NCBI GenBank assembly: GCA_030649335.1
Contig: JAUSLL010000018.1
Span: 62,001 to 126,000, forward strand
Direction of reading: 5' to 3'
DNA length: 64,000 bases
Source: Parvibaculum sp.
GTDB lineage: Bacteria > Pseudomonadota > Alphaproteobacteria > Parvibaculales > Parvibaculaceae
Part shown: positions 1 through 64,000 of the stretch, piece after piece
Position numbering within the stretch: position 1 is the first letter of the stretch
How the letters are laid out: the number at the start of each line of letters is the position of its first letter
Program-made: the position numbers and the translations under genes
The notes under the pieces: model-generated
Databases searched by the model: none
Seen by the model: only the letters and a program-made list of their open reading frames with translations
Told to the model about the DNA's origin: nothing

Positions 1-1238
1 ATCAATTCGCGCTTCGGCTCATCCTCATAGCGGATGATGCGGATAACTTCATCCAGATTGAGATAAGCAACAAGATAGCCTTCGAGCACTTCCAGCCGCT
101 TGGCGATTTTTTCCAGCCGGAAATTCGACCGACGAACCAACACCTCCTGACGATGCGCGAGCCAGGCACGCAGCACTTCGCGCAGGCTCATAACACCCGG
201 CACTTGCCCCGCCGACAACACATTCATGTTGAGCGAGAAACGGTTTTCAAGATCGGACGTCCGGAACAACGATTCCATCAAATGCTCGGGCTCAACACCT
301 TTGCTCTTCGGTACCAGCACGAGACGGATGTCTTCCGACGATTCATCGCGCACGTCCTCAAGCAGCGGCAACTTCTTGTTGACCAGCAGCTCGGCAAGCT
401 TTTCGACAAGCTTTGACTTCTGTACCTGATAGGGAATTTCAGTGACGACGATCTGCCAGAGGCCGCGCGGCAATTCTTCTTTGAACCAACGCGCGCGCAC
501 GCGAAAACCGCCACGCCCCGTCGCATAAGCTTCGGCTATCGACTCTTTGCTCTCAACAATAATGCCGCCGGTCGGAAAATCAGGTCCCGGCACCAATTCG
601 GTGAGTTTGGCCGCAGATGCATTAGGATATTTGATGAGGTGCAAGGCTGCTTCGCACAGCTCAAACGCGTTATGCGGCGGAATGCTGGTCGCCATGCCAA
701 CTGCAATGCCTGCCGACCCATTAGCGAGCAAATTGGGGAAAGCCCCCGGCAACACCATCGGCTCTTCTTCGCTGCCGTCGTAAGTCTCGCGAAAATCAAC
801 GGTGTCTTCGTCCAAACCGTCGAGCAACAGAGCGGCGACTTCGGTCATGCGCGCTTCGGTATATCGCATGGCAGCCGCATTATCGCCGTCGATATTGCCA
901 AAATTGCCCTGCCCGTCGATCATCGGATAGCGCACCGCAAAATCCTGAGCGAGGCGTACAAGTGCGTCATAAACCGATTGGTCGCCATGCGGGTGATATT
1001 TGCCGATCACGTCGCCGACCACGCGTGCGCACTTCTTAAAGCCCGAGCCCGGATCAAGCTTCAACTGCCGCATGGCAAAAAGCACACGCCGATGAACCGG
1101 CTTCAACCCGTCGCGCACATCAGGCAGCGCGCGATGCATGATCGTCGAGAGCGCATAGGCGAGATATCGCTCTTCCAGCGCTTCCCTCAGATTGATGTCC
1201 TGTGCGGGGCCCTCCGGGGGCGTGACGACCTTGGCCAT
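1..1238 (-). CDS. parC: DNA topoisomerase IV subunit A (partial)
   Basis: ATP-dependent type IIA topoisomerase subunit that cuts and rejoins DNA to decatenate daughter chromosomes; it works with ParE. About 412 N-terminal codons are present and the C-terminal part lies beyond the left edge. The start ATG is at 1236-1238. The N-terminus reads [20 protein letters not shown], followed by a [14 protein letters not shown] block, both typical of ParC/GyrA. The catalytic tyrosine sits in RYTEARM about 120 residues in. The quinolone-resistance region reads [20 protein letters not shown], so the position matching E. coli ParC Ser80 is Gln and Glu84 is Asp. ParC is preferred over GyrA because of the [11 protein letters not shown] start and the [20 protein letters not shown] region; this is family knowledge, not proof. 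Confidence 0.9.
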
Positions 1239-1320
1239 ATCTCAACTTTCAACAACAGATAGCAGGCCCGCAAACTGACGTCTGCGGTCCCGCCTTTATA
1301 TCAACGATTCGCGGCCCGTT

Positions 1321-2055
1321 TCACGTTAAGGCGGCCCGCGCGGTCATGCGTTGCATGAGCCTGATTCGCGCATCCGGCAGGTGCCGCCCCAGCGGCGCAT
1401 AAAAATGCCGCTCCAAAAAATGGCCGGTGATCCGCAATCCCTCGGTCATGTCGTCAGGATGGCCGATGCCTGCCTGCGAACCGACCATAAACGGTGGCAA
1501 ACGAAACAGCCGCTCGGCATAGGGCGCACCAGCCTCGCGGCTGACCGCGCCGCCGCTGCGGGGTGAAACATAAGCCAGATCATCGCGCGATCCTGTGGCT
1601 GCGCATTGGCCAAGCTCCAGACCGAAACCCAGTTCCTGCAGCAATCCCAATTCCCATCGGACAAAAACGGCGGGCCAGATGTCCGCATCTTCCATCGTAT
1701 CGAGAAGCACCGACAGTCCTTCATAGAGCGGCGCATGCGCCTCTCGCTCCGGCAGGATGCCTGCGATGGCGCAGGCCGCGGTGAGCCCCGTCAGCGCAAA
1801 AGCTTCCTCCATCAACACACCGGCACGGGCTTTGAGCATCTCGACCGTGAATGAGCCAAGGTGCTCACTCAACCGCGCACGCCAATGGACACTCACAGAA
1901 TTACCGGGCTGCAATATGCCCTTGTAGCGTCGCCCCGCGCCGCCGCGCACCAACCCGAGATGCCGCCCGTGATCGCGCGTCAGCACTTCAGCTATGGCAC
2001 CGCTCTCGCCATAGCTCCGCGTCGACAAAACGATGCCCTCGTCATGCCAATCCAT
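1321..2055 (-). CDS. recO: DNA repair protein RecO
   Basis: RecO helps load RecA at single-strand gaps (RecFOR pathway). The 244-residue length is normal. The N-terminal OB-fold segment reads MDWHDEGIVLSTRSYGESGA, followed by VLTRDHGRHLGLVRGG, the hallmark of the RecO N-domain. The helical C-terminal part has WELGLLQELGFGLELGQCA, where many relatives carry a zinc-binding cysteine set; only one clear cysteine is visible here, so zinc binding is doubtful. It lies between era and parC on the same strand, 78 bp after era, an order common in alphaproteobacteria. Confidence 0.93.
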   Translation of the reverse strand: MDWHDEGIVLSTRSYGESGAIAEVLTRDHGRHLGLVRGGAGRRYKGILQPGNSVSVHWRARLSEHLGSFTVEMLKARAGVLMEEAFALTGLTAACAIAGILPEREAHAPLYEGLSVLLDTMEDADIWPAVFVRWELGLLQELGFGLELGQCAATGSRDDLAYVSPRSGGAVSREAGAPYAERLFRLPPFMVGSQAGIGHPDDMTEGLRITGHFLERHFYAPLGRHLPDARIRLMQRMTARAALT

Positions 2056-2133
2056 GTGCGTCCACGTTAAAGCAGAATCTCAACATACCCCGATTATAGC
2101 GGGATATGAGGCACTTGCGCGGCTGATCTCGCC

Positions 2134-3069
2134 TCAGGCCTTGGGAAAATCGAGGCCCATTTCGCGATAGCGTTCGCGATCATCGCCCCAGTTTTCGCGT
2201 ACTTTGACGAACAGGAACAGATGCACCTTGGCACCCAGCATTTCCTGCAGTTCTTCGCGCGCGAGAGTGCCGACCGTCTTGATGGTCTGGCCGCCGTCGC
2301 CGAGCGTGATTTTACGCTGACTTTCGCGCTGCACGAAAATGATCTGCTGAATGCGGATCGAGCCGTCCTTTTTTGTTTCGTAGGATTCGGTCTCGACGGT
2401 AAGCGAATATGGCAGCTCATCGTGGAGACGCAGGAACAACTTCTCGCGTGTCACTTCAGCGGCAAGCGACCGAAGGGGCACGTCAGCCAGTTGATCCTCC
2501 GGATAATGCCAGGGGCCTTTGGGCATCAGACCTGAGATGTGATGCTTCAGGTCTTCGACGCCGCTCCCGCTCATGGCGGAAATCATGAATGTGTCCGAGA
2601 ACAATCCGGTCTCATTCAACTCGGTCGCCAGCTTCAGCATCCGCTCGCGGCCTTTTTCCTGCAATGCATCGACCTTGTTGAGCGCCAGAACAGCCTTACG
2701 CTTTGGCCCGTCACCGTGCCCCTGCAAACCGTCTATGACGCGGTTCACATCGGAATCGCGCCCGCGCTCGGCATCGACCATCGCGATCACAGCATCGGCG
2801 TCACCTGCCCCGCCCCAAGCCGCATCGACCATGGCGCGATCAAGACGTCGCTTGGGTTTGAAGATGCCCGGCGTATCGACAAAGACAATCTGCGTCGCAC
2901 CATCAATGGCAATGCCACGGATGCGCGACCGCGTCGTCTGCACCTTATGCGTGACGATGGCGATCTTGGCCCCAACCAGGCTGTTCAGCAGTGTCGATTT
3001 GCCGGCATTGGGCGCGCCGATAATGGCCGCAAAGCCCGATCGTGTTTCGCCGGCGGGTGTATCAGTCAT
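2134..3069 (-). CDS. era: GTPase Era
   Basis: Ribosome-associated GTPase needed for 16S rRNA maturation and 30S assembly. The G domain shows G1 IIGAPNAGKSTLLN, G3 DTPG and G4 NKVD; the KH-like RNA-binding C-domain follows, with VTREKLFLRLHDELPYSLTV. I start it at the ATG at 3067-3069 (MTDTPAGETRSG) rather than at an upstream start that would add 12 residues inside rnc. This ATG overlaps the rnc stop as ATGACTGA, so the two are translationally coupled. The resulting 311 residues match the family length. Confidence 0.95.
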   Translation of the reverse strand: MTDTPAGETRSGFAAIIGAPNAGKSTLLNSLVGAKIAIVTHKVQTTRSRIRGIAIDGATQIVFVDTPGIFKPKRRLDRAMVDAAWGGAGDADAVIAMVDAERGRDSDVNRVIDGLQGHGDGPKRKAVLALNKVDALQEKGRERMLKLATELNETGLFSDTFMISAMSGSGVEDLKHHISGLMPKGPWHYPEDQLADVPLRSLAAEVTREKLFLRLHDELPYSLTVETESYETKKDGSIRIQQIIFVQRESQRKITLGDGGQTIKTVGTLAREELQEMLGAKVHLFLFVKVRENWGDDRERYREMGLDFPKA

Positions 3070-3766
3070 TCTCGTTCCAAACTTTTTCTCGTAACAAAAT
3101 AGCACGCGCGGCGGCTTGTTCTGCCGCTCGCTTTGAATTTCCTGATCCGCTCATAGGGACCACACCGCTAATTTCGACCTGCACTTCAAACAATGGCGCA
3201 TGATCCGGTCCGCTGCGACCCGTAGCCTTGTAGACCGGAATACCGCGTCCGCGCTTCTGCGACCACTCCTGCAGTGACGTCTTGGCATCCGCCCGCCGGT
3301 CGGGTTCGCCCATCATCGGCAACCATTCGGCTTCGATGAAACGCCGAGCTGCCTCCAGACCACCGTCAAGATAAAGCGCTGCAATCACTGCTTCGCAAGC
3401 ATCGCCAAGGATCGCGGGCTTCTTACGCCCGCCAGCTTTGTCTTCGCCGCCACCAAGCACCAGAAAATCGCCAAGACCGATACGGATCGCAACTTCAGCG
3501 CACGTCTCCTTACGCACAAGAGCGTTATAGCGAACAGCAAGCTCGCCTTCCGCGGCCAGCGGGAACTCCTGCACCAGCCGTTCAGCAATGATGAGACCGA
3601 GCACACGGTCACCCATGAATTCAAGCCGCTCATTGCTCGACTGCGTGTCGCCCCGCCCCAATACACTCGAATGGCGCAACGCACGGACCAACAGACTTGC
3701 ATCTGCAAATTGATGCCCCAGACGCGCTTCAAGCGCCGTCAGGCCTTTGTCAGACGTCGCGCTCAA
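3062..3766 (-). CDS. rnc: ribonuclease III
   Basis: Double-strand-specific endoribonuclease that matures rRNA and some mRNAs. The signature NERLEFMGDRVLGLI holds the metal-binding acidic residues of the catalytic domain, and a dsRNA-binding domain occupies the last ~70 residues. No ATG start fits. A TTG at 3764-3766 overlaps the lepB stop (TTGA) and gives 234 residues, the normal size; a further upstream TTG at 3811 would add 15 residues inside lepB. The TTGA overlap suggests coupling to lepB. The rnc-era-recO order is conserved across many proteobacteria. Confidence 0.93.
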   Translation of the reverse strand: MSATSDKGLTALEARLGHQFADASLLVRALRHSSVLGRGDTQSSNERLEFMGDRVLGLIIAERLVQEFPLAAEGELAVRYNALVRKETCAEVAIRIGLGDFLVLGGGEDKAGGRKKPAILGDACEAVIAALYLDGGLEAARRFIEAEWLPMMGEPDRRADAKTSLQEWSQKRGRGIPVYKATGRSGPDHAPLFEVQVEISGVVPMSGSGNSKRAAEQAAARAILLREKVWNEND

Positions 3767-4521
3767 CCCACCCAACTGATGATGCGGTCCCAGCGGATGG
3801 ACGAGGGCCAACGCCAGAACTTCCAGAACGGCGCGCTACCATCCGTCGAGAAAAAGATCGTCTCGGCTTTGCCGACCAGATTTTCAAACGGCACATAACC
3901 GACAGCACTCGGCACGCGGCTGTCATTGGAATTGTCGCGGTTGTCGCCCATGAAAAAGTAATGATCCGGCGGCACGACATAGACACCCGTGTTGTCGGTT
4001 TGGCTCTCGTCAATCAGGTCAAGTGTGTTGTAGGACACGCCGTTCGACATGGTCTCGCGATATTGCGGAATGCGCTGCACATTGCCGAACTCGTCACGGC
4101 GAACGAAATCTTCAACGCGTATGCGCGGCACCGCTGTACCGTTGATGAAGAGCACGCCATGCTTCATCTGGATCTTGTCGCCCGGCAGACCGATCAGGCG
4201 CTTGATGTAATCCGTGCGGTTGTCCGTCGGCACCTTGAACACAACCACATCACCACGATGAGGTTGGCGCGACAGAATACGGCCGTCAAAAAGTGACGGG
4301 CTAAAGGGCAGCGAATGTTTTGAGTATCCGTAGCTGTATTTGGTAACGAAGAGATAGTCGCCGATCAGCAGCGTCGGGATCATCGAACCGGAAGGAATAT
4401 TGAACGGCTGAAAAAAGAACGCCCGGATGATGAGCGCGATCAGCAAGGCATAGCCGATGGTACGGAAGTTCTCGGCAAATGCGCTGTTGCGCACATTGTT
4501 CAGCTTTTCAGACATCGACAT
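3763..4521 (-). CDS. lepB: signal peptidase I
   Basis: Membrane-anchored serine/lysine protease that removes signal peptides on the periplasmic face. One N-terminal membrane segment (about residues 22-38) precedes the catalytic serine in NIPSGSMIPTL (Ser46). The general-base lysine is in DYIKRLIGLPGD (Lys107), and the late box GDNRDNSNDSR completes the S26 family pattern. The 252-residue length is typical of alphaproteobacterial LepB. It is first in a coupled lepB-rnc-era run; the 120 bp upstream hold no gene. Confidence 0.95.
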   Translation of the reverse strand: MSMSEKLNNVRNSAFAENFRTIGYALLIALIIRAFFFQPFNIPSGSMIPTLLIGDYLFVTKYSYGYSKHSLPFSPSLFDGRILSRQPHRGDVVVFKVPTDNRTDYIKRLIGLPGDKIQMKHGVLFINGTAVPRIRVEDFVRRDEFGNVQRIPQYRETMSNGVSYNTLDLIDESQTDNTGVYVVPPDHYFFMGDNRDNSNDSRVPSAVGYVPFENLVGKAETIFFSTDGSAPFWKFWRWPSSIRWDRIISWVG

Positions 4522-4641
4522 ATTCTAACTCTGGCTCCAATCCGGGGGGCCGCCCCGGCAACTCAGCATGTACCACGCCGGACCATACCATAATGAAGGC
4601 TCAAGTCGCCCCCGGGCATCCCGTCGCGCCTTTGAGAAAAC

Positions 4642-5058
4642 CTAACCAGACACCGTGTTAATGGCCGGTTCTGCCGAAATTATGACGAAAGCTTGGGCGA
4701 GCGGGCCGTCGTCCGTAATTGTGAGGTGAATTATAGGTTCAAGCCCGGGCGGAATAAGTGATTTCAGCCGGTCGAGTGCCCCGCCGGTGAGCTCCATCGT
4801 CGGCTTGCCACCACGAAGGTTCACCACCCCCATATCGCGCCAATAGACCCCCCGTGAGATACCTGTGCCCAAGGCCTTGGCACAGGCCTCTTTGGCCGCA
4901 AAGCGCTTGGCATAGGAGGCCGCCCTGTTCTTGCGCTTGTCGGATTTGGCCTGTTCGATCTCGGTGTAAACCCGATTTGTGAAACGCTCGCCAAACCGCT
5001 CAAGCGATTTTTCGACACGGCGAATATCGATCAAGTCGCTGCCAATACCGATGATCAT
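4642..5058 (-). CDS. acpS: holo-[acyl-carrier-protein] synthase
   Basis: Transfers 4'-phosphopantetheine from CoA to apo-ACP. The start [16 protein letters not shown] contains the Mg-binding GxDL motif, and [16 protein letters not shown] carries the second metal-binding Glu-Ala-x-x-Lys region. The 138 residues fit the family. The ATG overlaps the pdxJ stop by 4 bp (ATGA), so it is translated with pdxJ. Confidence 0.95.
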
Positions 5059-5822
5059 GGCCTTGCCTCAGCACGTGCCTTGTCCATCAGATCCCGCATC
5101 CGCGCGATGGTGGCCGGCAACCCATCGAAAATCGCCTCACCGATGAGGAAGTGGCCGATGTTGAGTTCGCGGATTTCACGTAGGGCCGCAACGGCGGACA
5201 CATTGTCGAATGTCAGGCCGTGACCGGCATGGACTTCAAGTCCCATAGCGGCACCGGCATGCGCCGACGCAGCAAGCCGTTCAAGCTCGGCGGCAAACTT
5301 CGCGGCGTCACCTTCGTCACCCGCATGGGCATATGCACCGGTGTGCAATTCGACAACCGGCGCACCGAGCGAAACAGCCGCCTGCAACTGCAGTGCATCC
5401 GCATTGATGAACAAAGAAACGCGGATGCCGACATCTGTCAGACGCGTTACAAAAGATTTGAGATGATTGTGCTGTCCGGCGGCATCAAGCCCACCTTCGG
5501 TCGTCACTTCTTCGCGTCGCTCGGGTACAATGCAAACCGCATGGGGACGATGACGCAGAGCAATGGCAAGCATTTCTTCCGTCGCGGCCATTTCAAGGTT
5601 GAGCGGCAGATCGATCTCACCCATCAGGCGTTCAATGTCGTGATCGCGGATGTGGCGGCGGTCTTCACGCAGATGTGCCGTGATGCCATTGGCACCGGCC
5701 GCAGCCGCCATCTCCGCTGCCCGCACAGGATCTGGATGATCCCCGCCGCGCGCATTTCGAATGGTGGCGACATGGTCAATGTTAACGCCGAGACGCAAGT
5801 CTGTGGCCGTACGACCGCTCAT
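5055..5822 (-). CDS. pdxJ: pyridoxine 5'-phosphate synthase
   Basis: Last step of the DXP-dependent vitamin B6 pathway: condenses 1-amino-3-phosphohydroxyacetone with deoxyxylulose phosphate. A TIM-barrel protein of 255 residues; [17 protein letters not shown] is the PdxJ N-terminal signature, then [21 protein letters not shown] and a GHGLTFDNV phosphate-binding loop. The ATG overlaps the stop of the DUF2062 gene by 4 bp, and its own stop overlaps acpS, giving a DUF2062-pdxJ-acpS operon. Confidence 0.96.
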
Positions 5823-6391
5823 TCCCTGAACTCCTGTTCCGGCGAGACATCCCGCTTCAGGATACGCGCTTCCAGTTTTTCACGGCGGCTCAACTGATAG
5901 GCCGCGACAGATCCCTTGGTAAGGAAATAAGCCACCACAGCCGCCGCCAACCCTAAAGGCAAAGAGCCAAGCGCCATCGGCACCAACACGGGCAATATGG
6001 CATCGAACGCCTTGGAGCTCATCAACGTCGCGGTTAGGTCGACCTCCGCCCTGCTTTGCGCACCGATCATCCAGTTACCAAGATCATAGGTCGCCCACCA
6101 GATCGGCGGATAGGTGATGGGATTTCCGACCACTGTGCCGAAAGCCGCTGCCACCAGATTGCCGCGAAAGACCCACGCGATAAGCATGGCAACAACAATA
6201 TGAAAGCCCAGAAACGGTGTGAACGACATGAACGTGCCTGCCGCAATGCCAACTGCAACCGCGTGCGGTGTGCCGCTAAGCCGCCAGACGCGCCGCCAGA
6301 CATAAACGGTCGCACGACGCCAACCCATGCTGGGCCAGAGCGCCTCGCGCAGTTTTCTGATCGGATGCAGGGCTACCCTACGCTGAAACAA
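5819..6391 (-). CDS. DUF2062 membrane protein
   Basis: Small inner-membrane protein of unknown function. The family pattern is clear: a basic N-terminus ([20 protein letters not shown]), then [19 protein letters not shown], a hydrophobic stretch, and a [17 protein letters not shown] motif before another membrane segment near residues 130-160. The start is TTG at 6389-6391, preceded by AGGAGGG at good spacing on the minus strand. It is coupled to pdxJ by ATGA, a neighbourhood often seen in alphaproteobacteria, but this does not reveal its role. Confidence 0.85.
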
Positions 6392-6413
6392 GGAACGACC
6401 CTCCTCTCAGCAC

Positions 6414-7001
6414 TTACGCCAACCCCCGGCTACCGGGTTTGGTGGCCGGAAGCGCTGCAAGTTCCGGCGGCAATTTATTGGCGGGATAGGCAGGAATATT
6501 CATCTGCGTCAGCGAGATAAGTTTGACACCCACCTTGGCCTTGCCGCCCGAGCGGTCAATGAGGCAGGCCGCCGCTGTCACCTTGGCGCCCGTCGCACGG
6601 ATCGTCGCGATGCATTCACGCGACGACACACCCGTCGTCACAATGTCTTCGACCATCAGAACGCGCATGCCTTTGGTCAGCGGGAAACCGCGCCGCACGA
6701 CAAACTCACCGTTCTCGCGCTCGACATACATGGCGGGTAAGCCGAGCTGGCGGGCCGTCTCATAACCCGGAATGATACCGCCGACCGCTGGCGACACAAT
6801 CGCGTCAATCTTCGACAGATCGATTTCTTCCGCCACTTTTTTGGCCAGCGCCTTGCACAATTTGGCTGTGCTTTTGGGGTGCATGAACACCAGCGCTTTT
6901 TGCAGAAACATCGGGCTATGCAAGCCGGATGACAAAATGAAATGGCCGTTGAGCAATGCCCCGACCTTTTCGAATTCCCTAAGGACTGATGCCTGATTCA
7001 T
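6414..7001 (-). CDS. pyrE: orotate phosphoribosyltransferase
   Basis: Converts orotate and PRPP to orotidine 5'-phosphate in pyrimidine synthesis. The PRPP-binding motif is [16 protein letters not shown] (near residue 115), and the N-terminal substrate loop includes [15 protein letters not shown]. The 195 residues are normal. It sits 22 bp upstream of the DUF2062 gene on the same strand, so co-transcription is likely. The other pyrimidine genes in the window (pyrB, pyrC) are 56 kb away. Confidence 0.95.
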
Positions 7002-7091
7002 ATCGTCTCTGTTTCTCTGTTCTTATCACCCAACGGCATATCAGATTCTCGTCGGACCTTCATCTCAACTCATTCCCCATTCCGCCTGCTC

Positions 7092-9242
7092 TCAGCGGCG
7101 AGGCCGGACGACCTGCGACACCACCGACACACCGTTCAACGCCGACATGATGCGCGTCAGGTGTTTGAAGTCGCGGACTTCAAGATCGATCTGCATATCG
7201 TAAAAATCCGTATCGCGCTGGGTCATGGTCAGGTTTGTAATGTTGCTGCCATAATCTGCCACCAGCGACGCAATATGGCCAAGCGCGCCCACCTCGTTAC
7301 GCGCTGTCACATTAAGGCGCGCGGGAAAGAGATGGGGATGCTCAACATCGGTTTCCCAGGCAACGTCCAGCCAACGCGTCGTCTCGCCATCGAATTCCTC
7401 AAGCGCCGGGGCATCAATCGGATAGATCGCAACGCCTTCACCGGGCGTAATGATGCCGACGATACGCTCGCCCGGCAGCGGGAAACTATTGGGTGCCATG
7501 CGAATAGCGAGGCCCTGCCCCGCTCCCGTGATGCGGACCACGCCACGCTGGTCATCATTGCCGATGTGTTTGGTCGATTTGCGGCGGCTGCCCTTTTTGG
7601 CTGGCAATTCGGGAAACACGGTTTCGAGCACTTGCTGCGCCGCTATTGTGCCGTCGCCGACCGACGCCAGAAGTTCGTCGAGATCATCTTGATGCAAAGC
7701 GCGCAGCGCACGCTCAAGAACCACATCAGTCGCTTCACGTCCTGCTGTTTCAAACACGCCCTTCAATATCTGTCGGCCCAGGCGCCCGAACTCAGCCTCC
7801 TTGGCCGAACGAATAGAACGGCGAATAGCGGAACGTGCCTTGCCTGTTGCGACAAAGGCCTCCCACGCAGGTGACGGGCGCTGCGCCTGAGAGCGGATAA
7901 TCTCGACTTCATCGCCATTGGCGAGCACTGTACGCAGCGGCATGTGGCGGCCGTTGATCTTGGACCCGACACAACTGTCGCCGACTTCCGTATGCACCGC
8001 ATAGGCAAAATCAACCGGTGTCGCGCCACGCGGCAATGTGATGAGCGTACCTTTGGGTGTGAAGCAGAACACCTGATCGGAAAACATCTGCAACTTGGTG
8101 TGTTCCAGAAATTCTTCCGGTGAGCCACCATGCTCGAGCATTTCAATAAGCTGACGCAACCAGCTGAACGTGCCCGCAAATTCTTCCGACCGCTCGGCGA
8201 CGCTTGAGCCTTCTTTGTAAATCCAATGCGCCGCGATGCCGAGCTCGGCGACCTCATGCATCTTCCGCGTGCGTACCTGAATTTCAACGCGCTTGCGCTT
8301 CGGTCCGATCATGGTGGTATGGATCGAGCGATAGCCGTTGTTCTTGGGCGTCGAGATGTAATCTTTGAAACGTCCCGGCACCATCGGCCAATTCATATGC
8401 AGAATGCCGATAGCCCGATAACAATCGACCATCTCATCGACTTTGACGCGAAAACCGAAAATGTCGGAAAGCTGTTCGAGTGAAATGGCGCGTCGTTCCA
8501 TCTTGCGCCACACCGAATAAGGGCGCTTCTGGCGGCCGTCGACTTCGCATTTCAATCCGGCAGCGGCAAGCTTGAGGCGTAGCTCTTCGGCAATGCTCTC
8601 GACCGTGTCGCCGCTCTCGGTGTTGAATTCATTTAGTCGCTTGACGAGTGTCTCGCGCGCTTCGGGGTTCAACTCTTTAAAAGCAAGGTCTTCAAGTTCC
8701 TCGCGGATTTCCTGAATACCCATGCGACCCGCAAGAGGCGCATAAATATCCATTGTCTCCTGTGCGATACGCTGACGCTTCTCAGATGACTTAATAAAAT
8801 GCAGCGTGCGCATATTGTGCAGCCGGTCGGCGAGTTTCACCAACAGCACACGAATGTCGTTCGACATGGCGAGCAGAAACTTGCGGAAATTTTCGGCCTG
8901 CTTGGAGCGCTCCGACGTCAACTCGATCCGCGTGAGCTTCGTCACGCCATCGACGAGATTAGCAATTTCAAAACCAAAGAGATCGGCGAGCTCACCAACC
9001 GTCGCGCCAGTGTCTTCAATAGTATCGTGGAGGATGGCCGTGACGATGGTCGCTGTGTCGAGCTTCAGGTCAGTAAGAATGCCCGCGACTTCAATCGGAT
9101 GCGAAAAATAGGGGTCACCGCTCGCCCGCATCTGGCTGCCGTGCTGCTTCATCGCATAGACATAGGCACGGTTAATCAGAGCCTCATCCGCACGCGGATC
9201 GTAGCCCAGAACGCGATCAACCAACTCATACTGCCGTAACAT
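7092..9242 (-). CDS. rel: bifunctional (p)ppGpp synthetase/hydrolase (Rel/SpoT type)
   Basis: Makes and degrades the stringent-response alarmone. Domains in order: HD hydrolase (about 25-170, with HDTIEDTG and the metal/HD block VKLADRLHNMRTL), synthetase domain (about 240-350, DIFGFRVKVDEMVDCYRAIG and NNGYRSIHTTM), TGS (about 385-450, GTLITLPRGATPVDFAYAVH) and a C-terminal ACT domain (last ~75). Both catalytic centres look intact, so this is the single bifunctional Rel usual in alphaproteobacteria. It is 716 residues long. rpoZ lies just upstream on the same strand, with a terminator-like hairpin between. Confidence 0.95.
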   Translation of the reverse strand: MLRQYELVDRVLGYDPRADEALINRAYVYAMKQHGSQMRASGDPYFSHPIEVAGILTDLKLDTATIVTAILHDTIEDTGATVGELADLFGFEIANLVDGVTKLTRIELTSERSKQAENFRKFLLAMSNDIRVLLVKLADRLHNMRTLHFIKSSEKRQRIAQETMDIYAPLAGRMGIQEIREELEDLAFKELNPEARETLVKRLNEFNTESGDTVESIAEELRLKLAAAGLKCEVDGRQKRPYSVWRKMERRAISLEQLSDIFGFRVKVDEMVDCYRAIGILHMNWPMVPGRFKDYISTPKNNGYRSIHTTMIGPKRKRVEIQVRTRKMHEVAELGIAAHWIYKEGSSVAERSEEFAGTFSWLRQLIEMLEHGGSPEEFLEHTKLQMFSDQVFCFTPKGTLITLPRGATPVDFAYAVHTEVGDSCVGSKINGRHMPLRTVLANGDEVEIIRSQAQRPSPAWEAFVATGKARSAIRRSIRSAKEAEFGRLGRQILKGVFETAGREATDVVLERALRALHQDDLDELLASVGDGTIAAQQVLETVFPELPAKKGSRRKSTKHIGNDDQRGVVRITGAGQGLAIRMAPNSFPLPGERIVGIITPGEGVAIYPIDAPALEEFDGETTRWLDVAWETDVEHPHLFPARLNVTARNEVGALGHIASLVADYGSNITNLTMTQRDTDFYDMQIDLEVRDFKHLTRIMSALNGVSVVSQVVRPRR

Positions 9243-9280
9243 CTATCCGCTGCTCCAAACTCACCTTTATCCTAGCCACA

Positions 9281-9319
9281 AACAAAAGCGCCGCCCAACC
9301 TTCCGGCGGGGGCGGCGCT
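9281..9319 (-). terminator. rho-independent terminator after rpoZ
   Basis: On the minus strand AGCGCCGCC (from 9319) and GGCGGCGCT (9295-9287) form a 9-bp GC stem, followed by TTTTGTTTGT. It lies between the rpoZ stop and the rel start, so it probably ends rpoZ transcripts or reduces read-through into rel. Confidence 0.75.
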
Positions 9320-9366
9320 CAAATATGCTAGCCGTGCGGGAGTGATCGTCTCACTCCTCCCTTCGC

Positions 9367-9789
9367 TCAGTCGTCTCCGTCCATATCGTCCGCATCGGCA
9401 GATTTCTGCTGCGGCGAGTCGATCTGGGTTTGAATGGCGCGAAGCAATTCTTCTTCGCTCATACGGTCGGCCGAACCGGCGGCGGCACCGAACGTATCCG
9501 GTGTCTCTGTGCTCTCGCCCGATGTCAGCAATGCAACAGCTTCGGCTTCCGACTCTTCCGTGTCGACACGCTTCTGCATGCTGCCGATCAGGTCTTCGCG
9601 CAGATCAACCGGAATGATGGTGCGTTCGGCGATTTCGCGCAGCGCCACAACAGGGTTCTTGTCGTTGTCGCGGTCGATGGTCAGCTCAGAGCCCGCCGAC
9701 ATGGCGCGGGCACGATGAGCCGACAGCAGAACCAGTTCGAAACGGTTCGGCACCTTATCGACACAATCTTCAACGGTAACGCGCGCCAT
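9367..9789 (-). CDS. rpoZ: RNA polymerase omega subunit
   Basis: Small subunit that assists assembly of the RNA polymerase beta' subunit. The start [20 protein letters not shown] at ATG 9787-9789, with GGAG upstream, is the canonical omega N-terminus; an upstream start would only add 22 unrelated residues. Conserved helices run through [12 protein letters not shown] and [11 protein letters not shown]. At 140 residues it has an acidic C-terminal tail of about 60 residues, as is common in alphaproteobacteria. Confidence 0.95.
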
Positions 9790-9894
9790 ATATCGGTCTC
9801 CGGGGTGAAATGAGATTAAGGGTATGTAGGGTTTCGCCGCCGGGAAGGCAAGCAAAAACAGGCATTTACGCGCACGAATGCGCCCTTTCGCACC

Positions 9895-10434
9895 TCAAAT
9901 CCGCTCAATTCCGGCAACCGCAGATGGCCCATCGGCTGCTTTGAGCCGGTTGAGTAGTTCCCCCACCGTCGCTCCGCCGACCGGATGACGCCATTCAGGC
10001 GCAACTTCAGCCAATGGAACCAACACGAATCCGCGCTTATCAATGCCCGGATGAGGTAAAGCGAGCGGCAACTTGAGGCCCGAGGCTTCCCTGCCCGCCC
10101 CATGTCCGGACGTGACGATTTGCCCCTCATAGTCCAACAAGTCGAGATCAAGCGTCCGGGGGGCCCAGCGTACATGCCGGACCCGACCGAACTGGGCCTC
10201 AAGACGGTGGAGGCTGGCCAAGAGGTCCGTCGCAGGCAGCGCTGCGGCCACGACAGCCACCGCGTTCACATAGGGCGGCTGCACATCATGGGCGACGGCG
10301 GGGGTGCGATAGAAGGACGAACAGCGAAGAACTGAAATGCCGAATGCAGGCATCAAATCCAATGCCGCCTGGAGCGTCGCGAGCGGCGGCCCCTCGACGG
10401 TCGGTAAATTAGCGCCCAATCCGATCAGGATCAT
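9895..10434 (-). CDS. folK: 2-amino-4-hydroxy-6-hydroxymethyldihydropteridine diphosphokinase
   Basis: HPPK: transfers pyrophosphate to the pterin in folate synthesis. It shows MILIGLGANLP at the start, SSFYRTPAV for pterin binding, and RWAPRTLDLDLLDYEG, the HPPK signature with metal-binding aspartates, then LPHPGIDKRGFVLVPLAEV. I use the ATG at 10432-10434; an upstream in-frame start would add 20 residues that do not fit the family. It is divergent from the NYN gene. Confidence 0.93.
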   Translation of the reverse strand: MILIGLGANLPTVEGPPLATLQAALDLMPAFGISVLRCSSFYRTPAVAHDVQPPYVNAVAVVAAALPATDLLASLHRLEAQFGRVRHVRWAPRTLDLDLLDYEGQIVTSGHGAGREASGLKLPLALPHPGIDKRGFVLVPLAEVAPEWRHPVGGATVGELLNRLKAADGPSAVAGIERI

Positions 10435-10574
10435 GTCGTAAGCCTTGTAAATTTTCCCGAACCGCTTGCGCGACCGTTTCAAATCCGCGCTCACTTCTAT
10501 AGCCTTGGGTGATTAAAGACGACAAGGTCGATTCAACGCCCGCACATTTGTAAAATTGCATAAGGCTTTTTCTC

Positions 10575-11198
10575 ATGAATTTTTACCCGCAAGAACGCGT
10601 CGCGCTTTTCATTGACGGTGCCAATCTCTATTCAGCAGCGCGTGGCTTCAATTTCGATATCGACTACCGCCGCCTGCTCGAATATTTCCGCGCCAAAGGC
10701 ACTTTGGTACGCGCCTATTATTACACCGCCCTTATCGAAGATCAGGACTACTCACCCTTACGACCGCTGATCGACTGGCTCGACTACAATGGCTATTCCG
10801 TTGTGACCAAGCCCGCCAAAGAATTCACCGACGCGCAAGGCCGCCGCCGCATCAAAGGCAATATGGACATCGAACTTGCCATCGACGCGATGGAGCTTGC
10901 ACCGAGCATCGACCATATCGTTCTCTTCTCCGGCGACGGTGACTTCCGTCGCATGGTTGATGCCATACAGCGCAAAGGCAAACGCGTTACTGTCATATCA
11001 ACGACGCGCTCGCATCCGCCGATGATCGCCGATGAGTTACGACGTCAAGCGGATCAGTTCATCGAGCTTGAAACATTGCGCAGCGTCATCACGCGTCCCC
11101 AGAACAATCAGCAAGCCGCAAAGGTCGCGCCTGCTGATGACGATGATGAATACGAATATGACGACGAGGACGAAGACGACGTTCCCGCACGCGCATGA
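10575..11198 (+). CDS. NYN domain (LabA/DUF88-like) protein
   Basis: Predicted PIN-like ribonuclease-fold protein. VALFIDGANLYSAARG holds the first conserved Asp, and GNMDIELAIDAME and LFSGDGDFRRMVDAIQRKGK give the further acidic residues of the NYN active site. Residues ~1-165 form the domain; the tail (about 175-207) is low-complexity and very acidic (runs of D and E). The stop overlaps the UDG start (ATGA), so the two proteins are co-translated. The family is linked to RNA processing in general; a substrate cannot be inferred. Confidence 0.88.
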   Translation: MNFYPQERVALFIDGANLYSAARGFNFDIDYRRLLEYFRAKGTLVRAYYYTALIEDQDYSPLRPLIDWLDYNGYSVVTKPAKEFTDAQGRRRIKGNMDIELAIDAMELAPSIDHIVLFSGDGDFRRMVDAIQRKGKRVTVISTTRSHPPMIADELRRQADQFIELETLRSVITRPQNNQQAAKVAPADDDDEYEYDDEDEDDVPARA

Positions 11199-11839
11199 TC
11201 ACCACAGCCGAAGCCCCGCATGATTGCCCGCTCTGCCCGCGCCTTGTCGCCTATCGCGAATCCAACATGCGGGCCCATCCCGATTGGTTCAACGGGCCCG
11301 CACCGTCGTTCGGCAGCGAGAATGCGCGACTGCTGATCGTCGGGCTCGCGCCCGGTGTGACAGGAGCAAACCGAACTGGTCGTCCGTTCACGGGCGACTT
11401 TGCAGGCGATCTCCTTTACTCAACAATTGAAAAATTCAAATTTTCCAAAGGCAAATTCGACGCGCGCCCCGACGACGGATTACAGCTCGTCGATGCGATG
11501 ATCACAAATGCTGTACGCTGCGTGCCACCGCAGAACAAGCCGACACCGCTGGAAGAACAAACCTGCCGACCTTATCTTGTGAACCGCATCAACGCGCTGC
11601 CAAACCTCAAAGTCATTCTCGCATTGGGCCGTATTGCGCATGACAATATTCTCTCGACCTTCGGTGCGACGAAGGCGCGAAATCCGTTCGGACATAAATC
11701 AAGTCACGAATTGAAACCCGGATTACGACTCTTCGATAGCTATCATTGCTCGCGCTACAACACGAATACGGGACGGCTCACGACAGAGATGTTTCATGCC
11801 GTATTCGCGGATATTCGAAAATATCTCGACCCGCAATAA
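11195..11839 (+). CDS. uracil-DNA glycosylase, type 5 (UdgB-like)
   Basis: Iron-sulfur uracil-DNA glycosylase that starts base excision repair of deaminated bases. Cysteines in CPLC (residues ~11-14) plus two later ones (RCVPP and TCRPY, about 110 and 125) can ligate the 4Fe-4S cluster. Motif 1 is GLAPGVTGANRTGRPFTGD and the late motif is SYHCSRYNTNTGR; motif 1 lacks the water-activating Asp/Glu of families 1 and 4, as expected for type 5. 214 residues. Coupled by ATGA to the NYN gene. Confidence 0.9.
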   Translation: MITTAEAPHDCPLCPRLVAYRESNMRAHPDWFNGPAPSFGSENARLLIVGLAPGVTGANRTGRPFTGDFAGDLLYSTIEKFKFSKGKFDARPDDGLQLVDAMITNAVRCVPPQNKPTPLEEQTCRPYLVNRINALPNLKVILALGRIAHDNILSTFGATKARNPFGHKSSHELKPGLRLFDSYHCSRYNTNTGRLTTEMFHAVFADIRKYLDPQ

Positions 11840-11859
11840 TCGGGGATTGAGGTGAATTC

Positions 11860-11955
11860 AGGCTCGAAATCAACTCGAATTCAGCTCGAAATTCCAGTCG
11901 TTTCCTGTCGAAATTCGAGTGTTTCCATGTCGAGGGTCTCGGTTTCTTCGAGCCT
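11860..11955. repeat. nested inverted repeat of TCGA-rich arms
   Basis: AGGCTCGAA (11860-11868) pairs with TTCGAGCCT (11947-11955), and inside it ACTCGAATT (11873-11881) pairs with AATTCGAGT (11912-11920). Further TCGAAAT units lie between. The stretch follows the UDG gene and is more AT-rich than its surroundings. It could form a large imperfect hairpin in DNA or RNA. No gene is visible in 11840-12191 apart from this and the REP-like repeat. Confidence 0.6.
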
Positions 11956-12070
11956 CGTGTGTGCCGGATTTCAAAAATGCGGGGAAATACATTTTTCTTG
12001 CGGGATAAGTCAGAATTTTGAATTTTCGGCGGGGATAGCGGCCCAAAAATAAAGTTTTGCCCGCTTCTTA

Positions 12071-12178
12071 GCCCTCTCCCGTTGGGAGAGGGCTGGGTGA
12101 GGGTCTTACGATGAACACAGCAAGTCCCTCACCCTCCGCTCACTGCGTTCGCTCCTCCCTCTCCCTGCGGGAGAGGCA
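12071..12178 (+). repeat. REP-like palindromic intergenic repeat, copy 1
   Basis: A ~108-bp element: a GCCCTCTCCC..GGGAGAGGGC hairpin, GGGTGAGGGTCTTAC, a short variable middle, CCCTCACCCTCCGCTCACTG, and a second CTCTCCCTGCGGGAGAG hairpin. The same element recurs in inverted orientation at 62727-62835. It lies between the UDG and sulfite-oxidase-like genes, which point towards each other, a typical REP location. Confidence 0.8.
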
Positions 12179-12191
12179 GTGACAATGCCCC

Positions 12192-12863
12192 TCAGCTATA
12201 CCGTTCTTCCGTCCACGGATCAGCTTCATTGTGATAGCCGCGCTCTTCCCAGAAACCCGGCTTGTCCACGGCGCTGAACTCGATGCGCCTGATCCATTTG
12301 GCACTTTTCCAGAAATACCATTGCGGCACGATGCCCCTGACCGGCCCGCCATGTTCACGCGTCAGCGGTTCGCCTTCCCAGCTATGGGCGAGGATCACGT
12401 CAGGTTCGTTGAAAACGTCGAGTTTGATGTTGGTTGTGTAGCCGTCATAGGAATGGAAAATGACGTGACGCGCGTCAGCGGTCGGCTTCACAAGGTCGAT
12501 AATGGTCTGCGAGGCCACACCGTCCCAGCGGTTGTCATACCGGCTCCATGTAGTCACACAATGAATGTCGCTAACATAACGCGTCTGAGGCAGTGCCATA
12601 AAGTCGGCAAGCGTCAATGTGACAGTGTTTTCAACCGCCCCTTCAATACGCAACCGCCATTTGTCTGCTGATACATCGGGTTGAGCGCCTAGATCCAGCA
12701 CCGGCCATTTATCGACCAAATGCTGACCGGGTGGCAAACGGTTTTCGTGACCGCGATCAACACGGCCCGTGATGTGACGACCGGCGGCGGCGGTTTTTTC
12801 TTTCGACGCTATGAGTTTGTCTTTGATCTTGCCGATCAGACCCGGCTTATCGTCGTCACTCAT
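12192..12863 (-). CDS. sulfite oxidase-like molybdopterin oxidoreductase
   Basis: Belongs to the oxidoreductase molybdopterin-binding (SUOX/YedY fold) family. The Mo-ligating cysteine is in DIHCVTTWSRYDNRWDGV; other conserved parts are LPPGQHLVDKWPVLDLG and REHGGPVRGIVPQWYFWKSA near the end. It has 223 residues, no heme domain, no dimerisation domain and no signal peptide, so it is probably a cytoplasmic single-domain member. GGAG precedes the ATG. The substrate is unknown; SUOX family members act on sulfite or on methionine sulfoxide, but nothing here decides. Confidence 0.85.
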   Translation of the reverse strand: MSDDDKPGLIGKIKDKLIASKEKTAAAGRHITGRVDRGHENRLPPGQHLVDKWPVLDLGAQPDVSADKWRLRIEGAVENTVTLTLADFMALPQTRYVSDIHCVTTWSRYDNRWDGVASQTIIDLVKPTADARHVIFHSYDGYTTNIKLDVFNEPDVILAHSWEGEPLTREHGGPVRGIVPQWYFWKSAKWIRRIEFSAVDKPGFWEERGYHNEADPWTEERYS

Positions 12864-12881
12864 ATTGTTCTCCAGAAGGAA

Positions 12882-13379
12882 TTAGCCCTTATCACGCATC
12901 AGACGCGCTTTGTCGCGCTGCCAATCGCGCTGCTTTTCCGTCTCGCGCTTGTCGGCCATCTTCTTACCCGCGGCCAAACCGATCTCGACCTTTACGCGGC
13001 CCTGATCGTTGAAATACATGCGCAGCGGCACCAGTGTCATGCCCTGACGTTGGATGGCCTGAGACAGTTTGTCGATCTCGCGCCGATGCAACAGCAATTT
13101 GCGCGGCCGCTTTGTCTCGTGATTGAACTGATGGGCCTGCATGTAGACAGGGATATAGGCATTGACGAGTACGATCTCGCCCTGCTTCGTCGCCTGCGCA
13201 TGAGCCTCCTTGAGGCTCCCCTGCCCGCCGCGCAGCGACTTCACTTCGGAGCCGCGCAACTCAATGCCTGCCTCAAACTTGTCGCCGATCGAATAGTTGA
13301 AAAACGCCTTCCGATTGTCAGCAATCAGAGTGCGTCCTTCTCCTAATTTCTTTTTGGCGCCGCCGCTTTTGGAAGACAT
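12882..13379 (-). CDS. smpB: SsrA-binding protein SmpB
   Basis: Binds tmRNA and delivers it to stalled ribosomes. The core has [40 protein letters not shown] and [15 protein letters not shown], and the basic C-terminal tail (about 135-165, [19 protein letters not shown]) enters the mRNA channel. 165 residues. It is 22 bp downstream of dapA. No tmRNA gene was seen in this window. Confidence 0.96.
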
Positions 13380-13401
13380 GACCTCACAACCAGACTTTAA
13401 A

Positions 13402-14277
13402 TCAGTTCAGCAAACCGGCATGGCGCATCGCGTCGCGCACCTTGACCTGAGTTGCTTCGGTGGCCGGCAACATTGGCAGACGCAGCTCGTCGCGGCAAAG
13501 GCCGAGAAGATGCGCTGCATATTTGACCGGCGTCGGGTTCTGTTCAACGAACAGGGCATTGTGGAGCGGCATCAGGCGATCCTGAAGTTCCAGCGCCCGC
13601 GCGAAATCACCCTTAAGGGTCGCGGTCTGGAATTCGGCGCAAAGCTTCGGCGCGACATTGGCAGTCACCGAAATTGAGCCGACGCCGCCGTGTGCGTTGA
13701 AGCCGAGCGAAGTCGCGTCTTCACCTGAGAGCTGAATGAAATCCGGCCCGATCAGATGGCGCTGCATGCTGGTCCGCGCGAGGTTCGAGGTCGCATCCTT
13801 GACGCCGACGACATTCTTGAGGGCCGCAATGCGAACCATTGTCTCGACACTGATATCAACGACCGTGCGCCCGGGAATATTATAGAGAATGATCGGCAGG
13901 TCCACGGCGTCGCTGATCGCCTTGAAATGCTGGTACTGACCTTCCTGCGTGGGACGATTGTAGTAACCCGTCACGCTGAGGACGGCGTCAGCACCCGCTT
14001 CCTTGGCAAACTTGGTCAAGGCAATAGCTTCAAGCGTGTTGTTGGAACCCGCACCCGCGATCACCGGCACGCGCTTGCGCGTCACCTCGATGCAAATCCC
14101 GATGACACGGCGATGCTCTTCATGGCTCAGCGTCGGCGACTCGCCCGTGGTGCCGACGGGCACAAGCCCGTGGCTGCCTTCGGCGATCTGCCACTCAACC
14201 AGTTTGGCGAACGCGTCCTCATCAACCTTTCCATCCCGAAACGGTGTGATAAGAGCGACGAACGAACCCTTGAACAT
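13402..14277 (-). CDS. dapA: 4-hydroxy-tetrahydrodipicolinate synthase
   Basis: First committed step of lysine/diaminopimelate synthesis: condenses pyruvate with aspartate semialdehyde. A 291-residue TIM barrel with [17 protein letters not shown], the catalytic Tyr in [12 protein letters not shown], and the Schiff-base Lys in [15 protein letters not shown] lies just upstream of the ATG. A GC-rich hairpin followed by TTTT sits in the short leader at about 14293-14322, but I see no recognisable riboswitch. Confidence 0.95.
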
Positions 14278-14442
14278 TTTTTAAAGCTCCAAAAGCCGCC
14301 AAAACCGGCGGGCGGCGCGCAAGATAACCATTCAACTCCGCAGCGGCAAGGAAACAGACCCTGCGCCGCCCAATTCTTGTGCTATGCCAGCACTCTAGCC
14401 ACGCTTGTTAGCATGTTGGTAGTCTCAAGCGAGCAATATCTG

Positions 14443-16839
14443 ATGGCCGGGCTTGTCCGGCTGACCTTTGGGAATGGATCAATTCAATTGCCGGACCAGT
14501 CCAGTGTCACCCTTCTGCCCCCCTCTCTGGCGCGCCGCCGCGCGCGGGCGGCATCCGGCTTAACGACGGCCCTTGCAACAATTCTTGCCGGGGCGCTGGT
14601 CATGGGCCTGCCTGCACCGCTCGCCACCGGTGCGGCCCAAGGCGCGGAAACGAGCCAGCCCAAGCCCGTCGCCAAACCCGTGGTCAAGAAGAAGGCCGAT
14701 TCGAAAAAGGCCGAAAAGAAGAAGCAGGCAGCGGCTAAGCCTCAGCCCAGAAAGACCGAGCCGGTTACCTCCGCTTTGCTGTCCAAATCCGACATCGACG
14801 CGCTCACGGACGCGCTCAACGAGGCCGATCGCAAGAACTGGCCGCAGGCCATGCGCCACCGCTTGCGCCTTTCCGACTCTGCGGCAGCCAAATTCGTCCT
14901 CTGGTACAAGCTGATCACCAAGGACTCAGGCGCGACGCTTGCCGAAATCGTCCAGTTTCGCGAACAAAACCCCGACTGGCCGCGCATGGGCCTGATGAAG
15001 CAACGCGCTGAAGAGGCCGTGCTCGCCTATCCCATGAGCCAGCAGGACCTCATCACCTGGTTCAGCGCCAACCCGCCGATGACCGGCGAAGGCAAATTGC
15101 GCTTTGGCAAAACGCTGATTGCAGCGGGACAGACCAAAGAAGGCAAAGCACTGATCCAGCAAGCCTGGGCCGAGGACGACTTCTCAACGGGTCGCCAGCG
15201 CGAGATTGTTGCCGCATACGGGAGCTACCTCACACCGGCTGTCCACAAGGCACGCCTTGACCGCCTGCTGTGGGACCGCAGCACAGCAGACGCACGCTAT
15301 ACCGCCGGCCTCATCGGAAGCCACGCAAAGTCACTCGCTGAAGCCCGCATCAGGCTGATGACGCGCTCCAGCGCCGCACCGGCGGCTGTCGCCAGCGTGC
15401 CAAGCAACCTCAAGAATGATGCCGGATTGCTATTTGACCGTATCCGCTATGAGCGCAAGACGGGCAATGACAATGCAACCGTGCCTTTGATCCTCACGGC
15501 CCCCGGCCTGCCGCACCAGATGGTCAATCCCGATGCTTGGTGGCTTGAGCGGAGGATCGCTGCCCGCGTCGCCATGAACAACGGGCAATATGCCGACGCC
15601 TATAGCATCGTCTCACAACACGGGATGAAGGATGGCTCGGACTTCGCCGACGCCGAATTCATGTCCGGCTGGATCGCGCTCCAATATCTCAACAAGCCGA
15701 AGGAAGCACTCGTCCACTTCCTGAAACTCAAGAACGCTGTCTCCACCCCGATCAGCACGGCACGCGCCGACTATTGGGCGGGCCGCGCAGCATCAGCAAG
15801 CGGCGACAAGCAGAACGCCGAAGTCTATTACCGCCTCGCCTCCAACAACCCGACAACCTTTTACGGCCAGCTTGGCAGCGCCGCCCTGTCGCGCATGAAG
15901 GGCAAGGAAGCACGGCTCGATCTGCCACGCGAACCCAAGCCGAACGCTGAACAGAAGACGAGTTTCAAACGACAGGAACTCATCCGTGTTGCTCAAATTC
16001 TGCATGACTTTGATCGCAACGTTCAGACATGGAGCTTCATGCTCCACCTCGCCGATACATTGGCGACGCCGCAGGAGCTTGTGCAGCTCTCCGATCTCGC
16101 ACTGTCATTCGGTGATCGCAAACTCTCGCTGCGCATTGCCAAGACCGCGTCCCAGAGAAATATTCTCCTTCCCGAACGCGCATACCCCGTGGCCTATATG
16201 CCTGCCTTCACCGCCAAAGGCCCGCCGGCAGAAAAAGCACTCGTGTTCGGACTATCGCGTCAGGAAAGCGAATTCGACCCGCAGGCCCAAAGCCCTGTCG
16301 GCGCACGCGGCCTAATGCAGCTCATGCCGAACACGGCACGCATGGTCGCGCGGCAGATTGATGTGCCTTACTCCAGAGACCGGTTGACCAGTGACCCGGC
16401 CTACAACGCCATGCTGGGCTCAGCCCATTTGGGCGATCTCATTCAGGGATACAGCGGCTCCTACATCATGAGTGTCGCCGCCTATAACGCTGGCTCCTCA
16501 CGCGTCAGCCAATGGCAGGACCAGTTCGGCGATCCGCGTTCGACCGCCGTTGATCCGATTGACTGGATTGAAAACATTCCGTTTTCCGAGACACGCAACT
16601 ATGTCCAGCGCGTGATGGAAAATACCGAAGTGTACCGCACAAGACTGAGTGGCTCGGCCCAACCCATTCGCATCACTGACGATATCCAGCGCAATACAGG
16701 TGCGGTCATTTCAACGCCCGTGCCTGTCTCAGGCATGATCCCGCTCGCATCGCCACTGGCCCCTGCCGCAATTATGACGCCTGTGGTAGAAGACGACGAG
16801 CCATCCGCATTGAAAAAGCGACCACAAGCCAAACCATGA
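14443..16839 (+). CDS. slt: soluble lytic murein transglycosylase
   Basis: Cleaves the MurNAc-GlcNAc bond of peptidoglycan to form 1,6-anhydro ends. The C-terminal SLT domain (last ~190 residues) has the catalytic Glu in FGLSRQESEFDPQAQSPVGA, then GARGLMQLMPNTARM and SVAAYNAGSSRV. The long middle is helical, as in the ring-shaped Slt70 superhelix. A hydrophobic export segment (ALATILAGALVMGLPAPLA) follows an Arg-rich stretch, and after it comes a Lys/Ala-rich linker. I chose ATG 14443; ATG 14413 would add ten residues. About 798 residues. ATGA overlap with the next gene. Confidence 0.9.
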   Translation: MAGLVRLTFGNGSIQLPDQSSVTLLPPSLARRRARAASGLTTALATILAGALVMGLPAPLATGAAQGAETSQPKPVAKPVVKKKADSKKAEKKKQAAAKPQPRKTEPVTSALLSKSDIDALTDALNEADRKNWPQAMRHRLRLSDSAAAKFVLWYKLITKDSGATLAEIVQFREQNPDWPRMGLMKQRAEEAVLAYPMSQQDLITWFSANPPMTGEGKLRFGKTLIAAGQTKEGKALIQQAWAEDDFSTGRQREIVAAYGSYLTPAVHKARLDRLLWDRSTADARYTAGLIGSHAKSLAEARIRLMTRSSAAPAAVASVPSNLKNDAGLLFDRIRYERKTGNDNATVPLILTAPGLPHQMVNPDAWWLERRIAARVAMNNGQYADAYSIVSQHGMKDGSDFADAEFMSGWIALQYLNKPKEALVHFLKLKNAVSTPISTARADYWAGRAASASGDKQNAEVYYRLASNNPTTFYGQLGSAALSRMKGKEARLDLPREPKPNAEQKTSFKRQELIRVAQILHDFDRNVQTWSFMLHLADTLATPQELVQLSDLALSFGDRKLSLRIAKTASQRNILLPERAYPVAYMPAFTAKGPPAEKALVFGLSRQESEFDPQAQSPVGARGLMQLMPNTARMVARQIDVPYSRDRLTSDPAYNAMLGSAHLGDLIQGYSGSYIMSVAAYNAGSSRVSQWQDQFGDPRSTAVDPIDWIENIPFSETRNYVQRVMENTEVYRTRLSGSAQPIRITDDIQRNTGAVISTPVPVSGMIPLASPLAPAAIMTPVVEDDEPSALKKRPQAKP

Positions 16840-17723
16840 CGAAGCCTAAGCCGAAACCCGCCGAGCCTGTGCGTGAAATTTTCTACACCTCGCAGGACGG
16901 GCTGCGCCTCTTTGCGCGCGACTACGGCAACCGTCTGTCGCGCCTCACACCGGTCATCTGCCTGCCGGGGCTCACACGCAATTCCAAGGATTTCGAGGCG
17001 CTCGCCAAACATCTCTCAGCAACACGGCGCGTGCTTTGCCCCGACCTGCGCGGTCGCGGCCGTTCGCAATATTGCGACAACTGGGCGGACTACACGCCAC
17101 AGAACGAGATGCTCGATATTTTCGATCTGATGGCATCGGTCAGTATCCGCCACGCCATTTTCATCGGCACATCACGCGGTGGCATCATCACCATGCTCAT
17201 GGCGGCGCAAAGACCAAATGTGGTGCGCGGCGCGATCCTCAATGACATCGGTCCAAAAGTCGAAATGGATGGGCTGAAGCGCATCGCCACCTATGCCGGC
17301 GTCATGGAAACACCGGCAAGCTGGACCGAGGCCGCTTTCAAACTCCGCATGATGAACGAGCGCGAGTTTCCGACGCTGAGCAGTGACGACTGGTACGATC
17401 AGGCACGCCGCACATATGCAGAAGAAGCAGGCGCGCCCAAGATGGACTACGACACGAAAATCGGCATCGGGTTGCGAAAGGGTCTGGAGGCGACAAGTGG
17501 ACCGGCACCAGATATGTGGCCGCAGTTCAAGGCACTTGGCCATGTGCCTGCCCTCGTCATACGCGGCGAGAATTCCGATATTCTCAGCGCCAAGACGGTC
17601 GCCCGCATGGCCAGGGAACATCAAAACCTTGCGCAGGTGACCGTGAAAGACCGCGGCCATGTCCCCTTCCTCGACGAGCCCGAAGCCATGGCGGCGATAG
17701 ATGCGTTCCTCGGCTCATTCTAA
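16836..17723 (+). CDS. alpha/beta-fold hydrolase
   Basis: Cytoplasmic hydrolase of the alpha/beta superfamily, 295 residues. The oxyanion region is VICLPGLTRNSKDFEALA, the nucleophile elbow is FIGTSRGG (Ser in G-x-S-x-G), the acid is likely in RGENSDILS, and the catalytic His is in DRGHVPFLDEP near the end. Its start overlaps the slt stop (ATGA), so it is co-expressed with slt. The substrate is unknown. The 3' end overlaps the convergent methyltransferase gene by 4 bp. Confidence 0.88.
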   Translation: MTKPKPKPAEPVREIFYTSQDGLRLFARDYGNRLSRLTPVICLPGLTRNSKDFEALAKHLSATRRVLCPDLRGRGRSQYCDNWADYTPQNEMLDIFDLMASVSIRHAIFIGTSRGGIITMLMAAQRPNVVRGAILNDIGPKVEMDGLKRIATYAGVMETPASWTEAAFKLRMMNEREFPTLSSDDWYDQARRTYAEEAGAPKMDYDTKIGIGLRKGLEATSGPAPDMWPQFKALGHVPALVIRGENSDILSAKTVARMAREHQNLAQVTVKDRGHVPFLDEPEAMAAIDAFLGSF

Positions 17724-18436
17724 CCCCGCCTGACGCGCAGCATTTTTGTGGCGCCGATCTGGAATTCAAAATCGACCGGCACAAGCTCTGCGTCGTGACC
17801 GTCTGCTTCCAGCGCCCGCATCACCACCGGCAAATGGCTTGAGGGCCGTCCGTCGAGGTTGATCAGGGGGAAGACGCGCACCTCGCCCGCAATGCGCAAT
17901 GCCTCGCGCATCGACGCCAGATGAAACGCGCCATCAAGCTCGTCGCCATAGAGAAACAACAAATGCGAGATGAGCGCGACATCGAAAGAACCGTCGCCGC
18001 ACGGCAATTGCGGCAAAGCACCGGCGATATAGCGAGACGCACCATGCATTGCAAAGTCGGCGAGGAAAAGCTCAAGCGCCGCACGACGACGCTGATGCAC
18101 GAGCGGCTCCGACCCGTAGAACGCCCAGTTGAAGCGATAGGACGCGGCCCGCATACCCTCGCGCATCGCCTTGGCCGTGTTTTCAAACTGTGACGCAATC
18201 GCCTGACCATCAAAGGCATAGATCGGATCAACCGCCGTCACGCTGAAGCCCCGTGCGGGCGCCTCCGCCGCAAATGATGATGGTCCGCCGCCGATATCAA
18301 GAAGCCTTGTTCCGACCGGCAAATCGGTCAGCGCAAAATAAGCGTCGTACTCATCAAGTCGTCGCCCCCACGGCGCGATGCCATCAAGGTCGAATTCCTT
18401 GTGGTGCCGCGGTAGGAACGTTTGTGTCTCTGTCAT
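17720..18436 (-). CDS. class I SAM-dependent methyltransferase
   Basis: 238 residues with a Rossmann SAM-binding motif I TRLLDIGGGPSSFAAEA (about 44-60), the acidic end of strand 2 in VTAVDPIYAF, and motif IV-like FDVALISHLLFLYGDELDG. The family is broad and the substrate cannot be told. GGAG lies upstream of the ATG on the minus strand. A terminator-type hairpin lies 68 nt upstream in its leader, so expression may be attenuated. Confidence 0.82.
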   Translation of the reverse strand: MTETQTFLPRHHKEFDLDGIAPWGRRLDEYDAYFALTDLPVGTRLLDIGGGPSSFAAEAPARGFSVTAVDPIYAFDGQAIASQFENTAKAMREGMRAASYRFNWAFYGSEPLVHQRRRAALELFLADFAMHGASRYIAGALPQLPCGDGSFDVALISHLLFLYGDELDGAFHLASMREALRIAGEVRVFPLINLDGRPSSHLPVVMRALEADGHDAELVPVDFEFQIGATKMLRVRRG

Positions 18437-18503
18437 TTTCTTCTCCGTTCAAATAGCCGGAGACCGCCCATGCCGGAGACGCGCTGTTTTCTGATCGGGA
18501 CAC

Positions 18504-18531
18504 AAAAAAGCCGCCTCCAAAACGGGGCGGC
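18504..18531 (-). terminator. terminator-type hairpin in methyltransferase leader
   Basis: On the minus strand GCCGCC (18531-18526) and GGCGGC (18515-18510) form a short GC stem around a 10-nt loop, followed directly by six T (18509-18504). Because the nearest minus-strand gene begins 68 nt further on at 18436, the hairpin either ends an unseen short transcript from 18532-18968 or acts as an attenuator for the methyltransferase. Confidence 0.6.
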
Positions 18532-18968
18532 CAAACCGGAAAGTCGATATGCGACATCGTTGGGCCACCCGTCAGGTGGTCCACCACATGCCAAACATGC
18601 CGGACTTCGTTGTCATCAGTCTGATCCTCATCTCAGGCACATCCTGAGGATGCGGAAATTACGCCAATCCGACGCGTCTGCCAAGAAGGCTGCGACACAT
18701 GGTCTGACGCGGATGGGGGCAGACGGCAAAAAGCAACGGAAATGCTATCAATACGCATCGAATTCAGTGGTTTAGCCCGCAATATGTGGGTATTTCCATA
18801 CCAGAAGGATATTCCCCGACGGGATATCACAACCTGAACGTTATATTGCGATGCGGTGCACTTTTGTTGGCCGCGTGATGGCATTATATCCTGCGGGACC
18901 GTGCAGCCCCCCTGCAGCACCCCCGGTTCGGCCCCCATGCCAAACTCTACTTTTGCCCGGAGCACTCC
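18532..18968. other. intergenic region without recognised gene
   Basis: About 440 bp between the minus-strand methyltransferase and the plus-strand efflux genes. Short open frames exist but none has a ribosome site or family resemblance. It must hold divergent promoters; a small RNA on the minus strand ending at the 18504-18531 hairpin is possible. I saw no TetR-type operator palindrome clear enough to report. Confidence 0.4.
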
Positions 18969-20102
18969 ATGTTGACGAAACGCATGATCATCATGCTCGC
19001 TGTGACAGCATCCATCATCGGCGCGATCTTTCTGTTCCTGTTCGTCAAGAGCATCTTCATCGGCAAGTTCCTGTCGCAGATGCAGAGCGCCCCGCAAACG
19101 GTATCGACCGTCGTGGCAGGTTACGAACAATGGGAACCGACAATCAGCGCGGTCGGCACGTTGAAGGCCCAGCGCGGCACAGACATCACGCCGCAGCTTT
19201 CGGGCATCGTCTCTGAAGTCTCCTTCCAGTCAGACAGCGACGTCAAAGAAGGTGACCTGCTCATCAGCTTTGCCGCCGAAGACGATATCGCCAAGTTAAA
19301 GGCACTCGACTCCTCCGTCGATCTCGCCCGCCTCACCTATAACCGCAGCCGCGAACTTGTGCGCAGCCGCGCCGTCAGCCAAGCGCAGCTCGACACAGCC
19401 ACAGCCAATCTGAAGAACGCCGAAGCGCAAGTGGCAGCCCAACAGGCACTCGTCGACAAAAAACAAATCCGCGCGCCCTTCGACGGTCACGTCGGCATCC
19501 GTCTTGTCGATATCGGCCAGTTCCTGTCTGCCGGTCAGAAGGTCACAACATTGCAGGCGCTTGATCCGATCTTCGTGGACTTCACGCTGCCCCAGCGCGA
19601 AGTGCGGCTCGCGTCCGTCGGTCAAACCGTCAACATCACGACAGACGCCTACCCCGGCGAAACTTTCAGCGGCAAAATTCTGGCCCTTGATCCCAAGCTC
19701 GACCCTGTGACACGCAACATCGCGGTGCGCGCCGAACTCGCCAATGCGGATCGCAAATTATTGCCCGGCATGTTTGCTTCCGTTGTCGTGGTGACGGGTC
19801 AGACGGAAAAAAAGCTGACGCTGCCGCAAACCGCCATCACCTATAACCCCTATGGCGAAACTGTTTTCCTCGCCGTCGAGGGCACACCTGATGCCGAAGG
19901 CAAAGTTCCGCTCACCGCCCGGCAGAGATTTGTAAAGACCGGCACCACACGCGGCGACCAAGTCGCCATTGTCGAAGGCCTTTCCGAAGGTGACGTCGTT
20001 GTCAGTAGCGGCCAGCTCAAAATCAAGAACGACACGCCGCTCGCCATCAACAATGAAGCGCCACTCCCCAACGACGCTGCGCCCCAGCCGCAGGACCAGT
20101 AA
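18969..20102 (+). CDS. RND efflux periplasmic adaptor (membrane fusion protein)
   Basis: HlyD/AcrA-family adaptor linking an RND pump to an outer-membrane channel. One N-terminal membrane segment (about 7-27), then the barrel-sandwich half VSFQSDSDVKEGDLLISF, a helical hairpin, and the second half KKQIRAPFDGHVGIRLVDIG, followed by beta-barrel and membrane-proximal parts. 377 residues, close to MexH-type adaptors. GGAG precedes the ATG. The RND gene starts 6 bp later. No TolC-type channel or regulator is adjacent, so those must be encoded elsewhere. Confidence 0.9.
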   Translation: MLTKRMIIMLAVTASIIGAIFLFLFVKSIFIGKFLSQMQSAPQTVSTVVAGYEQWEPTISAVGTLKAQRGTDITPQLSGIVSEVSFQSDSDVKEGDLLISFAAEDDIAKLKALDSSVDLARLTYNRSRELVRSRAVSQAQLDTATANLKNAEAQVAAQQALVDKKQIRAPFDGHVGIRLVDIGQFLSAGQKVTTLQALDPIFVDFTLPQREVRLASVGQTVNITTDAYPGETFSGKILALDPKLDPVTRNIAVRAELANADRKLLPGMFASVVVVTGQTEKKLTLPQTAITYNPYGETVFLAVEGTPDAEGKVPLTARQRFVKTGTTRGDQVAIVEGLSEGDVVVSSGQLKIKNDTPLAINNEAPLPNDAAPQPQDQ

Positions 20103-20108
20103 GCACAC

Positions 20109-23100
20109 ATGAACTTTACAGACATCTTCATTCGCCGACCTGTGCTCGCCACCGTCGTGAGCTTGCTCATCCTCGTGCTCGGCCTGCGCTCGGTCTCGCT
20201 GCTGCCGGTGCTGCAATATCCGCGCACAGAAAACGCTGTGGTAACAGTGTCCACCACTTACTTCGGCGCGAGTGCCGATCTTGTGGCGGGCTTCATCACG
20301 ACGCCGCTTGAAAATTCCATCGCTCAGGCCAACGGCATCGATTATATGAACTCGATCAGCTCGCCGAGCTCGTCGGTCATTCAGGTGCAGATCCGCTTGA
20401 ACTATGACAGTGCCAAGGCACTGACGGAGATCAACACCCGCGTCAACGCGGTGCGCAATCAGCTTCCGACCGAAGCACAACAACCGGTCATCACCATCTC
20501 TGTCGGTGAAACCATCAACAGCATGTACATCGGCTTTTCGTCGGATGTGCTCGCCAACAACCAGATCAGCGACTATCTCCTACGCGTCGTCGCGCCAAAA
20601 CTACAGGCCGTTGAGGGCGTACAACAAACAGAGTTTCTCGGCGAAAAGCGCTTTGCGCTGCGTGTCTGGATGGACCCCGACAAACTCTCTGCCTATGGCC
20701 TGACTGCCACAGACATTCGCACGGCCCTTGCCCGCAACAGCTTTCTGTCCGCATTGGGCTCGACCAAAGGCCAAATGGTGCAGGTTGATCTCACAGCCTC
20801 AACCAGCGCGGCATCGCTCGACGAATTCCGCAACCTGATCGTCAAAACCTCCAACGGCGCCTCCGTTCGCCTCGAAGACGTGGCCAATATCACGCTGGGT
20901 TCAGAAGACTACGAATCCGCGGGCTATTTCGACGGCAAGCCCTCCGTGCAAATCGGCATTAAGGTCGCACCGACAGCCAATCTTCTCGACGTGATGAAAC
21001 GTGTCCGGAAAATTTTTCCCGATATTCAAAAACAGCTGCCCGAAGGCCTGAACGGCGCCATTGCTTATGACGCCACGAAATTCGTCAATAGCTCGATCAA
21101 TGAAGTTGTGCGCACGCTCGTTGAAGCCCTCATCATTGTAACGCTTGTGGTCTTCGCCTTTCTCGGCTCGCCCCGCTCCGTCCTTATCCCGACACTCGCC
21201 ATTCCGCTGTCCCTCATCGGCGCGTTCAGCTTCATGGTGTTGTTCGGCTTCTCGATCAATCTTCTGACTCTGTTGGCACTGGTCTTATCCATCGGACTTG
21301 TCGTGGACGACGCGATCATCGTCGTCGAAAACGTCAACCGGCATCTGGAAGCAGGTGAACCACCGGCCAAGGCGGCCAGTATGGCCGCTCGTGAATTGAG
21401 CGGCCCGATTATCACCATGACCATCGTGCTGATTGCCGTTTACATCCCGATCGGCTTCATGGGCGGGCTGACCGGCTCACTCTTCACCGAGTTTGCTTTC
21501 ACACTTGTCGGTGCCGTGACCATATCTGCCATCGTCGCGCTGACGCTCTCTCCCATGATGTGCGCGCGCTTTCTGAAACCTCACAATGATCCCGATACGA
21601 GCGAATGGGAGAAGCGCCTCGTCAATTTCATCGACGACCGCTTCGAACGCCTGCGCAAAGGCTACCTGCGCCTGCTCCATTCGAGCCTCAACGAATTGCC
21701 AGTGGTCGCCGTCTTTGCCGGTATTGTCGTCGTCAGCATCTACTTCTTCTACGGCGCTTCCAAAACCGAACTTGCCCCGCAGGAAGATCAGGGCATCGTC
21801 ATCGGCTTCATCACCAATGCACCCAATGCAACCTTGGCGCAGCGCCAGATCACGGCGGCCAAAGTGTTCAAGACCTATGCGACACATCCGGAAATGGATC
21901 ATGTGTTTCAGGCCGCAGCCCCCTCGCAATCGGTTGCGGGCCTCGTCACCACGCCATGGGAAGAGCGGACTGTCTCGGCAACAGAACTTCAGAACAAATT
22001 GCAGGCCGAGCTGAGCCGCATCACGGAAGCACGCGTCGTCATGTTCCAGCCGCCGCCGCTGCCCGGTGCGCGCGGTCTGCCGGTTTCGCTCGTCATCCAG
22101 ACAACCGAACCATTCGATCAACTATACGACGTGTCTCAGGACTTGCTGGCAAAGGTGCAGGCAAGCGGCAAGTTCATTTTCATTGATACGGACCTCAAGT
22201 TCGACAAGCCGCAAGCGGAACTCATCATCGACCGTGACAAGGTTGCCCAGATGGGCCTGACGATGAACGACGTCGGCGCAGCCATGTCGTCGATGCTTGG
22301 CGGCGGCTATGTCAATTACTTCAGCCTGTCTGGTCGTTCGTATAAGGTTATTCCGCAAGTTCAGCAAAAATATCGACTGAACATCGACCAACTTGCAAAT
22401 TATCACATCCAGACAGCCACCGGCGCATCCGTGCCGCTGTCCACGATTGCACATTTCGAAACGAAGACCGTTCCGGAAACGCTCAATCATTTTCAGCAGC
22501 TGAATGCAGCGACACTTTCCGGCATGCCCACACCCGGCGTTACAACCGGCGACGCGCTGGCATATATCAGCGACCTTGCGACCAAGACCCTGCCGCAGGG
22601 CTATACAATCGACTATGCAGGTCCCTCGCGTCAGTTCATGCAGGAATCGAGCGCCATCGTCGTGACTTTCTTCTTCGCGCTGATCATCATCTTTCTAACA
22701 CTGGCCGCGCAGTTTGAAAGTTTCCGCGATCCGATCATCATTCTGATCACGGTCCCCATGTCGATCTGCGGTGCCTTGCTGTTCATCGTCACCGGCATCG
22801 GCGGCGCGAGCCTCAATATCTACACGCAAGTGGGCCTCGTGACGCTCATCGGCCTGATCAGCAAGCACGGCATTCTCATCGTTGAGTTTGCCAATACACT
22901 TCAGGAAGAAGGCATGAGCAAACGTGAAGCCATTGAGGAAGCAACGAGCATCCGTCTGCGTCCGATCCTTATGACGACGGCGGCCATGGTGCTCGGCGTG
23001 TTGCCCCTCATTCTGGCCAGCGGCGCAGGTGCAGCTTCGCGTTACAACCTCGGCCTCGTCATCGCGACAGGGTTGGCCATCGGCACATTGTTCACGCTGT

Positions 23101-23198
23101 TTGTTGTGCCCGCCATGTACCTGATGCTTGCCGAAGAACATTCGGATGAAGACGAGGAAGACTTCGAAGGAGAAGACGGCACGCTCGCCAACGCCTGA
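20109..23198 (+). CDS. RND multidrug efflux transporter (MexI/AcrB type)
   Basis: Inner-membrane proton/drug antiporter, 1029 residues. The N-terminus MNFTDIFIRRPVLATVVSL is the RND hallmark; the proton-relay aspartates of TM4 are in LSIGLVVDDAIIVVENVN, and a matching second-repeat stretch is VTLIGLISKHGILIVEFAN. Two large periplasmic loops follow TM1 and TM7. The C-terminal ~20 residues are very acidic. It resembles the HAE-1 subgroup with a MexH-like adaptor. The drug range cannot be inferred. Confidence 0.93.
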   Translation: MNFTDIFIRRPVLATVVSLLILVLGLRSVSLLPVLQYPRTENAVVTVSTTYFGASADLVAGFITTPLENSIAQANGIDYMNSISSPSSSVIQVQIRLNYDSAKALTEINTRVNAVRNQLPTEAQQPVITISVGETINSMYIGFSSDVLANNQISDYLLRVVAPKLQAVEGVQQTEFLGEKRFALRVWMDPDKLSAYGLTATDIRTALARNSFLSALGSTKGQMVQVDLTASTSAASLDEFRNLIVKTSNGASVRLEDVANITLGSEDYESAGYFDGKPSVQIGIKVAPTANLLDVMKRVRKIFPDIQKQLPEGLNGAIAYDATKFVNSSINEVVRTLVEALIIVTLVVFAFLGSPRSVLIPTLAIPLSLIGAFSFMVLFGFSINLLTLLALVLSIGLVVDDAIIVVENVNRHLEAGEPPAKAASMAARELSGPIITMTIVLIAVYIPIGFMGGLTGSLFTEFAFTLVGAVTISAIVALTLSPMMCARFLKPHNDPDTSEWEKRLVNFIDDRFERLRKGYLRLLHSSLNELPVVAVFAGIVVVSIYFFYGASKTELAPQEDQGIVIGFITNAPNATLAQRQITAAKVFKTYATHPEMDHVFQAAAPSQSVAGLVTTPWEERTVSATELQNKLQAELSRITEARVVMFQPPPLPGARGLPVSLVIQTTEPFDQLYDVSQDLLAKVQASGKFIFIDTDLKFDKPQAELIIDRDKVAQMGLTMNDVGAAMSSMLGGGYVNYFSLSGRSYKVIPQVQQKYRLNIDQLANYHIQTATGASVPLSTIAHFETKTVPETLNHFQQLNAATLSGMPTPGVTTGDALAYISDLATKTLPQGYTIDYAGPSRQFMQESSAIVVTFFFALIIIFLTLAAQFESFRDPIIILITVPMSICGALLFIVTGIGGASLNIYTQVGLVTLIGLISKHGILIVEFANTLQEEGMSKREAIEEATSIRLRPILMTTAAMVLGVLPLILASGAGAASRYNLGLVIATGLAIGTLFTLFVVPAMYLMLAEEHSDEDEEDFEGEDGTLANA

Positions 23199-23242
23199 TC
23201 CCGGCTTTTGCAACCATCTCGCGGAAAAGCATCATTTGTGGC

Positions 23243-24502
23243 ATGCTTTCCGCCATGGACCTCGCTCCGCAAACCGATTTCAGCCTGCGTAAGCCGCTGA
23301 AGTTCAATGTCGAAAACGCCGCTTTCAAGCGTGATCCGTTTCCGACACTTGGGGCAATGCGTGCGGCCGGTCCGGTCATTCCGATCAAATTCTCCTTCGT
23401 CGGCAAGGTCTGGGTTACAACCACACACGCCGCGACCCTTGGCATGGTCAAGGACAATGAGTTGTTCGTCCAAGAGGGCCGCAACGCTGGCAAAGCCGGT
23501 GTCGCGGGCATGACGTGGTGGATGCCAAAATCCATTAAGCTCCTCGCCAACAATATGCTGCTCAAAGACGAACCGGATCATCGTCGCCTCCGCAAACTTG
23601 TCGACCGCGCCTTCCAGCGTCGCGGCGTCATGGACATGCGGGCGGATATCGAAGCCCTCGCCGACAAATTGCTCGACGAAATACAACACGAGGCAAGGCC
23701 CGATCTGGCTAACGACTATTCCCGTCGCCTGCCATTGGAAGTGATCTGCGAGTTGCTGGGCATTCCCGATCAGGACCGGAAAATTTTTGGCGAATGGAGC
23801 CGGATGACCGCTTCGATCAGCGGGCCTTTTGGCCTGTTGAGAGCCATGAAACCCCTTTCAAAAATGATCGCCTATGTGCGCGTCCAGATCAACGAATGCC
23901 GGTTACATCCGCGCGACGGCCTCATCAGCGAACTTGTGTGCGCAGAGGACGAAGGCGAGAAGCTTGATGAAAACGAACTTGTGGCCATGGTCTTGCTGCT
24001 CTTGGTCGCAGGCTTCGAAACCACCACTCATCTCATCAACGACAGCATCATTGCGCTGGAACAGAACCCCGCGCAAAAGGCTTTCCTGTTAGCCGATCCG
24101 GCCGCAAGGATGGAGCGCAGCGTCGAGGAGCTGGCACGCTTCACCACGCCGGTGCAGTTGACGAAACCACGCTATGTTGCGCGCGACTGCACCTTCTTCG
24201 GTCAGCCCCTCAAGCGCGGCGATATCATCATGGCGTTTCTAGCCTCGGCGAATGCCGATCCTGCAGAGTTCAACAAACCGGATACGCTTGACCTCGAACG
24301 CTTTCCCAATCCGCATCTCGTTTTCAGTTCAGGCATTCATTTTTGCCTCGGCATGCAGCTTGCCCGTGTTGAAACACAAAGCGCGCTGAAGCAGCTCTAT
24401 GAGCGATTCCCGAATTTGGAAATCATCGAACCGGACAGGCTCGTATGGATGGAACGTCTCGGGTTTCGCGGCGTGACCTCGCTCCCCGTGCGCCTGCGTT
24501 AG
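23243..24502 (+). CDS. cytochrome P450
   Basis: Soluble bacterial heme monooxygenase, 419 residues. The I-helix reads LLLLVAGFETTTHLI (Glu-Thr pair for O2 activation), the ExxR pair is in VEELARFTTP, and the heme loop is FSSGIHFCLGMQLARVE with the thiolate Cys. The first Gly of the usual FGxGxHxC loop is Ser. No ferredoxin or reductase gene is adjacent, so redox partners are elsewhere. ATG 23243 or 23255 may be the start. The 3' end overlaps the convergent nitrate-operon gene by 4 bp. Substrate unknown. Confidence 0.93.
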   Translation: MLSAMDLAPQTDFSLRKPLKFNVENAAFKRDPFPTLGAMRAAGPVIPIKFSFVGKVWVTTTHAATLGMVKDNELFVQEGRNAGKAGVAGMTWWMPKSIKLLANNMLLKDEPDHRRLRKLVDRAFQRRGVMDMRADIEALADKLLDEIQHEARPDLANDYSRRLPLEVICELLGIPDQDRKIFGEWSRMTASISGPFGLLRAMKPLSKMIAYVRVQINECRLHPRDGLISELVCAEDEGEKLDENELVAMVLLLLVAGFETTTHLINDSIIALEQNPAQKAFLLADPAARMERSVEELARFTTPVQLTKPRYVARDCTFFGQPLKRGDIIMAFLASANADPAEFNKPDTLDLERFPNPHLVFSSGIHFCLGMQLARVETQSALKQLYERFPNLEIIEPDRLVWMERLGFRGVTSLPVRLR

Positions 24503-24951
24503 CTCATCAAGCCGAACTCTTTCAGAGCCGGAGCGAAATTGTCATTGCCATGGGAGGCGCGCGTCAACTTATAGAGGGCAAATCTTTGCAATCGCGTGAG
24601 GCGTAACCACGCCCCCCATTCAACAGCATGGATACCGGATGAGATCGCGAATTCCTGCAATTGGTCCGGCACGCGGGTCGGGCTATCCCACGGCAGGTTC
24701 GGTTCGGGCTGCAGATAAACAACGATCTGGCCGGTCTGTGCTTCGATGAGCGCTATAAGTTCATCGCGAAAGGCTTGAATTTGATCTTCCGTCAAGCAAA
24801 GCGTCTGCGCCAGCTCGGCTCTCTTTTCACGTCCGAAACGGCTCCATTGTTTGAGCGATAGTTTGATGCCGCACTGGTCGAGGTTGAAACGCACGACCAT
24901 GGGGATGCACCGCATCGTGCCTGCAAAATCCCGTTCGAACTCAAAAATCAT
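24499..24951 (-). CDS. nitrate reductase associated protein
   Basis: 150-residue soluble protein ending the nitrate operon. It matches my memory of the conserved nitrate-reductase-associated family found next to assimilatory nitrate reductases in cyanobacteria and proteobacteria: MIFEFERDFAGTMRCIPMVV at the start and FALYKLTRASHGNDNFAPAL near the end. Its ATG overlaps the cobA stop by 4 bp. A role in maturing or regulating nitrate reductase is inferred from context only. Confidence 0.75.
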   Translation of the reverse strand: MIFEFERDFAGTMRCIPMVVRFNLDQCGIKLSLKQWSRFGREKRAELAQTLCLTEDQIQAFRDELIALIEAQTGQIVVYLQPEPNLPWDSPTRVPDQLQEFAISSGIHAVEWGAWLRLTRLQRFALYKLTRASHGNDNFAPALKEFGLMS

Positions 24952-25769
24952 GAAGCATTCTCCATCTGCACCTGCGGCGCGTCACTCATCGCGGCGCCTG
25001 CATGTTCAAACATGAACGACACGCCGGTCTCCACATCGGCAAACACTTTGCCGACACCGATCAAAATCGGCTGATCGAGATCAAAGGCGACAATCCCTTT
25101 GGCAAGGTCGCGCAGATTGCACAACACGCGTGTTTCGTTTCGCCGTGTCAGAGCAGAAACGATAACGACCGGTGTGGCAGGCGAAGCGCCTTCGCGTATC
25201 AACCGGCGCGATAATTCACCGGACATACGTCCTCCCATATAGAAGATCGTTGTCGTGCGCGACTGCGCCAACGAGGCCCAATCAAGATCGTCGGGCAATG
25301 TGCCTTGCCGGTTGTGAGCAGTGACAAACCGGACCGACTGCGCATGGTCGCGATGGGTGAGCGACACACCGCAGGTCGCGGCCATGGCGAGCGCCGATGT
25401 CACGCCCGGCACAATAGCGACCGCTATGCCTTCGGCCCGCAGCGCCGTCATTTCCTCTCCGCCGCGACCAAAGATCATCGGATCACCGGACTTCAACCGC
25501 ACAACATGATGTCCCGCTTTGGCAAGCGTTATCATCGTCGCGTTGATGTTATCCTGCCGGCAACTCCGGCGACCGCCGCGCTTGCCAACCAGCATTCGGC
25601 GCGCTTCTGTGCGCGCGAGCTGCAAAATCTCGTCGGACACAAGGTCGTCAAACAAAATGACGTCAGCTGACTGCAGGGCGCGCAGCGCCTTGATGGTCAG
25701 CAAATCAGGGTCGCCCGTCCCCGCTCCGACCAAAGTCACGCGACCCACGCCGCCCTTGGCCGAAAGCAT
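24948..25769 (-). CDS. cobA: uroporphyrinogen-III C-methyltransferase
   Basis: Methylates uroporphyrinogen III to precorrin-2, the route to siroheme needed by NirB. The SUMT motifs are VTLVGAGTGDPDLLTIKA, VILFDDLVS, VRLKSGDPMIFGRGGEE and VPGVTSALA. The length, about 273 residues, excludes a CysG-type fusion, so dehydrogenase/ferrochelatase steps are encoded elsewhere. I start at ATG 25767-25769, just after the nasA stop; an ATG at 25802 would add 11 residues inside nasA. It is the seventh gene of the nitrate operon. Confidence 0.92.
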   Translation of the reverse strand: MLSAKGGVGRVTLVGAGTGDPDLLTIKALRALQSADVILFDDLVSDEILQLARTEARRMLVGKRGGRRSCRQDNINATMITLAKAGHHVVRLKSGDPMIFGRGGEEMTALRAEGIAVAIVPGVTSALAMAATCGVSLTHRDHAQSVRFVTAHNRQGTLPDDLDWASLAQSRTTTIFYMGGRMSGELSRRLIREGASPATPVVIVSALTRRNETRVLCNLRDLAKGIVAFDLDQPILIGVGKVFADVETGVSFMFEHAGAAMSDAPQVQMENAS

Positions 25770-25773
25770 ACTT

Positions 25774-28446
25774 TCATTCGGCAGCGATGACACTATGCGC
25801 ATCTATAAGTCCTTTGATTTCTGTCCGGCATGAGCCGCAATTCGTACCGGCCTTGAGCAAACGTCCGATAGCATCGACATCGCGGCACCCGCCGTTCGTG
25901 ACGGCGGAGGTGATCTGGTTGACGCCAACCGAGAAACAAGCGCATACCGTCGCGCCACGATCCGGCTGGTCCGCACCCGCGCGTCCGGCGGCCACACGGT
26001 ATCTCTCGCCCGCATTGGTGTGATCTTTAGACAGTTGTTCGACAGCCCATGAGCGCGAAACAGCGACGGGATGCGCTGAAAGAAAGACAGCGCCGGTCAG
26101 CACATCTCCGTCGAAAAAGGCAAACCGGTCGTGCCCCTGATCCCGGTCGCGATAAGCGAGCACAGGTGCGTCGTCTGATACGCCCACGATGGACCGAGCC
26201 AATGCCTCTGCATCATCCGTGCTCTGCACCGACGCCAATTCAACACGCCAGCCTCCGTCGCATACAGCGCGTGCCCAATAATCTGCCTTGATCCCGTCAG
26301 GTCTGGCACGACAAATGGCAAAGCCGTAGAGCTTGGCCGCCAGAGGACGAACATGAACGCGTGATGACTTCAAGGCTGGTTGACCCGAAACAGGATCGAC
26401 CAACGGCGCGACCAGCACGTCCACCCGCGCCGCACTCGCGTGTTCGTCGGTCCAGTGCACGGGCACAAACACGGCTCCCGTTTGCACGCGGCGCGTCAGC
26501 AGCGCCCGCACAAGGATACGACCTTGTGCATTCGCGAGTTCCACCACGTCAGCGTCGGCTATGCCAAGACGCGTGGCGTCCGCCGGATTGATTTCGACAA
26601 AGGGTTCGGCCATATGCGCGGCAAGCCTGTTGCTCTTGCCCGTGCGCGTCATCGTGTGCCACTGATCACGGATGCGGCCGGTGTTGAGCGTAAAACTCAG
26701 ATCGCCCGTCGTGTCGCTCACCTCTCCGGCTTTGATCGGGACAAATCTCGCCTTGCCGTCCGGCGTTGAGAATATGCCGTTGCCATAGATCCGCGATGCG
26801 TCCCTTGGTACGCCTTTGCGCCTCGGCCATTGGAAGGGGATAAGGTCGTCATAGGCGCGTGCCGTAATGTCGGCGTGAGCACCGATGTCCAGCGTTCGGG
26901 AGCCGTTATTTTCAAATCCCGTGAGCGACGCATACTCGGCAAAAATTTCATCCGGTCCCTGATAGGCAAAAGCCTTGTCGAAGCCCATGCGACAAGCGAC
27001 TTCCGAAACGATCCACCAATCCGGCATCATCTCGCCAACCGGTGGCAGAAACTTTCTCTGACGTGAGATACGCCGCTCCGAATTGGTGACTGTGCCATCC
27101 TTCTCGCCCCAGCCTGTCGCCGGCAGGCGCACACCGGCCACAGCCATTGTGTCGGTGGTCGCCGAAATATCCGAGACGACAACGAAGGGACATGCCTTGA
27201 GAGCAGCCTTAACCGCATCGGCGTCGGGCATAGAGGCTACCGGATTTGTCGCCATGATCCAGAGCGCCTTGATCTTCCCCTCGCCCACGGCCTGAAACAA
27301 GTCAACGGCCTTCAGTCCGGCTTTCTGTGCAATGGCGGGTGATTGCCAAAAGCGTTGCACGCGATCACGATCGGCGGATTTTTCGAGTTCCATATGGGCG
27401 GCAAGCATATTGGCCAGACCACCAACCTCGCGTCCGCCCATGGCATTGGGTTGACCGGTCACCGAGAACGGCCCGCAACCCGCCTGCCCGACACGGCCCG
27501 TCGCCAGATGACAATTGATGATGGCGTTGACTTTATCCGTTCCGCTCGCCGATTGATTGACGCCCTGACTATAAACCGTCACCACTTTTTTCGTTTCGGC
27601 AAAAAGGCGGAAGAAATGTTGCATGTCATCGGTGGAAAGGCCCGTGCGCTCCAGCAGATGCGCCGCGGTCAGATGACGCGCCACGTCAACGGCATCGGAA
27701 AACCCTTCGGTGTGCCGGACGACATAGTCGGTATCGACATAGGCATTATTGGCAAGGTAGGCGAGCAACCCGTTGAACAATGCCGTGTCACCGTCTGCCT
27801 TGATCGGAAGATGCAAATCCGCAATCTCGGCCGTTGTCGTACGCCGCGGATCAATGAGCACGATCTTCATTTCCGGTCGGCTGGCCTTGGCCGCAGCAAT
27901 GCGCTGAAACAATACCGGATGGCACCAGGCGAGATTGGATCCCGTCAGCACAATGAGATCGGCCTGTTCGAGGTCTTCATAATTGCCGGGCACAACATCC
28001 GCACCAAATGCGCGGCGGTGGCCTGCAACACTCGATGCCATGCACAGGCGCGAATTCGTGTCGATATTGGCCGAACCGATGAAACCCTTCATCAGCTTAT
28101 TGGCGACGTAATAATCCTCCGTCAGCATCTGACCCGACACATAGAAGGCGACCGCGTCGGGTCCGTGTTCCTCAATCGTCTTTTTGAACGTGTCAGCGAC
28201 AAGAGTAAGCGCCTTGTCCCATGAAACGCGTTCTCCGCCGATTTCCGGATGCAGAATGCGCCCATCAAGGCATACCGTTTCACCGAGCGCCGATCCTTTG
28301 GAGCAGAGCCGTCCAAAATTTGCCGGATGGTCGGGATCGCCCTTGACCGACACCTCACCTTTCGCATTCATCGAGGCAAGGACGCCGCAACCGACGCCGC
28401 AATAAGGGCAGGTTGTCTTGACCGATCCTGTGGCGTCCACCTCCAT
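25774..28446 (-). CDS. nasA: assimilatory nitrate reductase catalytic subunit
   Basis: Reduces nitrate to nitrite at a Mo-bisMGD centre. The N-terminal 4Fe-4S motif is TTCPYCGVGCGVLAS, with a further Cys in GRLCSKGSALG. Molybdopterin-binding motifs run through the ~700-residue core (for example GSNLAWCHPVLFQRI and GQPNAMGGREVGGL). The last ~55 residues form a BFD-like [2Fe-2S] domain, with CACFSVG and NCGSCRTEI cysteine pairs. 890 residues. No separate NasB/NasC reductase subunit is present, so the electron donor (ferredoxin or an unlinked diaphorase) is unknown. It lies 3 bp after nirD. Confidence 0.96.
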   Translation of the reverse strand: MEVDATGSVKTTCPYCGVGCGVLASMNAKGEVSVKGDPDHPANFGRLCSKGSALGETVCLDGRILHPEIGGERVSWDKALTLVADTFKKTIEEHGPDAVAFYVSGQMLTEDYYVANKLMKGFIGSANIDTNSRLCMASSVAGHRRAFGADVVPGNYEDLEQADLIVLTGSNLAWCHPVLFQRIAAAKASRPEMKIVLIDPRRTTTAEIADLHLPIKADGDTALFNGLLAYLANNAYVDTDYVVRHTEGFSDAVDVARHLTAAHLLERTGLSTDDMQHFFRLFAETKKVVTVYSQGVNQSASGTDKVNAIINCHLATGRVGQAGCGPFSVTGQPNAMGGREVGGLANMLAAHMELEKSADRDRVQRFWQSPAIAQKAGLKAVDLFQAVGEGKIKALWIMATNPVASMPDADAVKAALKACPFVVVSDISATTDTMAVAGVRLPATGWGEKDGTVTNSERRISRQRKFLPPVGEMMPDWWIVSEVACRMGFDKAFAYQGPDEIFAEYASLTGFENNGSRTLDIGAHADITARAYDDLIPFQWPRRKGVPRDASRIYGNGIFSTPDGKARFVPIKAGEVSDTTGDLSFTLNTGRIRDQWHTMTRTGKSNRLAAHMAEPFVEINPADATRLGIADADVVELANAQGRILVRALLTRRVQTGAVFVPVHWTDEHASAARVDVLVAPLVDPVSGQPALKSSRVHVRPLAAKLYGFAICRARPDGIKADYWARAVCDGGWRVELASVQSTDDAEALARSIVGVSDDAPVLAYRDRDQGHDRFAFFDGDVLTGAVFLSAHPVAVSRSWAVEQLSKDHTNAGERYRVAAGRAGADQPDRGATVCACFSVGVNQITSAVTNGGCRDVDAIGRLLKAGTNCGSCRTEIKGLIDAHSVIAAE

Positions 28447-28449
28447 GCG

Positions 28450-28788
28450 TCAGCGCCCCTCGCCTGAAGGGAACGACAGGAATATGTCATCGCCGTCCAG
28501 CCGCACAGGGAACCGTGCGACTTTACCTTCGTCCGCGCCGCAAGCCTCGCCGGTATCAAGCGCGATCACCCAATTATGCAGCGGGCAGGTCACGCAATCA
28601 CCGTGGACAATGCCTTGGCTCAACGGGCCGTTTTTATGCGGGCATTTATCTTCCAGCGCAAAGACACGATCATCATCCGTCCGGAAAACAGCAATCGTCA
28701 TATGACCTGCCGCGATCCGGCGAGACCCTTGGCGAGGAATATCGCTCAACCCGCCGACACGCACCCAATCCATTGTCATCACGCTCAT
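28450..28788 (-). CDS. nirD: nitrite reductase small subunit with Rieske ligands
   Basis: Partner of NirB. 112 residues with a Rieske fold. Both ligand pairs of a [2Fe-2S] cluster are visible: CPHKNGPLSQG and CPLHNW, unlike enterobacterial NirD, which lacks them. The ATG overlaps the nirB stop (ATGA). Confidence 0.94.
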   Translation of the reverse strand: MSVMTMDWVRVGGLSDIPRQGSRRIAAGHMTIAVFRTDDDRVFALEDKCPHKNGPLSQGIVHGDCVTCPLHNWVIALDTGEACGADEGKVARFPVRLDGDDIFLSFPSGEGR

Positions 28789-31232
28789 TGTGCGGCCTCC
28801 AGCGAGATTGTCGCCATGGGCTGGAACTCATGCTTATCCTTGCCCGACACACGCTCGGACCATGGGTCCACCTGAGCGAATTTCTGGGAATAAACAAAGC
28901 GGTCAAAATAGGCGCGGCGTTTTTCAACATCACCCATGATCTGTCGGCGAATTTCCTCAACGCCGACGCGCTTCGTCCACTTATAGATGCGTTCGAGATA
29001 GCGGGCCTGCTCGCGATACATCTGCACAAGCGCCACGATATGCTCGAGCGCCTCGTCCTCCGTCTCCACGTGTCCAAGTATTTCGGTTCCTTTGATGTCG
29101 AGACCGGCCGCACCGGCAAAGTGAATGTCAAAACCGGAATCGACGCAGACCACGCCCACGTCCTTGCATGTCGCTTCCGAGCAATTGCGCGGACATCCGG
29201 AAACAGCCATCTTCACTTTGGCAGGCGTCCACGATCCCCACATGAATTTCTCGATGCGGATGCCGAGACCGGTCGAGTCCTGCGTGCCGAAGCGGCACCA
29301 GTCTGTGCCCACACAGGTCTTCACCGTGCGCAGACCCTTGGCATAAGCATGACCGGAGACGAAACCTGCTAGGCCGAGATCCGCCCAGACGGCGGGCAGG
29401 TCTTCTTTTGTGATACCCAGCATGTCGATGCGCTGGCCACCGGTTACTTTGACGGCGGGAATATTGAACTTGTCCACCACGTCGGCGATGGCACGCAATT
29501 CCTTGGCACTTGTCATGCCACCCCACATGCGCGGCACGACAGAATAGGTTCCGTCCTTCTGGATATTGGCGTGTACGCGCTCATTGATAAAGCGCGACTG
29601 ATAGTCGTCGGCATATTCGCCGGGCCAATTGCAAACGAGATAATAGTTGAGTGCCGGACGGCACTTGGCGCAGCCGCCGGATGTCGTCCAGTGCAATTCC
29701 TGCATGATGGCGGGAATGGTTTTCAGCTCTTTCGCCTTGATCAACCGACGCACGTCGTCGTGACCAAGGTCCGTGCAATTGCACATGGGCTGCACAGCGG
29801 CGGGGTTATAATCGCCGCCCAGTGACAGGCTCAGCAATTGTTCCACAAGCCCCGTGCAGCTTCCGCAAGAAGCGGACGCTTTCGTTTGCGCCCTCACGCC
29901 GTCGAGCGTCGTAATACCCTTCAATGTGACAGCCGAAGTGATCTGCCCTTTGCATATGCCGTTGCACCCGCAGATCTCTGCCTCATCCGGCAAGGCTGCA
30001 ACGGCCGCCATAGGGTCCAGGGCGGCACCGCCCTGATAGGCCTGACCAAAAATCAACGTGTCGCGCATCTCGGAAATGTCAGTCGCGCTCTTCATCAGAT
30101 CGAAGAACCATGGTCCGTCGCTCGCCTCGCCATACATGACCGCGCCGACCACGCGATCGTCTTTGAGGATAAGTCGCTTGTAAATGCCTGCTGTCGCGTC
30201 TCGCAGCACGATTTCCTCGCGGTCGTCACCTTCGGCAAAGTCACCCACGGAATAAAGATCGATGCCGGTCACCTTGAGCCGTGTTGCGGTCTGCGACGCC
30301 ACGAAGTGTTGCGTCGTATCACCTCCCAGATGCGCGGCGGCAACGCCTGCCATCTGATAAAGCGGCGCGACAAGGCCGTAGCAAGTGCTGTTGATCTCCG
30401 CGCATTCACCGAGCGCATAGATGCGTTCATCACTCGTCTGCATCTGATCATTGACGACAATGCCGCGATTAACGGTGAGGCCTGCCTCTTTCGCCATTTG
30501 CGCGTTTGGCCGGATGCCGACCGCCATCACGACAAGGTCAGCCGGAATTTCCGTGCCGTCTTCAAGGCGCACGGCTTCAACCTTGCCGTTGCCTGTGATC
30601 TCTTTTGTATTGGCACCTGTGAGAACACGGATGCCGCGATCCTCAAGCGCCTTCTTCAGCAGATAGCCCGCCGAACTGTCGAGCTGGCGTTCCATCAGCG
30701 TCGGCATCAGATGAATGACCGTCACCGTCATGCCCTGCATCTGCAAACCGGCGGCAGCTTCAAGACCCAACAAACCGCCACCGATCACGACCGCGTGGCC
30801 ACGGCCCTTTGCGGCGAGCAGCATGGCATGCACATCGTCGAGGTCGCGATAGGTGAGAACACCTGCGAGATTATGGCCGGGCACCGGAATGACAATCGGC
30901 ACCGAACCTGTAGCGATCACCAGCTTGTCGTAAGGAGCCACTTCGCCATGCTCGGAACGCACGGTGCGCTTGGCACGGTCGATCTCGACGACCTTGTGGC
31001 TCTTGTAGAGCATGATGCCACGCTCGACGTACCAGCCGTCACCATGAATGATGATTTCTTCAAATGCTTTTTCGCCGGAGAGCACCGGCGACAGCAAAAT
31101 GCGGTCATAATTGACGCGCGATTCCGCATTGAAAATCGTGACCTCATATTGATCCGGTGCGATTTCAAACAACCGCTCCAGCATTCTGCCGGGCGCCATG
31201 CCATTGCCGATGATGACGAGTTTCTCAGCCAT
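28785..31232 (-). CDS. nirB: NAD(P)H-dependent nitrite reductase large subunit
   Basis: Reduces nitrite to ammonium with six electrons from NAD(P)H. 815 residues. Domains: FAD/NAD(P)H-binding (about 1-400, LVIIGNGMAPGRMLERL and VVIGGGLLGLEAAAGLQMQG), two BFD-like [2Fe-2S] units (CGCNGICKGQI with SCGSCTG, then CNCTD with CAKCRP), and the siroheme/4Fe-4S part (TCVGTDWCRFGTQDS and SGCPRNCSEATCKD). I use ATG 31230-31232, preceded by AAGGA; a longer frame would overlap the ABC ATPase gene. Siroheme would come through the nearby CobA. Confidence 0.96.
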   Translation of the reverse strand: MAEKLVIIGNGMAPGRMLERLFEIAPDQYEVTIFNAESRVNYDRILLSPVLSGEKAFEEIIIHGDGWYVERGIMLYKSHKVVEIDRAKRTVRSEHGEVAPYDKLVIATGSVPIVIPVPGHNLAGVLTYRDLDDVHAMLLAAKGRGHAVVIGGGLLGLEAAAGLQMQGMTVTVIHLMPTLMERQLDSSAGYLLKKALEDRGIRVLTGANTKEITGNGKVEAVRLEDGTEIPADLVVMAVGIRPNAQMAKEAGLTVNRGIVVNDQMQTSDERIYALGECAEINSTCYGLVAPLYQMAGVAAAHLGGDTTQHFVASQTATRLKVTGIDLYSVGDFAEGDDREEIVLRDATAGIYKRLILKDDRVVGAVMYGEASDGPWFFDLMKSATDISEMRDTLIFGQAYQGGAALDPMAAVAALPDEAEICGCNGICKGQITSAVTLKGITTLDGVRAQTKASASCGSCTGLVEQLLSLSLGGDYNPAAVQPMCNCTDLGHDDVRRLIKAKELKTIPAIMQELHWTTSGGCAKCRPALNYYLVCNWPGEYADDYQSRFINERVHANIQKDGTYSVVPRMWGGMTSAKELRAIADVVDKFNIPAVKVTGGQRIDMLGITKEDLPAVWADLGLAGFVSGHAYAKGLRTVKTCVGTDWCRFGTQDSTGLGIRIEKFMWGSWTPAKVKMAVSGCPRNCSEATCKDVGVVCVDSGFDIHFAGAAGLDIKGTEILGHVETEDEALEHIVALVQMYREQARYLERIYKWTKRVGVEEIRRQIMGDVEKRRAYFDRFVYSQKFAQVDPWSERVSGKDKHEFQPMATISLEAAQ

Positions 31233-31236
31233 ATCC

Positions 31237-32997
31237 TTACTCCGCAGCTTCAATGTCTTTGCCGACAAACGTGTCTGATTTCTGAGCCCGCTTTTGCGTG
31301 ATGGCTTCAAGCGTTTCTGCCGAGGGGTTGGCACCGCCCTCATAGGCTTCCAGAAAATCGAGCAGCTCTTCGCGATAGGCGTAATAATCGGGGTGAGCGA
31401 GCAAGCTCTTGCGCGAACGCGGACGCGGCAGATCGACTTTCATAATATTGCCAATCTTGGCGTTCGGTCCGTTGCTCATCATCACAACGCGGTCGGCCAG
31501 CAGGATCGCTTCATCAACGTCATGCGTCACGCAAATCGCCGTCACTTCGGTGCGCGTCCAGACGTCCATCAGCACGTCCTGCAACTCCCAGCGCGTCAGA
31601 CTGTCCAACATGCCGAAAGGTTCATCGAGCAAAAGTAGCTTGGGTGACAGAGCAAAGGCGCGCGCAATTCCCACACGCTGCTTCATGCCGTTCGACAGAT
31701 CCGCCGCGCGCTTGTGCATGGCGTCGCCGAGCCCAACGCGATGCAAATAATACTCGACGATGTCTTTGCGTTCGGCGGGAGTCGCATTGGGATAAACCCG
31801 GTCCACACCCAGAGCCACATTCTCGCGCGCCGTGAGCCAAGGCATCAGCGATGGTGCCTGAAACACAACAGCGCGGTCGGGACCGGCACCGACAACCTCG
31901 TGCCCGTCGAGAATGATGCCGCCCGATGAAATCGAATTCAGCCCCGCGATCATCGACATAACAGTGGATTTGCCGCAGCCCGAATGACCGATCAGCGAAA
32001 TGAATTCGCCGCGCTTCATCTTGAGGTCGAACCCGTCCACCACAGTCAGCGGACCCTTGGGTGTTGGATAGACTTTGGTAACGCCGGAGAATTCGACATA
32101 GCCCTTGGTAATCGGCGAATGAGCCGCGTCCTCATAGGCCTTGGGGAGTTTGATCTTTGTGTTGTTCAGACGGATCGGCAAAACATCCGGCAGCATCAAG
32201 CCGTCGGGAATGCCGCTCACGCGGTCCGCACCCATATCCATCAGATATTTGGTGACAGCCGCACGCAACCGGATGAATTCCGCATCATGGTTCATCGCGC
32301 CACGTTCGCGCGGGCGCGCGATATTGACGTCAAAGGCAGGGCCGAGAGACGCACGCGGTCCGGGCTTCAGCGGAATAATCCGGTCGGCCAGCAGAATGGC
32401 TTCATCGACATCATTGGTGATGAGAACGATGGTTCGCTTTTCTTTCTGCGAAATCTCGGCGAACTCATCTTGCAACTTCGCCCGCGTCAGCGCGTCAAGC
32501 GCCGACAGAGGTTCATCAAGCAACAGGATTTCCGGCTGCATGGCAAGCGCACGGGCAACGGCCACACGCTGGCGCATTCCGCCTGACAACTCGCCGGGAC
32601 GACGGTCAGCAGCATGGCTGAGCCCCACCATCTCGATATAATGCGTGACAAGCTTTGCCCGCTCAGCGCTTGATTTTTTGCGGAAGACACTATCAACGGC
32701 CAGCGCGATATTGCCGCGCACCGACAACCAAGGCATCAGCGAATAGGACTGGAACACAACGCCGCGCTCCGGCCCCGGACCTTTCACCGGCACACCTTTG
32801 AATTTGATCTCGCCGCTGTCGGGATCAATCAGCCCCGCGAGCGCCGAAATGAGCGTCGTCTTGCCCGAGCCGGAAAAACCGACAATGGCAATGAACTCGC
32901 CCTCCTCGACCGTCAGATTAATGTCTTCCAGCACATCGGTCCGCGACGCGCCGGAACCGTAGGATTTACAGAGACCATTGATCTCGAGAATACTCAC
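31237..32997 (-). CDS. nitrate ABC transporter, fused double ATPase (NrtC/NrtD type)
   Basis: 586 residues containing two complete ATPase domains in one chain. The first (1-250) has Walker [17 protein letters not shown] and signature [15 protein letters not shown]; the second (about 295-550) has [16 protein letters not shown] and [15 protein letters not shown]. Each has its Walker B LLLDEP. There is no NrtA-like solute-binding domain at the C-terminus, unlike cyanobacterial NrtC. It energises NrtB for nitrate uptake. 9 bp after nrtB and 4 bp before nirB. Confidence 0.93.
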
Positions 32998-33006
32998 TCG
33001 TGTCTC

Positions 33007-34080
33007 CTATCGGTTCGCTTGAAAAGTGAACGCCGTCTGCAGCGCGAACATGATGCGATCGAGAGCAAAACCAATGACGCCGATGGTCAACACGGCGACC
33101 ATGATGCGGGCGAGCGAGTTGGACGAACCGTTCTGGAATTCATCCCAGACGAATTTTCCAAGTCCCGGATTTTGCGCGAGCATCTCGGCGGCAATCAGCA
33201 CCATCCAACCGACACTGAGCGACAGGCGCAGGCCGGTGAAAATCAGCGGCAGAGCCGAAGGCAGCACCAGCTTGCGAATGGTTGTGAAAGTCGAAAGCTG
33301 TAACACCTTGCCGACGTTCATCAGATCCTTATCAATCGAGGCGACGCCCATCGCGGTGTTGATCAGCGTCGGCCAGAGCGAACAGAGCGTCACCGTGACT
33401 GCCGAGATCACCAGCGATTTCGGCAAGGCCTCACTGGCATCGACATAAACCGCCGAGACAATCATGGTGACAATCGGCAGCCATGCGAGCGGCGACACAG
33501 GCTTGAATATCTGGATCAGCGGATTCAATGCACCATTGACGGTACGACTGAGGCCGGACGCGATACCCACCGGCACGGCAATGAATGTCGCAATCAGAAA
33601 GCCGAGACCGACCGTCTTGAGCGAGGTGAGTATCTGGTCAAGATAGGTCGGTTGACCTGTGTAATCGTGATGACGCACGCGGTCGGGTTCACCCTGCGCG
33701 ATGAAGGCCTCATTGCGCTCGGACTGGCGGGTATAGAAGTCCGCCTGCCGTTGACGGGCCGCCGCATAATCCTGCGCGAGGCTTTCAGCCTGTTCCCACA
33801 CCTGTACAGGACCAGGGATCGCGCCCAGCGAGGTCGTCACCCGGGGCGCGAGAACGCCCCAGGCGACGAGGAACAGCGCGATGCCGATCAGCGGCACGAA
33901 CAGACTTTCACGCAACACCACCATCTGTTCGCGCGGGCTGTCGCCTGCCGCCATCTTCAGCAATGGCACAATCCAGCCAAAGCCGAGAATGTCGAGCCAG
34001 CGGGAGGATTTGTTAAGCGCGGCAAAGAGCTTCTCGCGCTTTGGTCTTTGTGTTGCACCTGTTTCAGTCAGCATCGCCAT
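33007..34080 (-). CDS. nrtB: nitrate ABC transporter permease
   Basis: BPD-type permease, 357 residues, with about six membrane segments and the EAA-like loop around SIDKDLMNVGKVLQLSTF. A soluble N-terminal extension and a ~60-residue charged insert (AAARQRQADFYTRQSERNEA region, near 105-150) come before the core. Membrane component of the NrtA-NrtB-NrtCD importer. Confidence 0.93.
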   Translation of the reverse strand: MAMLTETGATQRPKREKLFAALNKSSRWLDILGFGWIVPLLKMAAGDSPREQMVVLRESLFVPLIGIALFLVAWGVLAPRVTTSLGAIPGPVQVWEQAESLAQDYAAARQRQADFYTRQSERNEAFIAQGEPDRVRHHDYTGQPTYLDQILTSLKTVGLGFLIATFIAVPVGIASGLSRTVNGALNPLIQIFKPVSPLAWLPIVTMIVSAVYVDASEALPKSLVISAVTVTLCSLWPTLINTAMGVASIDKDLMNVGKVLQLSTFTTIRKLVLPSALPLIFTGLRLSLSVGWMVLIAAEMLAQNPGLGKFVWDEFQNGSSNSLARIMVAVLTIGVIGFALDRIMFALQTAFTFQANR

Positions 34081-34122
34081 GGGGGAGGTCCTTATGTATA
34101 GGGCGCGGGAGAATACAGACGT

Positions 34123-35553
34123 TCATTTCGCAACAATCTTTGTGCCGACGACCTGCTCTTTGCCCTTCAGGCCGAGCGTGAAGCTGTCGATGTAAGCATT
34201 GGGTGTGTGGCCGTCATAAGCGATGCCGTCGATGAAATCGGCCGTCGGCACTTTGTAGCCATCGCTGGTCCAGGGAAAGTCGTCGCTCTTTGCTTTGCCT
34301 TCATCCACCAAAGCGCGCGCGGCTTTGAGGTAGATGTCGGGCCGATAGACAGACTTCGCTGTATCCGCATACCAGGCATCGGGCTTGCTTGTGTCGATCT
34401 GTCCCCAGCGGCGCATCTGCGTGAGAAACCACACAGCGTCGGAATAAAAGGGATAGGTCGCATTGTAACGGAAGAAGACGTTGAAATCGGGAATGTCGCG
34501 CTTGTCGCCCTTTTCATATTCAAACGTGCCGGTCATCGAATTAGCGATCACGACGGCGTCCGCCCCGACATAGTTTGGCTTGGAGAGAATGCGCACGGCC
34601 TCAGCGCGGTTCGCGCCGTGGTCAGCGTCGAGCCATTCAGCCGCGCGGATCAGGGCCTTGGTGAGCGCGATCACCGTGTTGGGATTCTTCTCGGCAAATT
34701 CCGCCGTGATGCCGAAGACTTTTTCGGGATTGTTCTTCCAAATTTCCGTGTCGGTGATTACCGGCACACCGATACCTTTGAACACAGCCGCCTGGTTCCA
34801 CGGCTCGCCGACGCAATAGCCGTCAATCGTGCCGGCTTCGAGCGTCGCGGGCATCTGAGGCGGCGGCGTTACGGAGAGCAGAACATCGGCGCCGATCTTG
34901 CCCGATGTGTCACCCGCCGAATAAAGCCCGGGGTTCAATCCGCCAGCGGCCAGCCAATAGCGCAAATAGTAGTTATGCGTCGAAACCGGAAAGACCATGC
35001 CCATGTTGAAGGACTTGCCGTCGGCCTTATATGCCGCCACGACCGGCTTCAGCGCGCTGGCCGGAATGGGATGTGCAGGCCTTCCGTCCGCCTGCATTTT
35101 AATATGCGGCTTCATCGCGTCCCAGACAGCATTCGACACGGTGATGCCATTGCCATTCAAGTCCATCGAGAAAGGCGTCACGATATGCGCTTTGGTGCCG
35201 AAGCCGATGGTGGCAGCCAGCGGCTGGCCCGCCAGCATATGCGCACCATCGAGCTGACCTGTGATGACGCGGTCGAGCAGGACTTTCCAGTTCGCCTGCG
35301 CTTCCAGCGTCACAAAAAGACCTTCGTCTTCGAAGAAACCCTTCTCATAAGCAATCGCCAGCGGTGCCATATCAGTGAGCTTGATGAAGCCGAGCTTCAA
35401 TTGCTCTTTTTCGAGGCGCAGCGGTTCAGCCTTCACAGGTGTCGAAACAAAAAATCCCGCCGACAGGCTGAGCAACAATGCCGTCGCGCCGAGCAACAGC
35501 CCGCGCCGCTTTACCAAAACATTCGACAACTTCCCGCCAAACCTATCGCTCAT
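34123..35553 (-). CDS. nrtA: nitrate ABC transporter substrate-binding protein
   Basis: Periplasmic nitrate-binding protein, 476 residues. The N-terminus has a basic pair then a hydrophobic core ([19 protein letters not shown]), a Tat- or Sec-like signal ending near VKAEP. Conserved NrtA stretches include [40 protein letters not shown] and [13 protein letters not shown] precedes ATG 35551-35553. It is first in an eight-gene operon that runs to 24499. Its 5' leader carries a terminator and an ANTAR-type hairpin, so read-through should depend on NasT. Confidence 0.95.
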
Positions 35554-35595
35554 CGGTTACTCCGCTTCCGCGTCTGCAAGACGCGTTTGAAAAAC

Positions 35596-35657
35596 AAAAA
35601 AGCCGCCCGACTGAGACCACCGCCCGTCCAAGGGCGACACTTCAGTTCGGCGGCTTT
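35596..35657 (-). terminator. conditional terminator in nrtA leader
   Basis: On the minus strand AAAGCCGCC (from 35657) pairs with GGCGGC plus TTTTTT (35607-35596); inside, AACTGA/TCAGT and CGCCC/GGGCG extend the hairpin around a TTGGAC apical loop. The T-run ends 43 nt before the nrtA ATG. A strong terminator in the leader of a long operon fits antitermination by NasT. Confidence 0.82.
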
Positions 35658-35670
35658 GCCAACGTGAGCA

Positions 35671-35713
35671 GCATTCTTCGTTGAACGCGCTTATGCACGA
35701 CCCGTCATGGGTC
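35671..35713 (-). promoter_or_regulatory. probable ANTAR (NasT) target hairpins, nrtA leader
   Basis: Two hairpins precede the terminator on the minus strand. The second, GCGTTC-AACGAA-GAATGC (35688-35671), is a 6-bp stem with a hexaloop having A at position 1 and G at 4, the rule for ANTAR targets. The first, GACCC-ATGAC-GGGTC (35713-35699), has a five-base loop and so matches less well. They are 10 nt apart. Confidence 0.65.
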
Positions 35714-35991
35714 TGAAATACACAGAGCAGAATTCGTGCCAATCGCTCTGCCGCATCACATCCGGCGGAAAGCTGCGTCTTTCGGCATCGGACCTGCATC
35801 GCCGCGCCGACGGATTGCTTTGTAGCGCTGCACAAATAATAGGCGTCCAGACAGAAATTTATGCATCGCACCATTTTTCAACGCTCGATAGTCCCTGCCC
35901 CGCAGCAATTCGGTTCCGGCCAACACAAACGCCAAATTGACAGGCGCGAATTCAACGATAGGTTCGGCTTCATAGTGTTCAGGAGGCCAAA

Positions 35992-36573
35992 CTGAAAATT
36001 GCTGTTGTTGACGAGAGTGCTGCCCGTGCGGAAGTGATCGCAGAAGGTCTGCGTGAAGCAGGCCTCACCGATGTGCACCTTCTCGTCGAACGCACCGGCC
36101 TCGTCGCGCGTCTGACCTCGCTCGCGCCGGATGTCATTCTCATCAATCTCGAAAACCCGCGCCGCGACATGCTGGAAGAAAGCTTCACCCTGTCGCGCGC
36201 ACTGTCGCGCCCGATTGCCATGTTCGTCGATCAGACAGACGAGCGCGCCATTTCCGAAGCGGTGGATGCCGGCATCTCCGCCTATGTCGTCGATGGCATG
36301 CGCAAGGAGCGCATCAAACCCATTCTCGAACTTGCCGTCCGCCGGTTTCATGCCTTCGCCAGACTTCAGGGCGAATTGGCGGAAGCCAAATCCGCGCTCG
36401 CTGAACGCAAAACCGTAGACAAAGCGAAGATGTTGCTGATGAAACGCCGCAAGATTGACGAAGCGACGGCCTACGCGCTGTTGCGCAAGCAAGCCATGGA
36501 CAGCGGCCGCCGCATCGCCGATGTCGCCGAAGCCCTGATCTCCGTCGAAGCCTTGCTCGGAGACCAGACATGA
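35992..36573 (+). CDS. nasT: nitrate-responsive ANTAR antiterminator NasT
   Basis: Response-regulator-like RNA-binding protein: receiver domain (about 1-120) and C-terminal ANTAR domain (about 130-190, KAKMLLMKRRKIDEATAYAL and ending VAEALISVEALLG). The best start is CTG 35992-35994: a perfect AGGAGG (35981-35986) lies five bases upstream, and the product MKIAVVDESAARAEV begins exactly like a receiver domain with its acidic pair. The next common start, GTG 36034, has no ribosome site and would delete strand 1 and the DE pair. The stop overlaps nasS (ATGA). Known NasT proteins are held by NasS and released by nitrate. Confidence 0.92.
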   Translation: MKIAVVDESAARAEVIAEGLREAGLTDVHLLVERTGLVARLTSLAPDVILINLENPRRDMLEESFTLSRALSRPIAMFVDQTDERAISEAVDAGISAYVVDGMRKERIKPILELAVRRFHAFARLQGELAEAKSALAERKTVDKAKMLLMKRRKIDEATAYALLRKQAMDSGRRIADVAEALISVEALLGDQT

Positions 36574-37787
36574 CACATTTCAGAATTGGTTTTCTGCCGC
36601 TCGTCGATGCTGTCTTGCCGATTGTCGCCCATGAATCCGGCATCGCGCACAAACACGGCATCTCCATCGAGATGGTCAAAGACCCGAGCTGGGCCACCGT
36701 GCGCGACCGCCTCGTCTATGGCCAGACCGATGCCGCGCATCTCCTCGCACCACTCGCCATCGCGACCTCGCTCGGTCTCGACCAGACCAAGACGAGCACA
36801 CCGCTCGCAGCGCCTTTCATGCTGGGGCTCAACGGTAACGCGATCACTGTCAGCCCCCGCGTCGCTACCCTGCTCGCCGCCGACCGCAACAGCTTTGCCG
36901 ATGTAAAACAAACCGGCATGCGACTTGCCGCACTGGCAAAAACATCCGCCGCCGAAGGTCGCAAATTGCGCCTCGCCGTGGTGCATCGTCATTCAAGCCA
37001 CAATTACATGTTGCGCTATTGGCTCGCGGCCAGCGGCTGCGATCCGGAAACCGATGTCGAAATCATTGTTGTGCCGCCGCCCTTCATCGCCGACGCGTTG
37101 AAAAGCGGTGAAGTGGATGGTTCATGTGTCGGCGAACCCTGGAGCAGCGTCGCCGTTGCCCGTGGTGTCGGCCAGATCATTGCCACCACGGCCCAGATAT
37201 GGAGCCGCGGTGTCGAAAAACTTCTCGCCTTCCGCAAGAGCCTGCTCGATGAACGTCGAGACGAGGTGGAAGCACTGTTGCGGGCGCTCCACGAGGCCGG
37301 ACACTTTGTCTCCGATCCCGCCAACGCGATGAATGTCGCTGACATACTGGCGCGACCCGCCTACATCGACCAGCCCGCCACCCTCATCGCACGTGCGCTC
37401 ACAAACCGGCTGGCTCTCACACAGGACGACGCAGAGCAGCCTGTGAGAGACTTTCTTTTCCTGCATCAGGAAGCAGCCAATTTCCCGTGGCGCAGTCAGG
37501 CCATGTGGCTTTATTCCCAGATGGTGCGCTGGGGTCACGCACCGGGCACCGACGCAGGCTTTGCCGCTGCCGCGGATGTTTTCCGACCCGACATTTACCG
37601 TGCGGCGCTGGAAGGCACAGACGCCGTCATGCCGGGCGCCAGCGCCAAAGTCGAAGGCGCGATCCGCACCCCGACAGGCGCGTCTACCGTCAGTGGACGT
37701 CTTATTCTTGGGCCCGACAGCTTCTTTGACGGGCGCAATTTCGATCCCGACAAGCCGATGGATTATCTGGCAGCGCAGACACAGTGA
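36570..37787 (+). CDS. nasS: nitrate sensor NasS
   Basis: Cytoplasmic NrtA-like binding protein that senses nitrate and sequesters NasT. 405 residues with no signal peptide (MTHFRIGFLPLVDAVLPIVA), sharing with NrtA the blocks NYMLRYWLAASG, VVPPPFIADALKSGEVDG and GSCVGEPWSSVAVARG. Coupling to nasT by ATGA and lack of export signal separate it from a true NrtA. In the known system nitrate binding frees NasT. Confidence 0.93.
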   Translation: MTHFRIGFLPLVDAVLPIVAHESGIAHKHGISIEMVKDPSWATVRDRLVYGQTDAAHLLAPLAIATSLGLDQTKTSTPLAAPFMLGLNGNAITVSPRVATLLAADRNSFADVKQTGMRLAALAKTSAAEGRKLRLAVVHRHSSHNYMLRYWLAASGCDPETDVEIIVVPPPFIADALKSGEVDGSCVGEPWSSVAVARGVGQIIATTAQIWSRGVEKLLAFRKSLLDERRDEVEALLRALHEAGHFVSDPANAMNVADILARPAYIDQPATLIARALTNRLALTQDDAEQPVRDFLFLHQEAANFPWRSQAMWLYSQMVRWGHAPGTDAGFAAAADVFRPDIYRAALEGTDAVMPGASAKVEGAIRTPTGASTVSGRLILGPDSFFDGRNFDPDKPMDYLAAQTQ

Positions 37788-37893
37788 CGACTTATTTTTG
37801 TTGCGTCGCAAAATTCCCCTTGCGGTGCAACACGATTTTGTGAAACGTTTATGACGCACAGATAGCAATGTCTGAAACATAGAGGCGGACCAC

Positions 37894-37936
37894 CCCCAAT
37901 GATGGGGATCATGTCTACCTTCCGGCAATGATGCCG
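37894..37936 (+). promoter_or_regulatory. dual-hexaloop ANTAR (NasT) target, porin leader
   Basis: CCCC-AATGAT-GGGG (37894-37907) and CGGC-AATGAT-GCCG (37923-37936) are two stems with the same hexaloop, A at position 1 and G at 4, 15 nt apart. This is exactly the two-hairpin ANTAR target. Downstream, CGAAC (37939-37943) can pair with GTTCG (37962-37966), which would break the terminator stem. Confidence 0.85.
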
Positions 37937-37954
37937 CCCGAACCGGTTTGTATG

Positions 37955-37979
37955 AACCGCCGTTCGAGGCGGTTTTTTT
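37955..37979 (+). terminator. conditional terminator in porin leader
   Basis: AACCGCC-GTTCGA-GGCGGTT followed by a T-run to 37979. It lies 168 nt after the nasS stop and 82 nt before the porin start. It could end nasTS transcripts and be relieved for porin expression by NasT bound at 37894-37936. Confidence 0.88.
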
Positions 37980-38061
37980 GCGTCCGGTGCATTGATTTGT
38001 ACCCGGACGAACGAGACCTGCTGCGCGTTTTTCAAATTTTCCTTCTGCCCCGGGGGCTTCA

Positions 38062-39333
38062 ATGAAGACACATAGACATCAAGATCAGTTCAAATCGGTG
38101 AACGCATCTGGACTACTTTCGCACCTTTCCGGTCCAAAGCTGGCCGTAGGCTTCATCGGCATACTCACAGCCCTGCAAACACCGGCACAGGCGGCAGACC
38201 CGGTTTGGACACCGCTTCTCGACGCTCGCCTGCGCTACGAAAATGTCGATCAAACCGGCTTTGCCAAAGATGCAGACGCCACCACCGCGCGGTTGCGCGC
38301 CGGATTGCAATTCACCAACGGCGATGTGTCGATCCTCGGCGAAGCAGAAGGCACATTGGCGCTCAGCGAGCGCTACAACAGCACAACCAACGGCAAGACG
38401 GCTTATCCCGTTGTTGCAGACCCCGAAAATGCCGAACTCAACCGGTTGCAAATCCAATACACGGGCATCGACAAAACCACCTTCACGGTCGGCCGCCAGC
38501 GCATCAATATCGACGACCAGCGTTTTGTGGGCAGCGTCGGTTGGCGTCAAAACGAGCAGACATTTGATGCCATCCGCGTCGAGAGCACGGCGCTCGGCCC
38601 CCTCAAGGCTGACGTGACATACAGCTGGGCCAACCGCACCATCTTCGGCTACGACAGCCCTATCCAGTCTATTTCCGGCAGCAATGTGTTTGCCACGCTG
38701 AGCGCGGACATCAGCATGGTCACGCTCGAAGGCTTCACCTTCCTTGTTGATCAGGACGAATTCGGCAGGCGTCAGTTTTCAAGCCAGACATATGGTCTGC
38801 GCGCATCAGGCAAATTCGATCTGGCAACCGACACATCTCTTGCGCTCGCGGCAGGCTATGCAACGCAGGCCGATTGGAAAAACAATCCCAATGACTACAA
38901 GGCCGACTACTGGCTAGCCGATGCTTCACTCACCCTCGGCAAGTTCGGCCTCAACGCGAATTACGAAATTCTCGGCGCAGACACCGGCGCGGCGAACACC
39001 AGTTTCCAGACGCCGCTCGCCACTTTGCATAAATTTCAGGGGTGGGCCGACAAATTCCTGACAACACCCGCCAACGGTATCCGCGATCTTCAGGGTGGTG
39101 CGAGTTATGCGCCGGGCAAGATCGGCATTCTCGGGCCGGTCAAATTCGTGGTGGCTTACCACCAGTTCGACAGCGACATCGGCTCCAGCCATTACGGCAA
39201 CGAGTGGGATGCCCAGATCGTTATCAAGCCCCGTCCCGACACAACCGTCATCGCAAAGTTTGCCGACTATAAGTCCGACACGTTTGCGACAGACACGCAG
39301 AAAATATGGATAGAGATCGGTTACGCCTTATGA
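38062..39333 (+). CDS. outer-membrane porin, alginate-export-like family
   Basis: 423 residues: an N-terminal export segment (about 25-45, LAVGFIGILTALQTPAQAA) and a beta-barrel of alternating strands ending in an aromatic/hydrophobic IWIEIGYAL. Early repeats such as DARLRYENVDQTGF and TARLRAGLQF fit the alginate-export-type barrel family. Alginate synthesis genes are absent, so a nitrate or nitrite entry porin is the better guess, from its position after nasTS and its ANTAR leader. This function is inferred. No clear ribosome site beyond GGGGG upstream. Confidence 0.75.
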   Translation: MKTHRHQDQFKSVNASGLLSHLSGPKLAVGFIGILTALQTPAQAADPVWTPLLDARLRYENVDQTGFAKDADATTARLRAGLQFTNGDVSILGEAEGTLALSERYNSTTNGKTAYPVVADPENAELNRLQIQYTGIDKTTFTVGRQRINIDDQRFVGSVGWRQNEQTFDAIRVESTALGPLKADVTYSWANRTIFGYDSPIQSISGSNVFATLSADISMVTLEGFTFLVDQDEFGRRQFSSQTYGLRASGKFDLATDTSLALAAGYATQADWKNNPNDYKADYWLADASLTLGKFGLNANYEILGADTGAANTSFQTPLATLHKFQGWADKFLTTPANGIRDLQGGASYAPGKIGILGPVKFVVAYHQFDSDIGSSHYGNEWDAQIVIKPRPDTTVIAKFADYKSDTFATDTQKIWIEIGYAL

Positions 39334-39363
39334 CGTTTCCTCACGATACGTTGCAATAGCGGG

Positions 39364-39399
39364 CCGGTGCCGGCCCCCAATTGAAAGTTCCGGCACCGG
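39364..39399. terminator. inverted repeat between convergent porin and mobA
   Basis: CCGGTGCCGG (39364-39373) and CCGGCACCGG (39390-39399) form a perfect 10-bp stem with a 16-nt loop. It lies between two convergent genes and probably acts in both directions, though it lacks a T-run. Confidence 0.6.
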
Positions 39400-39405
39400 T
39401 CACCA

Positions 39406-39936
39406 TCACTCATCGTCCAAAAGTCTTTTCAGATCATCCGGCGAATTCACATTGTGCAGCGGCAGGGGTTCGGCAATCTTCCTGACCGCGACGTGATCAA
39501 GCCAAAGATGAAATGCGCCATTCCCGGCTGATGCGAGATAAGTATCGAGCGTCCCGCTCAGATGCGCAGGCCAATAGCCGATCAGATGCTGTTCGGCAAA
39601 AACTGCAGGCTCTGTCCCCGACAATAATTCAACGAGATTGGCAGGCAGCGGTAGGACATCGACGGGGACCGTGATCACCGCATCGAACGCATGGTCACTG
39701 GCATATGCCAATGCACCGTTCAACCCGCCGAGCGGCCCCATGCCGGCTTTCGGACGATCATCAACCCGTTCGATATCCCGCCAATTGCGGCCACAAATAA
39801 CAAGTTGATCGACCTGCTTGGAAAGGATCGCTGTGACATGATCAAGCATGGGCACGCCATCAATGATCGCCTCGGCTTTATCTTGGCCAAAACGCCTCGA
39901 CTGACCGCCCGCCAAAATTGCGCCCAGAACTTTCAT
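39406..39936 (-). CDS. mobA: molybdenum cofactor guanylyltransferase
   Basis: Attaches GMP to Mo-molybdopterin, giving the MGD cofactor that NasA needs. 176 residues; the nucleotide loop is GAILAGGQSRRFGQDKA, followed by RPKAGMGPLGGLNGALAYA and VITVPVDVLPLP. The position next to the nitrate genes suits its supply role; it faces them convergently. Confidence 0.94.
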   Translation of the reverse strand: MKVLGAILAGGQSRRFGQDKAEAIIDGVPMLDHVTAILSKQVDQLVICGRNWRDIERVDDRPKAGMGPLGGLNGALAYASDHAFDAVITVPVDVLPLPANLVELLSGTEPAVFAEQHLIGYWPAHLSGTLDTYLASAGNGAFHLWLDHVAVRKIAEPLPLHNVNSPDDLKRLLDDE

Positions 39937-40079
39937 TCCGCACCTTGCAAATACACAGCAGCAAAGGACCTGCCACTTTGTCCAAGATCATTTTAGCATC
40001 GATTATATTGGGCGACCATCGAACGACACGTCGCCGCTCCGGCGCGAGAAACGCACCGGAGCGGGCTTGGTTCTATCGG

Positions 40080-40238
40080 TCAGAGACGGCCGAGAAGGAG
40101 CAAGACAAGGAGGACGACGAGAACGACACCCAAACCGCCGCTCGGAAAATAGCCCCAGTTAGCGCTGTGCGGCCAAGCAGGGATGACGCCGACGAGGGCC
40201 AGAATAATTACGATCAGCAGAATTGTACCAAGAGACAT
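40080..40238 (-). CDS. DUF3309 small membrane protein
   Basis: 52-residue protein: MSLGTILLIVIILALVGVIP, then AWPHSANWGYFPSGGLG, then a second hydrophobic helix ending LLLLGRL. This two-helix pattern with the WPHSxNWGYxPSGG centre is characteristic of DUF3309. AGGAA lies upstream of the ATG (40236-40238). Function unknown. It follows the giant kinase gene on the same strand, 72 bp after its stop. Confidence 0.88.
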   Translation of the reverse strand: MSLGTILLIVIILALVGVIPAWPHSANWGYFPSGGLGVVLVVLLVLLLLGRL

Positions 40239-40310
40239 GATCTATTCCTCAAAATGATTGAGGCACAGAATAAACCGATCCGGTAAATCATCTAAAGGAT
40301 CGGGAAATAC

Positions 40311-43300
40311 TCACGACTCCGGGTCACCTGCATTGCCGGAGGCCGCAGCAACGGCCAAACGAGCCAATGCCGGAAGCGACTTCGACCCTGTCTTCTTCAT
40401 AATCGCGGCTCGATGATTTTCAACCGTTCGCTGACTGATACCGAGATCTGCCGCAATGTTCTTGCTCGGATGACCCGCCAGAACCATGTCCATGATCTCG
40501 CGCTGCCGTGACGTCAGTCCGGCCAAATGATCGACGGCGCTTTGCCGCCAGACGTGCAGCTTGGTTTCGTCCCGTGACAGTTCCAACGCATGATCGATGC
40601 CTGCGATGAGCGCGGGCGCACCAATCGGTTTCTCGATAAAATCGAGGGCTCCGGCCTTCATTGCTTCCACCACCATCGGCACATCGCTGTTGCCTGTGAT
40701 CATGATGGCCGGAAGCTGATACCCCAGATCGTTCAACTGACGCAGGAGATCGAGCCCGCTCATGCCAGGCAGATAGGCGTCTACCAGCAGACAGGCTTCA
40801 CCACCGGGGTGGTAGGCATCCAAAAAAGCTTCGCAGGTTGAGAAATCAACGACCGTGCGACCGTCATCCTCCAGCACACTGCGAATGGCGCCGCGAATAT
40901 GAGCGTCATCATCAACAACATAGACAGTGGGCAGCGTGATATCCGAAGCGGTTGCAGCCGGATTTGGTGTATGCGGGGCGGAAACCACATGCGCAACCGG
41001 CAAAAGCCGCAATATCGTCTCAGTCAACTCGCCGAGTTTCACCGGCTTGTTCAACTGCACGCAATTCTGAAGTGCGATGCTTCGCAACGTACCGGTCGAT
41101 ATGTCGCCGGTCAGAATAATGACGGGGACTTCCCGACGCATCTTGGCGCGCAGATTGGCCGCCACCTGAAGACCGTCCATTCCGTTCGGCAGATTGTAGT
41201 CAGCGAGAAGCAGGTCGGGCCTGATAGCACCGCGATTGACAAGATCAAGGCCCGCCAGACCGTCTGGCGCACTTGTGACGCGATGACCTTCGCTGATAAG
41301 CAGAAGTTCAAGAAGTTCACGCACTTCGGCATCATCCTCAACGACGAGGATTGTACCGCCACGCTGAATTTCGGCGACCGGCACTTCAACGGCGACCTGC
41401 AAAACTTTCTCGGGTTCGACCGCGTCTTCTGCCGGCTCATAAGCCACATCAACAGAAAATATCGACCCCCGCCCCAGTTGCGAACTGACGTGAATATTGT
41501 GCCCGAGCATTTCGCCGAGGCGACGGACAATCGAAAGACCAAGCCCCAACCCGCGGCCACGTTCACGCGCGACATTGTCGAGCTGGTGATACTCTTCAAA
41601 GATTGCTTCGTATTCGCCTTCCGGAATGCCGATGCCGGTATCGAGCACCTGAACGCTCAGCATGTCCTTGTGGCGACGACAACCCAGCAACACCTTGCCG
41701 CTCGCCGTGTATTTCAACGCATTCGACAGCAGATTGCGGATCATCTGACCAAGAAGATGCGGATCGCTATGGACCGAAAGACCGCATGACACAACGTGGA
41801 ACGACAGATCTTGCGCCTCGGCGGTATAGGTGAATTCCTCACGCAGGCGGTGCAGCAGATCATCGACCGGGAATGTCACCATCTCGGCAGAAACCGTACC
41901 CGCCTCGATCTGGTTCAGGTCAAGGAGTGTGTTCAGCATGCTCGACATGGCACCCAGCGTGCCATCGAGGCGTGCAACAAGCTTTTGCTCGGCTTCGCCC
42001 ACCACAGTCTTCGCCAGCAATCCCTGAAGTAAGGCCAGTGTTTGCAATGGTTGGCGCAGATCGTGGCTCGCGGCAGCCAGAAACCGCGACTTCGCCATGT
42101 TCGCAAGATCGGCTTGTTGTTTCGCGGCTTCCAGCGCCCCCGCGATGCGCTTGCGATCAGAGATGTCGGTGAAGGTAATAACGACACCCTCGACGCCGTC
42201 TTCATGCGTGCGGTACGGCAAGATGCGGCGGATGAACCAGACACCACTCAACGCTTCGACTTCGCGCTCTATAGGTACAAGCGTTTCCAGCACCATCCGC
42301 GCGTCGGTAGGTAGCTCATGGTCGGCCGTCAGTGAATGAAGATCGGCAAGCGGGCGCCCGATGTCGCCGGGAATGACGTTAAAGAGTGACTTCGTCGCTG
42401 GCGTGAAAAACCGGATGTTGAGATGAATGTCGAGAAAAAGTGTCGCGACGTCAGTACTGTAAAGGACATTCTGCAGATCGTTGGAGGTCGTGCGCTGGCG
42501 TTCAAGTGTTTCCTGCAACTGACTGTTTAGCGCCGTCAGCTCCTCGTTGAGAGATTGCAGTTCCTCTTGCGACGTCAGCAGTTCCTCGTTGGTCGATTGA
42601 TATTCTTCGTTGACCGACAAGGCCTCTTCGTTGATGGCCTTCTGGTCTTCGCTTGAGATTTCAAGATCGCGCATTGCGCCTTGCAGCTCGCCTCTGACGC
42701 CATCAAGCTCAAGTTCGAGTTCGGAAACACGCGAAGCTTCAAGCGGTGTAACCGGGCGATGAACCGACTGCTCGTGCTTCGGCTCGTCGATGAAACAGAC
42801 GAGCAGAAGGTCTTCTCCATCGTTCGGCACCGGCTGCACGTCAATGCGGAAGCGGATGTTGTCGCCGTTATTGTCCACTCTGCCACCTGCGACCACAATG
42901 CTCGCATTTTCGCGGATGGCACGCTGGATCGCCGAACGAAGCTTGCTGGCCAGCCCTTGCCGCGCCATTGAGAGGAGATCATGCGACGGATGACCGGGCG
43001 CCACATGCAAATAGCGGTCGATCGGTCCGACCGAGTGCAGGCACTCATGCTTGTGATTGATCAACACAGCGGCGGGCGCATAAGTGTCCATCACAAGTCG
43101 GCGACAGAGGTCTGCGAACACCGCTTGGCGCGACGGCGCGTGGCCCTGACCGGGACGGGCGGGAACCCGCATGCCGCCACCGGCACTCAGCGAAAATCCG
43201 AAGTTCTCCAGACGCTCGTCGCCAATCTTGCGATAAATCCGTTCAGCCTTGGAGATGACCTTAAAGCGGCCCTCAGTATTGGTAATTGTTTCCGAGCCGC

Positions 43301-44720
43301 CGAGCAGCAGCGCCCCGCCCTCGCGCAAGGCGAAGTGGAAGATTGAAATGGCGCGGGCCTGTGCTTCCGGACGCAGGTAAATCAGAAGGTTGCGGCAGGT
43401 CACGAGGTCGAGACGCGAAAACGGCGGATCGACCAATATGTCCTGCACGGTAAAGACAACAGCAGCACGCAACTCCGGCGAGACCCTATAGCCCTGCTCC
43501 TCCCGCTGAAAAAAGCGGGCAAGTCGTTCAGGCGAAATATCCGCCTCGATCGAGTGGGGATAGAGGCCTTCTCTGGCCGTCGCCACCGCATCAGGGTCTA
43601 CGTCAGACGCAAAAACTTGCAATTTCACGTCATGGTCGGCTGTCGCAATTTCCTCGCGAAAAATCATTGCGAGCGAATAAGCTTCCTCGCCCGTACTGCA
43701 ACCGGCGATCCAGATACGCAAAGGATGGTCCGGTGCCTGCTTGCTCACAAGCTCAGGCACGATCCGGTCTGCCATCAGGTCGAACACGGCCCCGTCACGG
43801 AAAAAAGAAGTAACGTTGATGAGCAAATCCTGCGAGAGCAATTCCCGCTCGTCGGCGTCGTGAAGCAGAATGTCGAGATATTGCTCCATATCGCTGATTT
43901 CGACCGACGAGAGCGTCATACGTCGTTCAATACGGCGCTTCAGCGTGCCGCGCTTGTATAGAGTGAAATCATGCGCGGTCTTTTCACGCAGAAGTTCAAT
44001 GATCTCCGGCACGCGGTCACGCGGCATATCCGGCAATATCTCGCCTTCCTCTGCAAAGGCCAGCCGCATGCTTCGGCTATGCTCAATCAGTTTCTCAGCG
44101 ATTTCGTCGACAGGCAGCACATGGTCGGCAAGGCCGGTGATGATGGCATTCCGCGGCATCCCGTCATAACCCGCTTCTTTCGGATCCTGCACAATAACGA
44201 GACCATTCTTCGCCTTGATCGCCTTCAGTCCGGCGCTGCCGTCTGTGCCGGTGCCCGACAGCACAACACAAACAGCACGTTTGCCGTATTCATCAGCCAT
44301 TGAGTGCAACAGGAAGTCGAACGGCAACCGCGCTCCGTGGCGCGCCTTGGGTTGCGACAGATGGATAGCGCCGCCAAGAACCGACAGGTAGGCACCCGGC
44401 GGAATAACGTAAAGATGATCGCGCTCAAGCAGCATGCCGTCCGTTGCCTGCACCACAGACATCGACGTGAAGGCGGTGAGCAACCCGACCATCATGCTTT
44501 CATGGGTCGGATCAAGATGCTGAACGAGAATGAACGCCATGCCTGTATTCTTCGGCAAAGCCCGCACCATCTTACGACAGGCATCGAGCCCGCCTGCTGA
44601 GGCACCGATGCCGACAATGGCAAAGCCTTCGGATGAGGGCGACTTGCTGGATGCGGGAATGGCAGGTTTGCCCGCTCGTGCTTTGGCCGGGGCGGCCTGC
44701 GGCGGACGATTTGTCGGCAT
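40311..44720 (-). CDS. CheB-CheR-PAS-histidine kinase-REC-REC-LuxR fusion
   Basis: 1469 residues with no membrane segment, so cytoplasmic. In order: CheB methylesterase (about 33-210: GASAGG Ser41, His68, Asp160 in SGTGTDG); CheR methyltransferase (about 235-500: NVTSFFRD, SAM loop AGCSTGEEAYSLAM, TCRNLLIY); a PAS-like part; an acidic coiled coil (about 660-745); PAS (745-860); kinase with phospho-His886 in ASHDLRQPL, N-box NLLSNALKY and GxG loops; REC1 (Asp1174); REC2 (Asp1314); and a FixJ/LuxR-type HTH (about 1400-1460, LTSRQREIMDMVLAG). I start at ATG 44720; a TTG ten codons upstream is possible. The signal sensed is unknown. Confidence 0.93.
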   Translation of the reverse strand: MPTNRPPQAAPAKARAGKPAIPASSKSPSSEGFAIVGIGASAGGLDACRKMVRALPKNTGMAFILVQHLDPTHESMMVGLLTAFTSMSVVQATDGMLLERDHLYVIPPGAYLSVLGGAIHLSQPKARHGARLPFDFLLHSMADEYGKRAVCVVLSGTGTDGSAGLKAIKAKNGLVIVQDPKEAGYDGMPRNAIITGLADHVLPVDEIAEKLIEHSRSMRLAFAEEGEILPDMPRDRVPEIIELLREKTAHDFTLYKRGTLKRRIERRMTLSSVEISDMEQYLDILLHDADERELLSQDLLINVTSFFRDGAVFDLMADRIVPELVSKQAPDHPLRIWIAGCSTGEEAYSLAMIFREEIATADHDVKLQVFASDVDPDAVATAREGLYPHSIEADISPERLARFFQREEQGYRVSPELRAAVVFTVQDILVDPPFSRLDLVTCRNLLIYLRPEAQARAISIFHFALREGGALLLGGSETITNTEGRFKVISKAERIYRKIGDERLENFGFSLSAGGGMRVPARPGQGHAPSRQAVFADLCRRLVMDTYAPAAVLINHKHECLHSVGPIDRYLHVAPGHPSHDLLSMARQGLASKLRSAIQRAIRENASIVVAGGRVDNNGDNIRFRIDVQPVPNDGEDLLLVCFIDEPKHEQSVHRPVTPLEASRVSELELELDGVRGELQGAMRDLEISSEDQKAINEEALSVNEEYQSTNEELLTSQEELQSLNEELTALNSQLQETLERQRTTSNDLQNVLYSTDVATLFLDIHLNIRFFTPATKSLFNVIPGDIGRPLADLHSLTADHELPTDARMVLETLVPIEREVEALSGVWFIRRILPYRTHEDGVEGVVITFTDISDRKRIAGALEAAKQQADLANMAKSRFLAAASHDLRQPLQTLALLQGLLAKTVVGEAEQKLVARLDGTLGAMSSMLNTLLDLNQIEAGTVSAEMVTFPVDDLLHRLREEFTYTAEAQDLSFHVVSCGLSVHSDPHLLGQMIRNLLSNALKYTASGKVLLGCRRHKDMLSVQVLDTGIGIPEGEYEAIFEEYHQLDNVARERGRGLGLGLSIVRRLGEMLGHNIHVSSQLGRGSIFSVDVAYEPAEDAVEPEKVLQVAVEVPVAEIQRGGTILVVEDDAEVRELLELLLISEGHRVTSAPDGLAGLDLVNRGAIRPDLLLADYNLPNGMDGLQVAANLRAKMRREVPVIILTGDISTGTLRSIALQNCVQLNKPVKLGELTETILRLLPVAHVVSAPHTPNPAATASDITLPTVYVVDDDAHIRGAIRSVLEDDGRTVVDFSTCEAFLDAYHPGGEACLLVDAYLPGMSGLDLLRQLNDLGYQLPAIMITGNSDVPMVVEAMKAGALDFIEKPIGAPALIAGIDHALELSRDETKLHVWRQSAVDHLAGLTSRQREIMDMVLAGHPSKNIAADLGISQRTVENHRAAIMKKTGSKSLPALARLAVAAASGNAGDPES

Positions 44721-44894
44721 TTCATTTTTACTCAAGGCACCGCTCACCAATGGGAGGCGCTTGCGGATGTTACCATCAATTCATGGTGGCAACTAACTTG
44801 CCCAATATCGGCCCGTTCTCGCCGCTTTGGACCGCAATCGGGACCGCTGAGTAGTTTCCGATCCTGCCAGGCATGAGACATCACGCGTAATGTC

Positions 44895-44952
44895 CACGGA
44901 AGATACAGGGGACCAGTTCCGATAAAAGGAACGCGGAAGCACCCAACCCGCT
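44895..44952. promoter_or_regulatory. possible divergent EcfG-type promoters
   Basis: GTTCC-gataaaa-GGAAC (44916-44932) puts a GGAAC -35 box on each strand. On the plus strand 16 nt lead to CGCT (44949-44952), towards the SYLF gene; on the minus strand 17 nt lead to CGTG (44898-44895), towards the kinase. The EcfG consensus as I know it is GGAAC-N16/17-CGTT, so each -10 has one mismatch. The 44721-45034 gap holds no gene. Confidence 0.35.
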
Positions 44953-45034
44953 CATCTCTATCTCTGCCCGTTTGGCAGACTGTGGCCTCGCCACGGTCAA
45001 TGCCAAGCCGTAACATTAGAACTGGACCACATAG

Positions 45035-45607
45035 ATGACAAAACTTCGCAATATTTTTCTCGCCACCTCCCTCTCCGTTGCAACGATGACAGGTGCCATT
45101 GCCACAGTCAGCACGTTCAGCAGCGCAAATGCCGCAACGGCAGAAGACCTCAACACAGATGCCGATCAGGCATTGGCTAAACTGTACAAATCCAGCCCCC
45201 TTGCTGAGCAGATCTCCAAGAAGGCAGTCGCCGTTCTCGTCTTTCCGAATGTCGTAAAGGCCGGTCTTGTTTTCGGCGGTGCTTATGGCGAAGGCGTGCT
45301 GCAGCAGAACCACAAGGTCGACAGCTACTACAATTCCGTCACGGGCTCATGGGGCCTGCAGGCCGGTGCGCAGTCCTACGGCTATGCCGTGTTCCTGATG
45401 AACTCCACAGCCGTCAAGTACCTGCATGAATCACATGGCTGGGAAATTGGCGTCGGCCCGACTGTTGTCATCGTCGACGACGGTATTGCGAAAAACCTCT
45501 CGACCTCGACACTCAAAGATGACGCCTACGCCTTCATCTTTGACCAGCAGGGCCTGATGGCCGGTGTCAGCATCGAAGGCACGAAGATTTCGAAGATCAA
45601 ACGTTGA
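45035..45607 (+). CDS. SYLF/YSC84-type lipid-binding protein
   Basis: 190 residues with a signal peptide (about 1-34, ending SSANAA). The SYLF domain follows: AVAVLVFPNVVKAGLVFGGA, GEGVLQ and YYNSVTGSWGLQAGAQSYGY. Members bind phosphoinositides or other lipids in eukaryotes; in bacteria they are periplasmic with unknown role. It opens the envelope/stress cluster and is divergent from the giant kinase. Confidence 0.9.
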   Translation: MTKLRNIFLATSLSVATMTGAIATVSTFSSANAATAEDLNTDADQALAKLYKSSPLAEQISKKAVAVLVFPNVVKAGLVFGGAYGEGVLQQNHKVDSYYNSVTGSWGLQAGAQSYGYAVFLMNSTAVKYLHESHGWEIGVGPTVVIVDDGIAKNLSTSTLKDDAYAFIFDQQGLMAGVSIEGTKISKIKR

Positions 45608-45630
45608 TCCGATAAGTTTGACCAAACACA

Positions 45631-45668
45631 TTGACCTCGTCCACCCTCACACGGGTGGGCGGGGTCAA
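45631..45668. terminator. 16-bp hairpin after the SYLF gene
   Basis: TTGACCTCGTCCACCC (45631-45646) pairs with GGGTGGGCGGGGTCAA (45653-45668) with two G-T wobbles and a TCACAC loop. It begins 24 nt after the SYLF stop. There is no T-run, so termination is likely but not certain. Confidence 0.6.
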
Positions 45669-45754
45669 GACGTTTCGGAACGACCGCAAACCCGATAACC
45701 TCAGGTTTCCAGGGAGGTGATACACCCCTCCTCCGTCAGACATCGGAGCGCCAT

Positions 45755-47140
45755 GTGCTTACAGCCCGCCTCTTTCTCTCGTCTTTCGCCCTGTGCGGCG
45801 TAATTGCCTGCGGGACAGTGCCGTCCTATGACGCGTTGATCGAAAAGCATGTCAGCTCTACTGACCACCCCAAGATCGCAGGCGCGCACGGTCCACTCAG
45901 CACGAGGCAGACCAAAGCCATTCTCGCCCGTCTGCGCGCATCCGACCCGAATGCCGACATTCTTCAGCGGCATCTCGTGATCGAGCAGAACGTCTCCGGG
46001 ACCCCGATCGTTGCAGGCAACAGAACGCGCCTGCTTCGTGATGGACGCGAGACATTCAAAGCCATTTTCACTGCCATTCGCGGCGCTCGCCACCATATCA
46101 ACCTCGAATACTATATTTTTGAAGACGTCGAGGTTGACGGTGAGCACATCGTAGATCTCCTGATCGCCAAGCGTGCGTCAGGCGTTGCAGTCAATATCAT
46201 CTATGACAGCTACGGATCGGGCCAGACGCCGGCCGAAGTCTTTACAAGACTGGCGGACGCCGGCGTCATACTCATGGAATTTCGCCCCCTCAATCCGCTC
46301 AAATCCATTTCCGACTACTCGATCAATGATCGTGACCATCGCAAGATCATGGTCGTGGACGGCAAGATCGGAATCGTCGGCGGCGTCAATCTGAGCAAAA
46401 CCTATCAAAGCCGCATACCCGGAGCGAAACCGCCGCCCGGCGGCGCACCGGAAACATGGCGTGATACCGATCTCGAAATCCGCGGACCGGCTGTGTCGCA
46501 ATTGCAGGACTTGTTTCTCCAACATTGGGAACAGCAAAATGGACCGACCATGGATAAGGCTCTGTACTATCCGGCCCAACAGGCCATCGGCTATGAGCTC
46601 GTCCGTATCATCGGCAGTTCGCCTGACGACCCCATCCCGCGATACTATGTGACACTCCTCTCTGCGATGCGCAGTGCGGAGGAAAGCATCTGGATTAGCG
46701 CGGCCTATTTCGTGCCGACACCTGACGAAAAAGACGAGTTGATGGAAGCGGCAGGACGCGGCATCGACGTCCGGTTGCTGCTACCCGCCCACAGCGATTC
46801 CCAATTGGTTCTCAGTGTAGGGCAATCGCACTATTCGGCCTTGCTCAAAGCCGGTATCAAAATCTATGAGCATCAGGACGATATTTTACACTCCAAAACG
46901 GCCGTCATTGACGGTGTTTGGAGCGTCGTCGGCTCATCAAACCTTGATCCGCGCAGCATCCTTTTCAACGATGAAGTCGATGCCGTGGTGCTGGGTACGT
47001 CAACCGGTCGCGCCCTTCAGGAAATGTTCAAGGACGATCAGGCGTCAGCCAAACAGCTTGACCTCGAATCATGGTCACAGCGCCCGCTTCTGCGGAAATT
47101 AAACGAGCTTTATTCGCGTATATGGGAATCGCTGCTCTGA
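45755..47140 (+). CDS. phospholipase D-type lipoprotein (cardiolipin synthase-like)
   Basis: 461 residues starting at GTG 45755 (CGGAG upstream). The signal LFLSSFALCGVIACGTV has a lipobox-like GVIAC, so it is probably a lipoprotein. Two HKD motifs, DHRKIMVVDGKIGIVGG (about 208) and LHSKTAVIDGVWSVVGSSN (about 382), give the paired phosphodiesterase centre. The typical cardiolipin synthase has N-terminal membrane helices; here a lipoprotein anchor replaces them, so the reaction may be another phosphatidyl transfer or hydrolysis. Independent of the SYLF gene by a 147-bp gap with a hairpin. Confidence 0.88.
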   Translation: MLTARLFLSSFALCGVIACGTVPSYDALIEKHVSSTDHPKIAGAHGPLSTRQTKAILARLRASDPNADILQRHLVIEQNVSGTPIVAGNRTRLLRDGRETFKAIFTAIRGARHHINLEYYIFEDVEVDGEHIVDLLIAKRASGVAVNIIYDSYGSGQTPAEVFTRLADAGVILMEFRPLNPLKSISDYSINDRDHRKIMVVDGKIGIVGGVNLSKTYQSRIPGAKPPPGGAPETWRDTDLEIRGPAVSQLQDLFLQHWEQQNGPTMDKALYYPAQQAIGYELVRIIGSSPDDPIPRYYVTLLSAMRSAEESIWISAAYFVPTPDEKDELMEAAGRGIDVRLLLPAHSDSQLVLSVGQSHYSALLKAGIKIYEHQDDILHSKTAVIDGVWSVVGSSNLDPRSILFNDEVDAVVLGTSTGRALQEMFKDDQASAKQLDLESWSQRPLLRKLNELYSRIWESLL

Positions 47141-47253
47141 GTAACTCAGAATGAACCCTGAGTAGTTCCCGAACCTGTCCTGAATGCGGGAAATAATGCA
47201 CGAATGGTGCAATGGCAAAAATTGCCATGCGACCTCAACCTCAGGACATCCCT

Positions 47254-47493
47254 ATGAACAACATCGTTATCACCGGCGCAGTCATCGTCTTGTTGGGTAT
47301 TCTCGGACTAGCTGTTCCGGCATTTACCACCCAATCAACTGAAGACATTGCGCAAATCGGCGATCTCAAAATTCAGACCACCGAAAAGACGTCACACAAT
47401 ATCTCACCCTACATCAGCGGCGGCATTGTCGTTCTCGGTCTCCTTGTCATGGGCGGCGGAGCGACCCGACGCAACGGACGCACCAATTCTTGA
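47254..47493 (+). CDS. small two-helix membrane protein
   Basis: 79 residues from ATG 47254, with AGGA upstream. Two membrane helices, VITGAVIVLLGILGLAVPAF and ISGGIVVLGLLVMGGGA, flank a polar loop (DIAQIGDLKIQTTEKTS). The pattern of helix, loop with GDLxIxTTE, helix recalls a widespread family of small uncharacterised bacterial proteins, but I cannot name it. The 47494-47739 gap that follows holds no gene. Confidence 0.7.
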   Translation: MNNIVITGAVIVLLGILGLAVPAFTTQSTEDIAQIGDLKIQTTEKTSHNISPYISGGIVVLGLLVMGGGATRRNGRTNS

Positions 47494-47739
47494 CAGGTAA
47501 TTGCTTCTTCGATCCACGCCGCTGCCTCACCCGCAGCGGCATTTTTCTTTGTACTGAGATGGTGCGAAAAACGTCTTCTCTTTTCTGAGTACATTCCGTG
47601 CCTGCCGGACAAGCGCACAACAACCTAACGTTCCAATACACCAATGGAACCTTCCGTCGCACCGACGCCCAGGAACATCATTGGCATCCGCAGTATTCGT
47701 CGAACATCAAACGACGATACTGCCACAGGAGACGAAGCC

Positions 47740-47979
47740 ATGATCAGATCAAATAATTGGGACATATCCTTCGCGTCCACAGTCGGCGCCTTCCTCGGCG
47801 CGACTTACACACTCATCATGTGTGGCATTTCCAATCTGCTTTCCGTTCCGTCAATGAGCATTGTTCTGATTGCCATTGTTATCGGTGCGACGTTTGGCGC
47901 AGGCATCCTCGGCGGCATTGCCGTTCTTCTCAACTATGTGCGCTCGCTCGGAACACCTGACATCAAACAAGCAGCTTAA
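47740..47979 (+). CDS. small hydrophobic membrane protein
   Basis: 79 residues from ATG 47740 with AGGAGA 9 bases upstream; a longer frame to 47644 lacks a ribosome site. Two helices, about 10-30 and 35-60 (MSIVLIAIVIGATFGAGILG). Not recognised. It belongs to the run of small membrane proteins downstream of the PLD gene. Confidence 0.65.
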   Translation: MIRSNNWDISFASTVGAFLGATYTLIMCGISNLLSVPSMSIVLIAIVIGATFGAGILGGIAVLLNYVRSLGTPDIKQAA

Positions 47980-48059
47980 CTACTCCTTTTGATTACCATT
48001 CATTCGACGTTTATTTTACGGGGATGACTCTGTGTCATCTGCACATTTAAGGAAAAAAT

Positions 48060-48389
48060 ATGAAGAAAATTATTCGTGCAACGATTGTGATGGTCGGTTT
48101 GGCAAGCGCCGGATTGGCAATGACAAGCACCCCTGGTTTAGCTGGCGTTTCTATCAATCTGGATTTCGGCAGCGTCGCTACCGGTTATCAGGATGGATAC
48201 TGGGACAACAATCATCATTGGCACAATTGGCGCAGCGACGAAGAAATGCATCAGTATCGCGCCAAGCACGGACACAAATATAACAATTGGAAGCGCAGCG
48301 GAAAGCAAGACCGCGGACACTACAAAGTGCGCGACCGTCGCCATGAAACCCGACATGACAATGGACGCCACAATGGTTGGAAACAGTAA
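48060..48389 (+). CDS. secreted histidine-rich small protein
   Basis: 109 residues starting at ATG 48060 behind AAGGA. A signal peptide of about 28 residues (ATIVMVGLASAGLAMTSTPG) precedes a mature part rich in His, Asn, Arg and Asp (for example NNHHWHNWRSDEEMHQYRAK). Such composition suggests metal binding or a disordered envelope protein; no family is recognised. 13 bp upstream of the DUF6134-like gene. Confidence 0.72.
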   Translation: MKKIIRATIVMVGLASAGLAMTSTPGLAGVSINLDFGSVATGYQDGYWDNNHHWHNWRSDEEMHQYRAKHGHKYNNWKRSGKQDRGHYKVRDRRHETRHDNGRHNGWKQ

Positions 48390-48402
48390 CCATTCAATTC
48401 CA

Positions 48403-49125
48403 ATGATCACGAAAATCCGCTCAGCGGCGATCGTGGTCTGTCTCTCAGCTTTCGCCGCGTCGGCTCTTCTTGGCGCAGCGAAAGCCGATGACCACACCCG
48501 CTACTATCAGGTCGAGCACCCGCGCTATGGCAATATCGGCACCTATGCCTATTCGATAGATAAGTCGGATGGCGAAGTGCGTACAGAGGCCCAGCTCCGT
48601 GTCGCGATCACGGTTATGGGCTTCGTCATATATCGACAGGACGCCGATCAGGTCGAAGTCTTCCGCAATGACACACTCGTCTCGTTTCAAAGTGTCACGA
48701 CAACGAACGGGCAGCAGGCACTCACATATGGCATTGCCAAGGCTGGCCGTTTCCAGGTGACAACAGCCTCAGGCGTAAGTTCTGCACCGGCACACGTTCT
48801 GCCGTCCGATCCGTGGTTGCTTAAACGCGTCGGCACCGGCGTTGTCGTCTCAACCAAATCAGGCTTGATCGAAGATGTCGAAGTCACCGGCGGCGAGACA
48901 GAGATTGTATTGCTCGACGTCGGTCCGGTGTCCACACGCCACTTTCATGTGCGTGCCGGAACACAAATCAACAAATGGGAAGTCTGGCTCGATCAATACG
49001 GCTCGCCGGTCAAGTTCCGCAGTCTTGAAGATGGAACACCAATCGACTTCATCCTTTCATCGACCACCGTACCAACATCCGACCTGTTCGGTCTGGCCGG
49101 CGGTCCGGTCCGTCAGAACGAGTAG
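48403..49125 (+). CDS. DUF6134-like secreted protein
   Basis: 240 residues from ATG 48403; signal peptide ending near GAAKADD. Beta-rich mature part: HPRYGNIGTYAYSIDKSDGE, LRVAITVMGFVIYRQDADQ, SVTTTNGQQALTYGIAKAG, and a C-terminal WEVWLDQYGSPVKFRSLEDG. I recall similar proteins as DUF6134 in alphaproteobacteria; function unknown. The start is 13 bp after the His-rich gene, so co-transcription is likely. Confidence 0.72.
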   Translation: MITKIRSAAIVVCLSAFAASALLGAAKADDHTRYYQVEHPRYGNIGTYAYSIDKSDGEVRTEAQLRVAITVMGFVIYRQDADQVEVFRNDTLVSFQSVTTTNGQQALTYGIAKAGRFQVTTASGVSSAPAHVLPSDPWLLKRVGTGVVVSTKSGLIEDVEVTGGETEIVLLDVGPVSTRHFHVRAGTQINKWEVWLDQYGSPVKFRSLEDGTPIDFILSSTTVPTSDLFGLAGGPVRQNE

Positions 49126-49203
49126 ATTCCGAACGTTCCCGCAAATGAGTGAAAGTGACAATATCTTTGAGGTCACAGCTTGTTCTGATATGTGGCGTGA
49201 CTA

Positions 49204-49255
49204 GCGAAACTCCCGGACTCAGCCCCCCCTGCCCCCCGCTGTCCGGGAGTTTCGC
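49204..49255. repeat. perfect 15-bp inverted repeat before the AI-2E operon
   Basis: GCGAAACTCCCGGAC (49204-49218) and its exact complement (49241-49255) flank a C-rich 22-nt loop. It is 78 nt after the DUF6134-like stop and 22 nt before the TTG of the next small gene. It may be a terminator without a T-run or a structured leader. Confidence 0.7.
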
Positions 49256-49277
49256 ACTCATTTGGGAGGCACCGCAT

Positions 49278-49469
49278 TTGGGCCACAACGTCCGCTACAC
49301 ACGTCCTGAAACACGCGCCACTATCGCGCGCATCTTCGTTCCGACGGATGAAGAAATGCCGAGGCAAATTCGCCGCTTGAAAATGCTTGGGTATACGATC
49401 GTTGACATTGACCCGCCACTTCGTGACCTTAGACCTACACTTGTGAGCGTCACGGAGATGCGTGGTTGA
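49278..49469 (+). CDS. small protein coupled to AI-2E transporter
   Basis: 63 residues from TTG 49278, with GGGAGG eight bases upstream. The sequence (GHNVRYTRPETRATIARIFV start, RRLKMLGYTIVDIDPP later) is soluble and basic. The stop overlaps the next gene's TTG (TTGA), which supports real translation. Not recognised. Confidence 0.55.
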   Translation: MGHNVRYTRPETRATIARIFVPTDEEMPRQIRRLKMLGYTIVDIDPPLRDLRPTLVSVTEMRG

Positions 49470-50602
49470 CATCCGCCCTGCCAAACGAACCCGAAGAAGT
49501 CGTCCAGCCTGAATCGCCAGCCCCGGTTCAGCAGCGCACAGTCATACAACTTCCCGAAGATATGAAGGTCGTCACGCTGGTCGGGATATTCGGCCTGTTG
49601 CTTCTCTTCGCGCTTTATTTCACGAAGGCGATCGTCATGCCGATCGTTTTCGCCTTTATCCTCTATCTGATGCTGCAACCCGGCATGCGCGTGTTCGCCC
49701 GTCTGCACATTCCGAAATTCATAGGTGCACTCGTCATTGTCTCTATGCTCTTTGGCAGCTTGGGCACGCTCGGCTATACGCTCGTTGATCCGGCCACGAG
49801 CTGGATCGCCAAAGCGCCAGAAAGCATATCGCGCCTTGAGCAGCGTCTCTCATCAGTCAAAAAATCTGTCGCCAATGTTCAGCAAGCCACCAGCAAAGTG
49901 GAAAAGATAGCGGCGGGCCCTGCATCGGGTGTCCGCGAGGTGACCGTTGCCGGACCCAATCTCAGCAGCTTCCTTTTCGACGGCACCATGGCGCTGATCG
50001 TCGGCGGCCTTACGACTTTGGTCTTGCTGTATTTTTTGCTGGTGTCAGGTGATCTCTTCCTGCGCCGCCTCGTCGAAATTATGCCGACGCTCAAAAATAA
50101 GAAGCAGGCAGTCGATATCGCGCGCGAAATCGAGAACAATATTTCCGGCTATCTCGTGACTATCAGTCTGATGAATCTCGCCGTCGGCGTCGCGACCGGC
50201 ATTGCCGCCTATCTTTGCGGCCTGTCCGATCCGATCCTCTGGGGCGCGATGGCCTTCTTGCTGAACTACATCCCGATTCTGGGACCTCTCTTCGGCGTCG
50301 CCATCATCTTCTTTGTCGGCATGCTCACCTTTCCCACGATCTGGCAGGCATTCGTGCCGGCGGGCATTTATCTCGTCATCCATTTTGTCGAGAGCGAAAC
50401 CGTGACACCCATCCTGCTTGCGCGGCGCTTCGCACTCAATCCGGTGCTCATCATCGTCGCCATCGTTTTCTGGTACTGGATGTGGGGAACAGCCGGTGCG
50501 CTACTGGCTGTGCCGATGCTCGCCGCCTGCAAAATCATCTGCGACCGCGTCGGCCCCCTCATGGCACTCGGACATTTTCTCGGCAGCGACGCACGCAGCT
50601 GA
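49466..50602 (+). CDS. AI-2E family transporter (PerM-like)
   Basis: 378 residues, membrane protein with about eight helices: MKVVTLVGIFGLLLLFALYF at the start, a coiled periplasmic stretch (ISRLEQRLSSVKKSVANVQQ), and PIVFAFILYLMLQPGMRVFA and LLNYIPILGPLFG typical of the AI-2E/PerM family. Members include possible AI-2 exporters and Na/H antiporters; the substrate is unknown. The start TTG overlaps the previous stop. Confidence 0.88.
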   Translation: MTSALPNEPEEVVQPESPAPVQQRTVIQLPEDMKVVTLVGIFGLLLLFALYFTKAIVMPIVFAFILYLMLQPGMRVFARLHIPKFIGALVIVSMLFGSLGTLGYTLVDPATSWIAKAPESISRLEQRLSSVKKSVANVQQATSKVEKIAAGPASGVREVTVAGPNLSSFLFDGTMALIVGGLTTLVLLYFLLVSGDLFLRRLVEIMPTLKNKKQAVDIAREIENNISGYLVTISLMNLAVGVATGIAAYLCGLSDPILWGAMAFLLNYIPILGPLFGVAIIFFVGMLTFPTIWQAFVPAGIYLVIHFVESETVTPILLARRFALNPVLIIVAIVFWYWMWGTAGALLAVPMLAACKIICDRVGPLMALGHFLGSDARS

Positions 50603-50689
50603 CGGCGGCCCGATTCACGCGCAAAACTGCGGCCGCGCCAAGAGACGCGCCACTTATTCTTTTAGTTTCAATAAGTTACGAGGAAGTTT

Positions 50690-50782
50690 TGGCGGAGACG
50701 GAGGGATTCGAACCCTCGATACGCCTTGACAGCGTATAACGGTTTAGCAAACCGTCGCCTTCAGCCACTCGGCCACGTCTCC
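50690..50782 (-). tRNA. tRNA-Ser (GCT)
   Basis: On the minus strand GGAGACG/CGTCTCC form the acceptor stem, then D-arm GGCCGAGTGGCTGAAGGC, anticodon loop TTTGCTAAA with GCT (50748-50746), a long variable arm typical of serine, and T-arm GGGTTCGAATCCC. The discriminator G is followed by an encoded CCA (50692-50690). Confidence 0.97.
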
Positions 50783-50859
50783 GTGCCCCGTGTATGCCCA
50801 AGATTAGGCGCGGCATCAAGGGGGAACTCCCTGAAACAGGGGCCGGAACCCCTAATTTC

Positions 50860-51720
50860 TCAACCCCGGTAGCGAATGAGCCCTTCTTGGACGACCGAGG
50901 CCACCAGCCGGCCGTCACGGGTATAGATGCTGCCCCGGTTAAAACCCCGCCCGCCGGATGCGCTGGGGCTATCCATGGCATAGAGCATCCATTCGTTCGC
51001 CTGAAACGGCTCGTGAAACCACATGGCATGGTCGAGGCTCGCCGATTGCAATTTGCCCGACAGCCAGCTGACGCCGTGAGGGCGGATGCACGTATCGAGC
51101 AATGTCATGTCCGAGGCATAAGCGAGGATGCATTGGTTGAGCGCAATATTGCCCTCTTCGATCGGCTTGCGTGCCCGGATCCAGACCAGATGGTTGGCGT
51201 CCATCGGCTCGGGATTGATATATTTCTGCGGATTGATCGGACGGATTTCAATCGGCCGCGGGCGCGCGAAATGCTTGGCGATGCTCTCGGGCAATTGCGC
51301 CGCAGCTTCCTTGCGCAACTCGATCTCGTTGGGCAGGTCTTCGGGCATCGGCACATCGGGCATGCTCGCCTGATGCTCGAACCCTTTTTCCTGCACCTGA
51401 AACGATGCCGCCAGATTGAAAATCTGCTTGCCGTGTTGAATGCCGACGACACGGCGCGTGGTAAAACTTTTGCCGTCGCGCGCGCGGTCAACTTCATAAA
51501 CGATAGGGACTTTGGGATCGCCGGGGCGAATGAAATAAGCGTGCATTGAATGGCAAACGCGATCTTCCACGGTGCGATAGGCCGCGACAAGCGCCTGCCC
51601 AATCACCTGCCCGCCGAACACGCGCTGCCAACTTTCGTCGGGGCTGTGTCCGCGAAACAGGTTTTCCTCGATCTTTTCGAGATTGAGAATTTGGATCAGG
51701 TCTTCAACAGCATCGCTCAT
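50860..51720 (-). CDS. tesB: acyl-CoA thioesterase II
   Basis: Hydrolyses acyl-CoA to fatty acid and CoA. 286 residues, double hot-dog TesB: GHSPDESWQRVFGGQVIGQA, SMHAYFIRPGDPKVPIVYEV and, in the second half, SASLDHAMWFHEPFQANEWM and RGFNRGSIYTRDGRLVASVV. I use ATG 51718-51720; a longer frame adds 66 residues unlike the family. An AGGGG-CCCCT hairpin lies just after the stop. Confidence 0.94.
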   Translation of the reverse strand: MSDAVEDLIQILNLEKIEENLFRGHSPDESWQRVFGGQVIGQALVAAYRTVEDRVCHSMHAYFIRPGDPKVPIVYEVDRARDGKSFTTRRVVGIQHGKQIFNLAASFQVQEKGFEHQASMPDVPMPEDLPNEIELRKEAAAQLPESIAKHFARPRPIEIRPINPQKYINPEPMDANHLVWIRARKPIEEGNIALNQCILAYASDMTLLDTCIRPHGVSWLSGKLQSASLDHAMWFHEPFQANEWMLYAMDSPSASGGRGFNRGSIYTRDGRLVASVVQEGLIRYRG

Positions 51721-51835
51721 GGGGGCCCTCTTTGCTCGCGCCCGCAACATAGGCGCAACCCAAAGACCTGTCACCCCGTCCGCCCGCGCAAATAGAGCGC
51801 AGGGGGCGACGCCGTGATCGGCAGAATTGAGTTCG

Positions 51836-52105
51836 TTAGTGCGAAGCGAGCCACTCACGTGCCTGGCGCTGGGCCTCGGCAACTTCAGCAGCGTCCATTT
51901 CGCGCGCCAACTCGGCACGTGAATAACGGGCTGGTTCGCTGCCGCGCACCGCTGCCAGATTGAACCACTTATGCGCCGTCACAAGGTCAACTTCGACGCC
52001 ACGACCCGTCGAATACATCAGGCCCAGATCATAAAGCGCGTCGCACTTGCCCCCCTCGGCCGCCAGCTCGAAATTTTCGAGCGTTTCAATCTGCACGCGA
52101 GCCAT
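51836..52105 (-). CDS. Sel1-repeat protein
   Basis: 89 residues with one clear Sel1-like repeat: CDALYDLGLMYSTGRGVEVD followed by LVTAHKWFNLAAVRGSEPA, and a short helical tail. No signal peptide. Such small proteins usually mediate contacts; no partner is evident. Confidence 0.85.
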   Translation of the reverse strand: MARVQIETLENFELAAEGGKCDALYDLGLMYSTGRGVEVDLVTAHKWFNLAAVRGSEPARYSRAELAREMDAAEVAEAQRQAREWLASH

Positions 52106-52314
52106 CGGCTCATCTCCTCATCTCGTGGAACGTCTGCCCTCAGGCCCAAACACGTTTCCACTTGCCCATCCCGCAAGGTCACCCTTGCCCACGGATGAGG
52201 ATTCCATTGACCCACTAAAAAAATGGTTAATATCCGCAAAGCATATTTCCCGCCTCGCCGGAGCACCGGCAAGGCAGGAAATAATGAAACAAGTTCAATG
52301 CTTTATGTGAGCCC

Positions 52315-52944
52315 TCAGACCTTGGGCACAGCCATGCCGCGCTGCACCGCCGGGCGTCCGCCGACGTCAGCAAGCCAGCGACGTACATTCGCGCCATCTC
52401 CGACCACATCCGGGTTTGCCGCCGCGATAAGCTCGAAGCCCGGCGCGACCCAGGGATAGGTGATCATATCGGCAATTGAATAATCGCCGCCGAGATATGG
52501 CGCTTCGCCCAAACGCTTTTCGAGAATGCCCGTCAGGCGTGCGGCTTCATTCTGATAGCGCGTAATGGCGTAAGGAATTTTCTCCGGCGCATTCATGAAA
52601 TGAAAGAGCTGACCGAACATCGGACCGACGCCAGCCATCTGCCACATCAGCCATTCAAGCACCTTGGCGCGCTGCGCGCCTTTCGGTGCCAAAAACTTGC
52701 CGGTCTTTTCAGCCAGATAAATCAGGATCGCGCCTGACTCAAAAACGGAAAGCGGTCCGCCTTCGGCATCATTATCAACGATGGCGGGGATCCGGTTGTT
52801 GGGACTGATCTGCAAAAACGCAGGCGCAAACTGTTCGCTCTTGCCGATGTCGACCGGATGCACTGTGTATTCAAGACCACACTCTTCCAGCATGATCGAG
52901 ACTTTGCGGCCATTCGGCGTCGTCCAGGTGTAAAGATCAATCAT
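52315..52944 (-). CDS. glutathione S-transferase
   Basis: 209 residues: thioredoxin-like N-domain (MIDLYTWTTPNGRKVSIMLE, with PNNRIPAIVD and SVFESGAILIYLAEKTG for glutathione binding) and helical C-domain (GDYSIADMITYPWVAP). It resembles the YghU/YfcG type that uses a Thr or Asn near the start. I start at ATG 52942-52944; a longer frame adds 26 unrelated residues. A decayed paralogue lies upstream at 53524-54017. Confidence 0.92.
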   Translation of the reverse strand: MIDLYTWTTPNGRKVSIMLEECGLEYTVHPVDIGKSEQFAPAFLQISPNNRIPAIVDNDAEGGPLSVFESGAILIYLAEKTGKFLAPKGAQRAKVLEWLMWQMAGVGPMFGQLFHFMNAPEKIPYAITRYQNEAARLTGILEKRLGEAPYLGGDYSIADMITYPWVAPGFELIAAANPDVVGDGANVRRWLADVGGRPAVQRGMAVPKV

Positions 52945-53043
52945 CCCGTCTTGCTCCTTCATACATGCGCGAAGCCGGTGCAGCGCGTTGAGCGCATATA
53001 GGCAAGCGGGGACGGATTCCAATCCCCCGCAGCAAACGGATGC

Positions 53044-53424
53044 TCAATAGCTAGCCGTCACTTCGATGTGATGATGACGGTGCAGCTTGCACACATAGGG
53101 TTCGATCAGATAGGTGCCGGCAGGCAAGGACAATCCGATCGCCTGCTGCGGATCAAGAAAACTTGCGACCTGCACACCGGCTTCCGTCTTGATGTCGAAA
53201 CCATATGTGCCGTCCATCACGCGCGTGATCTTGCCTTCGCTCGGCAGCACAAGCTTGTCGCCCCACTCCGACTTGGTGTGAAACTTGTCGTTCATCACGA
53301 CTGTGTTGGTGGCAACAATCTGACCGGCACCGGCAATGGCCGGATGCAAAACGAATGCGCCAAGCAAAGCCAGAGATGCCCATTGCGCCAGCCGGCCTTT
53401 GTTCGATCTCACCACGGCAAGCAC
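53044..53424 (-). CDS. secreted protein of unknown function
   Basis: 126 residues starting at GTG 53424. A signal peptide (about 12-33, ASLALLGAFVLHPAIAGAG) and a small beta-rich mature part (VMNDKFHTKSEWGDKLVLPS, LSLPAGTYLIEPYVCKLHRH). It ends in a His cluster (LHRHHHIEV). No family recognised. Confidence 0.65.
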   Translation of the reverse strand: MLAVVRSNKGRLAQWASLALLGAFVLHPAIAGAGQIVATNTVVMNDKFHTKSEWGDKLVLPSEGKITRVMDGTYGFDIKTEAGVQVASFLDPQQAIGLSLPAGTYLIEPYVCKLHRHHHIEVTASY

Positions 53425-53523
53425 TCCCGTCTATTCGCTACTGCAAAAAAATCAGCGCGCCCAGTTTCGTGGACGCGCTGAAGCTTAGCAAGTGACGGGC
53501 GGGGCCGTAACCCCTGCCCGTCT

Positions 53524-54017
53524 TTAGGTGTGTGTTTGTGCGGTTTGTCCAAAGAGGACCTTGCGGGCCGCTTTGGCGTCTTTGGTATCGTCCCCGAATG
53601 TTCCCTTGCGCCATTCGCGGCCAAGGTTGAAACCCTGTTGGACGGCATAACGGGCGCAAACCCGTTCAAACCCGTCCGTGAGGGTGGGAAAGTCTTCGAT
53701 CTGCTAACTCTGGTTTTTGTATTGAACAATCCAGCGCCAGCAGGCCATGTCCGCAATCAAATCGCCTCCGCAGAGATAATCCATACCCTTGAGGCGCATA
53801 TTCATGGCGCCACGGGGCCGGTTCACATCATTGGTACAACGTTCGACTGCCTACAGGATTTTTTTGCGCATATTGGCGGAAATGGCGCGATCTTCAGAAA
53901 AGACGGCGCGAACTGTTCGCCAATACCGATATTCACCGGCCTTGCCACGTAGGGCAGACCGCACTCCTCCAGCATGATCGACACTCTCCAGCCATTTGGA
54001 ATAGGCCGGTAATACAT
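53524..54017 (-). pseudogene. decayed glutathione S-transferase
   Basis: N-terminal GST remnant begins near 54017 (MYYRPIPNGWRVSIMLEECG, then VNIGIGEQFAPSFLKIAP) and loses similarity after about 45 residues. In another frame, C-terminal GST sequence resumes: AVERCTNDVNRPRGAMNMRL, DYLCGGDLIADMACWRWIVQ, an in-frame TAG after KNQS, then QIEDFPTLTDGFERVCARYA and a KVLFGQTA end at 53524. About 65 residues of the middle are deleted, and two stops occur. It is a dead paralogue of the neighbouring intact GST. Confidence 0.85.
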
Positions 54018-54145
54018 CTCGATCGGCTTTGACGCGCCCAGCTTCACGGATAGTTTCTTTACAGAAACCTGCTTGGCTGAACGAACCGTCATAGAGGGGC
54101 GCGTGGCCGCCGCACTCCTTGCGGCAGGCCGGCGACTAACAGTCA

Positions 54146-54577
54146 TTACTTCTTCGCGGCGGGCTTACGCTTCGCAGCGGGCTTCTTCGCAGCTTTTTTG
54201 GCTGCGGGCTTCTTTGCTGCGGCTTTTTTGGCAGCAGGCTTCTTCGCAGCGGCTTTCTTAGCAGCAGGCTTCTTGACTGCGGCTTTTTTGGCGGCTGGCT
54301 TCTTCTTCGCAACTGCCTTCTTGGCGGCTGGCTTCTTAGCAGCTGGCTTCTTCTTCGCTACTGCCTTTTTGGCGGCGGGCTTCTTGACCGCAGCTTTTTT
54401 GACAGCAGGCTTCTTCTTCGCAGCCGGCTTCTTCTTCGCGGCAGGCTTCTTCTTGGCTGCCGTGGTCTTGGCGGCCAGCTTCTTCACTGCCGGTTTCTTG
54501 GCGGCAGCTTTTTTCGCTGCCGGCTTTTTGACCGCTGCCTTTTTGGCGGCGGGTTTCGCTTTTGCTTTCGTAGCCAT
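54146..54577 (-). CDS. lysine/alanine-rich histone H1-like protein
   Basis: 143 residues starting at ATG 54575-54577 ([20 protein letters not shown]), built almost wholly of AAKKPAAKK-type repeats with K, A, P and a few V. AGGAG lies 11 bases upstream. Such proteins (AlgP/HC2/H1-like) bind nucleic acids and can compact DNA. Codon choice varies between repeats (AAG/AAA, GCG/GCA/GCT). Not a signal-bearing protein. It overlaps nothing; the GST remnant follows its stop. Confidence 0.85.
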
Positions 54578-54796
54578 GTTTTCTCTAGCTCCTGATGTGC
54601 CGATATTGTCCGGCGACAATCCATTGACTCGCAACACGCACACTCGTTGCGCCCAAGTACCCCTTAGACGCGTTAAATAATATGAGCGCGCGCGATCACC
54701 TCTGCAACACACTGTTGCAAATTTGTGCAAGCGGTCCCGGCCACTCTCAGGGAAAAGTGGTTTACAAATCGTTCACCGGAGCGGTGGATTTTTTAG

Positions 54797-56311
54797 TCAG
54801 TCGTCGGATGAAGCGCCCAACTTTGCCGCAATAATTTCATTGACGACTTGCGGATTAGCCTTGCCAGACGTGGATTTCATGACTTGTCCGACAAACCAGC
54901 CTGCTAATGCAGGCTTTTCTTTTGCTTGCGCAACTTTATCCGGGTTCGCCGCCATGATGGCGTCCACAGCGGCCTCAATCGCACCCGTATCTGTCACTTG
55001 GCGCAGACCGTCCTTTTCGACGATTTCTGCAGGGTCACGCCCCGTTTTGTACATCGAATCAAAAACGTCCTTCGCGATTCGACCTGAAATTGTGCCGTCC
55101 GTGATGAGATCAACGAGCTCTCCGAGCTGTTTTGGAGACACCGGAGAGGTCTCAATCGTGTGTCCTTCACGGTTCAACGCACCGTACAAATCACTCGTCA
55201 TCCAGTTCACCGCAAGCTTGCCATCGCGTCCCGGCTTGCCGCTTTTCATCACCGCTTCGTAGTAGTCCGCAGTCGCCGCTTCGCCGACAAGAACGGTCGC
55301 GTCATAGGCCGACAGACCATACTCGGACATCAGACGCGCCTTTTTATCGTCCGGAAGCTCGGGCAAATTCGCCGCAATGCGGTCGATGTCTGCCTGATCG
55401 AGAACCAGCGGCAGCAAATCCGGATCGGGGAAGTAGCGATAGTCATGCGCCTCTTCCTTCGAGCGCATCGACCGCGTTTCACCCGCCTTGGGATCGAAAA
55501 GCCGCGTCTCCTGCGTGATCGAACCACCCTCTTCGAGGATTTCGATCTGGCGACGCGCTTCATATTCGATCGCCTGACCGATGAAGCGGATCGAGTTCAC
55601 ATTCTTGATTTCGCAGCGTGTGCCAAGCTTTTCGCCGGGGCGACGCACGGAAACGTTCACGTCCGCACGAAGCGAACCTTCCTCCATATTGCCGTCGCAA
55701 GTGCCGAGATAACGAAGGATGGTACGAAGTTTCGTTACATAAGCACGCGCTTCGTCCGACGAACGCATGTCCGGCTTCGACACAATTTCCATCAGAGCGA
55801 CGCCCGAACGGTTGAGATCGACGTGGCTGTTGCCGGGTGCAAGATCGTGGACGCTCTTGCCCGCATCCTGTTCCATATGAAGACGTTCAATGCCGACGGC
55901 GATACTGCGACCGCCCGCCAGATCGATGACAACTTCGCCTTCGCCGACAATCGGGCTCTTGAACTGCGAAATCTGATAGCCCTGCGGCAGATCGGGATAG
56001 AAATAGTTCTTCCGGTCGAACACTGAGTAGGGATTGATCTTGGCGCGTAAGCCCAGACCCGTCTTCACCGCCTGCTCGACGCAATAACGGTTGATGACCG
56101 GCAACATGCCGGGCAATGCGGCGTCAACGAGACTCACCTGCGTGTTCGGCTCAGCACCGAACTCTGTTGAAGCCCCTGAGAACAATTTGGCCTTCGACGA
56201 GATCTGCGCATGCACTTCAAGCCCGAGAATGATCTCCCAGTCGCCTGTCGTGCCTTTAATCAGGTCTTCGTCGCGCGGATCGCGATGCTGCATGCTGTAA
56301 ACGACGGTCAT
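54797..56311 (-). CDS. gatB: Asp-tRNA(Asn)/Glu-tRNA(Gln) amidotransferase subunit B
   Basis: Kinase/amidotransferase subunit that binds misacylated tRNA. 504 residues: [39 protein letters not shown]-like block, [20 protein letters not shown], and a C-terminal tRNA-binding YqeY-like domain. ATG 56311 overlaps the gatA stop (ATGA), which decides the start. Confidence 0.95.
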
Positions 56312-57789
56312 GCTGTCCACCATGTCTTGGGTTCGGCTGTAAATTCAGCCGCCTGCTCCAGCGCGAAGGCCGCGCGCAGCAATGTTTCTTCGTCAAACGT
56401 CTTGCCGATCAGTTGCAGCCCGAGCGGTAGCCCCTCGCTCGACAATCCGGCGGGCACAGAGATGCCTGGCAGTCCGGCAAGGTTGACCGTCACCGTGAAC
56501 ACGTCATTGAGATACATGGACAGCGGATCAGACGTCTTCTCGCCGATGCCGAAGGCCGCAGACGGCGCGGTCGGCGTCAGCAACACATCGCAACTGCGAT
56601 ATGCTTCTGCGAAGTCGCGTGCGATCAGCGTGCGCACCTGCTGCGCCTTCAGATAATAAGCGTCGTAGTAACCGGCAGACAGAACATAGGTGCCGATCAG
56701 CACGCGACGACGCACTTCAGCGCCGAAACCGGCAGCGCGTGTCTTCTCATACATATCGGTGATGTCTTTGCCTTCGACGCGCAACCCGTAACGCACGCCA
56801 TCGTAACGCGCGAGGTTCGACGAGGCTTCGGCAGGCGCGACGATGTAATAGGTCGGCAGCGCATATTTGGTGTTGGGCAGGCTCACATCGACAATTTCTG
56901 CGCCTGCCGCCTTCAGCCACTCAATGCCGCGCGTCCACAGCGCGTCGATCTCGGCGTTCATACCATCGACCCGATATTCTTTCGGAATACCGACGCGCAA
57001 ACCCTTAATGCCTTTGCCGAGCGCGGCTTCATAGTCCGGCACAGGCTGATTGACGCTGGTTGAATCCTTTTCATCGTAACCGGCCATCGAGCCGAGCATG
57101 ATCGCCGCATCGCGCACGTCGCGTGTGATCGGACCGGCCTGATCGAGTGACGACGCAAACGCCACCACGCCCCAGCGCGAGCAACGGCCATAGGTCGGCT
57201 TGATACCAACTGTGCCGGTGAAGGCCGCAGGCTGACGGATGGAGCCGCCTGTGTCTGTCGCTGTCGCCGCAAGGCAGAGCCGCGCGGAAACGGCCGACGA
57301 TGAACCACCCGACGATCCACCAGGCACAAGATTGGTCGTGTCGCCATTGCGACGCCACGGATTGACCACGGGGCCGTAGAAGCTCGTCTCATTGGATGAG
57401 CCCATAGCAAACTCGTCATTGTTGAGCTTGCCCAGCATCACCGCGCCATCGCGCCAGAGGTTCGACGTCACGGTGGACTCGTAAGGCGGCACAAACCCGT
57501 CGAGGATGTGGCTGCACGCCGTTGTCAGCACACCCTTCGTCGCAAAGAGGTCCTTGATGCCGAGCGGAATGCCTTCCAGCGCTCCGCCCTCGCCCTTAGC
57601 GAGCTTCGCGTCGGACGCCTTGGCCATCTCCAGCGCCTTGTCCGCCGTCACAGTCACATAGGCGTTGAGCGCCTTGCCCGCTTCCATCGCCTTCAGGTAA
57701 GCGCCTGTCAGTTCCACCGAAGTGATCTCTTTGGCCTTCAGCGCATCACGCGCACCGGCCAATGTCAGCTTTGTCAGGTCACTCATCAT
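56308..57789 (-). CDS. gatA: Asp-tRNA(Asn)/Glu-tRNA(Gln) amidotransferase subunit A
   Basis: Amidase subunit that produces ammonia from glutamine. 493 residues; the Ser-cisSer-Lys triad is in [14 protein letters not shown] (Lys), [17 protein letters not shown] (cis-Ser) and [15 protein letters not shown] (nucleophile). The start ATG 57789 overlaps the gatC stop by ATGA. Confidence 0.96.
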
Positions 57790-58073
57790 TCCACCACTCT
57801 CGGCACAACATAAAATCCGTCTTCCGATGACGGTGCATTGCCCGTCACGTCCTTTTGGTGATTGCCGGAGGTCACAACGTCTTCGCGCATCTTCATGGTC
57901 ATAGCGACTGCGCTCGTCATCGGCTCGACACCTTGGGTATCGACTTCGCCCAACATTTCCACCCAATCGAGAATGGTGTTGAGTTCGCCCGCAAGCGCCG
58001 GAAGCTCATCTTCCCGGACAGCAATCCGGGCAAGCTTGGCGATGCGCCGGACCGTGTTCTGATCGACCGACAT
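57786..58073 (-). CDS. gatC: Asp-tRNA(Asn)/Glu-tRNA(Gln) amidotransferase subunit C
   Basis: Small subunit that holds GatA and GatB together. 95 residues: [40 protein letters not shown] and [11 protein letters not shown]. The start is ATG 58071-58073. First gene of gatC-gatA-gatB. Confidence 0.95.
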
Positions 58074-58189
58074 ATAGAGTGCCTTTATTTTGGTTCGGAG
58101 GGGCGGGCCCAAATCACCGGCGCCCCGTCTAAGGATTCGGCGGAACATAACAAAGCTGGGTGCGGTGCCGCAACGATGGTCCACTCTAT

Positions 58190-58257
58190 ATATGAGGATA
58201 TCGCATTGCGCCCGCCCCATACTCCACATATGGTCCGCGCCGAGATATCCCTCATAT
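58190..58257. promoter_or_regulatory. inverted repeat in the gatC/ruvX divergent region
   Basis: ATATGAGGATATC (58190-58202) is repeated inverted as GATATCCCTCATAT (58244-58257), with one extra base, around 41 bp that hold a CCACATATGG palindrome. The repeat lies between divergent gatC and ruvX and may be an operator for either. Confidence 0.5.
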
Positions 58258-58283
58258 GGGATTAAACCAAGGGAATCCAAGGC

Positions 58284-58754
58284 TTGAGCGGTAACGTGAA
58301 GACATTGATAGAGCTGCGTGACGGGCTGTCTCGCGGTCAGAGATGGATGGGGCTCGACCTCGGATCGAAGACAATCGGCCTTTCCCTCTCAGATGTTACT
58401 TTAACTGTGGCCACGCCGCTGGAAACCATCCGCCGCACCAAATTCGCAGCCGACGTCGCCCGCCTGCTCGAATTGGCCAAAGAACATGACATCGGCGGCT
58501 TCGTCATCGGCCTGCCGATCAATATGGACGGCTCCGAGGGGCCTGCCGCTCAATCCGCCCGCGCCTTCGCCCGCAATCTCGAAAAGCTCTCGCCCATCCC
58601 GCTGACCTTCTGGGACGAACGCATGTCCACCGCCGCCGTCACGCGCACGCTGCTCGAAGCAGACGCCAGCCGCGCGCGCCGCGCCGAAGTCGTGGACAAG
58701 ATGGCCGCCGCCTACATCCTGCAAGGCGCACTGGAACGATTGCGCCGCCTCTGA
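58284..58754 (+). CDS. ruvX: Holliday junction resolvase RuvX (YqgF family)
   Basis: RNase H-fold nuclease also implicated in 16S rRNA 5' processing. 156 residues from TTG 58284: [17 protein letters not shown] (catalytic Asp), [31 protein letters not shown] (Asp-Glu) and [15 protein letters not shown] (Asp). All acidic residues are kept. The MFS gene follows 44 bp later. Confidence 0.92.
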
Positions 58755-58798
58755 GCCACCTGTATCAAAGCAGTGGAGCACAGCGGAGACAGCGCCAA

Positions 58799-60067
58799 TT
58801 GACCGAAACCCCCTATCGCCTGCCCCGCGAACAGCGGCTGCTCCTGCTGATGGTCGGCAGCTCACTCTTCATCAACAATTACGACCTCGGCATTTTCTCG
58901 CTGGCCCTGCCGCAGATTCAAGCCTCTCTCTCCATTCAGGAAGAGAACATCGGCTTCTTCACCGGCATCATCCGCTTCGGCGTGCTGCTCGCCTTCCCGC
59001 TGGCCTTCATGGCCGATGTTGTCGGACGCAAACGCCTGCTGATCATCACCATCGCCGGCATGACGCTCTCGACCGTGCTGACCGCCTTCGCCCAAACCGA
59101 TATCCAGTTTCTTATTCTGCAAACACTGGCCCGCTGCTTCGCCTATGCCGAGGACATGATCTGTTACGTCATCGTCGCCGAAGAGATCGACGCCCGCATG
59201 CGCGGCTGGGCACTGGGCCGCCTCGCCGCCATCGGGACACTCGGCTACGGCCTCTCTGCACTCCTCTACATGCAGATCGACGTGTTGCCGCACGGCTGGC
59301 GTGATTTTTATCTGATCGGTGCGTCAGGTCTCATCGTCATCATCCTCGCGCGCACCCAGTTGCGTGAAACCAAACGCTTTACCGACCTCCACACCCTTCG
59401 TGCCGCCACAACCCGCACCATGATGCAGCACCTTGCGCCGGTCATCTCTCTGGCCCGTGACTATCCCGGACGCTTCGCCGCCCTTGTCGCAACCACCGCC
59501 CCCTTCTCCTTCGGCCTCGCCGCCACCTTCGCCTTCATTTCAAAGTTTTTGCAGGACACGCACAATTACACACCGGCACAGGTCGGCACGCTGCAGTTCT
59601 TCGGCGGCGCCCTCGCCATCCTCGGCTATTTCGTGGCCGGACGTATCAGCGACCGCGTCGGGCGACGCATGGTCCTCACCTTCACCATTCTCCCCGCCAG
59701 CGCCCTCTTCTATGTCTTCTACCTGACGAGCGACCCCTACATTCTGGTCGCCAGCTGGATCTGCGCCCTGTTCCTCTATTTCGCCGCTGAAGTCACCCTC
59801 TCCGCACTCGGTGCCGAACTCTTCCCCACCTCCTACCGCGCGACGTCAGCCGCCGCCCGTGGCGTCATCAACGTCACCGCGGGCATCGCAGGCCTCGCCG
59901 CCGAGAGCGCCATCTTCCCGCTCGTCGGCTCGCACGCCACCGCCATCGTCATTTTGCTTTCCGTGGCTCCCCTTGCCATCATTCCGGTACTGCTCTTCCT
60001 GCCCGAAACCGCCGGACGCAATCTCGAAGAGGTTTCGCCCGAAGTCGATCTGACGATTATCAAATGA
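58799..60067 (+). CDS. MFS transporter (sugar/metabolite porter-like)
   Basis: 422 residues from TTG 58799 with GGAG upstream; twelve membrane helices. The intracellular motif FMADVVGRKRLLIITI and its repeat GRISDRVGRRMVLTF mark the major facilitator fold, and LFLPETAGRNLEEVSPE the C-terminal PETxG signature of the sugar-porter/metabolite-H+ subgroup. Substrate unknown. Followed 9 bp later by the AEC gene. Confidence 0.88.
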   Translation: MTETPYRLPREQRLLLLMVGSSLFINNYDLGIFSLALPQIQASLSIQEENIGFFTGIIRFGVLLAFPLAFMADVVGRKRLLIITIAGMTLSTVLTAFAQTDIQFLILQTLARCFAYAEDMICYVIVAEEIDARMRGWALGRLAAIGTLGYGLSALLYMQIDVLPHGWRDFYLIGASGLIVIILARTQLRETKRFTDLHTLRAATTRTMMQHLAPVISLARDYPGRFAALVATTAPFSFGLAATFAFISKFLQDTHNYTPAQVGTLQFFGGALAILGYFVAGRISDRVGRRMVLTFTILPASALFYVFYLTSDPYILVASWICALFLYFAAEVTLSALGAELFPTSYRATSAAARGVINVTAGIAGLAAESAIFPLVGSHATAIVILLSVAPLAIIPVLLFLPETAGRNLEEVSPEVDLTIIK

Positions 60068-60076
60068 GGTCCTGAC

Positions 60077-60991
60077 GTGCTCGCCATTCTCACCTCACTT
60101 GTTCCCGTCTTCCTCGTCATCGGGCTGGGCTTCGTCCTCAAACGGCGCGGCTTTCCGGGCGACGAAATCTGGGCACCGCTCGACCAGCTCAATTACTTTG
60201 TCCTGTTTCCCGCGCTGCTGCTGCACACGCTGGCCACAGCCGACCTCTCAAGCTTCGACGTCTGGCCCATGGCCGCCGCACTCGCCACCGGCCAGCTCAC
60301 AATCATCGTGATCCTCGTCACCATTCAATATTTCCGCAAAATGAACGGGCCTGAATTCTCAAGCGTCTTTCAGGGCGCGGTGCGCTGGAACACATTCGTA
60401 GCGCTCGCTGCCATCGCCTCGCTCTATGGCAAACCCGGCGTCACCATGGCCGCCGTCGCCGTCGCTGTGCTGGTCCCCATCGCCAACACAAGCTGCGTCA
60501 TCGCGCTCACCCGTTATGCGCAAAACATGCCGATCCACCCGCTCGTCATCGGCAAACAGCTCGCCAAAAACCCGCTGCTCATCGCCTGCGTGGTCGGCAT
60601 CTTCCTCAACGCCACCGGCATCGGCCTCACACCGTCACTCGCCACCACCGCCCAGATCATCGGAGCAGCCTCGCTCACCCTCGGCCTCTTGTCGGTCGGC
60701 GCAGGCCTCCGCATCGGCCACATGATCGAAGAAAAAAACGCAGTCCTCTACACCAGCACGCTCAAACTTCTGCTCATGCCCGTGCTGATGATGGGCGCCT
60801 GCATGCTCTTTGGCGTCGAAGGCCTGCCGCGCCTCGTCGTGCTCATCTGCGCCTCCGTGCCGGGCGCGACATCATCCTATGTGCTGGCCCGCCAGCTTGG
60901 CGGCCATGTCGAAATGATGGCCAGCATCATCACCGGCGGCACCATCCTCGCCGTGATCACCATGCCGCTCATGCTCTGGATATTCGGCTAG
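60077..60991 (+). CDS. AEC family (auxin-efflux-like) transporter
   Basis: 304 residues from GTG 60077, ten predicted helices. Family features: LGFVLKRRGFPGDEIWAPLD, LNYFVLFPALLLHTLA, and the second-half GLRIGHMIEEKNAVLYTSTL and SVPGATSSYVLARQLGG. Members export or import small organic acids; substrate unknown. Ends immediately before the convergent AidB-like stop. Confidence 0.88.
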   Translation: MLAILTSLVPVFLVIGLGFVLKRRGFPGDEIWAPLDQLNYFVLFPALLLHTLATADLSSFDVWPMAAALATGQLTIIVILVTIQYFRKMNGPEFSSVFQGAVRWNTFVALAAIASLYGKPGVTMAAVAVAVLVPIANTSCVIALTRYAQNMPIHPLVIGKQLAKNPLLIACVVGIFLNATGIGLTPSLATTAQIIGAASLTLGLLSVGAGLRIGHMIEEKNAVLYTSTLKLLLMPVLMMGACMLFGVEGLPRLVVLICASVPGATSSYVLARQLGGHVEMMASIITGGTILAVITMPLMLWIFG

Positions 60992-62668
60992 TCACCGCTG
61001 AACCGCCGCCCGCTCCAATATCGCCCGCTGATCAACACCAGTAGGCAGCGTCCCGTAAATATCGCCCCAATCGCGCCCGAGCCGCGTCGCACAAAATGCG
61101 TCAGCGACCGCCGACGGCGAATGACGCAACAACACCGCCCCCGCCGCCAGTTTCGCCATCACTTCCACAATCTGCCGCGACCGCGCTTCGAGCGACGACA
61201 TATCGGCAAACGCGTCCTTCAGCGCCGACAGCGCCCCGTCATAAGCCCCGCTCACGCCGCGCGATGCCTCGAACTCCGCAAACACAACACCAAGCGCCTC
61301 CGGCTCGCGCGATATGGCGCGCAGCACATCAAGGCACATGACGTTGCCAGACCCTTCCCAGATCGCATTCACCGGCATCTCCCGATAAATCCGCCCCGCA
61401 ATCCCTTCCTCGACATAGCCATTGCCGCCGAGGCACTCCATCGCTTCGTAAGCAAGGTTCGGCGCACGCTTGCACACCCAATATTTCGCCACCGGCGTCA
61501 TGATGCGTTTGTAAGCCGCCTCCGCCTCGTCGCCCGCCGCCTTGTCAAAAGCGCGCGCCACACGGAACGACAGCGCCGCCGCCGCTTCGCTTTCCAGCGC
61601 GAGATCCGCCAGCACATTCAGCATCAGCGGCTGATCGATCAGCTTCTTCTGAAACACAGTCCGGTGCGAACAATGATGCACAGCATTGGCCACCGCTGCC
61701 CGCATCATTCCCGCCGTCGCCACCGCGCAATCAAGCCGCGTGTAAGTCGCCATCTCCAGAATATTGCGAATGCCGCGCCCTTCGTCGCCGATCAGCCACG
61801 CAGCCGCACCCTGAAACTCAACTTCCGATGATGCATTCGACTTATTGCCCACCTTGTCCTTCAACCGCTGAATACGGATCGCATTGGGCATCCCGTCCGG
61901 CGTAAAACGCGGCATGAGGAAACACGACAACCCGCCCTTCGCCTGTGCCAGCACAAGAAACGCATCGCACATCGGCGCAGAGAAAAACCACTTGTGCCCC
62001 GTGATGCGATATTCGCCGCCCGGTCCGCCCGCACCGACAGCGACCGCCACTGTCGTATTGGCGCGCACATCCGTGCCGCCCTGCTTCTCCGTCATCCCCA
62101 TGCCGAAGGTCACACCCGCCTTATCCGACGCGGGTGCGAATGTCGGGTCATACTCACGCGACAAAATCCGCGGCACCCATTCGCGTGCGAGATCGGGCTG
62201 AAACATCAGCGCCGGCACCGCCGCATTGGTCATGGTGATCGGGCAGCCGTGGCCGCTCTCGATCTGCGTCATCATATAGGTACCGGCAAGCCGCGCCACG
62301 ACCGCCCCCGCTTTTGGCGCGCTCCCGTCCGCCAGATAGTCCCATGGCGAGCCATGCAACCCCTGCTCGACCGACAGCGCCATCAACTGATGATACGAAG
62401 GATGAAACTCGACGCGATCGATCCGGTGTCCGAAGCGATCAAAACTTTTCAACACCGGCAGATAGGCATTAGCCTGCCGCCCGAGATCGATCACTTCCGC
62501 CGTACCGATCTTGGCCCCGAACCGCTCAAGCGATGCCTCCGACGCCGCGCCACCTTCCCGCGCCACCGTCTCGCGCAGCACCTTGTCCGAGCTATAGAGG
62601 TTGTAATCCTCCAGCGGCGGCGGCTGATTGAAGACTTCATGCGTGACGAAATGTGCACTCTCGGTCAT
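60992..62668 (-). CDS. AidB-like acyl-CoA dehydrogenase family protein
   Basis: 558 residues. The N-terminal THEVFNQPPPLEDYNLYSSD is the AidB hallmark, then the acyl-CoA dehydrogenase core: MGMTEKQGGTDVRANTTVA, ITGHKWFFSAPMCDAFLVLA, and C-terminal ECLGGNGYVEEGIAGRIYRE. E. coli AidB is a flavoprotein that binds DNA during the response to alkylation; whether this one works on isovaleryl-CoA or DNA is unknown. No Ada-type regulator nearby. Confidence 0.9.
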   Translation of the reverse strand: MTESAHFVTHEVFNQPPPLEDYNLYSSDKVLRETVAREGGAASEASLERFGAKIGTAEVIDLGRQANAYLPVLKSFDRFGHRIDRVEFHPSYHQLMALSVEQGLHGSPWDYLADGSAPKAGAVVARLAGTYMMTQIESGHGCPITMTNAAVPALMFQPDLAREWVPRILSREYDPTFAPASDKAGVTFGMGMTEKQGGTDVRANTTVAVAVGAGGPGGEYRITGHKWFFSAPMCDAFLVLAQAKGGLSCFLMPRFTPDGMPNAIRIQRLKDKVGNKSNASSEVEFQGAAAWLIGDEGRGIRNILEMATYTRLDCAVATAGMMRAAVANAVHHCSHRTVFQKKLIDQPLMLNVLADLALESEAAAALSFRVARAFDKAAGDEAEAAYKRIMTPVAKYWVCKRAPNLAYEAMECLGGNGYVEEGIAGRIYREMPVNAIWEGSGNVMCLDVLRAISREPEALGVVFAEFEASRGVSGAYDGALSALKDAFADMSSLEARSRQIVEVMAKLAAGAVLLRHSPSAVADAFCATRLGRDWGDIYGTLPTGVDQRAILERAAVQR

Positions 62669-62726
62669 GGCGTCCTCCTGAAGCTCTTAACCATGAGCCT
62701 AGCACAATCGCCTCCCGTCGCCTTAA

Positions 62727-62835
62727 CCCTCTCCCATAGGGAGAGAGAGGAGCGAGCAAAGCGAGCGGAGGGTGAGGGTCTTACGGTGGAAAACAGCAAG
62801 ACCCTCACCCAACCCTCTCCCAGCGGGAGAGGGCT
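62727..62835 (-). repeat. REP-like palindromic intergenic repeat, copy 2
   Basis: Reverse-complement copy of the 12071-12178 element: CCCTCTCCCATAGGGAGAG, GCGAGCGGAGGGTGAGGGTC, CTTACGGTGGA, ACCCTCACCCAACCCTCTCC and a final GGGAGAGGG. Differences lie mainly in hairpin loops and the variable middle. It sits between divergent aidB-like and pyrB genes. Confidence 0.8.
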
Positions 62836-62898
62836 AATATTTCCCTCAACCCAAACACTTGCAGCCCCCACCAATCAGCCCTATACAATGCGGCTTTA

Positions 62899-63867
62899 AT
62901 GACAAACGCGGACGCACAGACAGCACCCCTCTTCCCACACCGGCATTTGCTGGGAATCGAAGGGCTTTCCGCCACCGACATCACCGCTCTCCTCGACCTC
63001 GCCGACACCTATGTCGTCCAGAACCGTCAGGTTGACAAAAAGAGCGCAGCTCTTCGCGGTCGCACCCAGATCAATCTCTTCTTCGAGGCTTCCACCCGCA
63101 CCCAAAGCTCCTTCGAGCTGGCAGGCAAACGCCTCGGCGCGGACGTGATGAACATGTCCGTTTCATCCTCCTCGATCAAAAAAGGCGAGACGCTGGTCGA
63201 TACAGCCATGACGCTCAACGCCATGCATCCCGACCTCATCATCATCCGCCACGGTGACTCTGGCGCTGTCGAACTTCTCTCGCAAAAAGTCGGCTGCTCG
63301 GTCATCAACGCAGGCGACGGCAGCCACGAACACCCGACACAGGCCCTGCTCGACGCGCTCACCATCCGCCGTCGCAAAGGCACGCTGGAAGGCATGACAG
63401 TCGCCATCTGCGGCGACATCCTGCACAGCCGCGTAGCGCGCTCCAACATTCTGCTGCTCAACATCATGGGCGCCCGCGTCCGCGTCGTCGCCCCGCCCAC
63501 GCTGCTACCCAAAGGCATCGAACGCTTCGGCGTCGAAGTCTTCCACGACATGCGCGAAGGTCTCGCAGGCTGCGACATCGTGATGATGCTGCGTTTGCAA
63601 CTGGAACGTATGTCCGGCTCTTACGTGCCTTCGCAGCGCGAATATTTTCACTACTACGGGCTCGACTACGAAAAACTCAGTTTCGCCAAACCCGACGCGC
63701 TCATCATGCATCCCGGCCCGATGAACCGTGGCGTCGAAATCGACAGTGCAGTGGCCGACGACATCAACCGCAGCGTCATCCGCGAGCAGGTCGAGATGGG
63801 CGTCGCCGTACGCATGGCGGTGCTTGACGCGCTGGCCCGCAACCTGCCGAACGAGCGCCCGCTATGA
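62899..63867 (+). CDS. pyrB: aspartate carbamoyltransferase catalytic subunit
   Basis: Second pyrimidine step: carbamoyl phosphate plus aspartate to carbamoyl aspartate. 322 residues; carbamoyl-phosphate site [36 protein letters not shown], and aspartate-binding [21 protein letters not shown] 62899; no pyrI downstream, instead pyrC overlaps by ATGA, as in many alphaproteobacteria. Confidence 0.95.
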
Positions 63868-64000
63868 CCGACACCGGCTTCATCAACGCGCGCCTTCTGA
63901 ACCCCGCCTCCGGCCTCGACGTCACCGGCAATCTGCTGGTCAAAGACGGCAAGATCGCCGACCTTGGCCCGACGCTGTTCAGCGACACCATTCCCGATGG
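63864..64000 (+). CDS. pyrC: dihydroorotase (partial)
   Basis: Only the first ~45 residues fall in the window: [20 protein letters not shown] then [15 protein letters not shown], the typical N-terminal beta sandwich of a dihydroorotase-type amidohydrolase. It is coupled to pyrB by ATGA. Whether the active site is complete (true PyrC) or it is a non-catalytic PyrC-like partner of PyrB cannot be told. Confidence 0.82.

Follow-up and report, generated by a model that had tools for sequence, protein, structure and literature searches.

The window analyzed here, a 64,000-nucleotide stretch of a Parvibaculum sp. genome (contig JAUSLL010000018.1), carries an outer-membrane porin gene behind nasT and nasS and raises the question of whether a porin can be switched on by nitrate at the RNA level, along with nitrate uptake and reduction. 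In our analysis, the stretch at 37.88-37.98 kb is probably a NasT-responsive ANTAR leader of the porin gene. Its parts, their overlap, its place, and its recurrence in relatives were established by computation, and from these we infer that NasT binds the leader, that nitrate governs the response, and that the porin serves as a route for nitrate.

Genes around the leader

The window carries the following genes and elements around the porin leader.

24948-35553, minus strand: nrtA-nrtB-nrtC-nirB-nasA-cobA-like genes, behind a second leader and divergent from nasT (open reading frames; Pfam NMT1_2 for NrtA)
35596-35658, minus strand: terminator of the nrtA leader, using the 3' arm of its P2 hairpin
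35647-35690, minus strand: hairpins P1 (GCGTTC-AACGAA-GAATGC) and P2 (TTGGC-AAAGCC-GCCGA) of this second NasT-type leader, before nrtA (hairpin rule; top window match of covariance model R2)
35992-36573, plus strand: nasT, response-regulator-like receiver and ANTAR RNA-binding domain (Pfam ANTAR 7.8e-19 over 35995-36570)
36570-37787, plus strand: nasS, directly after nasT, NMT1_2/NrtA-like (PF13379, 2e-69)
38062-39333, plus strand: outer-membrane porin, ATG 38062, 423 amino acids, Alginate_exp (PF13372, Pfam 1.5e-07)

Pfam matches to Alginate_exp, ANTAR, and NMT1_2 bear out an earlier sequence-only reading of this DNA, which had placed a porin gene just downstream of nasT-nasS. The gap between nasS and the porin spans 274 nt and holds two hairpins (P1 and P2) and a terminator; the gene downstream of the porin lies on the opposite strand. 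NasT is the one ANTAR match in its own genome (completeness 92.8%), and NasS, judged from its position beside nasT, is probably the nitrate sensor. The genes behind nrtA we take to be nrtB, nrtC, nirB, nasA, and a cobA-like gene, names given by sequence recognition. By eye, nasT seems to start at CTG 35992 after AGGAGG (35981-35999) and not at an ATG, GTG, or TTG; the first GTG, at 36034, would cut into the NasT receiver domain.

Contamination or misbinning of the contig was considered and rejected, as its GatB finds a match in 23 of the 26 other genomes of the genus, with 79-93% identity. A near-palindrome, TGTTGCGTCGCAAAA...TTGCGGTGCAACA, lies at window positions 37799-37832, directly 3' of nasS, and is possibly an operator or promoter element; a related box, CTGCAAAAA, was seen by eye after nasS in several sphingomonads. 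On the minus strand, a sigma-54-like site with one mismatch (TGGCACGAATTCTGCT, 35726-35741) stands about 36 nt before P1 of the nrtA leader, and only its place speaks for it, the pattern being about as frequent in the window as in shuffles.

Hairpins and terminators of the porin leader

The porin leader itself comprises these elements.

37884-37920, plus strand: possible outer stem enclosing P1 and taking up the linker (minimum free energy fold; energy fraction 0.035 against shuffled flanks), suggestive only
37894-37907, plus strand: P1 hairpin CCCC-AATGAT-GGGG with an A1/G4 hexaloop (sequence; helix predicted at the aligned place by RNAalifold over 22 leaders)
37923-37936, plus strand: P2 hairpin CGGC-AATGAT-GCCG, whose 3' arm doubles as the 5' arm of the main terminator
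37933-37979, plus strand: main intrinsic terminator, GCCGCC plus CGAAC against GTTCG-A-GGCGGT, T7 tract at 37973-37979 (-23.9 kcal/mol in isolation), which excludes P2
37954-37979, plus strand: second, shorter terminator (backup) with hairpin GAACCGCC/GGCGGTTT at 37954-37975 (-13.3 kcal/mol), compatible with P2

The twin AATGAT hairpins, 15 nt apart (14 if P2 is given a fifth pair) and followed by a terminator, are present just where they had been noticed. Their hexaloops are identical (AAUGAU in the RNA) with A at position 1 and G at position 4, a trait of ANTAR targets, and P2 overlaps an intrinsic terminator, a trait of the attenuation type. Since GCCG is common to P2 and the main terminator, the two are mutually exclusive, and the main switch is hairpin 2 versus the main terminator. 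The sequence-only reading had not named this decisive overlap between the P2 3' arm and the terminator's 5' arm; it had proposed that an alternative CGAAC/GTTCG pairing (37939-37943 with 37962-37966) breaks the terminator. That pairing does disrupt the backup hairpin at 37954-37975, which is probably the breakable stem that was meant, but it belongs to the main terminator.

The segment 37880-37985 folds better than its own shuffles (z -4.08), and free RNA prefers the terminator at 37933-37979, with GCCGCC pairing GGCGGT in the outer arm and CGAAC pairing GTTCG in the middle. Over 37884-37982, the energy is -43.6 kcal/mol with the main terminator, -36.1 kcal/mol with P1, P2, and the backup hairpin, and -33.6 kcal/mol with P1, P2, and CGAAC/GTTCG. 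In the growing transcript, P2 is weak to moderate alone, its probability ranging over 0.03-0.86 as far as 37964. Once P1 and P2 are locked, CGAAC/GTTCG is the first to form and persists until 37972 (0.93), and from 37974 on the backup hairpin wins at equilibrium (0.81-0.98). The finished leader with P1 and P2 locked prefers the backup terminator at equilibrium (0.96-0.98), which counts against a NasT switch; as polymerase covers the last bases, the backup probably forms too late to stop transcription, a point that depends on equilibrium values. The backup terminator arises from a second CCGCC inside the main terminator loop, and NasT on P2 would not remove it; by eye, a similar leader at locus L078 is without the CCGCC repeat.

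Without nitrate, NasS would hold NasT, the leader would fold into the terminator at 37933-37979, and transcription would stop before the porin. With nitrate or nitrite, freed NasT would bind both AAUGAU hexaloops and hold the second hairpin, thereby withholding its 3' arm GCCG from the main terminator, while CGAAC/GUUCG would keep the backup hairpin from forming in time, such that RNA polymerase could read into the porin gene. With the nrtA operon on the other strand behind its own leader, outer-membrane entry, uptake, and reduction would then respond together.

The same sensor/ANTAR pair, leader logic, and neighborhood are found in the NasS-NasT antitermination of nas operons as far as the available text of the sources describes it (Paracoccus denitrificans, the nosR case of Bradyrhizobium diazoefficiens, and, as cited there, Azotobacter vinelandii). 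The targets described in those portions are nas, nos, nap, and related genes, whereas in the window a porin stands first behind the leader. In P. denitrificans, according to the accessible parts of the reports, nitrate leads to binding of NasT to the nasA leader RNA (PMC3795266). Altering hairpin HI there abolishes growth on nitrate; altering HII has little effect on nitrate, which counts against a switch by the second hairpin, and doubles activity on ammonium (PMC5424462). The window leader likewise shares with ANTAR dual-hairpin RNAs (EutV/eutP, AmiR/amiE, NasR/nasF) two A1/G4 hexaloop hairpins with P2 overlapping a terminator, and it adds a possible longer outer stem under P1 and a second terminator hairpin. 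The eut leaders of Enterococcus faecalis, in the part of the study at hand, have linkers of 5-12 nt, and induction fell drastically when the linker was extended to 14 nt (PMC3369931); the 15 nt of the window leader depart from this eut trait, which need not define the family, as linkers are 28-35 nt in aligned sphingomonad leaders and about 5-6 nt in Parvibaculum leaders. Given the 15-nt linker, the backup terminator, and the placing of the proposed switch pairing inside the main terminator, to speak of a textbook ANTAR target, as had been done, is too strong.

Chance expectation and covariance searches

A different account of these hairpins is that an ordinary terminator merely ends the nasTS transcripts, with hexaloops arising by chance and a porin promoter in 37980-38061. 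Intergenic terminators are indeed common, and dual hexaloop hairpins alone turned up 2.06 times on average when both strands of a Markov copy of the window were counted, against 4 times in the real window, so that two such hairpins by themselves are no more than chance. The picture changes under the full rule, two hexaloop hairpins plus a T-run terminator using the second hairpin's 3' arm, with thresholds set after the leader had been seen: it gave just 25 matches in 200 Markov windows (24 windows with at least one), and the 3 matches in the real window fall at two sites, both in gaps adjoining nasTS. Over 104 sources, the full rule gave 41 redundant matches, some of them register doubles, a few chance-like, and others cases in which the terminator's own loop is taken for P2; an equal Markov control gave 0, and about 2 would be expected from the 200-window Markov run. 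A sigma-70-type scan of the plus strand in 35400-38100 found a promoter neither before the porin nor before P1 and therefore favors neither reading. As the window leader also aligns with sphingomonad leaders behind nasS, among which P1 covaries, we regard an ordinary terminator as very improbable.

Covariance searches, which the sequence-only reading had proposed as a check, gave a divided picture. Model R1, built from 13 leaders with both window leaders included, found the porin leader: in its own-genome search the two window leaders, both in the training set, scored 2.4e-5 and 1.6e-4, and the next match 0.18. Of its 25 other own-genome matches, 18 were inspected (L151-L168), and 4 showed a P2-like hairpin under a loosened rule, among them only one with a T6 run (L157, with a 3-bp P2 about 70 nt before the model match); all inspected matches read as chance, which leaves two credible ANTAR leaders in the genome, before nrtA and before the porin. 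Model R2, built from 11 leaders with the window sequences left out, had its linkers trimmed by hand because MAFFT, in three alignments of the untrimmed leaders, put the hairpins out of register. In the window it placed the nrtA leader first (E 0.015) and the porin leader only at rank 7 (11.8 bits, E 0.54), and neither leader was among its own-genome matches (150 of 4270 first-look candidates scored). At the Rfam gathering cut-offs only a tRNA matched, with no match over either leader. Rfam matches at E values up to 10 were all far below cut-off and taken as chance: the porin leader drew RcsR1, the nrtA leader drew DUF3800-IX and P11, and M23 fell within nasS. Since R2 does not single out the porin leader, sequence and hairpins alone are no proof, and the overlap, the place, and the homology carry the case.

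Leaders in sphingomonads

RNAalifold over 22 leaders predicted both hairpins, with changes on both sides in 4 of 5 P1 pairs; each P1 pair is broken in 2-6 rows, and covariation contributes little (term -0.36). The 21 rows besides the window had been selected for a P2 of GTGGC type downstream of nasS, L081 on visual reading, P1 being no criterion; the folds of 11 of the 21 had been seen beforehand, and the Sphingomonadales leaders L069, L071, and L073-L077 were left out. Pair counts on alignment A2 (97.5% paired) are partly circular because its rows were chosen by the hairpin rule. By rule, an A1/G4 P1 is present in 16 of the 22 leaders, with linkers of 28-35 nt in the 15 besides the window; Parvibaculum leaders have about 5-6 nt. 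Outer pairs around P1 averaged 9.8 in the 16 leaders versus 6.5 in shuffled flanks, and the energy fraction was at most 0.05 in 2 of 16, with a combined p of 0.003 (0.008 without the window) over rows that are related. Folding of the linker into such an outer stem below P1 may bring the window P1 next to P2.

Porin loci elsewhere were collected by a contig scan with the porin alignment, from which the best 80 of 583 confirmed candidates were analyzed (records L107, L110, L112, L114, and L115 repeat genomes of the order). In 48 of these 80, the porin strand also carries, within the locus, a nas, nrt, or nir relative (one of them, L124, through a 26% NasA-like match alone), and 34 carry NasT. 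In the 600 nt before the porin, P2 with a terminator occurs in 9 of the 34 loci with NasT and in 2 of the 46 lacking it; one of the latter, L146 (Niveispirillum), is followed by nrt relatives, and the other match, L127, looks like chance. L081, missed by the rule because of four T, was added by eye. For the other 25 of the 34 NasT-bearing loci, a point against the switch, the rule detects nothing in the 600 nt next to the porin, and in 18 of these the leader stands further upstream, before nrt or other genes preceding the porin. In sphingomonads the genes usually run in the order nasTS, leader, nrtABC or other genes, porin, nirB, nasA; three Sphingomonadales loci show the direct order nasTS-leader-porin, two by rule (L085, L103) and one by eye (L081). 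A second ANTAR-type P2-plus-terminator was seen between porin and nirB in several loci (L082 at 7332, L092 at 7267, L099 at 7316, L100 at 7392, L105 at 7267, and others), and such sphingomonad nas operons may be one operon with internal switches. In three gammaproteobacterial loci (L136, L138, L142), leader and porin stand before nasT, and a canonical P1 was not found there; at L142 (Porticoccaceae), a further P2-plus-terminator match lies before nrtA at 9150.

Porin leaders in the order

Within the order, 40 genomes were searched. An ANTAR protein was found in 19, one each, and porin relatives at 1e-10 gave 24 matches in 21 genomes. In 15 of the 19 NasT-bearing genomes, the porin lies directly behind a NasT-type leader (in one of them, G021, with nasT on another contig). 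Fourteen of the 15 pass the two-hairpin rule, L010 and L013 only at its 30-nt limit; the remaining one, G007, has P2 and terminator with a P1 loop, AACATG, that is without G4. As for the other four, G010 has P2 and terminator between nasS and nrtA, a hairpin above without A1, and a contig that ends in nrtB; in G011 the porin lies elsewhere and lacks a leader, and none was detected in the nasTS loci of that genome; and G031 and G036 gave no porin match. A dual leader was counted for none of the nine other porin matches in the order. Together, the single ANTAR gene, the two credible leaders in the genome, and the recurring leader-porin pairing make NasT control of the porin the best reading, as had been predicted, even though R2 fails to bring the porin leader forward in the window or in the genome. 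The arrangement, which sequence comparison places in the order, in sphingomonads, and in some gammaproteobacteria, is not peculiar to the window genome.

Three genomes without an ANTAR match (G019, G024, G032) keep P2 and terminator in their porin leaders and have no A1/G4 P1.

L007, about 2812-2841, minus strand: P2-plus-terminator porin leader without NasT, Parvibaculum group
L008, about 1274-1303: the same
L015, about 1275-1304: the same

Rule matches in these three take P2 for P1 and the terminator loop for P2 and were not counted as dual. Such leaders look like relics decaying after NasT loss, and since the three genomes form one clade, the decay was perhaps a single event.

Could the window leader be a relic as well, brought in from a sphingomonad-type nas operon (nasTS, leader, other genes, porin), rearranged so that it responds poorly to NasT and now serving as a plain attenuator or as the nasTS terminator? 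The 15-nt linker, the backup terminator that is independent of P2, and the retention of P2 and terminator without an A1/G4 P1 in three genomes of the genus that lack NasT would fit, as would the grouping of the window porin with sphingomonad nas porins and the alignment of its leader with theirs. Both window hexaloops are, however, intact and identical, NasT is encoded next door, and the same direct order is found in the three Sphingomonadales loci, which makes a relic unlikely in our view.

Fold and relatives of the porin

A quick-method tree with SH-aLRT support, built from 104 porins of which 99 differ, makes the window porin sister to that of Sphingomonas kyeonggiensis (96), with 56-60% identity. 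The window porin falls within groups of 27 (97) and 34 rows (100) made up mainly of sphingomonads, apart from Parvibaculum porins. In the 34-row set, 32 of the 34, the window porin included, are nas-linked by labels we set ourselves. Sphingomonad nas-operon porins of this clade mostly stand behind other genes, before nirB, whereas the window porin comes first behind the leader. Leader-bearing porins fall in different clades, and the author-set label for a leader directly before the porin changes six times on the tree, five of these changes being forced by starred branches. In the tree labels, 'up' includes L081 and L109 by eye, and 'embedded' denotes same-strand gene order, co-transcription not implied. 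We suggest a sphingomonad-like source for nasTS, leader, and porin; GC content does not stand out, and the contig itself is Parvibaculum-type. Judged by GatB, the closest genome is G031, which has no porin and whose nas cluster differs from that of the window (identity 32% for NasT, 39% for NasS); its locus L198 (G031:C36:282000-301500) encodes NasT, NasS, then nirB and nasA, which suggests exchange of nas clusters within the genus.

Alginate_exp (PF13372) matches the window porin with 31 bits against a cut-off of 25.2, over residues 98-293 only, and no PDB sequence match was found at E values up to 1. The AlphaFold model (44 sequences) is an 18-strand barrel with mean pLDDT 84.4, residues 1-40 being poor. 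This is likewise the form of the Occ (OprD/OpdK) and AlgE channels, and Foldseek gave OpdQ, OpdK, and other Occ channels as nearest solved folds at E about 1e-14, with AlgE lower (8e-12). TM by query was 0.64-0.68 for the ten best matches, all from a predicted model, and the structural alignments with matched Occ and AlgE folds have 11-17% identity; by sequence, within the PDB search at E values up to 1, the porin shows no relation to solved Occ/OpdK members.

Occ channels prefer anions, and Occ/OpdK channels pass carboxylates. It is thus a substantial possibility, though one we lean against, that the porin is NasT-controlled and yet general or carboxylate-passing, its co-control serving another nutrient or general permeability, which is compatible with the switch. 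The nearest folds point that way, as do the 32 of the best 80 of 583 loci in which a nas relative was not found, some of them on short contigs; the 34-row set of the window porin, mostly nas-linked, points the other way.

Implications

No NasT-controlled porin was described in the titles and abstract openings that we searched, most subscription papers and preprints lying outside, and the view that such a target is little described fits this literature; searches that paired alginate export with nasS, or that asked for nitrate porins, found nothing. The word porin is absent from the main texts, as available, of PMC6759348, PMC3795266, PMC5424462, and PMC3369931. In B. diazoefficiens, the accessible part of the study reports, among genes lowered in a nasT mutant, a clear hairpin only at a coxS-like gene and nirA, and the outer-membrane protein gene blr1311 goes up, not down (PMC6759348). 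The behavior of blr1311 speaks against a general rule.

The NasT-controlled porin, a well-supported prediction, would extend a known switch to a target of a new kind. Going further, we tentatively propose, at somewhat less than even confidence, that porins have been put under NasT leaders more than once in Proteobacteria (in sphingomonad, Parvibaculaceae, and gammaproteobacterial clades) as a recurrent nitrate-dedicated anion channel, RNA-switched with uptake and reduction, and that in some Alphaproteobacteria a two-tier P1 lets long linkers work. The long-linker leaders test how far apart two ANTAR hairpins may lie.

The NasT literature, in the portions available, describes nitrate assimilation from the inner membrane inwards. 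Switch-porin pairings in several groups suggest an outer-membrane door for nitrate that is opened only when nitrate is present. If the porin is a direct NasT target that has been recruited several times, outer-membrane permeability to nitrate would be a regulated step, and the porin family would become a concrete candidate for a nitrate channel.
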